A stretch of 64,000 bases of DNA from NCBI GenBank assembly GCA_037178675.1, contig JAYMGJ010000008.1:124001-188000 (forward strand), written 5' to 3'. This stretch comes from Scleroderma bovista (Eukaryota > Basidiomycota > Agaricomycetes > Boletales > Sclerodermataceae). A program made the translations under genes and the position numbers. A model generated the notes under the pieces. That model worked only from the letters and a program-made list of their open reading frames with translations, was not told the origin of the DNA and searched no databases. Below, piece after piece: positions 1 to 64,000 of this stretch. Position 1 is the first letter of the stretch. Every line of letters begins with the position of its first letter.

Positions 1-1822
1 TACCGGAAGTCGAGAAGAGCTCTGATAGCTGCCAGAAACTTTGGGGGCACAGCTCCTGCGATCACCCCAACAATATACCTTTGCACAGCGCGGTGATCAC
101 GACCAGTTACTTGCTTCAGATTTGATACACCTTCTTCGAACGAATGGTATCCAACTGGGGTTTGAACGAGAGAAAAACGGTAGTCGATTTCGGCCTGTTG
201 AACAACGTTGATACACCACTGTAGATCATGGTCCCAGAATAAGCGGTGAAAGTGATGCAGAACCTCTGGATTGAAAAACTTTGAGGGATTGGAAAGCGGC
301 CAGTTTCTAAAAAACGGCATGTGCACGCCATTAAGAGAGTAGCGCTTGGGAACCTTGACGAAGCGTTCGAAGTCATGCGATGAAACCTCTGAGCAGGCGC
401 ATTCGATGTCCTCAAGAGTTCTCGCAGCAGTGCACGGGGGGTGGGGGAAAGGGTCTCCGAATTCCTTGTATACCGCAGTCGACACCGGAGATGCGTTAGA
501 GCTAGTGCCTGCTAGTAAACTCTGCTCAGGCGTATCGGCAATGTAAGCGACGAGAGGAGTGAAACAATAACACAAGTTACCAACAGGATCACTCATCATG
601 ATCCCGATGGTAGCGGCGATCTTGAGGGGCTGTAGCACGAGGTCGAGGCTTTCGTGAACAAGGCGGGCGGACAACAAACTTCGAACACGTGATTTCGGAT
701 GGATGAAAGAGGCAATGGGTAAAAGTGCGAGGAGGACATGGGCATGTAGCGGATATCAGCGTTGATGTTGGCGAGGCTGAGAAGTAATGGGTGTGCCATC
801 CTATTTCTGCTCATCACGGAAATGTTCGTCTTGTCAGAGGATAACACAACCCCGAGGAGAGTTCCGCCATTTGGTATTTGATCCTTTGCAATTTCAGAAG
901 AGACAACATTTCTGGAAAACAATTAGCTTACCTGTAAATCCCAGGCATGATTTCCTGTCAACCATTCTTCGTAGATACGGACTGTCCATGCGGACGATGA
1001 CCATACTTTGCGTGGGACGAATGAAATGTGGGATGCGAAGAATGGGTGACTGAGGAGAGATTGGAGACACTCAACTGGATCGCGATAGTAAAGGACCGCT
1101 TTGCGCTTCGTCGAGACCTCAGTGTTGATTGTGTGTGACTTCCAGCGTGGACCAGATGGTAGCATTTCTGCGCGTAGGCGTAACTCTTTTGCCGATCGAA
1201 ATGATATGGGAAGTTGATTGATCTACGGCATACAAGTTGGCTCCAAAAAAGAAAGAAAGAAAACAGATGTACTTACCAGATGCAGGGATAAAAAATCATC
1301 AATAATGGCCAGACTTAGACGTGAACGCAGTAGCCATGATGCCAACTGCCAATCCGCCGCCGATGCGAATGGATAATACAAATTTTCTTGTCGGAGGGTT
1401 GAATACTGGTCATTCAAAAACCCATCCATAAAGGTCGATCCCCCTGGATAAAGTGAAGGGATGTTGGGGTGAGTATCGACAACCGGGACGGGAACCTGAT
1501 GAGGAGGCTCATCGTTTTGACAATTTGGGATATCTCCGAATTCGCCCGGGGTTGTTGCGTCATCAATATCCTCTCCAAGATGCTCGCCAGGCTGGTGTTC
1601 CACCGGAGGGTGAGTTTCTGTGTCCTTCCGGGCAGCTGGGACCTGGCGATGGAGGCAACGTGGTAGGTCATTCATCCACGAACCGCATGCAGTCGAAGGC
1701 TGATTCATGTGTTGAAGTACGCGCGTCTCGTTTGCAAACCTCTTGCCGCAGTCAGGACAGAAGGAGATCTTCTGCGCTTGATGAAGCCTCCACTTCACTT
1801 TAGGCATGATGCAGGAATGCAA
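1..1822 (-). pseudogene. Plavaka-type transposon protein, N-terminal part, frameshifted
   Basis: The reading frame starts near 1822 with a C2H2-like finger (CPDCGKRF, then a QHMNQPSTACGSW stretch), followed by ENLYYPFASAADW and a LLRSRLSLAIIDDFL block. Two introns fit exactly: 1223-1276 (54 bp) and 884-931 (48 bp), both GT..AG and phase 0. They join SLHL to INQLPISFRSAKEL and WDLQ to DQIPNGGTLLG. Later blocks are ILSS-type VLSSDKTNISVM, IGIMMSDPVGN, FWDHDLQWCI and KQVTGRDHRAVQRYIVGV, all typical of basidiomycete Plavaka-domain proteins. One frameshift or short deletion near 745 separates the DIR and HAHVLLALLP parts. The 3' part lies beyond the window edge. Such proteins belong to DNA transposons of the Plavaka group. 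The family is confident; activity is unlikely because of the frameshift. Confidence 0.85.
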
Positions 1823-1899
1823 GAAGCTAGCTTTATTAACTTACCATTTTGGTCTTGACAACATGCATAAGACACAATCCTACTTTTTCATCCATTGTG
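1823..1899. promoter_or_regulatory. Short divergent intergenic region
   Basis: Only 77 bp separate the start of the minus-strand Plavaka frame (1822) from the ATG of the plus-strand gene at 1900. Any promoter serving both must lie here or inside the 5' ends. I see no clear TATA box. The role is inferred from layout only. Confidence 0.35.
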
Positions 1900-2505
1900 A
1901 TGACCACCGATATCCCTGATTTTGTGAGTATAACTTTTTGAACTCATGCATTGTATTCATCATAGAGTCCACTGACTTCTATTCCACCTTCCAGGTTGCC
2001 CCCAAGTCGCCTGTGTCGGGATCAATCCTACTGTACAGCTCTTCTTCACCTCTGAACACGATGCGCTCGTCAACTACTCCTGAAACTGTCGTACAAAAGA
2101 GAGAGGAGGAAGATCAGGGCATTGAATGTGCTGCTAACTCACAGGCCAGTATGGCATATGACATCGTGAGTGCCTTCTTTGCATTCTGGACCCCAGTTCT
2201 GTATTATGTAGCCAGAAGTGCTCGCACCGTCAACGATCCAGTCCCCAGAAAATCAAGTGGAGGCCCATTTTCTTTTAGCAATGGCAGCCAGCAACTGCAA
2301 GGTCCAATACATCCAAAAATCCCTCGCGGACCAAGTTGTTCACCGTGATGCGCTACAGCTTCAATACAGTCGTTTGCAGGTGGAGAAGGCCAGGTCGAAG
2401 GTAACAGCTGCAGAGTTGCATGTTGGACGAGTACGTATGATTGTGAGACGTAGTGGATATAGTCCTGATTACTACGGAGAACCGCACACCACTTCATTGT
2501 TTTGA
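1900..2505 (+). CDS. Hypothetical 162-aa protein, three exons
   Basis: Exons 1900-1923, 1995-2165 and 2212-2505 are joined by two introns (1924-1994, 2166-2211), both starting GTGAGT and ending AG and both phase 0. The result is one uninterrupted frame of 8+57+97 codons. The N-terminus reads MTTDIPDF, then a serine/threonine-rich stretch of about 50 residues. The C-terminal 95 residues are charged and probably helical (AHFLLAMAASNCKVQ..., QLQYSRLQVEKARSKV) and end GYSPDYYGEPHTTSLF. I do not recognise a domain. The helical half resembles small proteins often met beside DNA transposons in mushrooms, which is an impression, not a search result. The exact splice fit argues for a real gene, perhaps a second gene of the neighbouring Plavaka element. 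Confidence 0.65.
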
Positions 2506-3839
2506 GTACATAGCGTACTAACTTGGCACCATTTTTCTACATATATACACGTTGGTTGCAGGTAGTATGGAGTATAGATCAGTTACTACAGTGTCGGACG
2601 TGGACTATGGAGAAGTCCCGCTGGGTAATTTAGGTCACTTTACTGTTGTTCTACTGTTTGGACGCAATGCTCGCAAAATCGACAAGTCCCGATTATCCCT
2701 TACAGAGCAAACATACGGTGAAGTAATATCCGAATCTGGTTATTCCCCGATACTCATCTCCAGACTGTACACAGTGAATAAGTCGAAATCCCCTGGGGCA
2801 CCCTGGACCGTTCACACATAAACCCACTCTTTGCAACCACGATTGACGGCCACCTTGCCAACCGTAACGGTTGCAATGGATGACCCCCACCACTACATCG
2901 TAATCGCGGTGTGTACTGTGCGTCCAGCAAGTTTCCCCCTCACCGTACCTTTAATCTTTAAAGTAATTTATGACCAGCATTTGACTACGACAGTGTTGAC
3001 CACCAACCACCTCAACGTCGACGATGACATGATTTACGGCCACCCTTCTGCAGCCTGCTTCACACCATCGTCGTCGGCAATGCCATGAACCCTCCTCCAT
3101 TCAGCTATTGCACATTGACGCCATCAACCACATGCCGACTATCGCCATCTATTGCAACCACCCGACGTCAATACATGCCACACCTTCCCATCCACTTTAC
3201 ACACCAACGACCGGAGCCTCTCATCTAGACCATGTCGGACCCCACTGTGCAGCTATTGCACACTGATATCGACAGCCACATTGCGACTATCACTATCGAT
3301 CGCGACCACCAACGTTAACGGACACCACACACCCATCCACCTCACCCATGGCACGTCTCCTGTCCACACCTGCCTCGTGACCACATCTACTGTGTAGATT
3401 TTGGAAGATGTCGCCGCCACCGGCCTCAAATGCCAACCACTGCCCCCTTTATGACTCAACAAAGTTTTCCGTTTATCGGGACAACAACGCATGATGACGG
3501 ACTTGGATAGTTGATTATCAGATGTAGAACTACAGTAGCAACAACTGTGTATTTAGAGGAAGTGCATTATATAGTATATATTTAATAACAACTGTGCTTG
3601 CTGCATTGTGTAGGAAGTTGTGTGACTCTTGGATATTTATTGTGTCATTGCAATGCTGCCTTCTCTGTACATTCTGTGGTTTCTATTGATGTCTGGTGAT
3701 ATAATTACTGATTGTGAAGGTTACAGCCTACAGGGATGTGTAGAATTAATGAGTCTGCCCAGACTGTACAGATTTGCACATAGATGTGTGAACTGTGGAA
3801 CCTGTAGCCAAAAAGGGCTGTTTTGCTGATGACTGGGTG
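2506..3839. other. No gene recognised
   Basis: The stretch has short open frames only, none with a recognisable motif. About 2830-3420 is rich in CCAC/CGAC/ATCG words that repeat loosely. About 3540-3840 is AT-rich. I see no RNA gene. Confidence 0.5.
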
Positions 3840-4150
3840 GTTTAAACTTTCTGAGTGACTTATTATCTGTGAGGCCAGATTGTGCTGGTTACTCTGAATG
3901 GTCTTATCTATCTGACAACCTTACTAGCTGGAGAGTCTGACTGCTCTGACCAGTCTGGAATGATCTGAAGTGTCTGACTGGTCTGACATGTCTGGCAGGG
4001 TCTTAAATGTTTGACTGGTCTGATTGGTCTGATCACTTTGACTAGTCTGGAGCAGTCTGGACCATCTGACTGGCCTGGAGAAGTCTGAAGTGTCTGACTG
4101 CTCTGAGTGTCAGTGGGGACTGACTGCTCTGATTTCTCTGACTGATCTGG
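3840..4150. repeat. Degenerate TCTGACTG-type simple repeat
   Basis: Variants of a 9-12 bp word (gtctgactg, tctgaagtg, gtctgatt, gtctgga) recur about thirty times with changing spacing. It looks like a decayed minisatellite. It ends just before the hairpin-rich patch. Confidence 0.7.
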
Positions 4151-4154
4151 AGCA

Positions 4155-5050
4155 GTTACTTAGGGTTAGGGTGGAGCAAAAATCGCGAAGCGATTTTTGC
4201 GATAAATCCAGCTTGCGGAGCTAGAGAGACGAGTGCGAGAGGGAAGGTGGTTCCTGTGCGGGGACAGAAGACCGGGGTGCCTTTCGACTTATTGTCTCAT
4301 CAGCCCTTCTCGTTATCTCTTTTATCTGTAGACCATTGCTGAGTCGGAATCTCAAACAGCGGGGTTGGTACGGCAAAGTTACCACATGATTCCCTAATCA
4401 ACCAATCGGTACTAAGCTGGCAAGCGTCTCCGATGCCGAGAACCACGTTGTGGGGGGCAGAGCGGCACTACACACAGCCTTCGCGATAGGAAGACGGTTA
4501 CTCACTTGACCGATCGGACTAGACCCATAGTCCTTACTGCCGGTGTTAATTACCGTGCAACACGTTCCCCCCTTGGGGGGACAACGACACATGAGGCGTT
4601 ACCTCGAGGTGATCGCTTCCATCGCATTGGATCCTTAAGATCCGAGCCCTATCCTGGGGCCTTGGCGCCGCTTGCAGAGCGGCCATGCCTAGGGCATGAG
4701 GCGGAGCCTCATGTCCACCGGAGCGGACCGGAGTCCGACCGGGGTTCCGCACCAAGGGAACGATGTTTTTCCGCCAAAGCGGAGCAAAGGCGGTTGCATA
4801 GCCGGGGCAACGGTAGCGAATCGGAGCTACCGGCGGGATCGGACCTAGGGCCAGTTCCACACTATTGCCAACTCGTTAAAGAACTTCTGCCTGGGCCCCT
4901 TGTGCCTTACGGGGAAAGTTCGGAGAAACTTCAAAAGGATTTATCTGACCGGGGTCGGACTGAGCCTAGGCTCGCAGACAGCTCGTGCCTGATCACGTGA
5001 TCGGTCCGCATTGAACCGATAGCCGGTGATCACGTGACAGCCGGGACTAC
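4155..5050. repeat. Hairpin-dense insert-like patch
   Basis: About ten short inverted repeats lie in less than 0.9 kb. The clearest are 4176-4200 (11-bp arms, loop GAA), 4684-4698 (CATGCC/GGCATG, loop TAG), 4695-4713 (CATGAGGC/GCCTCATG, loop GGA), 4667-4683 (GCCGCT/AGCGGC), 4811-4832 (CGGTAGC/GCTACCG), and the perfect 12-bp palindromes at 4962-4973 and 4991-5002. The left end (ttacttaggg...ggagcaaaaatcgcgaag) recurs at 5307-5338 without the second hairpin arm. An open frame at 4506-5000 exists but has no motif and is probably a by-product of high GC. The patch could be a foldback element, a cluster of hairpin repeats, or organelle-derived DNA. I cannot choose between these. Confidence 0.55.
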
Positions 5051-5070
5051 CCAGCTTCCTTTTTAGGAAT

Positions 5071-6700
5071 TTATACAGCCTGTGGTGGAATTATAATTAC
5101 AAACTGTAAACAATCTTTTGGGAAATGTAATGATGGGAGGAGGTAGATAGACCAATTGGGAGGTCCCAGTCCAAGTTTCAGACAAAACGGCGGTCGGAAT
5201 AATATTCTACAGGTGATGCAAGCATGCTTGGGTACCGGAAACACATCTTATTAGGAAATATTCTGCAAGGATCAGGACCATTCCCATCATCTTCAGAGAT
5301 TAGGTTAGGTTACTTAGGGTGGAGCAAAAATCGCGAAGTGTCATATCCATACTTTTCCAGTCGCAACTCTGGTCTAACCATGGCCCGCCTGACCTCTCCT
5401 TAGGCATAGATGCAACTCCGGATCTAGTCCGGCCATCTCCAGCCCTATAGCTGCACTCCAGCTCAACTCCAGTCACTATGTCCATCTCCACCTCAGGACT
5501 AACCCCTGTCTTCCTACAGACAGATCCGCAGTCTAACTCCTCCATGTCCGACCTGTACCTACCACTAGTCGCTACTCCGGTTTCAGTCCAGCCACTCCCT
5601 TAGCCTTGTCTGCGACATAGCCCAACTCTGGCTGGTACATCCAACTCTGGCTCAGTTCTGCTCCTGCTCCTGCTCCACTTCCTCTGTCAGGTCCACCAAA
5701 GGCTTAGGACATTTCCATGTCCAACTCCGGACCTTCCTCCGGCTACTCCGCCCTTCCTCCACCTGTGCACTCCCTCCGCTCTTGCACTTCCTCCGGTCCC
5801 ACTTCCTCTGGTCCCACTTCCTCTGGTCCCACTTCCCCTGGTCCTGGACATCGCTCCGGACTTAACATTAGTTAAGTCCACCTCTGACCCTTACCTGTCC
5901 TCTTCCGACCTAGTTCCCTTGTCCCTGCTTTTCCTCTGTCGTCCCTGTAACTCTAGTTCCCCATGTCTGCTTCCGCTCTGGTTTATTTTCCTGTCCCTGC
6001 TTTATTTTCTTGTACCTGGTTTATTTTCCTGTCTGCTTCTGCTCCATCCCTTGTCTCGACATTAAGGTGTTTACTTGTCACCGTATATACTCACCTTAGT
6101 TTCATTACTATATAAACTACCGTACTCCGGCCTAGTAGTCCTTAGATCAAATCTCGACTAAGATACTCCCCACTCTGTACTACCCACCATGCTCTCCTAA
6201 ATCCATCTGTTCATCTGAACTCCTGAACTTCGGCCAACTCCGGCCTCCGTCCTATCTCGTCCCCTTGGTCCTATGTCTGATCCTAGCAAGTCTCCTACTT
6301 GCACAAGGGCAATAGCCACTTCTGTCCCAGACTTGACGCTAGACCTCTCAGGACTATCCCACCTCTGGGATGTCCTTCACTCCGGACAAGCTGCGCTCAA
6401 CTCCGGACCACTTTCCCGCAGTCCGGACTTACTCCGCAAAAACCTGGACTTACTCCCTGTGCTCCTCTAGTGCCCGGACTTCGTTCATTTGACCCGGACT
6501 TGACTCTCCGCACTAACTAGCACCTACTAGTGTCTGGACTTACCTCCTCATTAGTTCCCTGCACCTCTGGACCTCCTAGTAAGATCGTTGAGGAGAACCG
6601 GTTTTGACAATAGGTTGCCATACTGACTCACAATAGCACTGAAGCACCAATAACACAAAAGTATGGTGATGACATTAAAAACATTAAATAGTACTTCTCG
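5071..6700. repeat. Noncoding CTCCGG/CTCTGG-rich degenerate repeat
   Basis: Words such as aactccgg, cggactt and ctctgg recur throughout. Near 5787-5850 there are four tandem copies of a 15-bp unit (cacttcctctggtcc with small changes). No frame longer than about 80 codons has protein-like content. I see no gene here. Confidence 0.55.
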
Positions 6701-7632
6701 GGATCATGGTATGTTCATTCACCATGCCTTCCTGCAAGTCTCATCCAGTCCCCACATTCTACAATATGCCTGAGCCACCACAACCATTGCCCATGTTATT
6801 TTTGCAAATGGAGATGTGTTGCCAACCTAAAAATCCTGTAGCTGTATCTGCCAAGGAAGAGATGGCTATGTCACACCTTCTGATTGCTGCACCTGCTGTC
6901 TCAGGGGCAATAGTCAAAATGCAGCACATGACCACAACTAGAACCACTAACTCAAGAGCAACAACCCCCAGAGCTGCATCCCCTATCACAAAGCCCTCGG
7001 GAAGAGAATGCCTCTTGTACCCGAACCACCACCTTCCCCTTTGGGACAAGTTGTCCCCCCCACCAAGCATCAGTGTTCACCCACCTCACCATGCGCTGTG
7101 AGTCAAAGTGTGGATTTGGGTTGGAACAACAACCCAAACACAACACCAACAAAGGACTATGAAATTGTGCGAGTGGTGGTTTACCTCCGTGGTGTCCAGA
7201 GAGGATTTGCTGAGGAGGAGGGAAGGGGATCTACACCAACAGGGTGATGCAGATGATGATGCAGGATACTCCTGGGGTACAGGAGCAATAGAAGATGAAG
7301 GGGATAGGGGTCTGGACTCTTCCTATAGCCTAGGAAGTGTCAAAGTGGGGATTGGATTGACTGAGACTGAAGTGGCGATACTACACCTAGAGATTGGTGC
7401 AGCAAGGGGACAAGGGGGCTCCTGATGTCCAGAAGCAATGGGATATGAAGGATTGACAAACTAGACTCCGCTTGAGCCTAGGAAAAGACTTGGACTTGGA
7501 TAGATTGAATAAAACTTGAATATCAGAGCCTTTAGACCTTCACTGAAGCCTACAAGACTCAAAGAACTGAGGGGATACTGATTGAGAGGGACTGAGAAAG
7601 GGATAATTTCGTGCAATTCAGCTCTATGATCA

Positions 7633-7658
7633 CTGGGCTGAGCCCAGGGGTTTAAATA
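7633..7658 (-). promoter_or_regulatory. LTR A1 core promoter: TATA box plus dyad
   Basis: On the minus strand TATTTAAA (7658-7651) is followed after 3 bp by the perfect dyad CTGGGCT-c-AGCCCAG (7647-7633). Upstream, about 7690-7770, GTAAG words recur every 10-12 bp on the plus strand. The same layout occurs in all complete LTRs here. Confidence 0.6.
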
Positions 7659-8256
7659 CATGGGGGGGCACAGCATTAAAGTACAAAAAGAGAAGGGAGT
7701 AAGCAGAATTTGTCAAGGATTGGTAAGGGATTGGTAAGAGCTTTGTAAGGGGTTTGTAAGCAATCAGTAAGCAAGGCATAAGCATAGGGAGCATGAATAA
7801 GCTGCTGAGTAAAGGAATGAGTAAGCTGCATGACAAGATTGATTGGCAAGGGAGTGAGTCATCAGCTGAGTAATATACCAAAAATGCGAAAGGGATAGAG
7901 TAATACTGATGACAAGAGAGCATCAGTAAGCAAGGGATGAGTCACTGCACAGCAGAAGAGAGTCATTGATGCACAGCCCAAGAAGTTTGATGGGAGGCTG
8001 TGTACCATCAGGAACTTGATGGGACAACAATGGGGAAGATCTGGGATTAATAGGGGGATTGATCCAAGACAGAACAGACACAAGAAGGGTACCAGGGGTC
8101 CAGAGGTCTTTGGGGGGTCAGCATACATTAAGGTGTAATGCATGTGTTCTAGCACTGCTGTAGTGCAACCATGGGCTCCCTTGACGAGCTCTCTTCTGGG
8201 AAAGAACGAGAGAGGGTTCTTCTTCCTAATAGCACTCTAAAGTGGGGGAATAACTG

Positions 8257-8649
8257 TCATGGTGCTGGGGGACGTCGTCTGAAAGTAGGGAAGCAGATAG
8301 AGTATTGAATTTGATGCATCCAGGAAAGTGAGACAAATGACAAAGGAAGATGGACATGGCAAGTATCTGGGAGGAAGGGACCATATGATGAGGGCTCAGG
8401 GGACACAGAGATGACCAGAGATGACTTCTCAAGCTTGACAACAGACCTAAGACAACCAAAGTACATCCTTGATGCAGGACTGACGAGGAGAACGCGCTGA
8501 CTGAGAACAAGGGGGACTGAGGGAGCAGGCTGGGAAGATATGTGCCAGCCAGTGCATGGGAATCCAGGGAGAGGCTGTCCTAAGAGCAGGACATAGTGGA
8601 GATCTGCAGCAATAGCGGAGAAATGATCCAGAGAAAATACGGACTCCAT
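8257..8649 (-). CDS. LTR-encoded conserved protein, copy A1 (130 aa)
   Basis: The frame begins MESVFSLDHFSAIAADLHYV and ends in a basic proline tail (FPTFRRRPPAP). It lies in U3. Upstream codons stay open and conserved to about 8757 (WSICLSS, then SHRDIPPAIQT), where B-type copies have an ATG and A-type copies do not. Against the B copies, most differences are conservative (D/E, V/I, L/I, K/R) and the core SSQPAPSVPLVL is invariant. No signal peptide, membrane helix or known domain is evident. Conservation in an otherwise fast-changing LTR suggests selection on protein. The function is unknown. Confidence 0.6.
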   Translation of the reverse strand: MESVFSLDHFSAIAADLHYVLLLGQPLPGFPCTGWHISSQPAPSVPLVLSQRVLLVSPASRMYFGCLRSVVKLEKSSLVISVSPEPSSYGPFLPDTCHVHLPLSFVSLSWMHQIQYSICFPTFRRRPPAP

Positions 8650-10562
8650 AGTGAGCGATGAGACGAGTGTCTGGATTGCGGGGGGAATATCTCTGTGGGA
8701 AATGAACAGATTTATGTCAAAACTTGACAGGCAGATAGACCATGCTCTAGGCTCTCTGACGGTATAGTCACGTGCCTGATAGCTTCAGAAATGGTGGAGC
8801 TATTTGAAATATCGGAATGCCAGCACTGGGCACCTAAAAATGACATTTGGGTGCTAAAATCATTTCTTCTCTTCTTTCCTTCATTTCTCCTTCAATTCTT
8901 CAGCTTCTTTGCTCGTTCTGGTATGGGAGTTGGACTGCAATAGTGTGCATTCCTTTCTCATACCATAATAGACATTATTCATTCAGTTTCTTCTGCTTCT
9001 TGGTGGTTCTTGTGCAAGGGATGACTGTCAGCGTCGGCATTCATCTCTTGCATCAGGATAGTCTTCTTGTGCGATAGATGGCTATGATGAGGGTCCATTG
9101 TGCTTATCCTTCGCATAAGGATCATTCAATATAGTCGGTATCTTCCATGTTCACTGTACCAAACCTGTTTGGTGCATGACAGCACGATTCTTCTCTCAGA
9201 TATAGGAAAATGTTACCATGCTTTCCCCAGGGGCTCCTTCAGAGCTCAATTTCCCCTGCCTGCAGTCCCTCAATTGGTTTTCCATCACTTTAGTGCCCAC
9301 CCATTCTGTTGGTCCTGGATCACGAAAGCTGACCCCAATGCTGGCACATCATTCCAGGTACCCACTGTCCCAACCTTGTGTCCAAAGGACAGCCCCAAGG
9401 CTATCCATTGGATAGTCTCCATATTCCATGTGTTCAAGTCACAACTCGCTCCTCAGGCACTCAACCCAGAGATAGGCAGGGAGAACCCTGCCTATGTCAA
9501 ACTATACCAGAACAACATGCTGTTGCACCTCCATGCCCAACATGCCCACCTCATGGTGAGGAAACCACCCCCTGCATCCCCCACTTGCGCCGCCCCCCAG
9601 CCTGTTGCAAATATCCCCCCTCAACCCACCGGCACCATTGTGGAGCTCTGTGTGGAGATTGTGGCCTTGGGAAGAGAGGTCCAGGCCCTTTGATCTTTAC
9701 ATGAGGCTTCTTTCACAGCCCCACTCTCTCCACACACCGCCCCCACTGTGGTGCCCCCCCATCCCCCCTCCCCCTCCACCTCATCATCTATGTCTGTCAC
9801 CCAGGAGGGCATTGCCCATCCCCAGCACAAGTGGCTACAGGCTGTCTTAGATCATTGGCACTGCCCACCTCCCTTCCGCTCCATCAATTCCTCCATGACA
9901 CCCTTCTATCCATTTGATATCCCTGATGACATACAGCAAGTGTTGGAGGTGATCTTCACCTTGGACATGCTCCGGTTCATGGGTTTCGACTGCAATGGTG
10001 ATCTGGAGATCACCATCCGGTGTGCGCCTAAGTGAGGGAAGAGGTCAGAACAACCAACAACCAACACCAAATGACAGCAATATGCGAGTGGTGGTCCTCC
10101 TTTGCGGTTTTGGTATTTAATCTCCACAGGGGAAGGTGCTGCACGCCTTCAGGCAAGGTGCAGGAGGGAAGGGAAGGGCTTCTGATGGGGAATAGATGCG
10201 ACTGGGGATGGTATTGACTCCTCTTCAGCCTACCACAGTGGTTAGGAAGAGTCCTGGGATTGAGCAGCAGTGATGGAATGACAATAGGAGTGCAACAGCA
10301 GTGATGGAGCAACAGGGAAGCAAGGGGACAGTTCCTGCTTCAAGAATGCGATGGAGAGTGATGGGATAGAGTGGATAGAGATGCTAGACTGCGCTTCAGC
10401 CTAGAGAACTGATCAGATACAAGATATATCTGACAAACAACAATATAGGAGCTTTAGGCCAGCACTGAGTGACCTACAAGTCCAAAGACAGAGAGGGAGC
10501 TTATAGAGAGTGAGTGAGAGTGACTGTGGTCGCTTTATTGAGGGGGAAGCAGACACTTCCTT

Positions 10563-10588
10563 GCAGCCTTTGGCTGCTGGTTTATATA
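10563..10588 (-). promoter_or_regulatory. LTR B1 core promoter: TATA box plus dyad
   Basis: On the minus strand TATATAAA (10588-10581) is followed after 3 bp by GCAGCC-aaa-GGCTGC (10577-10563). The dyad sequence is unrelated to that of subfamily A, but position and symmetry are the same. CTTACCAAT-like words (10630-10680) lie just upstream. Confidence 0.6.
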
Positions 10589-11391
10589 CAGGAGGGGCTG
10601 TGGCCCTGTAAGCACAAATGACTAAGTGCTTGGTAAGAGATTGGTAAGAAATTGGTAAGCAATCAGTAAGCAGTGTAATCAGGCTGAGTCATCGATGGGG
10701 AAAGCCTAAACAAGCTGCTGAGCCAAGGGAATGAGCAGAAACATAGGTAAAAAGGGGTGCATAACCAAGAACATGGAAAAATCATTGCATGGGGCCCAAA
10801 AGAGAGGGGGGGAAAGCAGGGGATGAGTAGATCGAAGCTAAATGAGCATATGCGATGTCATAATGCATATGAATCATAGGGGCATGAGTCATGAATTAAT
10901 AAGCAGCATGATAAGCATGATTTGAAGGATGATTGGTAAGTGATTGGTAAGGGGAGTAATGGGGATTAGTAATGCCAAGAGGGGATGAATAATGCGCAGC
11001 AGAGTGAGTCAGAGTGAGCCAGAGTGAGTCAGAGTGAGCCAGAGTGAGTCAGAGTGAGCCAGAGTGACTCTGTGTGACTCAGACAGAAGGGAAGCACAAC
11101 CTATGATTTATTGAACTTTAGATCTGGAGATGAGCTTCTGAAGCAGTGCCACTGATGGGAGTGGCTGGGGGATAATAAGAGAATTGATCCAACCAAAATA
11201 GCAGTGTCAGGGGGCCTGGAATGACAAGTAGAGTCACAGCTGGTCACAGAGTGTCACAAATCCCTTGGGTTGAGCTTCTGTAGGACAAAAATGCAAAAAT
11301 TGGTGCTCCTGAAGTGCAGTCTTCCCTTGAGCAGTAAGGGGAAGGTTCTGTACTCTATAAGGGCTCCTAAGAAGGGTTCTAGAGCACTGTT

Positions 11392-11889
11392 TCATTCGTG
11401 TTTGTTGCGGGATAGCAGCGAAGTAAAACACAAGTAGTGGATTCGATGTGTCCAGGGAAGCAAGATGAATGATGGAGGGAGATGGATGTGACAGGACTCT
11501 GGGATAAAAGGACCATATGCAGAGGACTCAGGAGACACAGAGACAACCAGGTATGAATTTTCAAGTCTAACGATAGACTTGAGACGACCAAAGTATGTGT
11601 GCGACGCAGGACTGACAAGGAGAATGTGCTGACCGAGAACAAGAGGGACTGAGGGAGCAGGCTGGGAAGATATGTACCAGGCAGTACACAGGAGCTCAGG
11701 GAGAGGCTGTTCCAAGAGCAGAATGTAGTTGAGGTCTGCTGCAATAGCGGAGAAACGTTCCAGAGAAAATGCGGACTCCATAGTGACTGATGAAGCGGGT
11801 GTCTGGATTGCGGGTGGAATATCTCCGTGGGAAATAAACAGATTTACGTCGGAACTTGACAGGCAGATAGAGTACGGTCTAGGCTCCAT
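11392..11889 (-). CDS. LTR-encoded conserved protein, copy B1 (165 aa)
   Basis: The start is MEPRPYSICLSSSDVN. An internal methionine, MESAFSLERFSAIAADLNYI, aligns with the start of the A-type protein. The shared core includes SSQPAPSVPLVLGQ, LLVSPASHTYFG, SPESSAYGPF and CHIHLP. The C-terminus differs from the A type (SLLSRNKHE instead of FRRRPPAP), so the last 20 residues are not under the same constraint. The frame is uninterrupted. Its location is U3 of the LTR, upstream of the TATA box, so it would need its own promoter or a read-through transcript. Function unknown. Confidence 0.6.
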   Translation of the reverse strand: MEPRPYSICLSSSDVNLFISHGDIPPAIQTPASSVTMESAFSLERFSAIAADLNYILLLEQPLPELLCTAWYISSQPAPSVPLVLGQHILLVSPASHTYFGRLKSIVRLENSYLVVSVSPESSAYGPFIPESCHIHLPPSFILLPWTHRIHYLCFTSLLSRNKHE

Positions 11890-14149
11890 GATGGTATAGT
11901 CACGTGCCTGATAGCTTCAAAAACGGCAGAGCTATTCAAAATATCGGAATGCCAGCACTGGGTGCCTAAATTTGACATTTGGGTGCTAAAAATGATTCTT
12001 CTCTTTTTCCTTCGTTTCTCAATTGTTTCTTCTGCTACTTTGGTTGTTCTGGTATGGGAGTTGGACTGCATTTGCTTGCATTCCTTTCTCATACTGAAAT
12101 AGTCATTATTCCTTGGATTCCTCTGCTTCTTGGCGGTTCTCGTGCGATAGATGACTGTCAGCATTGGCATTCATCTCTTGCATCAGGATAGTCATTCTTG
12201 TGCGATAGATGGCTACGATGAGGATTGTATTCATTCTTCGCATAAGGATAGTCTTGACTTTGCATGATATGGATAGCGAGGGCTGTCTGTATCCCTCAAG
12301 TCGGGACAATCTTTCAACAGATCTTGGGTGTGCGTTCTTCGCATTAGTTTCATCGGCTAACTTTCTCCATGTCCACAGTACCAAACATGTTTGGTGCGTG
12401 ACACCAGGCCCCCCAGGAGTTGGTCATCACTGCTCTTGCCATGCCAGCCGGGGTGTTAATGCCCCCAGCCCCTAGTATATACTGCCCGATGTAGGTCGGG
12501 ATCTATCCCCCCCACCCTCCTCACCCCTTCTCCCCCTCCCCGTGATCCGGCACACTCTAGGTACATTTCCTGGGGTGGGCCACCTTGGTGGTCTGCCCTG
12601 TCCTGTGCTTACTGGCTTTTCCGGCACAGGCTCATGTCAGTGTTGAACATTTGAGTAGTCATGTTACCTTGCACATAGCTTGTATGTACATTAGCTTAGT
12701 GCAACATAGGGTCTGTTGACCCTCAATGCACTTAAATGGATTCAAAAAAAAAAAAAAAAAAGCCCTCGGGAAAATCAGTTGTTATCAACAAAGATGGAGG
12801 AGAAAGGTCCAACTCACCCTTGCCATCAGAGTCAAGTTTGTCATCTTTGGATGGAGATGAAGAAAGTAGCAATAAAATCCCTAAACCCACTGGCAAGGTG
12901 GGTCAGCCAGGGCATGGTGGCTACAATCTGGAGGAGCAGATGGGCTGGGGAGAGACTGGCTTCAAAAAATTGCCAGTAAGTTTTTGATGATGAAGGTTCA
13001 TAGCAGGGGACTCACCATTGCACCATTGAAGTGGTTTGTAAGGATCACTGTGACATGACCTCCATAGGCTATAGCTGCATTTCCCATCCTTGACAACTTT
13101 GAAGACTGCTGGCTGGTTCAAGATCTGGTACTCCTCCAATTGAAGTATACATCCACCAAATCTTGGCAGAAATGAAGGGTTAGATCTTCCCCTCCCCATC
13201 AGAGTAGTTAATATAAAACACACAATATGAATATTTTGCATTGGGCAGTGAGAACCTAAACTTAAAAATGTGAGGCCTTGTACAGCAACGGGATGCTGAT
13301 CAGCACCCACCAAACTACTACAGCGATGGGACTACTATATCTTATATTCATTATAACCTTACTACATTCATGTCATTTCATACTTATTGGGGATTCTACT
13401 ACTATTGCGACTATTTTATGACTACCAGACTACCATTATGATTATGTCTACTGGTATGGGTGAGGGGATGGTAAAGGAAGTGGAAAGGAAATACATGTGA
13501 AAATTGCAGCCTTATAAACTGAACGGCATTGAACCAGCACATGACTGTCAGGAGTTGAAACTTCCACCACTCAGTGACAGCAGTAGTAATTCTTTCTTTT
13601 CTTCCCCTATGTTCTTTGCTATATGTATCACATCGTTTTTCCTCCCCCCCAATCCACTAGTTAATAGCATTAGAACACTGTCAGTACTGTCAATAGACTA
13701 ATTAGATTAGCATGTAGTATCACAAAAGAATGTGCCACTGCCATCGCTTGTACATTGGTTATGAAGAAACAGATGGCCTGACAGACAAAGGCAGAACTGT
13801 TTGACCAGGCTGTGTTAGGTATGGATTTGTCAGCTGCTTAGTTGTGTTAATTCTAATGACTACAATGGTGTACAGCCCCATCCCTTGTTTGCCAAACATT
13901 GCCATCCGACATCTTGAAGTGTGGACTCATTTGTTGTACTGTGTCTCATCCCCCGACCCACCCCACTTTGTTTTGCCTTGAAGAAAGAATTCATGGAGAA
14001 GCTGGCAGAGAAGGAGTCATCAAGCACGAAGCATCAAGTGATGAATGTTGAGGACTACGAGGATGAACTAGTACAGAAGTCAAAGTACCCCCGGATGGAT
14101 GTTGGGACACCTGCCTATGAGAACAAAGGAATGCTGAGTGCGACATCAG

Positions 14150-14756
14150 GTATGTATCTCATCAATTTTAAGATATTGTCATCTCATCCACTGAACTTAG
14201 CCCATTCATTACTCAGGGATCCATCTGCCTGGCATCTGATAATGGACTGGGCTGAAGATAAAATTGGATACCCCGATTTTGACACAAGAGTTAGGGGACT
14301 CGGGTCACTGGTGACCACTTATCAGCACAATATTCATGTCATCTGATCCTTCCAATGAAGACCTGTGCCCCCCTCTGCTCTTGTTGAAGAAGCTATGCAG
14401 ACTCATAGTGTCAGCTTTGACGAGAATGCAGGACTGCCAAGCATGACATCAGGTATGTATCCCACCAATTCTGACTGAACTTGGCTGGCTCGTTACTCAA
14501 GGACCTGTCCGCCTGGCATCTGATAATGGACTGGGCTGAAGATACAATTGGGTACCCTGATTTTGACACCAAAATCAGGGAACTCAGGTCACCATACATC
14601 CATGGCAAGTGGAAACCACTCATTGACACAATATTCACATCATCTGACCCTTCCAATGAAGACTCCCGGCCACCCCCTGCTCTTGTCAAAGAAGCCATGC
14701 AGACTCATGGTGTCCACTTTGCTATTTCTGCATCTCTACCTAGTGTCTCAGCCAGC
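14150..14756 (+). repeat. Tandem duplication of an intron-exon unit of about 303 bp
   Basis: The splice donors at 14150 (gacatcag|gtatgtatc) and 14453 (gacatcag|gtatgtatc) are 303 bp apart. The exon that follows each encodes AWHLIMDWAED and YPDFDT. Sequence between copies has diverged by point changes and one short deletion. It looks like an old unequal-crossover duplication inside the gene relic. Confidence 0.7.
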
Positions 14757-14896
14757 CCAACCCCTCCCAGAGTGCTGTGCGACCTTCTTCTGGCAGGGCT
14801 TGTCAGCAACCGAAGCATTGAAAGGTGAATGTACAAAGGTTTCTCGACTTAGCTGCTGAGGACGAGGATGAGGATGAGGATAATGGCAAAGCCTGA

Positions 14897-15308
14897 GGGA
14901 GTGTAAGACGCCCCATCAATCAAGGGCCCTCTGGAAAAGAGACCTTTGCACATAATGTACCTACCTTGTCCCATTTAGATGGCCAGACAAGGGTGATATT
15001 CGCCCAGGTCTGATAGGCCAGCAGACGGGGAGCCTGGGAAAGACTGTCACCATGTAACATGGGTGGGTTGAACATTAGAGTATTGTCACTATGTGATATG
15101 GGTGGGCTGTTGTGTTGTTTAAGGATACATATCACCATGTCATGTGGGCCAGCTAGGATGCTACTGTACTGCATCTGAATGGATGGGTCAAGAGTTTATT
15201 GCATTGCAAATGTAATGGTGAGTACCATCAACTGGTGCGGTACATCTGCCAGTTAGGCAGTATTTGGGATCATTAATGCAGGATGCAGGGACTGGGATAC
15301 CCCAGGGT
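14897..15308. other. No gene recognised
   Basis: Noncoding sequence with two partial direct repeats (caccatgtaacatgggtggg and cactatgtgatatgggtggg, about 15050-15110). No motif-bearing frame. Confidence 0.5.
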
Positions 15309-15935
15309 CACTACACCTGTGCGGACTCACTGCACCTGCACAGACTCACTGCACCTGCGCAGACTCACTGCACCTGTGTGGACTCACTACACATGCGCGG
15401 ACTCACTGCATATGTGCAGACTCACTACACATGCATGCATGCACTGCACATGTTCAGATGCACTGCACATGTTCAGACACACTACACCTGTGCAGAATCA
15501 CCACACAGGTGTGGACTCACTGCACATGCAAGGATTCACTGCACATGCTTGGATGTACTACACCTGCACAGATGCACTACACCTGCCCGGACTGACCACA
15601 CAGGTGTGGACTCACTACACTGACTGACTACAGATGCGTGGACTCACTACACAGGTGCAGATGCACTACACCTATGCAGACTCACTACACCTATGCAGAC
15701 TCACTACACCTATGCAGACTCACTACACCTATGCAGACTCACTACAGATGCGTGGACTCACTGCACATGTCCAGACTCACTATGCATGTGCTAATGCACT
15801 ACACCTCCGCGGACTCAATACACATGGATGGACTCACTACACCTATGTGGACTCACTACACATGTGTGGACCCAATGCACATGCAAGGATTCACTGCAAA
15901 TGGTCGGAAGCACTATACCTGCACAGACTTACCAC
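15309..15935 (+). repeat. 19-bp minisatellite, about 33 units
   Basis: The consensus is close to actcactacacctatgcag, with perfect neighbouring copies at about 15680-15745 and diverged copies elsewhere. The unit length is not a multiple of three and contains no stop, so two overlapping frames stay open for over 110 codons each and cycle through the same tripeptides. These frames are not genes. Confidence 0.85.
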
Positions 15936-15941
15936 ACACGG

Positions 15942-17983
15942 TGTCACGCACCAAACAGGTTTGGTACAGTGAACATGGAAGATAATGCCTATATCGAATG
16001 ATCCTTATGCGAAGGATAAGCACAACGGACCCTCATTGTAGCCATCTATCGCACGAGAACCGCCAAGAAGCAGAAGAAACTGAAGGAATAACGTCAATTG
16101 TGGTATGAGAAAGGAATGCACACGTCTGCAGTCCAACTCCCATACCAGAACGATCAAAGAAGCCGAAGAATTGATGGAGAAACGAAGGAGAAAGAGAAGA
16201 AATGATTTTTAGCGCCCAAATGTCATTTTTAGGCGCCCAGTGCCGGCATTCCGATATTTTGAATAGCTCCATCGTTTCTGAAGCTATCAGGCACGTAACT
16301 ATACCGTCAGAAAGCCTAGAGCGTGGTCTATCTGCCTGTCAAGTTCCGACGCAAATCCGTTCATTTCCCACGGAGATATTCCCCCTGCAATCCAGACGTT
16401 CGCTTCATCGCTCACTATGGAGTCCGTATTTTCTCTGGATCATTTCTCCGCTATTGCTGCAGATCTCCACTATGTCCTGCTCTTAGGACAGCCTCTCCCA
16501 GAGTTCCCGTGCACTGCCTGGCACATATCTTCCCAGCCTGCTCCCTCAGTCCCTCTCGTTCTCGGTCAGCGCGTTCTCCTCGTCAGTCCTGCATCAAGGA
16601 CGTACTTTGGTCATCTTAGGTCTATTGTCAAGCTTGAGAAGTCTTCTCTGGTCGTCTCTGTGTCCCCTGAGCCCTCAGCCTATGGTCCCTTCCTCCCAGA
16701 TACTTGCCATGTCCATCTTCCTCTGTCGTTCGTCTCACTTCCCTGGATGCGTCGAATTCAATACTCTATCCGCTTCCCTACTTTCAGACGACGTCCCCCA
16801 GCACCATGACAGTTATTCCCCCCACTTTATAGTGCTATTAGGAAGAAGAACCCTCTCTCGTTCTTTCCCAGAACAGAGCTCGTCAAGGGAGCCCATGGTT
16901 GCGCTTCAGCGGTGCTAGAACACATGCACTATACCTTAGTGTATGCTGACCCCCCAAAAAGACCTCTGGACCCCTGGTACCCTTCTTGTGGCTGTTTTGT
17001 CTCGGATCAATCCACCTATTAATCCCAGATCTTCCCCATTGTTGTCCCATCAAATTCCTGATGGTACACAGCCCCCCCATCAAACTTCTTAGGCTGTGCA
17101 TCAATGACTCCTTCTGCTGTGCAGTGACTCATCCCTTGCTTACTGATGCTCTCTTGTCATCAGTATTACTCTATCCCTTTCGCATTTTTGGTATATTACT
17201 CAGCTGATGACTCACTCCCTTACCAATCAATCTTGTCATGCAGCTTACTCATTCCTTTACTCAGCAGCTTATTCATGCTTCCTATGCTTACTCATTCCTG
17301 CTTATCCCTTACTGATCGCTTACAAACCCCTTACAAAGCTCTTACCAATCCCTTACCAATCCTTGACAAATTCTGCTTACTCCCTTCTCTTTTTGTACTT
17401 TAATGCTGTGCCCCCCCATGTATTTAAACCCCTGGGCTCAGCCCAGTGATAGAAGACCCAATTGCACGAAATTATCCCTCTCTCAGACTCTCTCAATCAG
17501 TATCCCTTCAGTCTTTGAGTCCTTGTAGGCTTCAGTGAAGGTCTAAAGGCTCAATATTGTCAAGTTTATCCAAGTTATTCAAGATCTATTCTTTATACTA
17601 GGCTCAAGCGGAGTCTAGGCTTCATACCAGTCAATCTTCCTCGCCTCTGGACATCAGAGGCATCCCTGCCCCTTTGCTGCACCAATCTCTAGGTGTAGTA
17701 TCACTGTTTCAGTCTCAGTCTACCCAATCCCTGCTTTGACAACTTCCTAGGCTTTAGGAAGAGTCCAGACCCCTATCCCCTTCGTCCTCTATTACTCCTG
17801 TACCCCAGGAGTATCCTGCATCACCGTCTGCATCACCCTGTTGGTGTAGATCCCCTTCCCCCCTCCTCAGCACATCCTCTCTGGACACCGCGGAGGTAAA
17901 CCACCACTTGCACATTTTCGTAGTCCTTTGTTGGTGTTGTGTTTGGGTTATTACTCCGACCCAAGTCCACACTTTGACTCACA
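15942..17983 (+). mobile_element. LTR, subfamily A, copy A2, inverted (2042 bp)
   Basis: It starts TGTCACGCACC and ends GACTCACA, and is the reverse complement of copy A1 with several percent divergence. The left flank is cacgg (minisatellite side) and the right flank gtgtt (reverse transcriptase side). They do not form a target duplication, so the copy probably reached its present flanks by recombination. TATTTAAA lies at 17421-17428 and the dyad CTGGGCT/AGCCCAG at 17432-17446. Confidence 0.75.
16417..16809 (+). CDS. LTR-encoded conserved protein, copy A2 (130 aa)
   Basis: The frame is MESVFSLDHFSAIAADLHYV to FRRRPPAP, uninterrupted. It is open in frame upstream to about 16309 (RAWSICLSSSD, SHGDIPPAIQT) but without the distal ATG seen in B copies. 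It differs from copy A1 at about a dozen residues. No known domain is recognised. Confidence 0.6.
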   Translation: MESVFSLDHFSAIAADLHYVLLLGQPLPEFPCTAWHISSQPAPSVPLVLGQRVLLVSPASRTYFGHLRSIVKLEKSSLVVSVSPEPSAYGPFLPDTCHVHLPLSFVSLPWMRRIQYSIRFPTFRRRPPAP

Positions 17984-19086
17984 GTGTTCCTTTTCTCCAA
18001 AGTTAAATACCGTATCTTTACACGTAAGGTCCATCATGGGCCTAGCCATGATCGCATAATCTTTAATGAAGAGTCTATAGAAATTGCCGAGACCGAGGAA
18101 CGCGCGAACCTGCTTTACGTTCGTTGGCTCAGGCCACTTCAAAATAGCATTAACTTTTTCAGGGTCCATTTTGATACCCTCACATGACACGATCATTCCG
18201 AGGAAGTCGACTTCGGTGACTCGGAAGCGACACTTTTCGGGTTTGACAAACAAATCGTTATCACGTAAATGTTTCAAAACTTCCAGCACGATTCTATCAT
18301 GCCTTTCCTGATCGTCCGTATCCGTAAATATCATAAGGTCGTCGATATACACCACGCAGACATCCGACATATCGTGGAAGATTTCATTCATCATTTTCTG
18401 GAATGTCACGGGTGAATTACAGAGACCGAAATACATAACTAATGGCTTGAAAGCCCCTTTGTGCGTTACAAACGCAGCTTTCCACTCATCGCCTTCGCGG
18501 ATCCTCACATTATTGTAACCCCAACGAAGATCCATTTTCGTGAAGAGCTTACAACCCTTAAGCTTGTCAACAAGCTGAGAGATAAGCGGCAGCGGATAGT
18601 TATTCTTAATCGTCCAGTTGTTTACATAACGGTAATCCTGTACCATGCGCTTCTTGCCGTCCTTTTTCAGGATAAAGAAGACCGGTGACGTCTGCTGACT
18701 AATAGAAGGCCGAATATATCCTTTAGCAAGTTGATCATCAAGGAACAATTCGACTTCTTTTTGTTCATCAACAGAGAGCAGGATAAGTCTTCCCTTTTTG
18801 GGCAGGAAGTCTTCTTTTAGATCAATTCCATGATCCCAAGGTTTTCTTAGCAGCATGCGCTCTGACGACTTTTTACTAAATACGTCTAAGAACTCCCAGT
18901 ATTCTTTAGGCACCTGTTTCTGAGCTTCCTCTAGGGTCGACTCATCAATAGCGACCTTTGATTCATGAGCTTTTAAAGCTTGTACCCAAGTTTCCTGAGA
19001 TTCGTTTTCTCGTAATAACTTAGCAAAGCGTGTCTCTAAGAGTGACTTGCACTCAGGAGGACACCTAGTTAAATTAACTTTGCCGG
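17984..19086 (-). pseudogene. Ty3/gypsy pol fragment: reverse transcriptase, ends lost
   Basis: An uninterrupted frame runs the whole 1.1 kb between two LTRs. It starts (at 19086) GKVNLTRCPPECKSLLE, continues with VPKEYWEFLDVFSKKSS, the GYIRPSISQQTSPVFFI and KDGKKRMVQDYRYVN blocks, MDLRWGYNNVRI, FGLCNSPVTFQKMMN and the catalytic VVYIDDLMIF, then CRFRVTEVDFLGMIVS and VRAFLGLGNFYRLFI. It stops at NFGEKEH at the LTR border. Protease, RNase H and integrase are absent. The catalytic YIDD and the open frame suggest the fragment is young, but it is truncated at both sides. Whether it belongs to the same family as the flanking A and B LTRs is not shown. Confidence 0.85.
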
Positions 19087-21271
19087 TGTGCGCCTAAGTG
19101 AGGGAAGAGGTCAGAACAACCAACAACCAACACAAATGACAGCAAAATGCGAGTGGTGGTCTTCCGGATTGAAGAGTGATGATAGATTGATGACAGGGGT
19201 GTAACAGCAGTGATGGAGCAACAGGGAAGCAAGGGGACAGTTCCTGCTTCAAGAATGCGATGGACAGTGATGGGATAGAGTGGACAGAGATGCTAGACTG
19301 CGCTTCAGCCTAGAGAAATGATCAGATACAAGATATATCTGATAAACAGCAATATAGGAGCTTTAGGCCAGCACTGGGTGACCTACAAGTCCAAAGACAA
19401 AGAGGGAGCTTATAGACAGTGAGGGAGAGTGAATGTGGTCGCTTTATTGAGGGGGAAGCAGACACTTCCTTGCAGCCTTTGGCTGCTGGTTTATATACAG
19501 GAGGGGCTGTGGCCCTGTAAGCACAAATGACTAAGTGCTTGGTAAGAGATTGGTAAGAAATTGGTAAGCAATTGATAAGCAGTGTAATCAGGCTGAGTCA
19601 TCGATGGGGAAAGCCTGAACAAGCTGCTGAGCCAAGGGAAAGAGCAAAAACATAGGTAAAAAGGGGTGTATAACCAAGAATATGGAAAAATCATTGCATG
19701 GGGCCCAAAAGAGAGGGGGGGAAAGCATGGGATGAGTAGATCAAAGCTAAATGAGCATATGCGATGACATAATGCATATGAATCATAGGGGCATGAGTCA
19801 TGAATTGATAAGCAGCATGATAAGCATGATTTGAAGGATGATTGGTAAGTGATTGGTAAGGGGAGTAATGGGGATTAGTAATGCCAAGAGGGGATGGATA
19901 ATGCGCAGCAGAGTGAGTCAGAGTGAGCCAGAGTGACTCTGTGTGACTCAGAAAGAAGGGAAGCACAACCTATGATTTATTGAACTTTAGATCTGGAGAT
20001 GAGCTTCTGAAGCAGTGCCACTGATGGGAGTGGCTGGGGGATAATAAAAGAATTGATCCGACCAGAAGAGCAGTGTCAGGGGGCCTGGAATGACAAGTAG
20101 AGTCACAGCTGGTCACAGAGTGTCACAAATCCCTTGGATTGAGCTTCTGTAGAGCAAAAACGCGAAATTTGGTGCTCCCGAAGTGCAGTCTTTCCTTGAG
20201 CAGTAAGGGGAAGGTTCTGTACTCTATTAGGGCTCCTAAGAAGGGTTCTAGAGCACTGTTTCATTCGTGTTTGTTGCGGGATAGCAGGGAAGAGAATCAC
20301 AAGTAGCGGATTCGATGTGTCCAGGGAAGCGAGATGAATGATAGAGGGAGATGGATGTGACAGGACTCTGGGATGAAAGGACCATATGCAGAGGACTCAG
20401 GAGACACAGAGATGACCAGGTATGAATTTTCAAGTCTAACGATAGACTTGAGACAACCAAAGTATGTGCGTGACGCAGGACTGACGAGGAGAACACACTG
20501 ACCGAGAACAAGAGGTACTGGGGGAGCAGGCTGGGAAGATATGTACCAGACAGTACACAGGAGCTCAGGGAGAGGCTGTCCCAAGAGCAGGACATAGTTG
20601 AGGTCTGCTGCAATAGCGGAGAAATGTTCCAGAGAAAATGTGGACTCCATAGTGAGTGATGAAGCAGGTGTCTGGATTGCGGGTGGAATATCTCCATGGG
20701 AAATGAATGGATTTACGTCGGAACTTGACAGGCAGATAGACCACGGTCTAGGCTCCATGATGGTATAGTCACATGATTGATAGCTTCAAAAATGGTGGAG
20801 CTATTCAAAATATCGGAATGCCGGCACTGGGCGCCTAAATTTGACATTTGGGCGCTAAAAATGATTCTTCCTTTTCTCCTTTGTTTCTCTATCATTTCTT
20901 CTGCTACTTTGGTTGTTCTGGTATGGGAGTTGGACTGCAGTAGGTTGCATTCCTCTCTCATACTGAAATGATCACCAATCCTTGGATTCTTCTGCTTCTT
21001 GGCGGTTCTCGTGCGATAGATGACTGTCCATGTTGGCATTCATCTCTCGCATCAGGATAGTCATTCTTGTGCGATAGATGGCTACAACGAGCTTGTATTC
21101 ATTCTTCACATAAGGATAGTCTTGACTTTGCGTGATATGGATAGCGAGGGCTGTCTGTATCCCTCAAGTCGGGACAATCTTTCAACAGATCTTGGGTGTG
21201 CATTCTTCGCATTAGTTTCATCGGCTAACTTTCTCCATGTCCACAGTACCAAACATGTTTGGTGCATGACA
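19087..21271 (-). mobile_element. LTR, subfamily B, copy B2 (2185 bp)
   Basis: The ends are TGTGCGCC and GTGCATGACA. It is shorter than B1 by a deletion of about 150 bp near 19160 and has fewer 20-bp units (19912-19945). The flanks are ccgg (19083-19086) and ccgt (21272-21275), one mismatch from a 4-bp duplication. TATATAAA lies on the minus strand at 19497-19490, with the GCAGCC/GGCTGC dyad at 19486-19472. Confidence 0.75.
20297..20758 (-). CDS. LTR-encoded conserved protein, copy B2 (153 aa)
   Basis: It starts MEPRPWSICLSSSDVNPFIS and is open to HRIRYL, where a changed codon ends it 12 residues earlier than copy B1. The core (FSAIAADLNYVLLLGQPLPE, SSQPAPPVPLVLGQ, SPESSAYGPFIPESCHIHLP) matches the other copies. 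Premature loss of the tail only is consistent with the tail being dispensable. Confidence 0.6.
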   Translation of the reverse strand: MEPRPWSICLSSSDVNPFISHGDIPPAIQTPASSLTMESTFSLEHFSAIAADLNYVLLLGQPLPELLCTVWYISSQPAPPVPLVLGQCVLLVSPASRTYFGCLKSIVRLENSYLVISVSPESSAYGPFIPESCHIHLPLSFISLPWTHRIRYL

Positions 21272-21451
21272 CCGTGGCAATGATTTCTGGGGTATAACAA
21301 AAATCATGATAAATAGGTAGCGATTGCAACAATAACAATTATCACCGCACATCACAATTAGAGCTGGAGTGCATATTATGATCATGCAATCATCACAATT
21401 AGGACTTGAGGTTTATTTACTGCACTCCAGAGTTCAAGAGGCATTTCAACT
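21272..21451. other. No gene recognised
   Basis: AT-rich spacer between the B2 LTR and the coiled-coil pseudogene. The word cacaattag recurs at about 21352 and 21395. Confidence 0.4.
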
Positions 21452-22253
21452 ATGTTCAAAGTCTCCCTAGAGTTGAAATCTGGGGAGGATCACCCAAGAA
21501 CCAACTTTGGCAACCCCACTGTGAACCCTTGGCTGGACACCATGGATATCGACACCCTCCCACATCATCCCACAGCGGCTGCCAACACCACCCCCCTGAC
21601 CTCTTCCGACCAAATGGGAGCTGATGCTCAGTGCCTGTGGTACCATCCCCGAGATGCCAGCCCCGACAACCCTGACAATGGCAATCCAAGAGCTGGTAAA
21701 AATCCTGCTGAAGAGTGGGTACAATCAAAAGTAAGATTACAAGAAGTTGATTATTCCAAAAGTCTACAAGAAGAACTCCAACAATCCAAAGCATCACACA
21801 CCCAGGTCTCTTGCCAAAATGAAGAACTTGCAGTATGTCTTGCAAAACACGAAAGAGCTTCAATTCATGCTGGGGAAATTTAGGCATTGATCAGGAGTCT
21901 GCAGGACGCTCAAGTTCAACAGCATCAAAGTATGGAGGACTTCCAACAGAATGTTGGATGGTTCATGGGGAATCAGAGGTCCGATCTATTAAATGTGAGT
22001 TGTAAGGCTGCAGTGGTGATTTTGACTTACGTCTTGTAGAAACAAATGGAAGAGATCATGGATATGAAATCACAACTTGAGGCTCAGCATCAGAAATATG
22101 CGGAAATTCTGGAACAAGAGAAATAGCAAATGCAGGTGAGTACAGTACCCAACTCAGGGAGGCAAATCAACAAGATTCGAGTAGGTGCAAAAAGAAAATG
22201 AACTAGCTGCAATGGCAAAACAGCATGAATACAATCTGCGCAAGCTACAGGTG
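21452..22253 (+). pseudogene. Coiled-coil protein pseudogene with introns
   Basis: The frame runs from 21452 (MFKVSLELKSGEDHPRTNF) to a TAG at 21881-21883. It reads on past it as ALIRSLQDAQVQQHQSMEDF, so the stop probably replaced CAG. Two GTGAGT..TAG introns of about 46-49 bp follow (from about 21996 and 22135). They join KQMEEIMDMKSQLEAQ and ENELAAMAKQHEYNLRKLQ. A second TAG within EILEQEK/QMQ also fits a lost CAG. The whole is glutamine- and glutamate-rich and would form long coiled coils. I know of no specific function. It lies directly upstream of the Helitron helicase and may be cargo. Confidence 0.6.
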
Positions 22254-22591
22254 AGGAACAAGCATAGGGTTTCCCCAAAGCTGAGCCATTACCCCAGAAA
22301 AAAATGCAGTCACTGCTGGCTCGACACACATCCACACCTGCAACGTCCAACATTAATATTAACCCCAGGCCAGCGCTGTCACGTCCCCAAGAAGAGTCAG
22401 GGAGCCCACCTGCAACGCCCAACAGGGATACTACCCCCAGACCACTGCCATCATGTAGCCAATCATACACCTCATACTGAGACTTCAACTGGGAGGCACC
22501 ACATAGCCAGTTGCACACTCCATCTCGAGACTTTAGCAGGGAAGAATCCCGAGTACCATGAAAACCACATTCCAGTCAGAGGGGTTCACGC

Positions 22592-24356
22592 ATGCATGCC
22601 AAAGTGAAGAAGGGGAAATCTCAGGTCTCAAAGAGAATCAGAATCATAGGTCATCTTTGTGATGATCTACAATATCAGTTGACCCATCGGCTACACATGC
22701 AAGATCCCACAGAGGATCAGATTTATGACTATGGTCTTTACTTGATCAATGTTGGCCTTTGGAAAAGTGGAAAATCTTTACAGGATTTTGCAGAAATGCC
22801 TTTGCCTCAGATTCGTTGGGAAAATAGGGTTGGAAACCAGCTGATTGCTGAGCAGCACAATTATGATCTGAATGCTCTGCATCAGATTGTAGAAAATGGT
22901 GAAAGAACTCTGACTGATGAACAGAGAGCAGTTTATGATGCTATGTTGGAAAAGGTTGAAAACAATCAAGCAGGAGGATCCTTTCTTCATAGTGCAGGTG
23001 GCTGTGGAAAGACTTATGTCTGCAATCTGTTGGCTGCAGCTGTACGTGCAAGAGAAAAGATTGTCCTTTGTGTGGCATCTTCTGGAATTGCATCATTACT
23101 GCTCTCAGGTGGTCGGACTGCTCATTCACGGTTCAAAATTCCTATTCCCATAAATGAGGCCAGTACCTGCAATATCAAAAAGGATGATCCATGGCATTAA
23201 CTGCTCCTTCATACATCCCTTATTATTTGGGATGAAGTTCCTATGCAACATTGACATGTGATAGAATGTGTTGATTGTAGTTTGCGTGATCTGCGTGGTG
23301 TGGATGCTGACTTTGGGGTATTCCTGTTCTTTTTGTAGGGGACTTTTGGCAAACTCTTCCTGTTGTTCCCCATGGCTCTCAGGAACATATTGTGGGTGCA
23401 ACTTTCTGTTGCTCTCAGCTTTGGGGGAACATATGTGTTTTTAAGCTTGAAACTAACATGCGACTGGGAAGAGATCCCATATGTGACCAATTTGCTGTGT
23501 GGCTTCTTCAGATTGGTGCTGGAATTGGCATGAGTGCTGAAAATGAAGTCACCCTTCCTGAGTACATGCGCTGTGGTAATGATATGCATTCGCTTATTGA
23601 TGCACTGTATGGAGAGCTACTTGACCCAACACGTGATCATGCTTTACCAAATGATTATTTCTTGGATCATACCATTCTCTCTGCTAAGAATGTTGAGGTC
23701 AATGAAATAAACTCCACAGTTCTTGCATCATTTACTGGCGAAACAACAATTTATACCAGTGTAGACTCTGTTACCGAAAAAGAATATGACTACATTCCCA
23801 CTGAGTTTCTCCACACCTTGGATCCTTCTGGATTCCCACTTCACCAGCTGGAGCTTAAAAATGGTGCTCCACTCATGCTACTACGAAACTTGGACCCAAG
23901 TCATGGCCTTTACAATGGCACACAAATGATTTTGGTGTCATCTACTCAACATGTTCTTCAGTGTTGTGTGCTTTGAAAGGAAAATGAAGGAGTTGAAGGT
24001 GGTGAAATGATATTGTGCTCATTCCATGAATGGCCTTGGATGCCCCACAGGATGAGTTTCCAGTTCCACTTCGACGTCTACAATTTCCAGTTTGTCTTGC
24101 TTTTTCAATGACCATCAATAAATCTCAGGGCCAGAGTGTCAAATATGTAGGACTAGATTTATGTACACCTGTTTTTTCACATGGTCAACTTTATGTGGCT
24201 CTTTCCAGGTGTACCTACCCTCACCATGTTAAGGCCATTTTTCCTCAAGGACAGAATAGTACTTTGACTACAAATGTTGTATTTACTGATCCAAGGATAA
24301 CTATTAGCGAGTATCCATGGTGTGGCAAAGTTATGGCTCACCTGCTGGTGTCACCC
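22592..24356 (+). pseudogene. Helitron Pif1-type helicase, broken
   Basis: The homology starts near 22640 (HLCDDLQYQLTHRL, then EDQIYDYGLYLIN). The Walker A motif is AGGCGKTYVCNLL and the Walker B motif LIIWDEVPMQH. Later motifs are QLWGNICVFKLETNMRLGRD, NGAPLMLLRNLDPSHGLYNG and INKSQGQSVKYVGLDL, then LYVALSRC. Breaks are a TAA near 23198 (CAA expected), a TGA near 23253 in QH/HVIECVD (CGA expected), a frameshift near 23320 and a stop near 23974. The N-terminal Rep domain is absent here. Helicases of this type, fused to a HUH nuclease, drive rolling-circle transposition. I could not identify the TC or CTRR termini. Confidence 0.88.
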
Positions 24357-24758
24357 TAGGGGAATTCTTGGTCTTTGGCACATGCAATTCGAAGCATTGG
24401 ATGAAGGACCGTGTAGGACATCTGATTCGGATAAGATGGCAGAGCTAGGTGGAGTGGACAGTGAGCTCTGATCAGAGTGTGGAAAAACCAGGACCGTCTG
24501 AACAAGATGGATTGTGATTCTGGGTGGAGGGCAAGCCGAGGGTCAGGAGGAACTTACTGCATGCTGACTAAAGTGCTTGAACCTCATGTTGTAGCACATC
24601 GGAGTACATAGTGTGCAGTAATGAATTCAAATTTAAGCTATATACAATGCGGTGAAGAAGAGACAAATTGAAAGAGGATGGTGTAATGACATGGGCTACT
24701 CAATTCTTCCCTGAAGGACCAGCTTCCAAGTTCCAAGATGATGCAAAGAGGTGGGTAA
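24357..24758. other. No gene recognised
   Basis: Spacer between the helicase pseudogene and the end of the hAT gene on the other strand. If a Helitron 3' hairpin or hAT terminal repeat exists it should be here, but I could not identify one by eye. Confidence 0.4.
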
Positions 24759-27700
24759 TCAAATTTGAAACAACTGTATGTGCTCTTGGAGGGTATCACC
24801 TTCTGACGATGCGATGGCATCAATGGCCTGCACCATTGCATTGTTGAGATTTCCTTCTGCTGCCACGAGGCAGCTTAATCTATCCTCTGTATCTTCATCA
24901 TGGAGCATGTCCTTCTGCGGTGTTATCCATTGTTGTGTGAAATGCAGCCGATCCTTCTTCAGCCAAAATTTAAGCATTTGTAGGGCTTCCATGAGCGTGG
25001 GGGAGATACAGTTACGCTTCTTAGTATCAGTCTTGGCACTTGATGAAAATACACGCTTGCAAGGAACACTTGATGCCTGGATCAGCAAGTAGTCCATGGC
25101 CATCCAGAAAACAGTGGGATACCTAGGGTGTTCCAACTGAGTAATATAAGTAGATATACTAATGACAAATGTATTGGGATGCCAATAAGATCTTACCTCC
25201 CAGAACGCAAGCACATCAGCATTTGAATGGGAAATTGTTGCTGTGTATGAGGTGAACTCCTCCTCAACTGATTGTTGTCCTGAATCCTCGGTGCTTGGGG
25301 TAATCTGCATATTTGCGAGGCCGTACCATAAAGCCAGCATCATAAATGCACGTGGCTGGACGGGTTTGGGATTCGGCAGTGTGTCAGTGGTAGGGTGCTT
25401 GGCATGGTATTCTTGCATCTGAGAAATACTTATTAGGACAAGATGGCAAACACTACATTGGATAATCAGAATAGAAATGCCTGAGAAACAACACATATCT
25501 ATTATCTAGATCAAAGAAACATGAAGACTTACCATCATCAAGATTTTATCTTTCACTGAGGCAGCTTCAGTGCCCCAGTGGGTCTGCACCCATGAGAAAT
25601 GGATAGAGGGGTCAACAACTGTGAAGAGTAAGTTTCAAGGTAAAGTTAGCCTCGAAACATGACAAGGTAAAATGCAATGTACACATAGCAAATAAATAGG
25701 TGTTGTTGGCCTGCATACGTCCATGATATGTCACCGCCCAGGAAAGCCCTTCTTCAATGAAAGGGCGAAGTTGCAGGTGGAGTGATGAATTTGCAATTGC
25801 CTGCCACTGAGTTATGAAGTTTTCATATGCAGGCAGAGCACCACCGAGCAGTGGGCTCCGCTCTCCAGACATTGTATGCTGGGCAAGGGAAGGGGCCTGC
25901 AAAGTCTAGGTGATAAGGACTGGTGAGCATAGAAGAAAAAAAAACTAGCCTCCAAGATAAATTCTAGATCTTGCAGAACTTCCCAATCCAGGGATGCTAG
26001 CTTGAGCTGGGCAATGTCTGCATTTCGGGGTACAGCCAAGAAAAGGTCTATAGCCTAGAATAAATACATCAGCTGAAAGTTCTGAAGTGTGGATGAATGT
26101 CTCAACAGACCTGACGTAGTGTATGAAGACGATTGATCATGAAATAAGTCAAGTCCCAGCAGGTCCTAACATCTCGAAGGAGTTGCACAACTGGAAGAGT
26201 GACAGATTGACCATCACTCGCAGTGAAGGATTGATTCTCATTCCCATGTTCAATTGATTGAAGCACTCACTCGCACTCCCTTCCAAGCTCAATCGGGTTT
26301 CAACGTACAGCACTGACATATCCAGTTTTGGCAATGGGCTGCCCCAGGGTGTTGAACCACTGAGATGCAACATTAGTAAAATCCACATTCATGTATTTAT
26401 CAATTGTGTGTTACACACAAATGTGTTGGAGATAAACAGATTTGTTATGGTATATTTACCTACTTACATAAGCATACATCGCACTACAGTAGAGTTTCTA
26501 TTACCATAGTCCCTCAGTAGCTTGCCAGACTACTGAGGGTAAGTACCACTGACTATCTTGTCTATTCCTTACTGATACCTTGTAGTTGCCCTACCTGAGG
26601 TTACCCTACAGCTTCTCCTTCTCCCTTCTTCTACAGGCTAGACTGTCCCTGTGCAGACCACCACCTTTCTATAAAATGTTCATAATGTGAGGAAAGCAGC
26701 AAATGCAGCTCTCTTTGGGATCAAAAATGAACTCGTGTTCCTGCAGTAAGATTTGTGCCAGTTTCTCCATGGCAGTTTCATTGTTTTGAGAGTGAAGTGG
26801 CCCATCTACCAGGGGATGAATAACGGAACACTAGATGAATCGAACACTTACGCCTCCCATGGGAATTTTGACGTGATCAATGAGGTGGAGCATGGTCATT
26901 GCAAGCTCTTCACCTGTGTGCTGGGAAGGGAGATAATGGAATCCGATCAGTGCAGCCTTCAGGGTAAGTGCACCTGTTTTTCCATCTCATCTGATCCAAT
27001 GTGCTGTCATGGCAAGATATGGATTGAGGTTATCCGCAGACCAGATGTCTGATGTAAATGAAATTTTACCAACAGCTTGCTGTGGAGGCCACCATTCAAC
27101 CAATCCAACTCAGAACCTGACCTAGAACTCACCTTGAGGTCAGCTTTGTACAAAGTAGTCTTGCCAGGCTTCAAGAATGAGTTCCCTTGTCTTCATGCGG
27201 TGAGGTATGTCAGAATCCTTGAGATCGCTGCACAACAGGAGGAGTAGCCTTCGAAATTTTGGGCATTCCATTCCATTAATGGCCTGGGTTAACAACACCA
27301 ACACATGATATGATTAGTAAAGTATCACATCACAATGACTTATGTAACATACTTGGTTGTCAGCAACAATGAATCTCACTATATAGTCATGCAAGGCGCC
27401 AAGCGAGAATTCTGGCAAGTCAGCACCCAAGTCAGCCTTGAGGTGCTTCCCAAGGCCCAGTGGGATGCCGTCCCCAACTTCGGGAGGAGGCAGAGGTGGG
27501 AGATTATGGATTGTTACACCTTGACAGGTGAGCACAGCTTTGAGACTGTTATATGTATATCCCGAAGAGAAAGCGGCCTTGAGTAAGGGGGTTTGCACAA
27601 CCCAGTTCTCTTCTTCAAGTTTCTGGACATATAAGAGCACGTGCTGCGACTCCAAGTGGGCACAAAGCAAGGTAGTTGATGTCTGTGGGCTGAATTCAGG

Positions 27701-28249
27701 GTCATTGGGGAACCTTTCCCTGCACTCAGCATACTCTGCAACAAGTCGCCTAGAGATAGTCCACAGTTCCTATATTAGTGATACAAAGTCATGATGTTGG
27801 AGTAAAAGCAATAAACGCACTCACATGGTAGGCATATTGAACGCTCCTTCCCCCTGTTAAAAAAGTGGCAGATATCGTAAGCTATGTTCTTGCCTTTTTG
27901 AGTTGAATGGCCTCAACTTGATTGACCGGTGGCCAATGGATCAGTAGTAGCCGTATTGACAGCAGTCGTGGTAGCGCTTGTAGTACCTTGAGTACTTGTC
28001 GCTCGACTCTGTGATGCATTGGAGCTGGCACCATCGGAATTGCAATGGATATCAAAACTTTCTTGTGTGTCGCTGTCATGCTCAGTGCCACCATCACGAT
28101 AACGGGCCGGCAAACAGTGGTTGCAAACAGGACAGGTGTCGGGTGGGGGTGCACACACAGCAGGGGGGACCATGGGCTCAAGAGCCATCGGTGCAATGGG
28201 AATAGGGAGTTCTTCAGTAGTTTTTGCTCGCTGACAGCATCGAGTCATG
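24759..28249 (-). CDS. hAT-family transposase, many short introns
   Basis: The probable start is MTRCCQRAKTTEELPIP at 28249, followed by a CPVCNHCLPARY segment and a serine/threonine-rich linker. A BED-finger-like part (GKNIAYDICHFFNRGKE, RSICLPC) lies near 27880. Then come LLKAAFSSGYTY, LHDYIVRFIVADNQ, the RNase H-like fold start VGKISFTSDIWSADNLNPYL near 27070-27000, LLRDVRTCWDLTYFMINRL near 26180 and LDWEVLQDLEFILE near 25990. The C-terminal dimerisation domain has MDYLLIQASSVPCKRVFSSS and LMEALQMLKFWLKKD near 25090-24940. The parts lie in different frames separated by plausible small introns. I did not resolve every splice site, so intactness is unproven. hAT transposases cut and paste DNA and leave 8-bp duplications. 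Terminal repeats were not found. Confidence 0.82.
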
Positions 28250-28490
28250 GTACAGAAGACTAAAAGTGGGTTGATGAGTAAAATCTCAAGTGTGGATGAG
28301 GTTCTTATAGCGCAGACACTGCACTTATACTTACAGGCCCTTGGGGCCTTGAGTTTGAACCCTGACCTTAAACATGAGCCCCATTTATCTCGCGAAAACA
28401 ATTCTATTGTAATTGAAATGTTGCATGGGCCAATGGGGATGGTAAGGGGAAACGTAAAAAGCTGACAGCGACATGGGATGAGTCAAGGAA

Positions 28491-29829
28491 CTACTGACAT
28501 GTTGAGAACCTTCCTGTAATTTTTGATCTAAGATAACTTGGGTGCTTTCTGTGAACGTGTAACTTGGGGAGTGACCATAAGGGAGACTTTGGAGTTAGTG
28601 GGAAGGGTGGTGACACTGGGAGTCTGCAGGAATAATGCATCAGAGGTAGCCACCATATATAGAATACATCACCGACATCACAGGTCACCTGAACCTTATC
28701 AATATTGATCACCTCATCCATGTCACTCTTGACCCACACACGGTACTCAACAGAGGAGATACTGCACCACTGGTGCCCGGCAATCACGATGGGCTGGAGC
28801 GTAAAATCTTCTTTGAGGCTAGAGTCGGATTCAGATTCAGAGCTAATGGCAGATTCATTGAATCTGAGGAAAGATGTGGCATCTCGGCACTTCTCCTCCT
28901 GAGAAAACATCCTCCATGCTTGTGATTCCTCTGTTGGTCTATGGTAGGTCTCACTCTCATTGATCAGTATCATGATAACCAGAGCTATCTCAGGACAAGC
29001 AGCCAACTCATTCCTGATTTTCTCCTCCAAGTTGCTTTTGTTTTGAGAGAAGGCGCACTCTACGATGGTGAGGACTTCAAAGTCTTGACCCCTGGACATT
29101 TTCCGTTTCAGAGACATTATAATAAGTCTAAGATCAGGGGTTGCAGAAAACCCTGTTTGTGACGATGGGAATGTAAAGTTTGACTTGAAGGTAGCATGAA
29201 GGATGCGCTTGTTGATAGGGAGCTGCTGCACTGCAGTGTTCATCACCTCCTTGAGATCGGTTAAAGGGACTTCATGTGTTGCTCATGGCCACTCCACAAT
29301 GACGACACCTCCCTGAGGACTGTGGGTTAACCTAACATCTCAGCTGTTGGCATAAAATACATCAACAAACTGTGCAGGTACATACTTTGGCTTCATTGGA
29401 AAGAGGGATGATTCCTTGATAAGATAGGAGAGTGCTTCAAATTCTTGCATGGTGATCCCATGGAATATCTGTTGGAGTGACTGTTAGCGACCATATATCT
29501 TGATGCACCACACCCCATGCACTTTCATTGATGTATTTGTGATGTTGGCATCACTCTCTGGTGACAAGAGATGCTTGAGGGTGTCCTTGAACAATTCTTG
29601 ATGGGAGTAAGTTTCTAAGTCAGATAGAACCAATGACACGTACTGGACGTCAAAACTGGTTGCGGAGTGGACTTTGAAAGTGCAGCAAGCACTTTGCTGT
29701 ACTTGTTGATGATGTCAACTGACACAGCTTTTGGGATTGCTGGAGTTCGGCTTGCGAAGGCCATGAGCATGCTGGCACATGGCCCCCTGTCAAGGAAGTC
29801 GGGGACAAACCTCGACATCAATCATTCGG
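28491..29829 (-). pseudogene. Mushroom repeat-island protein upstream of hAT, with stops
   Basis: The N-terminal part reads MSRFVPDFLDRGPCASMLMA, then KAVSVDIINKYSKVLAALS. The middle part has QIFHGITMQEFEALSYLI, KPKYVPAQFVDVFYANS, DVRLTHSPQGGVVIVEW and THEVPLTDLKEVMNTAVQQL. Then follow LEVLTIVECAFSQ-type and CSISSVEYRVWVKSD blocks. Two in-frame TGA codons (after FYANS and after VEWP) fit lost CGA. The family is familiar from mushroom genomes as an unnamed protein with several exons, with an ECAFSQ motif. Its function is not known to me. It is transcribed toward the hAT gene and 240 bp from its start. Confidence 0.6.
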
Positions 29830-29867
29830 GACGGAAGATATTGATGGCTTTCGGGAGGGCAGCTCCT

Positions 29868-32510
29868 GGCTGACTTCTGACGCTGGCTCTCACCACGAGG
29901 TCACCTCCAACTGGTCTTTCTCGACTCACCACCAATCCCATAACGCGCGTTTCAACCCAACAGGATCTCAACTAACCTTAGCTCCCAAGTCTTCGTTTTG
30001 GTTCAATGCTCCGTCGTCACCAGATCCGTCAATTCCTCCGGTTCCGCCTCTCCCGCCGCCTTACCACTGAAGCTCCTCTCCGACATGCGTCATCACCGAC
30101 GACCCCAGCCGCCCTCGTCTCGGCTCCCAAAGCTCCTGGCTAACCTCGTCAGCATGGTCTTTCCCTCAAACTCAGCATGGCGGAAGCGTTGTTGACATCC
30201 ACGCTGAGCTGCTTTCCCCTGCCATGGCATCTCGTCCTGCCACGCCTGCTGCGCTGTTTACCGCGCAGGTACTCGGCGGTTATGGGTACACTTCTGGCTC
30301 GGAGAAGGGAATCGCTTCGTTGGCCGTCAACGACCCTGGCGTTGACATATTGTACGTAAAGTATGTATCTTGGCTCCTTTCTATCTGGGTACCTGTGGTA
30401 CGTGGATTCGCTCGTTTATGGAGTTCTTTGTATTCATGAGAATATTTACAGGGTTTATCTTTTCTCGATCGCCACCTCGGGTTCTGCTCCATCCAGCGCA
30501 CTGTCGCTGATGCTGGTACTCTCTATAACGTTGTCCTCTCCCCTTTTGGCACTCAGCATCTTCATTCACTTGCCCATTCCAATCCCAACTGGGCTATTTG
30601 ACGTCCATGCAGAACCTCCATCGGCTGTGTTGCGTGCACCGTCTCCAGCGGAAACGCTCGCCGGATATGGTACCGAGTACAAGCGCAGTGGAAGTATCAC
30701 CATCGTTGAGGGTCGTCGCAGCGGTGACATCTGGATTTCGAAGGGCGATGCGGTTGATGGGAAGGGCAAGGTCGGTCGGGCCATTGGCCTCATGTCGCCC
30801 GTCCCTAGGCTAGCCGTTCTCCCCATCGACGACGAAGAGAAAGGAGATGGGGAACAGATGCCCCCCTTGCCAATGCAAGAAGTGCCGTCCTTCCCCTCCA
30901 CTCTCACCCTTACTCCTGCGTCTACCAACAGCGCTGGGATGGGGAGACTGAGGAAAGAATCTAAGGCGTCGTCTTATCTCTCAAATGGTGAGGAAGCTTT
31001 TGCATCAAGGATCATGATCGCGCAGAGACATTATTCCGCCGTTGCCACCACTGTCATTGTTCCTGCTTCTCTGGAGAGGCAGGAGGAGCTTGTTGACAGC
31101 GTCGCATCGGTTGTTACTGGGATTGCTCTGGAACACGACGGCACCTCTCGACCGACCTCCCATCTTCGCTCACGCTGAATTTCGTCTGTTATCGGTCAAG
31201 CTATCACGACAGGAGACATCAGTCCACCACCGTCTGACCCGCTTCCTCCAACGCCTCCTAATATTCGCAATGCCAAGCTTGCTCAGCAGCTCATTCACAA
31301 AAAGTCCTATTCGTCCGGCTTCTCGTTCGGCGCTGTCGTTAACGATGACGTCAATGAAATTGATGTGCTTACCGCTGGTGTACTGCCGCTTCTGGTCCCT
31401 GGCCTCAAGGTTGGAGGGGAAATGAAGATCAAAGATTTTGAGTTCTCCCCACCCTTAAGTAGTACAGTTACGAAGAAGCCTCGTCGCGCGCCAAAAGAGT
31501 CGCATGGATCAGACTTTGGCATATTGGCCCAAGATGGATTTTCCTCCCCCCATCTCCACTCTACTCCCACGCAGGATCGTCGTAGGGCCAGGAAGATCTC
31601 CGCTCACAGAAGGAATCATTTCAGTCTACCAAGGTGAGATAACATGTCGCTTCTATGCTCATCACATGGATTACAGTCTCGGACTCAGCAGAGATGCTCT
31701 GCAAGCATGGAAATCGGACATCAACCATGCGCTAGCAATACTCGACGTTGCCCGTGAGCGACGCTGCTCGGAGGAACACGGTCTGGGGTGACGAGGCCGT
31801 GCCGAATGTTCTCACTCATCCCATACACGGTGAACACGACCACCTTCAAGTTCCTGCTACCAGCGCCTCCTTAGGTCGCTGGATATCCACGCGCCGTCTT
31901 GGCCTCCGTCCCGAGGTTCCCCATGGAATGGACAGCGCGCGCACTTCCGTTATCACACTGTTGTCGGACAAACCTGTTCCCCCTCCGCTGCCTCCACGGT
32001 AACACTTTTCGAGCCCGACACCGAGAGCACCCCTTATGACGGTCACAAAAACTCTGATTATCCATACTCCAGAAAATACCAGGCTGCAACTATGCCTCAG
32101 CCTGTCTCTCGTCGCTCAAGTATTGTTTATATCAAATCCCCTGGTGAAAACGGCCGTCCGGAATTCGTCACTGTTTCGACGGACTGTGTTGATGACCCGA
32201 TGGATTCTACTCAGTGGCCAACCTGGGCGGTGAAACCTCTTATACCCAAGTTGAGCAAGCTGCAGCACAAGTTGTCATCGTCTGAAGCCCCATCGAGCTC
32301 CCCTGGTGGGGGCCTCCGACCACTTTCTCTTCTTCGAGATCGCGATACGACAGCGGTGACAACGTCGTCTCGTCCAAGTCGGCTGGAACGCGCCCGCTTC
32401 TTCTCGGAAAGAAGAAACCGAAGGTGAAGGTGACTGGTTCGGACGAGAATGTTGATTCCACTGGTTCTGCAAACAAGTACTTGAAGCCGCTACAGATTCA
32501 TCGTCGGCTG
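29868..32510 (+). pseudogene. Decayed copy of a large host-type gene, intron retained
   Basis: Successive fragments lie in order on the plus strand in shifting frames: APKSSFWFNAPSSPDPSIPP, TAQVLGGYGYTSGSEKG, then an intron (GTATGT near 30363 to ACAG near 30450), then FDVHAEPPSAVLRAPSPAET, SSVIGQAITTGDISPPPSDP, NEIDVLTAGVLPLLVPGLKV, RRNTVWGDEAVPN, LGLRPEVPHGMDSARTSVIT, RRSSIVYIKSPGEN and AVKPLIPKLSKLQHK. The serine/proline-rich, low-complexity composition and the order of blocks look like a long regulatory-type protein conserved in mushrooms, which I cannot name. The retained intron means the copy is genomic, not a retrocopy. Several frameshifts and a TGA near 31176 make it a pseudogene. Confidence 0.6.
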
Positions 32511-32519
32511 AGACACACT

Positions 32520-33535
32520 TCTTTGGCCAGCCCGATCCACACCCGGCTTCAGTTTCCAGCTGAGGGAAATAAATCAGATGGAGAGAGAGATGTGCCAGTA
32601 TTTGGAGCGGAAATTGAACGTCGATCTGAAGGTGCGCAGATCTCCCAAGCCCTCAGCCTATACCTGACTTATAGCCTGGAGGGCTCGACCTCATCTCTCC
32701 TACGCCAACAGAATCACTACTCAGGCATTGTACTCGCGACGTCAGCTGGGACGCACCCACTTCTTCTTCGAGGACCCCCTTCCCCCCCTCCCCATTCATT
32801 TAGATGCAGCATATATGCATTTCTCCAGGTGCGTTTCATGCCAACAGAATCATCGCCAAGTCAGCTGGGACTTACCTACTTCTTCGGTCAGCCCCATCCG
32901 CACCTGGCCTCAGTTTCCAGCTGAGGGAGACAAACCAGATGGAGAGAGAGATGTGCCAGTATCTGGAGCGGGAATTGAACGTTGATCTGAAGGTGCGCAG
33001 ATCTCCCAAGCCCTCAGCCCATTTCTGACTTATAGCCTGGAGGACTTGACTTCATCTCTCCTACGCCAATGGAATCACTACTCAGGCATCGTACTCGCGA
33101 TGTCAGCTGGGACGCACCCACTTCTTCTTCGAGGACCCCCTACCCCCCATCCCCATTCATATAGATGCAACGTGTATGCATTTCTCCAGGTGTGTTTCAC
33201 GCCAACAGAATCATCGCTTGGCAACATCCAAGTCAGCTGGGACTTACCTGCTTCTTCGGTCAGCCCCCCACACCTGGCCTCAGTTTCCAGCTGAGGGAGA
33301 CAAACCAGATGGAGAGAGAGATGTGCCAGTATCTGGAGCGGGAATTGAACGTTGATCTGAAGGTGCGCAGATCTCCCAAGCCCTCAACCCATACCTGACT
33401 TATAGCCGGGAGGACACGACCTCATCTCTCCTACGCCAACGGAATCACCAATACTCAGCGACTGGGACGTGCCCGCTTCTTTTTCGAGGACCTCCCCCCC
33501 CCACTTAGATGCACCATGTATGCATCATCCAGGTG
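32520..33535 (+). repeat. Triplicated block with a cyclin-like exon
   Basis: Three copies, anchored on cagtttccagctgaggg at 32550, 32911 and 33281, are spaced 361 and 370 bp. Each contains QMEREMCQYLERELNVDLK or a frame-shifted version, which resembles the end of the cyclin box in fungal cyclins (MEREMCQYLEWELNV type). A second shared word is tcctacgccaa(c/t)ggaatcac. Copies differ by about 5-10 percent. It looks like a gene fragment duplicated twice in tandem after capture. Confidence 0.65.
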
Positions 33536-35713
33536 TGTTTCACTTTTGTTTTAATTCCTATTATTTCTTATCATAATGGTGTAGCCTCGGTACCCTTCCC
33601 CTGCTATGATGCCAATGGCTCCACACCAACCCACTACTGTGACAACATGACAACTGATGATGACGGCGAGGACAACTGGCGAGGACGAACGGACTGGCGA
33701 GGATGGTGAGGAACGGCGAGAACGAACAATGGACCGATGGGGGGGATGCACGGGAAGAATAATAATTAGAGTATAGTTGGAATCATCATGAGTAATTGAG
33801 ACGTTATTGAAATGTATACGAGATTTGTAATGGCATTTCAATTGCTTCTCTTACGTTGGAATTAATTTAGAAAATATTCAACTAAAAGAATGCCTTGAAA
33901 CTAATTTTAACCAATGGAATGCCTTAGAAGGGAATTGACACGGGTCAACACGGGTCAACACCCCCAAGGGTCAGGTGTCACTTGGGACTACCTTTGAACT
34001 CCGACCGTCGCGTTCCAAGTCACTTGTCAGATTTTCGGGTAGTCTTGGAATTGAGTCGTAATGCCGGCGGCAAATTGAGGGGTTCCAATTGCTTACAAGC
34101 GGTCGGAACTCAAACTTATTTTTTCCGACAGACTCACCTGATGGTGATTTTGATTTGCAATGCACAGAACTTTTCCTGGAACATTCCACGCCACAAATGC
34201 ATCGGCTTCCCCAAGGTCAATGCTTTTTCATCAATGCCTAGACTCAGTTCCCAGCCAATCAGGTATTTTTTGCGTCTTTTATTTTTTTTTCGATGTTCTA
34301 ACATTCTCTGGTGTGTTTTTACATCCACTTGATATGTCCACGTGCTTCCCAAAGCCATTCACATCACCTACACACACCACCATTGTCGCGGGTCTGCCAG
34401 GCCATTGCAGCCATTTCAACATTGCTCAATTGGCTCATGCAGATAGCCCAGTTTCTCAGCTTGCAGCCCAATAGGTGATTTTTGACTCTTTGATCTGCTC
34501 TAATATTCAATGTGACATTTTCAGCTGGCATCCAATCATTTTATGCTTGGAAAGTCTGTGTGGACTCTTGATGCACTCATGTTTCTCCGACTTGTTGATA
34601 TATCCTCTCACACCCCCCACAGCATCATCACATGACCACTACCCATCGTGCAGACGACAACAGCCCCACCACCAATACCACCACCACCACAGCATGTTGA
34701 CGTCCGCGGCTCCACCACCACCAGCTTCATCGAGCAAGCGGCCTGCAATGACAGCCACCCCCATCCACTGGGGGGCCAGCAGGGAAGAACGATGGAGACA
34801 ATGATGATGCAGCATCAGGTGACAACGACGATCCAGGAAGCTAGTTACATGAAAACAGTAGCGATTACAACCACCTGGATACCAGTGGAATGGAAAAGGA
34901 AATAGCTACAGGATTTGCTACTTAACATGAATTGGGGTTTTTTTTGTGAATCCAATTATAGTGCTTTGAGGCTTAATGCCTCATATCGCAATCTTCTGGC
35001 TAAGTTCTATCATAAGGCCTCCTATGGCCTGAGCCTCATTCCCTGGAAACGCGAGTGCCCCACTGGCTGGGACATAAGGTCCCCGGTGGTCTGCCAAGCG
35101 TTTTAGACGTGCAGTCCTGACTTTGTGGGGAAGAGGTATGTACATAGTGTGGTAATGCTACTTTCATCTGTACAAGCACAATCCCAGATACCTCTGTGGA
35201 GGTGAGCGGGACCAGAAGAGCAGGTGAATGACTAGTAGTTGGCGGTTGATTTTCTGCGGCACTTTCCCTTTGGTGGAGCAGGAGGATGGGTAGGTTGCTG
35301 TAATTCTTCTTGTTTGTATAGGCTGCTTTTGCGCGTCTATTGGTTTGAGAGGGGGGAAGTTGGGCATGGAATGAGAATAGAAACCTATGGAATCATGAAT
35401 TGGTTGTCAACTCTATACCTTAATATAACTATAATAAATGCTGATGTGTGCTAGATAGCTGGTTTGTAATGTTGAATGTACCTTCCACCTTGTACTCTAC
35501 TATGATTTCCCCCCAGGAAGACCAAAGGCTCAATGTAAGACAACCCTTCTTAAAGAAAACAAAACTAAATAGAGGGCAGTGATGCACAAGCCCAGCCAAC
35601 TGCCAGGAGTGAGGTGAAAACATGTGCAAAGAACATATATATGTATGGGTTTCCAGTGATCTTGAATGTTCCTGGGCTCCCGGAACATAGGAACTAAGGT
35701 CCGAAGTTGGTTT
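33536..35713. other. No gene recognised
   Basis: Mixed AT-rich DNA. A short perfect tandem (acacgggtca) lies at about 33936-33958, and CAC/CCA-rich words at 34610-34720. A partial, diverged relative of the 36-kb LTR lies at about 35545-35650 (gccaactgccag...gagtgaggt). No frame has a recognisable motif. Confidence 0.45.
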
Positions 35714-36074
35714 TGAAAAAATTCTAAGTAAAGGGCAGTAGTGCGCAAGCTCGGCCAACTGCCAGTAGTGAGGCAAGACAACTGAGGGAAAAGAGTGTGT
35801 AAAGGGAGTATATATATGGACTGTAAATAAGCTCAGACTAAGGTAGAGAGTTAATGGAAGAAAAGGTACGTGAAATCATGGCATAAAACTAGTAGACACG
35901 TGTCATGTGATACTTGGGTTAGGTTTCTTCCGGTGGTTCTGATCTATCCCAGTAGTTCCGAGTGGTGGAACAAGGTTCCTGTTCTTCCGGAAATCCGGAA
36001 CAAAATTTTCCCGCACCCTGAAAACTTCAGAACCTAGTACTACGTCTGTGAACAGAAGGGTTAAGTTCTTGACA
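35714..36074 (-). mobile_element. Chromovirus-type solo LTR, copy 1 (361 bp)
   Basis: The left end is TGAAAAAATTCTAAG and the right end GTTCTTGACA, so TG..CA. It matches copies at 38867 and 42405 over the whole length. A short direct flank (gttt at 35710-35713 and 36075-36078) is compatible with a target duplication. The inner part is rich in cttccgga words. Orientation is inferred from the neighbouring pol, all minus. Confidence 0.65.
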
Positions 36075-36498
36075 GTTTGATCGGAAATACTCAGCTTTAG
36101 ACATAGCCAAGAGTCTGTGGGTGGAAACCAGATGAGTAAGGTAAAACGGAACGGAGATCAGCAATAAGCATAATAGGCACCGAGTAACCATATCTAATCC
36201 AGAAGAGGAATAAAGGCATTCAGTAACAGATCGATCAGGAGCGGGAACATGCAGTAGCCGGAGACATGGGCGCAAAACTATATACTATAGAGACGGGGTG
36301 TCAGTTGTTGGAGCGGAGATGGATATACACTGTCGGCCATGTGCCGATTGTAACCGGACTTGAGTCTAGAGGTCGTGCAGAGTCACGTGGTCGTGACCGT
36401 ATAGGGCCCAAGTTGAGAGCCTTTGTGCGTGTAGACTGTTTAAAAGGCACGTTGGGAGCATGCCACAATAACAAAAAACTTGTCCTTTTACCACCATA

Positions 36499-37600
36499 AT
36501 GTCTGCTACACCCACCGTCCAAACTCCAGCCTACAAAACACACATCGAGTGTATGCAGGCGGAAGATCACGAGCTGATATCGGACCCGGATGACGACAAC
36601 GAAACTGCCTGCTCAAAGTCTTTGGAGGACAAGGGAGGAAGTGAGGGCCGATGTGGAGCTGGAGAAGCAATGCAAGATGGAGGAAGCAAGGGCGGAGATG
36701 AAGAAGAAAGCGCTGAGTAGTGAGCGTTCTTGTTCGCAGTGCGAAATTTGACCCATGGGAGCTATGACAGGCCCGTAGGGAGAAACAGGCATGGAGCGAA
36801 TGGGAGGAGTGCAGGGAGGAGGAAGCTCGTAGAGAGGAGGAAACGCGGAAGGCGGAGGAAGCGCGAAAAGAGGAGGCGAAACGTGTCGAGGAGAAGTGGA
36901 GGGCGGAGGCGGAGGCGCGGGCACTCGCTTCCAAGCGAAAACAGAAAAAACAGCTGGAGGAGCGAACGCGGTCATGGCCAGTAAAAGTGCGGGCGTGAGA
37001 GCACCATCATCGGTATTGAGCTCGGGAAGGAATGCTCCGTGTCAGCGGTGTGGGGAGACACTCAAGGCGCCGATGGAGTGCGTTTCGAGCGCGGAGACGA
37101 ATTCCAGGGCCTGCGTGCCCTTCCAGAAAGAATGGAAATCGTGCAGCTGGCACATGGCGGGAAAGGTGGAAGCGGTGGCAGTTGGGAGTGGACTTGAAGT
37201 GAGCGGAGCGGAGGGCACGAAGAGGCCAACCTGGATACGTCTCAGTGATGTAAACACATCCCTGAGGGGAAATAGAAATCACAAGAAGCCCAAGACTACG
37301 ACGGAGGAGGAGGAGGAGGAAATATTTGGGGTGCCAAAGGCAATGGCGGAATAACAGCGGGACGCCCTGGGGATGCTTACCTAGGCGTTGGCTCAGTGGA
37401 AGAAGGTGTGTAGGCAGCGCCTGACAGTGTAAAAGAGGATGTTGGAAGAGGAGGAGGGGTTATGGGCGGATGTGCGAACACTCACGGAGATATTCCGTGG
37501 GCCTCAGTTTGTCCAAGGTTCGTCGGACGGACCGTGAGAGAGGCACGGAGGGCGATAGAGAAATAAGAGAAGGGTGACGAGGGAGAGGAGGAAGAAGAGA
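36499..37600 (+). pseudogene. Antisense accessory frame of the chromovirus, copy 1
   Basis: An ATG at 36499 (MSATPTVQTPAYKT) opens a highly charged protein: ELEKQCKMEEARAEMKKK-type and EEARKEEAKRVEEKWRAEAE repeats, then a cysteine cluster (CQRC, ECV, RACVPFQKEWKSC) near 37040-37150, then an acidic stretch (TTTEEEEEEIFG) near 37310. Frameshifts and stops separate the parts. It runs toward the chromodomain end of the minus-strand pol (37.7 kb). A relative lies in the same relative place at 41478-41800. The cysteine cluster resembles a reduced binuclear zinc cluster, so it may be a nucleic-acid-binding accessory protein, which is inference only. Confidence 0.5.
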
Positions 37601-38866
37601 CCAATTGCACTGACGATAAATAGTAGAGATAACGGACTTGTTAGGAACATATACATTTTTTTCTTTTTTCTTTTGTACTATTATATAATCTTCAAAGAAT
37701 TCATCTGGACTTAAAGAATGAGAGGGTTGGCGGAGGTGGCGGAGTGACTTGAGCAGATTTCTGAGGACTGTGTTTGCTAGGATCTTCAGATAGAAATCAG
37801 CAACGAGCTCTGACACATGGTAGAGCTCTGTGGTAAGGAGCTATGGAGTTTCTTCATGTGTACCAGCGTACAGAAAAAATATAGGAGTTGGCAGTGGCAC
37901 CTTCTCCTGTCGATCTGGTGGGAAGTCTCGAGTTGACATACATGGAAAATGGGGTGCACAGACTTCATAGTGTCGGGCAGTCGGAGGGTGAAGGAGAGAG
38001 TTCCATATTTCGCTATTATCTCGAAGGTTCCAAGGTTCTTGGAGGAGAGCTTCTTGGAGGAGAGAAGTATTTAGCCTTCATATACACTTTGTCACCTATT
38101 TTGAAGTTCGGCGGAGTTGACCTTTTTGCATCTGCGGGGCCTTGGTACGCTCTTACGCAAGGTTCATCCCAAGGCAAAGCAAATCATAGAGTTCATTGAG
38201 GTCGGAGGTATATTCTTGGGCTCGAGAGGAGCTGAGACCCAATCGGAGTTGATTGTTAAGTCAGGGTGGTAGCTTCATCGGCAAAGAAGTGTGAGACCCC
38301 AATTGTTTCCCTAGGGGAGTTGTTAAACACGAACCCTGCAAGTGGGAGGTGTTCAGCCCAGTTGTCTTGTTGGTATTTGCAGTACTGCTTGAGGGTTTTG
38401 TTCACCTCCTTCTAGGTAGTAACCAGAGGTGAAGTGCAGGGTCATACCGAGTGCTTTTCCAAGCGAGTGGAAGAAGTGGGAAACGAACTCCGAACCTCTA
38501 TCAGAGGTGGTCCGTGTTTGGAGAACACATGCGCGATGAAGAGCTTAGCAAACTTGGGGGACGGAAGGTGATGGTATCGTGCATCAGAATGAATATTTCT
38601 TGCTTTGATAGGTGGTCCACTATGATGAGGATAGACATAAATCCATCGGAGGAGGGGAGTGGCTTGATGAAGTCCATGGGTCAGTGGGGATCAGAAGTTG
38701 TTTTAATAGGCCATAGGGCCTGTTCCTAGGGACCTCAGCACATCCTCAGGGAGTACAGGAACTTATGTAGTCCTTTACAAAGGTGCCGACACCAGCCTAG
38801 GTGTAATAGCGACGGACTAGTTCCAGTGTGTAGTTTTGGCTGAAGTGGCCAGAGAGTGGATGGTTG
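37460..38866 (-). pseudogene. Chromovirus integrase and chromodomain, decayed
   Basis: From high to low coordinates: HPLSGHFSQNYTLELVRRYY (zinc-binding N-terminal region), TSDRGSEFVSHFFHSLGKAL-type integrase core, KSVHPIFHVCQLE, and the chromodomain-like IDRRRCHCQLLYF with SELVADFYLK. Many frameshifts and stops are present. The HPIFHVxQLE motif followed by a chromodomain marks Ty3/gypsy chromoviruses, in which the chromodomain guides integration to particular chromatin. It is separated from the RNase H part by a solo LTR (38867-39230). Confidence 0.75.
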
Positions 38867-39230
38867 TGACAAGATTCTAAGTTATGGGCAGTATTTCCCA
38901 AGCTATGAAAATAAGTATAGTTTTTAAGTAGGTGGGAGTGAAAATATACCTCAACCAACTGCAAGTAGAAAGGCAAGACAACTGAGGGAAAAAGAGTGTG
39001 TAAAGAAAGTATATATCTGGGCCAAAATAAGCTCAGGGTGATGGAAAAAAAGGTACGCGAAAATATGACACACAACTAGTAAACATATGTCATGTGCAAC
39101 TTTGATTTTAAGCTGCTTCCGGTGTTTCCGAATGCTGGAACCAGGTCCCTGCGCTTCCGGAAGTCCGGAACCAAGTTTTTCCGCGACCCGGAAATGTCGG
39201 AAGGAGGTAGGCTAGGTTCAGTTCTTCACA
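38867..39230 (-). mobile_element. Chromovirus-type LTR, copy 2, inside pol (364 bp)
   Basis: The left end is TGACAAGATTCTAAG and the right end GTTCTTCACA. It interrupts pol between the SSATSMI segment and the NHPLSGHF segment. No clean target duplication is visible (gttg versus gatc). Confidence 0.6.
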
Positions 39231-40260
39231 GATCATGCTTGTAGCAGAGGACACAAAGGCGGAGATCATATTAATCCAGTACTTAGATGCTATATTTGAG
39301 GCAAAAATGACCCGCAGACTCTGTTGGCCACCGAGAATTGGATGAGACATGTGGTTGAGCACGACAGGATTGGAAGGGAGTGCCGTGAGGATGCCCTTTC
39401 CACGTTGACGAGAAAGGCAGAAAATATTTACGGAGTGAGGAGAATTCTTTCCCAAAGGGAGGACGCGAGTTTCTCCTGAATGAACATTGGTCGGAGGTTG
39501 TGTGGGTTGACCCAAGCATAATACCTATTACCTCTTTTGGGTAGATGCCCCAGTCTCTAGTGAGGGAATTTTGTTTCACTCAGAGGCATCCAGGGAGGAA
39601 ACGGATGGCGAGGGTGAACTGGGAAAGGTACTCTGACCGGTTGGCTTGATGGCGAGCTGGAGAAACACACCAGGTTCTTGTGGTCAGTGACCACATGGAC
39701 TGGAGTGGTAGAGCCCTCCAGATAGTGTCACAAATTCTTAAAGGCCTCGAAGATGGCCAGTAGCTTGGAATCCTAATTCAGCTCCGGAGTGGACAGAGTG
39801 CGTGAAAAGTATGAGATGGGGTGGAGGACCGAATCGGAGGCAGTGATGGGAATTCCAGAAATGGTGTAGTCTGAAGCATCCGTTTCCACCATCAGCGGAG
39901 TGTCAGGTACCTAGTCGGTAAGGATAGGAGGAGGTTGAAGGTGGAAAGACAATATTCACCGAAATTTCTTGTGGGTAAGCTGCGTGAGAGGAACGACAAT
40001 GTCAGAGTAGTTGTGGATGAATCGACGGTAGAAGTTTGCGAATCCGAGGAAGGACTTGATGTCCTTCACTTTCTCCGCGGACATGGACAGTCCATCTGGA
40101 GAAAGACAGAATCCAAGGTATTCGGTGGAGGTGGTGTGGAACTTACATTCCTGCCGTATTACAAGTAAGTTGTATTTTTTGAGGCTTCGGAGGACTTCGT
40201 GGATGTGTTTCTGATGGGACTCAATGTCTTCGGAGTATGGTCATTCACAAGCACTTGCAC
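39231..40260 (-). pseudogene. Chromovirus RT C-terminus and RNase H, decayed
   Basis: Segments in order: [57 protein letters not shown] (RNase H with the first catalytic aspartate), HPISYFSRTLSTPELN, HYLEGSTTPVHVVTDHKNL, then NPHNLRPMFIQEKLASSL. Several stops interrupt. The reverse transcriptase catalytic part is missing upstream. It belongs with the integrase pseudogene at lower coordinates. Confidence 0.78.
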
Positions 40261-41477
40261 CAAAGCCACTTAACTCATTAATTTCAGTCACACCTTGCTG
40301 ATGTTTTAGCACATACATTTCATATTGTGCTATATCAGCCATGAGTGTCAGGACTTTTGAGCAACTTATTGAAGTACAGATAACAAATCTTTGGCTGGGA
40401 CTGGAGTATTTAGCATATTATACAGCCAAATACAACTAAAGAAGTATCAAAAAAAGTGGATTAAGTTAAGGACCATGTGGGCTACTTCACCCTTGTGTTA
40501 ATCCAAGAAATATTGAGAATTGTGTGTGTCAGAATGATGCCGGTGAGGACAATTCAAAATGTGTGTTATCAGCTCACTTAGTGTGAGATATACCAAAATG
40601 GGAAAGCACACCCTTGATGTGCTATATGTCAAGCATATGCCATGGGAATGATTGGACAAGACCCAACTCTGCCTATTTTCAAGTACTATGGTTGGCCATG
40701 CCAAGTCTATCAAGAATTCTACCAATGAGTTGTTGACCACAAAAAGAGCAGCAGTGCAGGAAAAAGTGGCAAACAAAAATCGCCACAAACAGCCGCATGC
40801 AGAAGGGCTGAAATTGAGGGTATGATGGTGAAGGGAACGTGGAACACAGCGACATGGATGATCTAGAAGTTTAATCATGTTTAGATATGCACAATGCTTT
40901 CATAATATATTGTATTTAGTGCTGGGCAGTGTCAGAACCGTTTCCTCCGATGGACTCCGACACGAGCGGAGTTAAGAGCAAAGGGGTGTGTTGACGAGTA
41001 ACAGGAAGGTTGCAGAATTGTTGAGGACTTCAGCTTCAGCGTATGTGCTGTGCCCTTGCGATACCAGCGTCCTCATATTTCAGAGGACAGAGGGACAGAA
41101 GTCCGACAGAAGTCGAAGTTGTCAAAAGGAAGAGGAGTTCAGGGGAGAACAGAGTGGAGTTCGTGTGAGGTATTGAAGCTGATATTCAAACTGAGGATAT
41201 AGCCCCTTGATGTATGGAGAATTTATATTACAGAGCGGAGGAGTACAGGTGAGTAGGAACGGAAATAAGAGACAACAGATCAGAGATGACATCATTAATC
41301 AAAGACTAAACTAAAACGGGAACGGGACAAGAAAGGTACGAACGGATACAGGAACAACAGCGGAAGAAAAGTGGGAACATAGTTCTAAATGGAGAAGTGG
41401 GGCGGAGGTAGGTGCGTACGATCGGACCTGTGGTGGACTGAAGGGGTGCCCCAGGAAATGGCGGAGGAACAGCGCAT
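40261..41477. other. No gene recognised
   Basis: AT-rich to 40920, then possibly leader or LTR-related sequence of the second chromovirus copy (cagagg/cggagg words). No protein motif seen. Confidence 0.4.
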
Positions 41478-41800
41478 ATGCTTGATCAGACGCTAGCGCA
41501 GCTCACCAAGCGAATGGGGGCGTCGGAGGCGAGAGAGTGGGAGTGGGTGGAAATCGAGAGGGAGCGGCTCGAACTGGAACGCAAGCACTTGGAGTTGCAG
41601 AGGAGACGCGCAGAAATGGAGGAGAAGCGGACTGCTGACATGGACCACATCAGCGTGGTCATGCAGCACCAGTTTGTGGAAGGGTTGTCAATGTGATGCG
41701 GAAGAAAATAACAGCGGTGGCGCAAGAGGTGGAGAAGGGGTGGAGGCTGACTATGAAGATGGCACACCGGAGGGGGAGGAGGGGGAGGACGATTAGCGGA
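41478..41800 (+). pseudogene. Antisense accessory frame of the chromovirus, copy 2 (3' part)
   Basis: The open frame 41478-41696 encodes a charged helix (LERKHLELQRRRAEMEEKR) ending at a TGA near 41694. It lies convergent to the chromodomain of the second pol copy (end near 41950), just as the first copy at 36499-37600 does. The N-terminal and cysteine-cluster parts are missing here. The two copies share layout; I could not align them residue by residue. Confidence 0.4.
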
Positions 41801-42404
41801 CACATGGAGACTTTTACATATTTTTTATTTGTTTTTGCTTTATTCTTGTACTACTACTGGACTAGAATGAATTGGTTTGAACTTGAGAATTGTGCAAATG
41901 ACAGAGTTGGAAGAATAAGGTGGAGTTGTCAGTTGGGTTGGTAAGGGCCAGGTTTCTTTGTATACTTCACATGGTAGCCAGTGACAAGTTTGGATGAGTG
42001 GTCAAGCTCCATGGCGAGTAGCCACGAAGTTTCTTCGTCGGGACCGGCGTATCCAGCCCAGCAGACCAGGTAGAGGAGTTTTCAGTGACGCCTTCTCCTG
42101 TCAATCTTCGAGTCGAGGATTTCCTCAACCTCATTCGATTTCTCCGTCGATCTCGACGGAGGTGGCAGTGTTTGTACACGGTGGGGAATATTACTTGGGT
42201 GGGAAGTCACGGACTTTATGGTTTCAGGGAGTCAGCGTGAATGAAAGGGATCCAGGTTTTTCTATTATTTCGAAGGGTCCAAAATTCTTGTTAGACAGTT
42301 TCTTGGAGGCGTGCCTAGACCTGAAGTATTTTACTTTCACATAGACATGATCACCTATTTTGAAATCTGGCGAAGTTGTTATTTTCACATCTGCGGGGCC
42401 TTCA

Positions 42405-42741
42405 TGAAAAAATTCTAAGTAAAGGGTAGTAGCGCCCAAGCTCAGCCAACTGCCAGTAGTGAGGCAAGACGACTGAGGGAAAAGAACGTGTAAAGGGAGT
42501 ATATATATATGGGGCAGAAATAAGCTCGGACTAAGCTAAGGAAGTAACGGAAGAAAGGTACACAAAATATAACGTAAAATTAATAGGCACATAACCATGT
42601 GAAAGTTTGATTAGGTTGCTTCCGGGGTTCCTAGTGGTGGAACCAAGTCCCTGTGCTTCCGAAGGTCCGGAGCCAAATTTTCCTGCGCTCCGGAAATGTC
42701 GGAAGCTTGTAGGCTTGATCATAAAGGTTCAATTCTTTACA
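42405..42741 (-). mobile_element. Chromovirus-type solo LTR, copy 3, with 5-bp target duplication
   Basis: It is bounded by TGAAAAAATTC and TTCTTTACA. The 5-bp word cttca flanks it at 42400-42404 and 42742-42746. Its removal joins AIAQQFYE to GPADVKITT in frame, as expected for the intact integrase. Length 337 bp. Confidence 0.82.
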
Positions 42742-43235
42742 CTTCATAGAACTGTTGCGCAATGGCCATCTCAGCTGCGAGGATGTATTTTTGCAGGCTC
42801 CTTCACGCCTCCGCTGGGAGTGAGAGGGGCGCGAGACTTAGTGAAATTCTGAGTGGATGGATGATTATATAATCGCACGTGGACAATTCAAACCCAGCAT
42901 AACCTTAATCCCCTCACACTCCCAGCGGGGGCTGCAAGAAAACATTTGTAAACAACATCAGCCACACGTCGGACTATGAAATAAAATGGGTTGCAAGACA
43001 ATAAATCTGGCGCGGTTATATAATAAACCACATGAGGCAGGTGCAGAGCATTATCTAATGTCGGAGCACAAATATTCACTAGGAAAACTTTCGAGTAGTA
43101 TTGACTAGCAAATAATGCTAATGGGGTGTGCACAAAAAAAAAGTACAAAGTACAAAGAGAGGACACATGTGTGTATATGATTGAAATGGGGCAAATGAGA
43201 AGGCAAGATGGGGCCTAAAAAGATTGCACACAAGG

Positions 43236-43289
43236 GGACTTGAACTGGCACCTTAGGTAAAAAGAAGAGGGACATCAACCATTAAGCCA
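43236..43289 (-). ncRNA. tRNA-like A and B boxes, left arm of the foldback
   Basis: On the minus strand TGGCTTAATGG (43289-43279) fits an A box and AGTTCAAGTCC (43246-43236) a B box, with tRNA-like spacing. The T and anticodon stems do not pair well, so this is a tRNA-derived or SINE-like promoter relic, not a functional tRNA. Confidence 0.45.
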
Positions 43290-43384
43290 TAAAGGCATTG
43301 TTATCTTTGTCATCAACGCAAATATGACTAAATGTAGTCGATTTGGTCATATTTGCATTGTTGACAATAACATTATTGGACTTT

Positions 43385-43438
43385 TAGTTCAATGGTTGAC
43401 ATCCTTCTTCTTTTTACCTAAGGTGCCAGTTCAAGTCC
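43385..43438 (+). ncRNA. tRNA-like A and B boxes, right arm of the foldback
   Basis: TAGTTCAATGG (43385-43395) and AGTTCAAGTCC (43428-43438) mirror the left-arm boxes with some changes. The same stem defects are seen. Each box could support polymerase III initiation, as in tRNA-derived SINEs. Confidence 0.45.
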
Positions 43439-44930
43439 CCTTGTGTGCACTTTTTTTCGGGCCCCATCTTGCCTTCTCATTTGCCCCATTTCAATCATAT
43501 ACACACATGTGTCCTCTCTTTGTACTTTGTACTTTTTTTTTGTGCACACCCCATTAGCATTATTTGCTAGTCAATACTACTCGAAAGTTTTCCTAGTGAA
43601 TATTTGTGCTCCGACATTAGATAATGCTCTGCACCTGCCTCATGTGGTTTATTATATAACCGCGCCAGATTTATTGTCTTGCAACCCATTTTATTTCATA
43701 GTCCGACGTGTGGCTGATGTTGTTTACAAATGTTTTCTTGCAGCCCCCGCTGGGAGTGTGAGGGGATTAAGGTTATGCTGGGTTTGAATTGTCCACGTGC
43801 GATTATATAATCATCCATCCACTCAGAATTTCACTAAGTCTCGCGCCCCTCTCACTCCCAGCGGAGGCGTGAAGGAGCCTGGTATTTTTGGTGTTTCTCC
43901 ATGTCAATGAGGATAGTGGCGCGTATTTCCGGAGTTAATAGGATGGTTTCCCTGAGGGAGGACGCAAGTTGTTCTTGGGTGAACATTGGTCGGAGATTGT
44001 GCAGATTTACTCGAGAATAGTCCCCATCCCCCTCTTTTGGGTAGACGTCCCAACGGCAAGAGGTTATGCTCTCGGAGGCGTTGGAGGACTTCACGGACAT
44101 GCTTTTGATGGGACTTGAGGTCTCCAGAGTAGATGAGAATGTCGTCCAAGTAGATTATGATGCAGACATTGAGCATGTCAGAGAGGATACTATTAAAAAA
44201 TATTTGAAAAGCCACAGGAGAATTGGTCAGCCAGAATGGCATGACGTTCCACTCGAAAGACCCATAGCGCATGCGGAGCGCAGTATTCCACTCATCTCCT
44301 TCAGCGATGCAGACCAAATGGTACGCATAGCGGAGATCAATCTTGGAGTAGATTTTAGCCTTGCTAGGAGATTCAAGTAGATCTGAAATCAAGGGAAATG
44401 GGTAGCGGTCTTTTTTCAATATTTTTTTCTGTATTCGGTAATCAACGCAAAGGCGGAGTGATCCATCGTTTTTATGGACATAAAAGACAGGGGCTCCATG
44501 AGCAGAGGTCGACTGTTGGATGAAGCCGTATGAAAGATGCTCATTGAAGAAAGTTCGGAGCGCCTCTAATTCAGTTTTGGAGAGGGAATACACAGTACCC
44601 AGCGGAGGGCTTGCGCCCTCCTCCAAATTGATACGGAGGTCATACTCGAGATGCGGAGCGAGTGTGGTCGCCTTGGACGTCCTCTGGGCGGATGTACAGG
44701 GTAAATTTGGTTGATCCCGGGAGTTTTCAAGCGCACGCGAATGCAACAGTGCCTATCAGCGAAACGTAGGGAGCGGTACTCCGTGGGTGCACAGTCGGAG
44801 TCAATGCAACCCCTAGATCGTGTGGAGTTCTGGGAGCTGCTGACTATTTTTTTGACTTCACAGCAGCAGCATATGGAACTGTAACATAAAAAAATCCGCG
44901 AAGTAAATATCCTTGAATGCATGGTTATGT

Positions 44931-46479
44931 AGGTAAGCTCACATGCACGTTTAGGTGTGCATGAATGTGCAATTTACACTAGGTTACATTTCCAAGTGTA
45001 TAGCCGTAAATCAATTCAATGATAGTATCTACTACATGCAATTCTACTAATTCTGCTTGGAAATGCTGCTGTGCAGTGAAGGAGGAGCCTTTGATGCTGG
45101 GCGTCACCAAAGGTGGGCAGTAGTTAGTTTTGCTGGGATGGCAGGACCATCATGCTCATTGTTAGTTGCAAAAAGGTTGCTCCAGCCTCGTCTCTCGCAG
45201 GTGTGGGCTGTGTGCGACCTATGTTGGTTGGGCTGAGCTGAGAATTAGCTTGGCGGGGACAAGGAAGGTGGAGCCGCTGGGTGGGCGGGCCACCTGGTTG
45301 TCTATAGGTCTCACTGCAGTTATGGATGGTCTGGATGATAAGGTGACATTATAGGCCAGTGTAAGTAAACTACTACATGGCTTAAATGGGAGAGGTGGGT
45401 GGGTTCAAATGAGTGACGTGCGACTGTGAGGGCGCACGAGATGGTGTAGACTGTTGTCGTTCGGAAGAAAAGTCCACTAAACTATGCCTGGGCTTCCGCT
45501 CGGCTGGATGCTTGCTGCCGGGATGTTCCTGCAGCTTGACGAGCTGGTTCTGGTGGTGGCCATCGATGCGCTGGATGGTAGGTCCGTTGTTGTCCCAGTA
45601 CCGGTAGTGGTGGCTGTTGTTGTCCGTGGTGGTAAATGTGGAAGCAGTGGTGAATGGGATGGGAACGGGAACGGGAACGGGACTAGACTTGCTGAGGTCA
45701 CTACGCTATAATAGCTCAGGAACTTGGCGGACATTTTCTGATTAGCATCAGCATATTTGTCAACACTGGCTGCACTGGCCGTTTTCTGCGGCGACAACAG
45801 GTACCACCACCACCACCACCACCACCTGGACAACAGCGGACCCCACCACTCCAGCACGTCTGTGACTACGGCCCCATACTACAGCAAGTCGACTGCCACG
45901 GCCACGGCCGCCATCAGCACGATGATGGCCCCACGTCCCAACACAGGCTGCCTTAGCGCACGACCACGATGGCAGTCCTGTCACCCAAGTGCAACGGTGA
46001 GAATTAGTGGAAATGCATGTGCTATGTAGTAGCTACCATTATCGAGTTGATTTACTGCTATACACTCGGAAAAGTAACCTAAATCGAGCATTCAAGAATA
46101 TTTACTTCACAGATTTTTTGAAGGGTTACAGTTCCATAGCATCTGCACTGCATATCACACGAAGTAGTTCCGAATGGCCGCATTACCTGGTGATCCTCAT
46201 GTCCTGACCCGTGAGTCTCCACTCCCTCAAATTTGTCTCATTCATTGTTTTTAGCCGGTTTTTCTCTGCCAGCAATTCCAGACAGCGTGCCACACACCGA
46301 TAGATGGTAACGTCACCCTTAAGCGAGGGCAGGTAAAGCGCCACCAATCGGCCCTCCATATCATGATGTGGAGTCTCACAGTGAATTCAAGGACAATAAA
46401 AACCATACACCAATGCCCCACCCACCCAGACTCACGCACTCCATTCACCACCTCTATAGCCAGCTCCATCACAGAGTTC
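44931..46479. other. No gene recognised, microsatellites present
   Basis: Long open frames here are produced by simple repeats: a gggaac tract at 45660-45680 and a CCA tract at 45805-45827. Translations are runs of tryptophan/glycine or threonine/proline. No motif seen. Confidence 0.5.
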
Positions 46480-47465
46480 CAGATAACACCCGAACCATGG
46501 TGTTCACTGATGGATCCAGCACCATCCCTCTAAGTAGACTTCAAACACGTAGCAACACTGCAATGGATGCAATCTAGGAGACGACACTGAACACACAGTG
46601 ATCGAAGCTGAGGCGGTCGGATTAACCCTCGCAGCCCAACTTCTGTCGACAAGAAATGAGACAACTTTCCCAGAAACGATATTTGCCGACAATCAGGCAG
46701 TAATCAGATCAGGTGCGCGACCCACAGGCAAACCGGGACATTCTGGGGGATCTATAATCCTGCCGGCAGGGCATTTGTGCACCGGGGGTAAGTTGGGCCA
46801 CAGGGGCCCCTGCTAGCTAGGAATACAGTAGCTTAGTGCAACATAGGGACTAGCTCCCTGAATGCACTGAAATTGACTTTAAAAAGAAAAAAAAAAAAAA
46901 AAAAACCGGGACATTATCTACTGTTCCATTTCAGAAAACTGGTCCGACACCTCCAAGAGAAGAAGGACCTCGACGACAAGGAAACCAGAAATTCCCACTG
47001 AGCACCTCTGCAAACAGACCCACGAAAACCAACTCCAGAGAAGGTGGTGCGAAAACTGGAAGGACCACCCACATTGAAGTGCTAGATTTCTCGCACACGC
47101 CAAAATTGTTCCTACGACTCGCAGGTCACCTGAAGAAGAAACACACAGCAATCTATGTTCAACTCTGTACAGGCAACATCCCGCTAAACAAGCATATCAA
47201 GAAGAGCACCACTCCTATGTGCCTTTAGTGCGGTGACAACCAAATAGAATAAGTTCATCATTTCTTATTTGATTGCCCTAGGTATGACAGAAATGACACA
47301 TACTTCAACAGAAGCTGGGTCAAAACATGACATCAACTTCTCACCTCCTATCTGGGAAGACTGCACAACACAACAAGCGTTGTTCGGATATATAGACAGT
47401 ACAAAACACTTACACTTGGTATTCGACAACATACCCACTCCCCCCAAAAGCAACAACCCTAGATG
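46480..47465 (+). pseudogene. LINE 3' end: RNase H and C-terminal cysteine/histidine region
   Basis: TMVFTDGSS holds the first RNase H aspartate, VIEAEAVGLTLAAQLL the glutamate and ADNQAVI the second aspartate. They sit in frames broken between 46560 and 46600. The domain is interrupted at GKPGH by a short poly(A) insertion and resumes as YLLFHFRKLVRHLQE. A later segment reads AIYVQLCTGNIPLNKHIKK, then a CxxC with HHFLFDCPRYDRN. This order is typical of Tad1-type fungal LINEs. Several stops are present and no poly(A) end is visible, so it is a dead fragment. The N-terminal reverse transcriptase is absent. Confidence 0.8.
46743..46902 (+). mobile_element. SINE-like poly(A) insertion with 13-bp target duplication
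   Basis: The word aaaccgggacatt stands at 46730-46742 and again at 46903-46915, immediately after the A-rich tail. The insert is about 160 bp. Its last 70 bp share TAGCTTAGTGCAACATAGGG, a hairpin (AGGGA/TCCCT, 46845-46859) and the following aatgcact with the retroposon at 12.7 kb. The 5' part is unrelated to that retroposon. I see no convincing polymerase III boxes, so it may be a 5'-truncated LINE end rather than a SINE. Confidence 0.85.
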
Positions 47466-49057
47466 ACCCAACCCCACACAGGGCAGCGCCAAACGTAACA
47501 AAGATCTCAACATGCCCTATGCAACATGCAGCATGCCGTCAACTCAGCCCATGCTCAACTCCTTTCTCCACTCGGTGATGCCTGCCTTTAGTATAACACA
47601 ACCCTGACACAGATCCCCACAGGAGCAAAAGCCAAACAGCAAGGACAGGTGTCCTCACCACAAGTGCCGTCACATAGGAGAAAGATACTACTACCAAATG
47701 GAACATGACGAAGAACACCGGGACTTGAATGTCCCTGTCCGACGATGCAAACGTTGCAGATCCCCGCTCAACCCGACCCACTCAAGAGGGACGCAACACC
47801 CTGGATCAAGACCGGCATACCACCACACTTCCACCCACCCGCAAACTGACATGTCATACCATGCCGCCAACACCAAGTCCATACCTGTTGGACACACGCG
47901 GAAACGGCCCTAATTTGCCACAGGAAGTACGGAGTAGTACACTTGATCCCCTCTTGGTTCCACAGACTCATTACTAAGCAGCCGGGACCGTGTCTGAACA
48001 GAACCCCAGACAGACAGACCACGAACTCTTCTCCAATTCGCCAGACGGCACGACTAAAATGTGCGGCGGAACGCGGCGGACCCCTGGGGGACCTTACAGT
48101 CCGGGCATTCGTGCGTCAGGAGAAGTGTCAGGCCACAGAGGCCTTAGTTACACACCTTACTGTTAGCAGAGTGCAATATGGGGTGTCACATGTCACACCT
48201 CGTAGCACTATAATTCAACTTAAAAGAAAAAAATGTCACCCTTTCGGACTGGATGCAAATCTATGCAAATCTGGATCGCATGGAAACAAACGGATTGGAC
48301 AATTGCGTCATCTCGAAGAACGTTGACTGTGACACCGTGTAACTGATTGGTTCCTACTATGCAAAGGGTCTTGACTGTCACCTTGTCTAACAAGGTCACT
48401 CCCACCCGAAATGTGTCAACATTTTTTGAACGTCCGCGATCTTGTGTATTTCAGTGTCTGTTATAGTGTCGAGTACGCTGCATTTGTTGTCAAATACTAA
48501 CCTTTCGTATTCATTCTATCTCCGGTTCAATCAGGATTGGTGAGCTAACAGAGATGCATCGATCCTTGCTATGACTACTATATCATGCTCGTGCGTAATG
48601 GCTAATCGGTAGATACGGTAGAATGACAATGTGACTGTGGTGTGGGTCATATGTGTTAGACAAGGTGTTTGCCGTCTGCGACGGCGCTATTCTAGTGTAC
48701 AGGTTTGGGTCGTCCATGTAAACCTGGTGAATGGTTTCGAGCCGCTGCCTCCCCTATTTTCGACTGCGGTATATTTGAGCCCTATAGCAGGCAGGCTTAT
48801 CCAGCACTTCCCTGAGTATCACTTGTCCAAAAAAATAAGTCAGGAAATAAAATACCGCCAACTACCGCTAATACCTGACAAAGCTCGGAATGCGTATGGG
48901 CACGCGTCGATCACTATGTATCTGTTCGCAATGTTCTTTAGGTCTCATAAACTTACATCGATGTGAACCGTGGTGATTCGATGCCATCGTACGACCTAGT
49001 GATGACTAAGCTCCCCGTGTCCTGGTGGCTTTTACGTCGACTCCAACCCCCTGCAAG
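47466..49057. other. No gene recognised
   Basis: Short frames only. About 47690-48120 has a cysteine/arginine-rich frame (RRCKRCRSPLNPTHSRG) that could be a decayed zinc-cluster protein, but other support is lacking. 48300-49000 is AT-rich. Confidence 0.4.
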
Positions 49058-49341
49058 ATGAATCCGCATGGAACCATTCACCCTGAAGTTCTTTCTGCCA
49101 CTTCCCGCATTTGGGCAGCTCTCAACGTAATTCCTCGCATCGTTGGAGACAAGGAAGTCTGGGCCGCATGGATGCGAGATCAACTCAATGATGAGCTTGT
49201 AGGTCCATCGCCCTCTAAGTTCTAAAACCCTTTCTAACTCTCTTTTAGACAAATATCCCAGAACCCACCATCAATTCTCCTCATCCGAAGCTGCTAGGCA
49301 GCCTGGGACGCATGCTCTTCCACCACTATAGTAGTCCCAAC
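49058..49341 (+). CDS. Two-exon gene fragment cut by an LTR
   Basis: The ATG at 49058 opens MNPHGTIHPEVLSATSRIWA, which continues to NDEL. An intron 49199-49248 (GTAGGT..TTTTAG, 50 bp) joins in frame to TNIPEPTINSPHPKLLGSLG, then RMLFHHYSSPNMP. The frame stays open to the LTR border at 49342. I recognise no domain. It may be a host exon pair or part of an older transposon. Confidence 0.45.
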
Positions 49342-49897
49342 ATGCCCAGAAAATACGGACTCCATAGTGAGCGATGAAGCGAACGTCTGGATTGCAGGGG
49401 GAATATCTCCGTGGGAAATGAACGGATTTGCGTCGGAACTTGACAGGCAGATAGACCACGCTCTAGGCTTTCTGACGGTATAGTCACGTGCCTGATAGCT
49501 TCAGAAACGACGGAGCTATTCAAAATATCGGAATGCCGGCACTGGGCACCTAAAAATGACATTTGGGCGCTAAAAATCATTTCTTCTCTTTCTCCTTCGT
49601 TTCTCCATCAATTCTTCGGCTTCTTTGATCGTTCTGGTATGGGAGTTGGACTGCAGACATGTGCATTCCTTTCTCATACCACAATTGACGTTATTCCTTC
49701 AGTTTCTTCTGCTTCTTGGCAGTTCCCGTGCGATAGATGACTGTCTGCATTGGCATTCATCTCTCGCATCAGGATAGTCGTCTTGTGCGATAGATGGCTA
49801 CGATGAGGGTCCGTCGTGCTCATCCTTCGCATAAGGATCATTCGATATAGGCATTATCTTCCATGTTCACTGTACCAAACCTGTTTGGTGCGTGACA
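49342..49897 (-). mobile_element. LTR, subfamily A, truncated copy A3 (556 bp)
   Basis: It matches the U3-start end of copies A1 and A2 from cagaaaatacggactccat to GTGCGTGACA. The rest of the LTR, including the TATA box, is missing. The right flank is ccgc. The sequence contains only the upstream part of the LTR-encoded frame. Confidence 0.8.
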
Positions 49898-50294
49898 CCG
49901 CGCGTGAGAGTCGTAGACCACCACAAGGCACCACCCGCCGCCGATGATCCATCTAGTGTCTCCACTGACACCAATGCGTGACCCAGTGCCAGTGGTTGAT
50001 ATGAAGTTTGAAAGGTGGACAGGTGATGAGTCCGAGCGCGTTCTAGGACAAAATGATGTTGCTATTGACACGAATATGATTCTTGTGTTACCATAGCTAA
50101 TAGTACAAATGAGTTAACACCCCAACATTTCGACTGCGGTCAGAACACCCCAAGTATATTTGTCTGGTACTTGACCATTGTGTAAGACTGCACGTATGAA
50201 AGCCTTCCTGTCATCAGGAGGCAATGCAATGAAATCTGCGAACCTGCCATTGGAGATCCCTAATATTCTTACCCGAGCAATCGGCTTTCCGGTC
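49898..50294. other. No firm gene; open minus frame
   Basis: On the minus strand about 50290-50110 is open with protein-like content (GKPIARVRILGISNGRFADF, then PDDRKAFIRAVLHNG). No motif is recognised. It could be an exon of a broken gene. Confidence 0.35.
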
Positions 50295-51627
50295 CGCTAC
50301 AACCTCGCTACAACCTCGCTACAACCTACCGAAAACTCGCTACAACCTACCATAGACTCGCTACAACCTTGCTACAACCTGCTACAACCTGCTACAACCT
50401 TGCTACAACCTTGCTACAACCTGCTACAACCTACTGTAAACTTGCTACAACCTTGCTACAACCAAGGTGGCGCAATCCGTCGACTGGTTGCGCTGTCAGC
50501 ACCCTACTGTAAACTTGCTACAACCTGCTACAACCTACCATAGACTTGCTACAACCTTGCTACAACCAAGGTGGCGCAATCCATCGACTGGTTGCGCTGT
50601 TGGCGCCCTACTGAAAACTTGCTACAACCTTGCTACAACCTACTATGGACTTGCTACAACCTACTGTAAACTTGCTACAACCTCACTACAACCAAGGTGG
50701 CGCAATCCGTCGACTGGTTGTGCTGTTGGCGCCCTACTGAAAACTTGCTACAACCTTGCTACAACCTGCTACAACCTACCATAGACTTGCTACAACCTCA
50801 CTACAACCTGCTACAACCTGCTACAACCTTGCTACAACCTTGCTACAACCTGCTACAACCTACTGTAAACTTGCTACAACCTTGCTACAACCAAGGTGGC
50901 ACAATCCGTCGACTGGTTGCGCTGTCAGCACCCTACTGTAAACTTGCTACAACCTGCTACAACCTACCATAGACTTGCTACAACCTTGCTACAACCAAGG
51001 TGGCACAATCCGTCGACTGGTTGCACTGTCAGCACCCTACTATAAACTTGCTACAACCTGCTACAACCTACCATAGACTTGCTACAACCTCATTACAACC
51101 AAGGTGGCACAATCCGTTGACCGGTTGCGCTGTCAGCGCTTTACTGAAAACTTGCTACAACCTTGCTACAACCTGCTACAACCTTGCTACAACCTACCAT
51201 AGACTTGCTACAACCTGCTACAACCTACCATAGACTTGCTACAACCTCATTACAACCAAGGTGGCACAATCCGTTGACCGGTTGCGCTGTCAGCGCTTTA
51301 CTGAAAACTTGCTACAACCTTGCTACAACCTGCTACAACCTTGCTACAACCTACCATAGACTTGCTACAACCTGCTACAACCTACTGTAAACTTGCTACA
51401 ATCTTGCTACAACCTGCTACAACCTACTATAGACTTGCTACAACCTCACTACAACCCGCTACAACCTTGCTACAACCCGCTACAACCTACTGTAAACTTG
51501 CTACAACCTACTGGAAACTTGCTACAACCTTGCTACAACCAAGGTGGCGCAATCCGTCGACTGGTTGTGCTGTCAGCGCCCTACTGAAAACTTGCTACAA
51601 CCTTGCTACAACCTGCTACAACCTACT
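50295..51627 (+). repeat. Higher-order minisatellite of ttgctacaacc units
   Basis: A 10-11 bp word (cttgctacaac, or tgctacaacc) is repeated about ninety times. Interspersed are a 21-bp variant with taccatagact and a spacer of about 45 bp beginning aaggtggcgcaatccg that occurs eight times (near 50464, 50568, 50693, 50893, 50998, 51101, 51258, 51541). Spacer-to-spacer distances vary from about 100 to 283 bp, so the higher-order unit grows by unequal exchange. The open frames across it are repeat artefacts. Confidence 0.88.
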
Positions 51628-51653
51628 ATACAGCCTGTGGTGGAATTATAATT
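51628..51653 (+). repeat. 26-bp partial duplication at the segment junction
   Basis: The 26 bp starting atacagcctgtggtgg are present twice in tandem here (51628-51653 and from 51654), whereas copy 1 has them once (from 5073). They link the minisatellite to the duplicated segment. Confidence 0.85.
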
Positions 51654-53677
51654 ATACAGCCTGTGGTGGAATTATAATTACAAACTGTAAACAATCTTTT
51701 GGGAAATGTAATGATGGGAGGAGGTAGATAGACCAATTGGGAGGTCCCAGTCCAAGTTTCAGACAAAACGGCGGTCGGAATAATATTCTACAGGTGATGC
51801 AAGCATGCTTGGGTACCGGAAACACATCTTATTAGGAAATATTCTGCAAGGATCAGGACCATTCCCATCATCTTCAGAGATTAGGTTAGGTTACTTAGGG
51901 TGGAGCAAAAATCGCGAAGTGTCATATCCATACTTTTCCAGTCGCAACTCTGGTCTAACCATGGCCCGCCTGACCTCTCCTTAGGCATAGATGCAACTCC
52001 GGATCTAGTCCGGCCATCTCCAGCCCTATAGCTGCACTCCAGCTCAACTCCAGTCACTATGTCCATCTCCACCTCAGGACTAACCCCTGTCTTCCTACAG
52101 ACAGATCCGCAGTCTAACTCCTCCATGTCCGACCTGTACCTACCACTAGTCGCTACTCCGGTTTCAGTCCAGCCACTCCCTTAGCCTTGTCTGCGACATA
52201 GCCCAACTCTGGCTGGTACATCCAACTCTGGCTCAGTTCTGCTCCTGCTCCTGCTCCACTTCCTCTGTCAGGTCCACCAAAGGCTTAGGACATTTCCATG
52301 TCCAACTCCGGACCTTCCTCCGGCTACTCCGCCCTTCCTCCACCTGTGCACTCCCTCCGCTCTTGCACTTCCTCCGGTCCCACTTCCTCTGGTCCCACTT
52401 CCTCTGGTCCCACTTCCCCTGGTCCTGGACATCGCTCCGGACTTAACATTAGTTAAGTCCACCTCTGACCCTTACCTGTCCTCTTCCGACCTAGTTCCCT
52501 TGTCCCTGCTTTTCCTCTGTCGTCCCTGTAACTCTAGTTCCCCATGTCTGCTTCCGCTCTGGTTTATTTTCCTGTCCCTGCTTTATTTTCTTGTACCTGG
52601 TTTATTTTCCTGTCTGCTTCTGCTCCATCCCTTGTCTCGACATTAAGGTGTTTACTTGTCACCGTATATACTCACCTTAGTTTCATTACTATATAAACTA
52701 CCGTACTCCGGCCTAGTAGTCCTTAGATCAAATCTCGACTAAGATACTCCCCACTCTGTACTACCCACCATGCTCTCCTAAATCCATCTGTTCATCTGAA
52801 CTCCTGAACTTCGGCCAACTCCGGCCTCCGTCCTATCTCGTCCCCTTGGTCCTATGTCTGATCCTAGCAAGTCTCCTACTTGCACAAGGGCAATAGCCAC
52901 TTCTGTCCCAGACTTGACGCTAGACCTCTCAGGACTATCCCACCTCTGGGATGTCCTTCACTCCGGACAAGCTGCGCTCAACTCCGGACCACTTTCCCGC
53001 AGTCCGGACTTACTCCGCAAAAACCTGGACTTACTCCCTGTGCTCCTCTAGTGCCCGGACTTCGTTCATTTGACCCGGACTTGACTCTCCGCACTAACTA
53101 GCACCTACTAGTGTCTGGACTTACCTCCTCATTAGTTCCCTGCACCTCTGGACCTCCTAGTAAGATCGTTGAGGAGAACCGGTTTTGACAATAGGTTGCC
53201 ATACTGACTCACAATAGCACTGAAGCACCAATAACACAAAAGTATGGTGATGACATTAAAAACATTAAATAGTACTTCTCGGGATCATGGTATGTTCATT
53301 CACCATGCCTTCCTGCAAGTCTCATCCAGTCCCCACATTCTACAATATGCCTGAGCCACCACAACCATTGCCCATGTTATTTTTGCAAATGGAGATGTGT
53401 TGCCAACCTAAAAATCCTGTAGCTGTATCTGCCAAGGAAGAGATGGCTATGTCACACCTTCTGATTGCTGCACCTGCTGTCTCAGGGGCAATAGTCAAAA
53501 TGCAGCACATGACCACAACTAGAACCACTAACTCAAGAGCAACAACCCCCAGAGCTGCATCCCCTATCACAAAGCCCTCGGGAAGAGAATGCCTCTTGTA
53601 CCCGAACCACCACCTTCCCCTTTGGGACAAGTTGTCCCCCCCACCAAGCATCAGTGTTCACCCACCTCACCATGCGC

Positions 53678-55762
53678 TGTGAGTCAAAGTGTGGATTTGG
53701 GTTGGAACAACAACCCAAACACAACACCAACAAAGGACTATGAAATTGTGCGAGTGGTGGTTTACCTCCGTGGTGTCCAGAGAGGATTTGCTGAGGAGGA
53801 GGGAAGGGGATCTACACCAACAGGGTGATGCAGATGATGATGCAGGATACTCCTGGGGTACAGGAGCAATAGAAGATGAAGGGGATAGGGGTCTGGACTC
53901 TTCCTATAGCCTAGGAAGTGTCAAAGTGGGGATTGGATTGACTGAGACTGAAGTGGCGATACTACACCTAGAGATTGGTGCAGCAAGGGGACAAGGGGGC
54001 TCCTGATGTCCAGAAGCAATGGGATATGAAGGATTGACAAACTAGACTCCGCTTGAGCCTAGGAAAAGACTTGGACTTGGATAGATTGAATAAAACTTGA
54101 ATATCAGAGCCTTTAGACCTTCACTGAAGCCTACAAGACTCAAAGAACTGAGGGGATACTGATTGAGAGGGACTGAGAAAGGGATAATTTCGTGCAATTC
54201 AGCTCTATGATCACTGGGCTGAGCCCAGGGGTTTAAATACATGGGGGGGCACAGCATTAAAGTACAAAAAGAGAAGGGAGTAAGCAGAATTTGTCAAGGA
54301 TTGGTAAGGGATTGGTAAGAGCTTTGTAAGGGGTTTGTAAGCAATCAGTAAGCAAGGCATAAGCATAGGGAGCATGAATAAGCTGCTGAGTAAAGGAATG
54401 AGTAAGCTGCATGACAAGATTGATTGGCAAGGGAGTGAGTCATCAGCTGAGTAATATACCAAAAATGCGAAAGGGATAGAGTAATACTGATGACAAGAGA
54501 GCATCAGTAAGCAAGGGATGAGTCACTGCACAGCAGAAGAGAGTCATTGATGCACAGCCCAAGAAGTTTGATGGGAGGCTGTGTACCATCAGGAACTTGA
54601 TGGGACAACAATGGGGAAGATCTGGGATTAATAGGGGGATTGATCCAAGACAGAACAGACACAAGAAGGGTACCAGGGGTCCAGAGGTCTTTGGGGGGTC
54701 AGCATACATTAAGGTGTAATGCATGTGTTCTAGCACTGCTGTAGTGCAACCATGGGCTCCCTTGACGAGCTCTCTTCTGGGAAAGAACGAGAGAGGGTTC
54801 TTCTTCCTAATAGCACTCTAAAGTGGGGGAATAACTGTCATGGTGCTGGGGGACGTCGTCTGAAAGTAGGGAAGCAGATAGAGTATTGAATTTGATGCAT
54901 CCAGGAAAGTGAGACAAATGACAAAGGAAGATGGACATGGCAAGTATCTGGGAGGAAGGGACCATATGATGAGGGCTCAGGGGACACAGAGATGACCAGA
55001 GATGACTTCTCAAGCTTGACAACAGACCTAAGACAACCAAAGTACATCCTTGATGCAGGACTGACGAGGAGAACGCGCTGACTGAGAACAAGGGGGACTG
55101 AGGGAGCAGGCTGGGAAGATATGTGCCAGCCAGTGCATGGGAATCCAGGGAGAGGCTGTCCTAAGAGCAGGACATAGTGGAGATCTGCAGCAATAGCGGA
55201 GAAATGATCCAGAGAAAATACGGACTCCATAGTGAGCGATGAGACGAGTGTCTGGATTGCGGGGGGAATATCTCTGTGGGAAATGAACAGATTTATGTCA
55301 AAACTTGACAGGCAGATAGACCATGCTCTAGGCTCTCTGACGGTATAGTCACGTGCCTGATAGCTTCAGAAATGGTGGAGCTATTTGAAATATCGGAATG
55401 CCAGCACTGGGCACCTAAAAATGACATTTGGGTGCTAAAATCATTTCTTCTCTTCTTTCCTTCATTTCTCCTTCAATTCTTCAGCTTCTTTGCTCGTTCT
55501 GGTATGGGAGTTGGACTGCAATAGTGTGCATTCCTTTCTCATACCATAATAGACATTATTCATTCAGTTTCTTCTGCTTCTTGGTGGTTCTTGTGCAAGG
55601 GATGACTGTCAGCGTCGGCATTCATCTCTTGCATCAGGATAGTCTTCTTGTGCGATAGATGGCTATGATGAGGGTCCATTGTGCTTATCCTTCGCATAAG
55701 GATCATTCAATATAGTCGGTATCTTCCATGTTCACTGTACCAAACCTGTTTGGTGCATGACA
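53678..55762 (-). mobile_element. LTR A1, duplicate
   Basis: Duplicate of 7097-9181, with the same borders and 4-bp flanks (gcgc, gcac). Confidence 0.8.
54838..55230 (-). CDS. LTR-encoded conserved protein, A1 duplicate
   Basis: Identical to the frame at 8257-8649. Because the duplication is recent it is not independent evidence for conservation. Confidence 0.6.
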   Translation of the reverse strand: MESVFSLDHFSAIAADLHYVLLLGQPLPGFPCTGWHISSQPAPSVPLVLSQRVLLVSPASRMYFGCLRSVVKLEKSSLVISVSPEPSSYGPFLPDTCHVHLPLSFVSLSWMHQIQYSICFPTFRRRPPAP

Positions 55763-56601
55763 GCACGATTCTTCTCTCAGATATAGGAAAATGTTACCAT
55801 GCTTTCCCCAGGGGCTCCTTCAGAGCTCAATTTCCCCTGCCTGCAGTCCCTCAATTGGTTTTCCATCACTTTAGTGCCCACCCATTCTGTTGGTCCTGGA
55901 TCACGAAAGCTGACCCCAATGCTGGCACATCATTCCAGGTACCCACTGTCCCAACCTTGTGTCCAAAGGACAGCCCCAAGGCTATCCATTGGATAGTCTC
56001 CATATTCCATGTGTTCAAGTCACAACTCGCTCCTCAGGCACTCAACCCAGAGATAGGCAGGGAGAACCCTGCCTATGTCAAACTATACCAGAACAACATG
56101 CTGTTGCACCTCCATGCCCAACATGCCCACCTCATGGTGAGGAAACCACCCCCTGCATCCCCCACTTGCGCCGCCCCCCAGCCTGTTGCAAATATCCCCC
56201 CTCAACCCACCGGCACCATTGTGGAGCTCTGTGTGGAGATTGTGGCCTTGGGAAGAGAGGTCCAGGCCCTTTGATCTTTACATGAGGCTTCTTTCACAGC
56301 CCCACTCTCTCCACACACCGCCCCCACTGTGGTGCCCCCCCATCCCCCCTCCCCCTCCACCTCATCATCTATGTCTGTCACCCAGGAGGGCATTGCCCAT
56401 CCCCAGCACAAGTGGCTACAGGCTGTCTTAGATCATTGGCACTGCCCACCTCCCTTCCGCTCCATCAATTCCTCCATGACACCCTTCTATCCATTTGATA
56501 TCCCTGATGACATACAGCAAGTGTTGGAGGTGATCTTCACCTTGGACATGCTCCGGTTCATGGGTTTCGACTGCAATGGTGATCTGGAGATCACCATCCG
56601 G

Positions 56602-58984
56602 TGTGCGCCTAAGTGAGGGAAGAGGTCAGAACAACCAACAACCAACACCAAATGACAGCAATATGCGAGTGGTGGTCCTCCTTTGCGGTTTTGGTATTTA
56701 ATCTCCACAGGGGAAGGTGCTGCACGCCTTCAGGCAAGGTGCAGGAGGGAAGGGAAGGGCTTCTGATGGGGAATAGATGCGACTGGGGATGGTATTGACT
56801 CCTCTTCAGCCTACCACAGTGGTTAGGAAGAGTCCTGGGATTGAGCAGCAGTGATGGAATGACAATAGGAGTGCAACAGCAGTGATGGAGCAACAGGGAA
56901 GCAAGGGGACAGTTCCTGCTTCAAGAATGCGATGGAGAGTGATGGGATAGAGTGGATAGAGATGCTAGACTGCGCTTCAGCCTAGAGAACTGATCAGATA
57001 CAAGATATATCTGACAAACAACAATATAGGAGCTTTAGGCCAGCACTGAGTGACCTACAAGTCCAAAGACAGAGAGGGAGCTTATAGAGAGTGAGTGAGA
57101 GTGACTGTGGTCGCTTTATTGAGGGGGAAGCAGACACTTCCTTGCAGCCTTTGGCTGCTGGTTTATATACAGGAGGGGCTGTGGCCCTGTAAGCACAAAT
57201 GACTAAGTGCTTGGTAAGAGATTGGTAAGAAATTGGTAAGCAATCAGTAAGCAGTGTAATCAGGCTGAGTCATCGATGGGGAAAGCCTAAACAAGCTGCT
57301 GAGCCAAGGGAATGAGCAGAAACATAGGTAAAAAGGGGTGCATAACCAAGAACATGGAAAAATCATTGCATGGGGCCCAAAAGAGAGGGGGGGAAAGCAG
57401 GGGATGAGTAGATCGAAGCTAAATGAGCATATGCGATGTCATAATGCATATGAATCATAGGGGCATGAGTCATGAATTAATAAGCAGCATGATAAGCATG
57501 ATTTGAAGGATGATTGGTAAGTGATTGGTAAGGGGAGTAATGGGGATTAGTAATGCCAAGAGGGGATGAATAATGCGCAGCAGAGTGAGTCAGAGTGAGC
57601 CAGAGTGAGTCAGAGTGAGCCAGAGTGAGTCAGAGTGAGCCAGAGTGACTCTGTGTGACTCAGACAGAAGGGAAGCACAACCTATGATTTATTGAACTTT
57701 AGATCTGGAGATGAGCTTCTGAAGCAGTGCCACTGATGGGAGTGGCTGGGGGATAATAAGAGAATTGATCCAACCAAAATAGCAGTGTCAGGGGGCCTGG
57801 AATGACAAGTAGAGTCACAGCTGGTCACAGAGTGTCACAAATCCCTTGGGTTGAGCTTCTGTAGGACAAAAATGCAAAAATTGGTGCTCCTGAAGTGCAG
57901 TCTTCCCTTGAGCAGTAAGGGGAAGGTTCTGTACTCTATAAGGGCTCCTAAGAAGGGTTCTAGAGCACTGTTTCATTCGTGTTTGTTGCGGGATAGCAGC
58001 GAAGTAAAACACAAGTAGTGGATTCGATGTGTCCAGGGAAGCAAGATGAATGATGGAGGGAGATGGATGTGACAGGACTCTGGGATAAAAGGACCATATG
58101 CAGAGGACTCAGGAGACACAGAGACAACCAGGTATGAATTTTCAAGTCTAACGATAGACTTGAGACGACCAAAGTATGTGTGCGACGCAGGACTGACAAG
58201 GAGAATGTGCTGACCGAGAACAAGAGGGACTGAGGGAGCAGGCTGGGAAGATATGTACCAGGCAGTACACAGGAGCTCAGGGAGAGGCTGTTCCAAGAGC
58301 AGAATGTAGTTGAGGTCTGCTGCAATAGCGGAGAAACGTTCCAGAGAAAATGCGGACTCCATAGTGACTGATGAAGCGGGTGTCTGGATTGCGGGTGGAA
58401 TATCTCCGTGGGAAATAAACAGATTTACGTCGGAACTTGACAGGCAGATAGAGTACGGTCTAGGCTCCATGATGGTATAGTCACGTGCCTGATAGCTTCA
58501 AAAACGGCAGAGCTATTCAAAATATCGGAATGCCAGCACTGGGTGCCTAAATTTGACATTTGGGTGCTAAAAATGATTCTTCTCTTTTTCCTTCGTTTCT
58601 CAATTGTTTCTTCTGCTACTTTGGTTGTTCTGGTATGGGAGTTGGACTGCATTTGCTTGCATTCCTTTCTCATACTGAAATAGTCATTATTCCTTGGATT
58701 CCTCTGCTTCTTGGCGGTTCTCGTGCGATAGATGACTGTCAGCATTGGCATTCATCTCTTGCATCAGGATAGTCATTCTTGTGCGATAGATGGCTACGAT
58801 GAGGATTGTATTCATTCTTCGCATAAGGATAGTCTTGACTTTGCATGATATGGATAGCGAGGGCTGTCTGTATCCCTCAAGTCGGGACAATCTTTCAACA
58901 GATCTTGGGTGTGCGTTCTTCGCATTAGTTTCATCGGCTAACTTTCTCCATGTCCACAGTACCAAACATGTTTGGTGCGTGACA
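56602..58984 (-). mobile_element. LTR B1, duplicate
   Basis: Duplicate of 10021-12403, with flanks ccgg and ccag. Confidence 0.8.
57973..58470 (-). CDS. LTR-encoded conserved protein, B1 duplicate
   Basis: Identical to the frame at 11392-11889. Confidence 0.6.
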   Translation of the reverse strand: MEPRPYSICLSSSDVNLFISHGDIPPAIQTPASSVTMESAFSLERFSAIAADLNYILLLEQPLPELLCTAWYISSQPAPSVPLVLGQHILLVSPASHTYFGRLKSIVRLENSYLVVSVSPESSAYGPFIPESCHIHLPPSFILLPWTHRIHYLCFTSLLSRNKHE

Positions 58985-61889
58985 CCAGGCCCCCCAGGAG
59001 TTGGTCATCACTGCTCTTGCCATGCCAGCCGGGGTGTTAATGCCCCCAGCCCCTAGTATATACTGCCCGATGTAGGTCGGGATCTATCCCCCCCACCCTC
59101 CTCACCCCTTCTCCCCCTCCCCGTGATCCGGCACACTCTAGGTACATTTCCTGGGGTGGGCCACCTTGGTGGTCTGCCCTGTCCTGTGCTTACTGGCTTT
59201 TCCGGCACAGGCTCATGTCAGTGTTGAACATTTGAGTAGTCATGTTACCTTGCACATAGCTTGTATGTACATTAGCTTAGTGCAACATAGGGTCTGTTGA
59301 CCCTCAATGCACTTAAATGGATTCAAAAAAAAAAAAAAAAAAGCCCTCGGGAAAATCAGTTGTTATCAACAAAGATGGAGGAGAAAGGTCCAACTCACCC
59401 TTGCCATCAGAGTCAAGTTTGTCATCTTTGGATGGAGATGAAGAAAGTAGCAATAAAATCCCTAAACCCACTGGCAAGGTGGGTCAGCCAGGGCATGGTG
59501 GCTACAATCTGGAGGAGCAGATGGGCTGGGGAGAGACTGGCTTCAAAAAATTGCCAGTAAGTTTTTGATGATGAAGGTTCATAGCAGGGGACTCACCATT
59601 GCACCATTGAAGTGGTTTGTAAGGATCACTGTGACATGACCTCCATAGGCTATAGCTGCATTTCCCATCCTTGACAACTTTGAAGACTGCTGGCTGGTTC
59701 AAGATCTGGTACTCCTCCAATTGAAGTATACATCCACCAAATCTTGGCAGAAATGAAGGGTTAGATCTTCCCCTCCCCATCAGAGTAGTTAATATAAAAC
59801 ACACAATATGAATATTTTGCATTGGGCAGTGAGAACCTAAACTTAAAAATGTGAGGCCTTGTACAGCAACGGGATGCTGATCAGCACCCACCAAACTACT
59901 ACAGCGATGGGACTACTATATCTTATATTCATTATAACCTTACTACATTCATGTCATTTCATACTTATTGGGGATTCTACTACTATTGCGACTATTTTAT
60001 GACTACCAGACTACCATTATGATTATGTCTACTGGTATGGGTGAGGGGATGGTAAAGGAAGTGGAAAGGAAATACATGTGAAAATTGCAGCCTTATAAAC
60101 TGAACGGCATTGAACCAGCACATGACTGTCAGGAGTTGAAACTTCCACCACTCAGTGACAGCAGTAGTAATTCTTTCTTTTCTTCCCCTATGTTCTTTGC
60201 TATATGTATCACATCGTTTTTCCTCCCCCCCAATCCACTAGTTAATAGCATTAGAACACTGTCAGTACTGTCAATAGACTAATTAGATTAGCATGTAGTA
60301 TCACAAAAGAATGTGCCACTGCCATCGCTTGTACATTGGTTATGAAGAAACAGATGGCCTGACAGACAAAGGCAGAACTGTTTGACCAGGCTGTGTTAGG
60401 TATGGATTTGTCAGCTGCTTAGTTGTGTTAATTCTAATGACTACAATGGTGTACAGCCCCATCCCTTGTTTGCCAAACATTGCCATCCGACATCTTGAAG
60501 TGTGGACTCATTTGTTGTACTGTGTCTCATCCCCCGACCCACCCCACTTTGTTTTGCCTTGAAGAAAGAATTCATGGAGAAGCTGGCAGAGAAGGAGTCA
60601 TCAAGCACGAAGCATCAAGTGATGAATGTTGAGGACTACGAGGATGAACTAGTACAGAAGTCAAAGTACCCCCGGATGGATGTTGGGACACCTGCCTATG
60701 AGAACAAAGGAATGCTGAGTGCGACATCAGGTATGTATCTCATCAATTTTAAGATATTGTCATCTCATCCACTGAACTTAGCCCATTCATTACTCAGGGA
60801 TCCATCTGCCTGGCATCTGATAATGGACTGGGCTGAAGATAAAATTGGATACCCCGATTTTGACACAAGAGTTAGGGGACTCGGGTCACTGGTGACCACT
60901 TATCAGCACAATATTCATGTCATCTGATCCTTCCAATGAAGACCTGTGCCCCCCTCTGCTCTTGTTGAAGAAGCTATGCAGACTCATAGTGTCAGCTTTG
61001 ACGAGAATGCAGGACTGCCAAGCATGACATCAGGTATGTATCCCACCAATTCTGACTGAACTTGGCTGGCTCGTTACTCAAGGACCTGTCCGCCTGGCAT
61101 CTGATAATGGACTGGGCTGAAGATACAATTGGGTACCCTGATTTTGACACCAAAATCAGGGAACTCAGGTCACCATACATCCATGGCAAGTGGAAACCAC
61201 TCATTGACACAATATTCACATCATCTGACCCTTCCAATGAAGACTCCCGGCCACCCCCTGCTCTTGTCAAAGAAGCCATGCAGACTCATGGTGTCCACTT
61301 TGCTATTTCTGCATCTCTACCTAGTGTCTCAGCCAGCCCAACCCCTCCCAGAGTGCTGTGCGACCTTCTTCTGGCAGGGCTTGTCAGCAACCGAAGCATT
61401 GAAAGGTGAATGTACAAAGGTTTCTCGACTTAGCTGCTGAGGACGAGGATGAGGATGAGGATAATGGCAAAGCCTGAGGGAGTGTAAGACGCCCCATCAA
61501 TCAAGGGCCCTCTGGAAAAGAGACCTTTGCACATAATGTACCTACCTTGTCCCATTTAGATGGCCAGACAAGGGTGATATTCGCCCAGGTCTGATAGGCC
61601 AGCAGACGGGGAGCCTGGGAAAGACTGTCACCATGTAACATGGGTGGGTTGAACATTAGAGTATTGTCACTATGTGATATGGGTGGGCTGTTGTGTTGTT
61701 TAAGGATACATATCACCATGTCATGTGGGCCAGCTAGGATGCTACTGTACTGCATCTGAATGGATGGGTCAAGAGTTTATTGCATTGCAAATGTAATGGT
61801 GAGTACCATCAACTGGTGCGGTACATCTGCCAGTTAGGCAGTATTTGGGATCATTAATGCAGGATGCAGGGACTGGGATACCCCAGGGT

Positions 61890-62516
61890 CACTACACCTG
61901 TGCGGACTCACTGCACCTGCACAGACTCACTGCACCTGCGCAGACTCACTGCACCTGTGTGGACTCACTACACATGCGCGGACTCACTGCATATGTGCAG
62001 ACTCACTACACATGCATGCATGCACTGCACATGTTCAGATGCACTGCACATGTTCAGACACACTACACCTGTGCAGAATCACCACACAGGTGTGGACTCA
62101 CTGCACATGCAAGGATTCACTGCACATGCTTGGATGTACTACACCTGCACAGATGCACTACACCTGCCCGGACTGACCACACAGGTGTGGACTCACTACA
62201 CTGACTGACTACAGATGCGTGGACTCACTACACAGGTGCAGATGCACTACACCTATGCAGACTCACTACACCTATGCAGACTCACTACACCTATGCAGAC
62301 TCACTACACCTATGCAGACTCACTACAGATGCGTGGACTCACTGCACATGTCCAGACTCACTATGCATGTGCTAATGCACTACACCTCCGCGGACTCAAT
62401 ACACATGGATGGACTCACTACACCTATGTGGACTCACTACACATGTGTGGACCCAATGCACATGCAAGGATTCACTGCAAATGGTCGGAAGCACTATACC
62501 TGCACAGACTTACCAC
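61890..62516 (+). repeat. 19-bp minisatellite, duplicate
   Basis: Same as 15309-15935, with the same unit order. Identical unit order in a normally unstable repeat supports a very recent duplication or an assembly artefact. Confidence 0.85.
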
Positions 62517-62522
62517 ACACGG

Positions 62523-64000
62523 TGTCACGCACCAAACAGGTTTGGTACAGTGAACATGGAAGATAATGCCTATATCGAATGATCCTTATGCGAAGGATAA
62601 GCACAACGGACCCTCATTGTAGCCATCTATCGCACGAGAACCGCCAAGAAGCAGAAGAAACTGAAGGAATAACGTCAATTGTGGTATGAGAAAGGAATGC
62701 ACACGTCTGCAGTCCAACTCCCATACCAGAACGATCAAAGAAGCCGAAGAATTGATGGAGAAACGAAGGAGAAAGAGAAGAAATGATTTTTAGCGCCCAA
62801 ATGTCATTTTTAGGCGCCCAGTGCCGGCATTCCGATATTTTGAATAGCTCCATCGTTTCTGAAGCTATCAGGCACGTAACTATACCGTCAGAAAGCCTAG
62901 AGCGTGGTCTATCTGCCTGTCAAGTTCCGACGCAAATCCGTTCATTTCCCACGGAGATATTCCCCCTGCAATCCAGACGTTCGCTTCATCGCTCACTATG
63001 GAGTCCGTATTTTCTCTGGATCATTTCTCCGCTATTGCTGCAGATCTCCACTATGTCCTGCTCTTAGGACAGCCTCTCCCAGAGTTCCCGTGCACTGCCT
63101 GGCACATATCTTCCCAGCCTGCTCCCTCAGTCCCTCTCGTTCTCGGTCAGCGCGTTCTCCTCGTCAGTCCTGCATCAAGGACGTACTTTGGTCATCTTAG
63201 GTCTATTGTCAAGCTTGAGAAGTCTTCTCTGGTCGTCTCTGTGTCCCCTGAGCCCTCAGCCTATGGTCCCTTCCTCCCAGATACTTGCCATGTCCATCTT
63301 CCTCTGTCGTTCGTCTCACTTCCCTGGATGCGTCGAATTCAATACTCTATCCGCTTCCCTACTTTCAGACGACGTCCCCCAGCACCATGACAGTTATTCC
63401 CCCCACTTTATAGTGCTATTAGGAAGAAGAACCCTCTCTCGTTCTTTCCCAGAACAGAGCTCGTCAAGGGAGCCCATGGTTGCGCTTCAGCGGTGCTAGA
63501 ACACATGCACTATACCTTAGTGTATGCTGACCCCCCAAAAAGACCTCTGGACCCCTGGTACCCTTCTTGTGGCTGTTTTGTCTCGGATCAATCCACCTAT
63601 TAATCCCAGATCTTCCCCATTGTTGTCCCATCAAATTCCTGATGGTACACAGCCCCCCCATCAAACTTCTTAGGCTGTGCATCAATGACTCCTTCTGCTG
63701 TGCAGTGACTCATCCCTTGCTTACTGATGCTCTCTTGTCATCAGTATTACTCTATCCCTTTCGCATTTTTGGTATATTACTCAGCTGATGACTCACTCCC
63801 TTACCAATCAATCTTGTCATGCAGCTTACTCATTCCTTTACTCAGCAGCTTATTCATGCTTCCTATGCTTACTCATTCCTGCTTATCCCTTACTGATCGC
63901 TTACAAACCCCTTACAAAGCTCTTACCAATCCCTTACCAATCCTTGACAAATTCTGCTTACTCCCTTCTCTTTTTGTACTTTAATGCTGTGCCCCCCCAT
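62523..64000 (+). mobile_element. LTR A2, duplicate, cut by the window end
   Basis: Duplicate of 15942-17419. The last base of the window is one base short of the TATA-box region (17421-17428 in copy 1). Confidence 0.8.
62998..63390 (+). CDS. LTR-encoded conserved protein, A2 duplicate
   Basis: Identical to the frame at 16417-16809. Confidence 0.6.
   Translation: MESVFSLDHFSAIAADLHYVLLLGQPLPEFPCTAWHISSQPAPSVPLVLGQRVLLVSPASRTYFGHLRSIVKLEKSSLVVSVSPEPSAYGPFLPDTCHVHLPLSFVSLPWMRRIQYSIRFPTFRRRPPAP

Follow-up and report, generated by a model that had tools for sequence, protein, structure and literature searches.

Long terminal repeats (LTRs) are usually regarded as control sequences, and solo LTRs as inert scars left by elements that LTR-LTR recombination, a common route of loss, has removed. 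The 64,000-bp stretch of Scleroderma bovista DNA analysed here (the window) raises the question of whether an LTR can also carry a protein gene, as the LTRs of two subfamilies, A and B, share an open frame. This frame is probably a real accessory gene in the U3 of long Ty3-type LTRs, kept by selection on the replicating lineage.

Open frames in the LTRs of the window

The initial annotation had listed four complete copies with an open frame (A1, A2, B1 and B2), and these ORFs are present exactly as it described; its coordinates are correct for the ORFs and do not mark the LTR limits, the LTRs running further (A1, for example, from 7097 to 9181). The frame reads in the sense direction and occupies an upstream portion of the LTR.

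8257-8649, minus strand: A1 ORF, 130 aa, position confirmed exactly
11392-11889, minus strand: B1 ORF, 165 aa, ATG of the conserved core at 11781
16417-16809, plus strand: A2 ORF, 130 aa, start context CTCACTATGG
20297-20758, minus strand: B2 ORF, 153 aa, stop earlier than that of B1, core ATG at 20650
7097-9181, minus strand: LTR A1, ends set by pattern, TGTCATGC...CTCACA
10021-12403, minus strand: LTR B1, TGTCACGC...GCGCACA, flanks CTGG/CCGG
15942-17983, plus strand: LTR A2, 2042 bp, flanks ACGG/GTGT
19087-21271, minus strand: LTR B2, 2185 bp, flanks ACGG/CCGG
49348-49897, minus strand: truncated LTR, 5' part only, breaking off 17 bases past the start of the ATG
54838-55230, minus strand: A1 ORF in the second exact segment, offset 46,581, ATG at 55230
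57973-58470, minus strand: B1 ORF in the second exact segment, offset 46,581, core ATG at 58362
62998-63390, plus strand: A2 ORF in the second exact segment, its LTR continuing past the window end

Once an exact 12,349-bp repeat (5071-17419 = 51652-64000) is discounted, the window contains four complete and independent copies, as had been proposed; the further copy at 49348-49897 is truncated. LTR A1 is probably a solo LTR, because its 4-bp flanks, GTGC/GCGC, differ by a single C/T. Comparison of the flanks of LTR A2 revealed no target duplication, and LTR B2 is about 156 bp shorter, near its 3' end, than most sampled B copies.

The carrier is a Ty3-type retrotransposon

A full-length A element was found elsewhere in the genome, on contig C274, with direct LTRs of 2,101 bp that are 99.86% identical, have TG...CA ends and enclose an internal coding region with gag, RT/RNase H and integrase genes. 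In a Pfam scan, its gag ORF matched DUF4100 above the cut-off and three aspartyl protease models below theirs; its pol matched RVT_1, RT_RNaseH_2, Integrase_H2C2 and rve above the cut-off, with the RT upstream of the integrase. The carrier is thus a Ty3-type (Ty3/Gypsy) LTR retrotransposon, and the frame is free of stops in both of its LTRs (C274:20963 and C274:37025). The element is flanked by the non-identical GCGG/CCGC, and TGGAGCCCACCGCGAGG, a candidate tRNA primer binding site, starts two bases past the 5' LTR.

Many copies are solo LTRs bounded by 4-bp duplications of the target site: among 26 A and 26 B single LTRs examined, with four exact duplicates per family left out, the flanks were identical at 18 of the 25 A and 13 of the 19 B copies for which both ends were found. 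These flanks mostly read NCGN, and the LTR ends read TGTCA. Convergent pairs of equal score had suggested an element with terminal inverted repeats; the direct LTRs of C274 rule this out, and in one such pair, L028/L029, each member proved to be a separate LTR flanked by a 4-bp duplication of its own. A 99.9% identical inverted pair on contig C320 is not accounted for.

A third LTR type, C, has the 3' half of B and lacks the upstream cassette that holds the frame. It occurred at 5 of 20 fetched places with a B-type U5 (40 listed), but at four of the five the same kind of inverted B LTR lies next to it, so that these four may be duplicates of a single place. A cousin element, whose 246-bp direct repeats we take to be its LTRs, contains no relative of the frame. 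The gene is therefore not needed by all relatives.

Selection on the frame

Openness by itself is weak evidence, as ORFs of this length arose in 31 of 400 shuffled versions of LTR A2 and 8 of 400 of B1; the length of the frame is unremarkable and, for A2, not significant. The strong evidence is an excess of silent differences. Among copies chosen blind to the frame, together with A2 and B1 of the window, codon positions 1, 2 and 3 hold 9, 6 and 27 of the fixed A-B differences, and 22.5 of these are silent against 12.5 expected, a value reached in 4 of 20,000 random placements. The blind copies, 15 A and 15 B, were picked by their U5 ends from 20 fetched per subfamily (40 listed for each); the A copies left out were four without a homologous U3 (L065, L067, L070 and L080) and L069, whose homology continues up to the edge of the fetched sequence, and the B copies left out were L085-L088 and L090. 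They gave an A-B omega of 0.28 (bootstrap limits 0.16-0.45), or 0.35 (0.21-0.56) once transitions were given four-fold weight, and no bootstrap of 5000 reached 1 under either weighting. Across 12 A and 12 B copies, four exact duplicates per family being left out, A-B divergence in the frame was 0.103 at position 1, 0.091 at position 2, 0.284 at position 3 and 0.254 at four-fold sites. The RT of the element is constrained too, with an omega of 0.13-0.17; group labels here come from nearby LTR matches, and L114, whose RT is A-like, was kept in group B on that basis, affecting 7 of the 42 A-B pairs.

Within A and within B, dN/dS was 0.36-0.70, drifting towards neutral, and changes inside each subfamily lie near random placement. 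Such values are expected of dead solo LTRs, and fit recent relaxation as well. The claim that the frame is, or was until recently, under selection is supported by the A-B values from frame-blind copies and by relatives at 51-64% core identity; the dN/dS near 1 that would have refuted it was not found between the subfamilies, but inside each of them the ratio lay closer to that value.

The frame was disrupted in 4 of the 15 blind A copies and open in all 15 blind B copies. The A copies carry two indels in the frame and three in the 220 bp upstream, and seven of them show a 1-base length difference directly past the stop; the B copies carry none in the frame, and upstream they have lost a single base in one case and gained a duplication of about 100 bp in another. 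The tail is not conserved, with A appearing to be frameshifted there. The N-terminal extension, considered as possible coding sequence although it has no start codon in A, gave an A-B ratio of 0.50-0.67 on about 14 differences.

In 62 protein-selected copies, frame +1 is interrupted by a stop in all 31 A copies and in 1 of 31 B copies, and the remaining four frames have 3-10 stops each in every copy. A low ratio in frame -1 (0.18-0.27) pointed to antisense coding, which we reject: that frame has 4-6 stops in each of the 62 copies, and its ratio is low because third positions face each other there. The initial annotation had described the rest of the LTR as having indels and no other shared frame. 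No other frame is indeed open in both subfamilies. In a whole-LTR alignment of one A-B pair (L023 and L057), however, homology of about 84% extends from the LTR start region until shortly before the frame ends (A positions 1-38 and 60-901, the frame lying at 533-925), beyond which matches are limited to short pieces of 71-87%.

DNA upstream of the start codon

Two features of LTR A2 are candidate control elements:

16211-16416, plus strand: gap-poor block of about 200 bp ahead of the start codon, A-B similarity equal to that of codon positions 1+2
17421-17428, plus strand: TATTTAAA, downstream of the ORF

We infer that the block comprises the promoter and leader of the frame, and TATTTAAA could be the TATA box of the promoter that drives the element itself. 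In the 240 bp ahead of the ATG, A-B divergence is 0.107-0.118 per site, against 0.193 and 0.152 farther upstream, and there is no periodicity like that of third positions (12 A and 12 B copies). With this non-coding DNA as conserved as protein-changing sites, cis-regulatory constraint contributes to the pattern. Among protein-selected copies, with four exact duplicates per family left out, the start context CTCACTATGG is shared by all 26 B copies and by 25 of the 26 A copies. An E-box, CACGTG, was discarded as a conserved promoter mark: it lies at -125 in 22 of 26 protein-selected A copies and in 0 of 26 B copies.

The protein and its relatives

The conserved core of the protein spans 116 codons and is followed by a variable tail. 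Four further families, at 51-64% core identity, were found in public genomes and metagenomes, with residues conserved across all five. A Pfam scan gave no family above the cut-off for the LTR protein, no sequence relative was found in the PDB, and Pfam domains were absent from the 120 profile matches listed out of 255. In two predicted models the protein consists of a helix and a small β-barrel; structural matches were weak, Tudor/SH3-like barrels being considered, and a fold search against viral models gave no match at E 0.001 or better. The lack of a listed fold family is no evidence for a new fold. Pattern matches in viral contigs (36) and GTDB contigs (24) yielded no confirmed relatives. 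When the genome was searched with the relatives P0109, P0105 and P0116, the 150 places scored for each contained only matches of 54-64% identity, which are A/B-like judging by position and identity.

Alternative explanations

Conservation of the upstream half of the LTR as cis-regulatory DNA, with the open frame a by-product and no protein used, would fit the low A-B divergence of the 240 bp ahead of the ATG, similar to that of codon positions 1 and 2, and the occurrence of equally long ORFs in shuffled LTRs. We consider this quite unlikely, since third positions (0.284) and four-fold sites (0.254) stand out in the frame with no such periodicity upstream, omega is 0.28-0.35, and conserved residues are shared by five families. 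It is very improbable that the frame is a captured host gene fragment riding passively in the LTR. Its lineage-specific occurrence, with a relative missing from the cousin element examined, would fit such an origin; however, among the matches listed in the Pfam, PDB and profile searches no host source is in sight, and a passive passenger would not hold an omega of 0.28.

It is possible, though less likely than not, that a once functional gene, under selection until and throughout the A-B split, decayed recently as that selection relaxed, leaving the present copies as relics. This reading overlaps with continued selection, and the two are not mutually exclusive. It draws on the near-neutral change inside A and inside B, the four broken blind A copies and the cassette-less LTR type, with its four possible duplicates among five places. 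Against it, many sampled copies are solo LTRs, for which neutrality is expected regardless, and every blind B copy is open. Moreover, among 150 A and 150 B places scored, out of about 1,200 unscored candidates that are not confirmed places, 22 of the A places are 100% identical to the A2 protein.

Proposed role of the LTR gene

Under the accessory-gene explanation that we favour, the upstream half of the LTR would be a cassette of about 200 bp of conserved non-coding DNA, the 116-codon core and the variable tail. Its location in the LTR gives each element two copies of the gene and lets it persist in solo LTRs. Selection would retain the protein along the lineage that replicates, with the solo copies left to drift. 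Transcription might start at an own promoter in any LTR, or the message might derive from the 3' part of the element RNA, as in mouse mammary tumour virus (MMTV) Sag. Our tentative and rather doubtful guess is that the helix-plus-barrel protein acts on chromatin or nucleic acid, aiding expression or integration of the element.

We also speculate, while regarding it as unlikely, that each solo LTR is a self-sufficient mini-gene, with conserved promoter, ORF and LTR polyadenylation region, which supplies a trans-acting barrel protein to the family, the gene-less C type living off this supply. The supply would be dispersed over hundreds of places, perhaps more than 1,000, and the protein could, for example, counter host silencing or steer integration to CG-centred sites.

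A small LTR-borne gene, its protein apparently kept by selection, is thus carried by an abundant mobile element of this genome. With such a gene, LTR-LTR recombination would leave the gene behind, offering a testable case of element remains that help in trans, and the protein would represent an orphan family with at least five branches.

Comparison with known systems

The arrangement is best known from a mouse virus, and the present case would give it a non-animal parallel. In MMTV, the superantigen protein is read from an ORF within the LTR, sag, and Rem is likewise placed in the 3' LTR; Sag is a type 2 transmembrane glycoprotein (PMC3840357). Here, too, a sense-strand ORF lies inside the LTR of an LTR retroelement; in contrast to Sag, the protein is a predicted small helix and β-barrel, the element is Ty3-type and there is no immune context. 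The precedent invoked in the initial annotation holds as a parallel in position only.

Judged by title and abstract opening, none of the matches listed in our literature search, mostly outside subscription journals, describes a protein gene in the LTR of a fungal retrotransposon. The term 'LTR ORF', in passages on Talaromyces (PMC12037069) and Heliconius (PMC4016481), stands for polyprotein ORFs of elements and for non-LTR ORFs. Plant LTR retrotransposons can carry additional ORFs beyond gag-pol (for example, antisense in Retand), some thought to be DNA-binding and to regulate transposition, which are internal to the element, located between pol and the 3' LTR, and mostly antisense (PMC11963269); a search of a review of such ORFs (PMC7264820) gave no passage placing one in, within or inside an LTR. 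They resemble the present gene as accessory genes beyond gag-pol, whereas the present gene lies within the repeat, in sense, and persists in solo LTRs.

Ginger1 DNA transposons have 4-bp duplications of the CCGG or CCGT/ACGG type and TGTNR ends, together with terminal inverted repeats of 40-270 bp and a transposase (PMC2836005). The mostly NCGN flanks and TGTCA ends of the LTRs here are similar; the direct LTRs and reverse transcriptase rule out membership of Ginger1.

Reading frames in the LTRs of a Ty3-type element

The four LTR ORFs that the initial annotation described in subfamilies A (130 aa) and B (B1, 165 aa; B2, 153 aa) are present in the window (G000:C8:124001-188000; genome of 51.8 Mb in 850 contigs). 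Judging by the elements it carries, the host is most likely a basidiomycete. The coordinates it assigned to LTRs, however, are those of the ORFs, around which the LTRs themselves span 2,042-2,383 bp. On contig C274, A LTRs occur as two direct copies of 2,101 bp, 99.86% identical, flanking gag/protease (847 aa) and pol (1,296 aa) ORFs on the same strand as the LTR ORF. These ORFs match DUF4100, RVT_1, RNase H and integrase in Ty3 order, with aspartyl protease models matching the element below curated cut-offs. The LTR ORFs of A sit in genuine LTRs of a Ty3-type element.

Among sampled copies with both ends found, identical 4-bp flanks border 18 of the 25 from A and 13 of the 19 from B, and many sampled copies are solo LTRs. 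CG is central (NCGN) in 78 of 88 4-bp LTR flanks from stretches L001-L060, resembling the CCGG/CCGT target preference reported for Ginger1 (PMC2836005), although Ginger1 is a DNA transposon and A/B an LTR retrotransposon.

A second Ty3-type element, which by eye looks chromodomain-bearing, is nested between the two A LTRs of C274. The RT frame beside B2 (window 17951-18913) is not part of the A/B element: its protein is nearly the same as that of the nested element, to whose different Ty3 family this fragment belongs.

Constraint on the LTR gene

When the LTRs were shuffled with dinucleotides preserved, same-strand ATG ORFs as long arose in 31 of 400 trials for A2 and 8 of 400 for B1, and the core of 116 conserved codons stays stop-free in 23% of trials with 42 random changes; ORF length alone does not show coding. 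It is the substitution pattern that identifies the frame as coding. From 20 A and 20 B copies picked blind to the frame, by U5-end similarity, 15 of each were usable, giving an A-B omega of 0.28 over the 116 codons (bootstrap 0.16-0.45), or 0.35 (0.21-0.56) with four-fold transition weighting, and omega reached 1 in none of 5,000 bootstraps. With two window copies added, the 42 fixed A-B differences are distributed 9:6:27 over first, second and third codon positions; the 22.5 silent ones exceed the 12.5 expected, and 4 of 20,000 random placements reach as many. In protein-selected copies, found by matching the ORF protein, frames +1 and +2 gave ratios of 1.6-2.4. No codon periodicity was found 5' of the start codon. 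The element's RT has an A-B omega of 0.13-0.17; the LTR gene is under constraint, weaker than that on RT. The selection initially claimed for the frame is thus borne out for the A-B split, and deeper protein families support it.

Within A and within B, by contrast, omega is 0.36-0.70 and the changes are placed almost as if at random. Such figures, together with the broken frames of 4 of 15 blind A copies (two indels, two stops), fit dead solo copies but may also reflect a recent relaxation of selection. All 15 blind B copies are open.

The 240 bp before the start codon are themselves constrained: their A-B distance (0.107-0.118 per site) is as low as at the first two codon positions and well below that at four-fold sites in the frame (0.254), rising to 0.15-0.19 further upstream. 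We infer that this stretch contains the gene's promoter and leader.

Apparently modular LTRs

The one A-B pair aligned over its full length has LTRs that are ~84% identical as far as the frame's end, the start codon being at base 533 in A; 3' of the frame, similarity is confined to short pieces (71-87%). RT genes lying close to LTRs of the two subfamilies share 90-93% DNA identity in 35 of 42 comparisons, and one misplaced copy is involved in the remaining seven. The elements are therefore close relatives, and an exchange of LTR 3' halves is more likely than their slow divergence. A third LTR type, on contig C181 (L120), fits such exchange, carrying the B 3' half (93%, B1 positions 1173-2376) behind a different upstream part, in which no match to the cassette (the frame and the conserved stretch before its ATG) was found. 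Four further places (among L085-L088 and L090) share this upstream part in partial sequence; C181 and three of them, which have a neighbouring inverted B LTR in common, may be duplicates. Judged from these sequences, LTRs of the group look modular. The selected reading frame sits in a duplicated, recombination-surviving part of the element.

In sampled A copies, an apparent frameshift near the gene end (window 16607-16918, next frame) seems to have displaced the tail that other families carry, leaving the core in place. One copy of a cousin family (RT 54% identical) has 246-bp direct repeats, 99.2% identical, taken as LTRs, and yielded no relative of the frame.

Possible expression and function

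Among protein-selected copies, the start context CTCACTATGG is constant in subfamily B (26 of 26) and nearly so in A (25 of 26). A short message would begin 5' of the frame and end within the LTR; alternatively, the frame might be translated from the 3' LTR portion of the element RNA, much as MMTV Sag is read from the virus's 3' LTR (PMC3840357). The predicted product could, at a guess, aid the element in trans. MMTV provides a precedent in kind for an LTR-encoded accessory protein; for an orphan protein family encoded by LTRs of a non-animal Ty3-type element, none was found among the papers that could be searched.

Copy number and arrangement

Homologues of the A2 protein are abundant, at no fewer than 150 genomic places (150 scored of 1,177 first-look candidates), and those of B2 occupy at least 150 (150 scored of 1,216); the candidate sets overlap, and those beyond each 150 are unscored. 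One stop interrupts 7 of the 150 scored A matches, a listing that favours intact frames. Window positions 5071-17419 and 51652-64000 form an exact 12,349-bp repeat, offset by 46,581 bp. On contigs C36 and C480, too, ORF copies that match perfectly or nearly so are spaced 46.58 kb apart, which points to either a tandem segment of 46.6 kb or redundancy in the assembly.

The window also holds a near-perfect ~1.09-kb palindrome (42794-43881; 95.5% self-complementary) and a 19-bp tandem repeat array (15214-16020) directly 5' of LTR A2. Elsewhere, at C320:53000-59500 (L063), two A LTRs lie inverted ~1.2 kb apart, their arms sharing 99.9% identity across 2,085 bp, and several more convergent pairs of equal score occur among the scored A2-protein matches.
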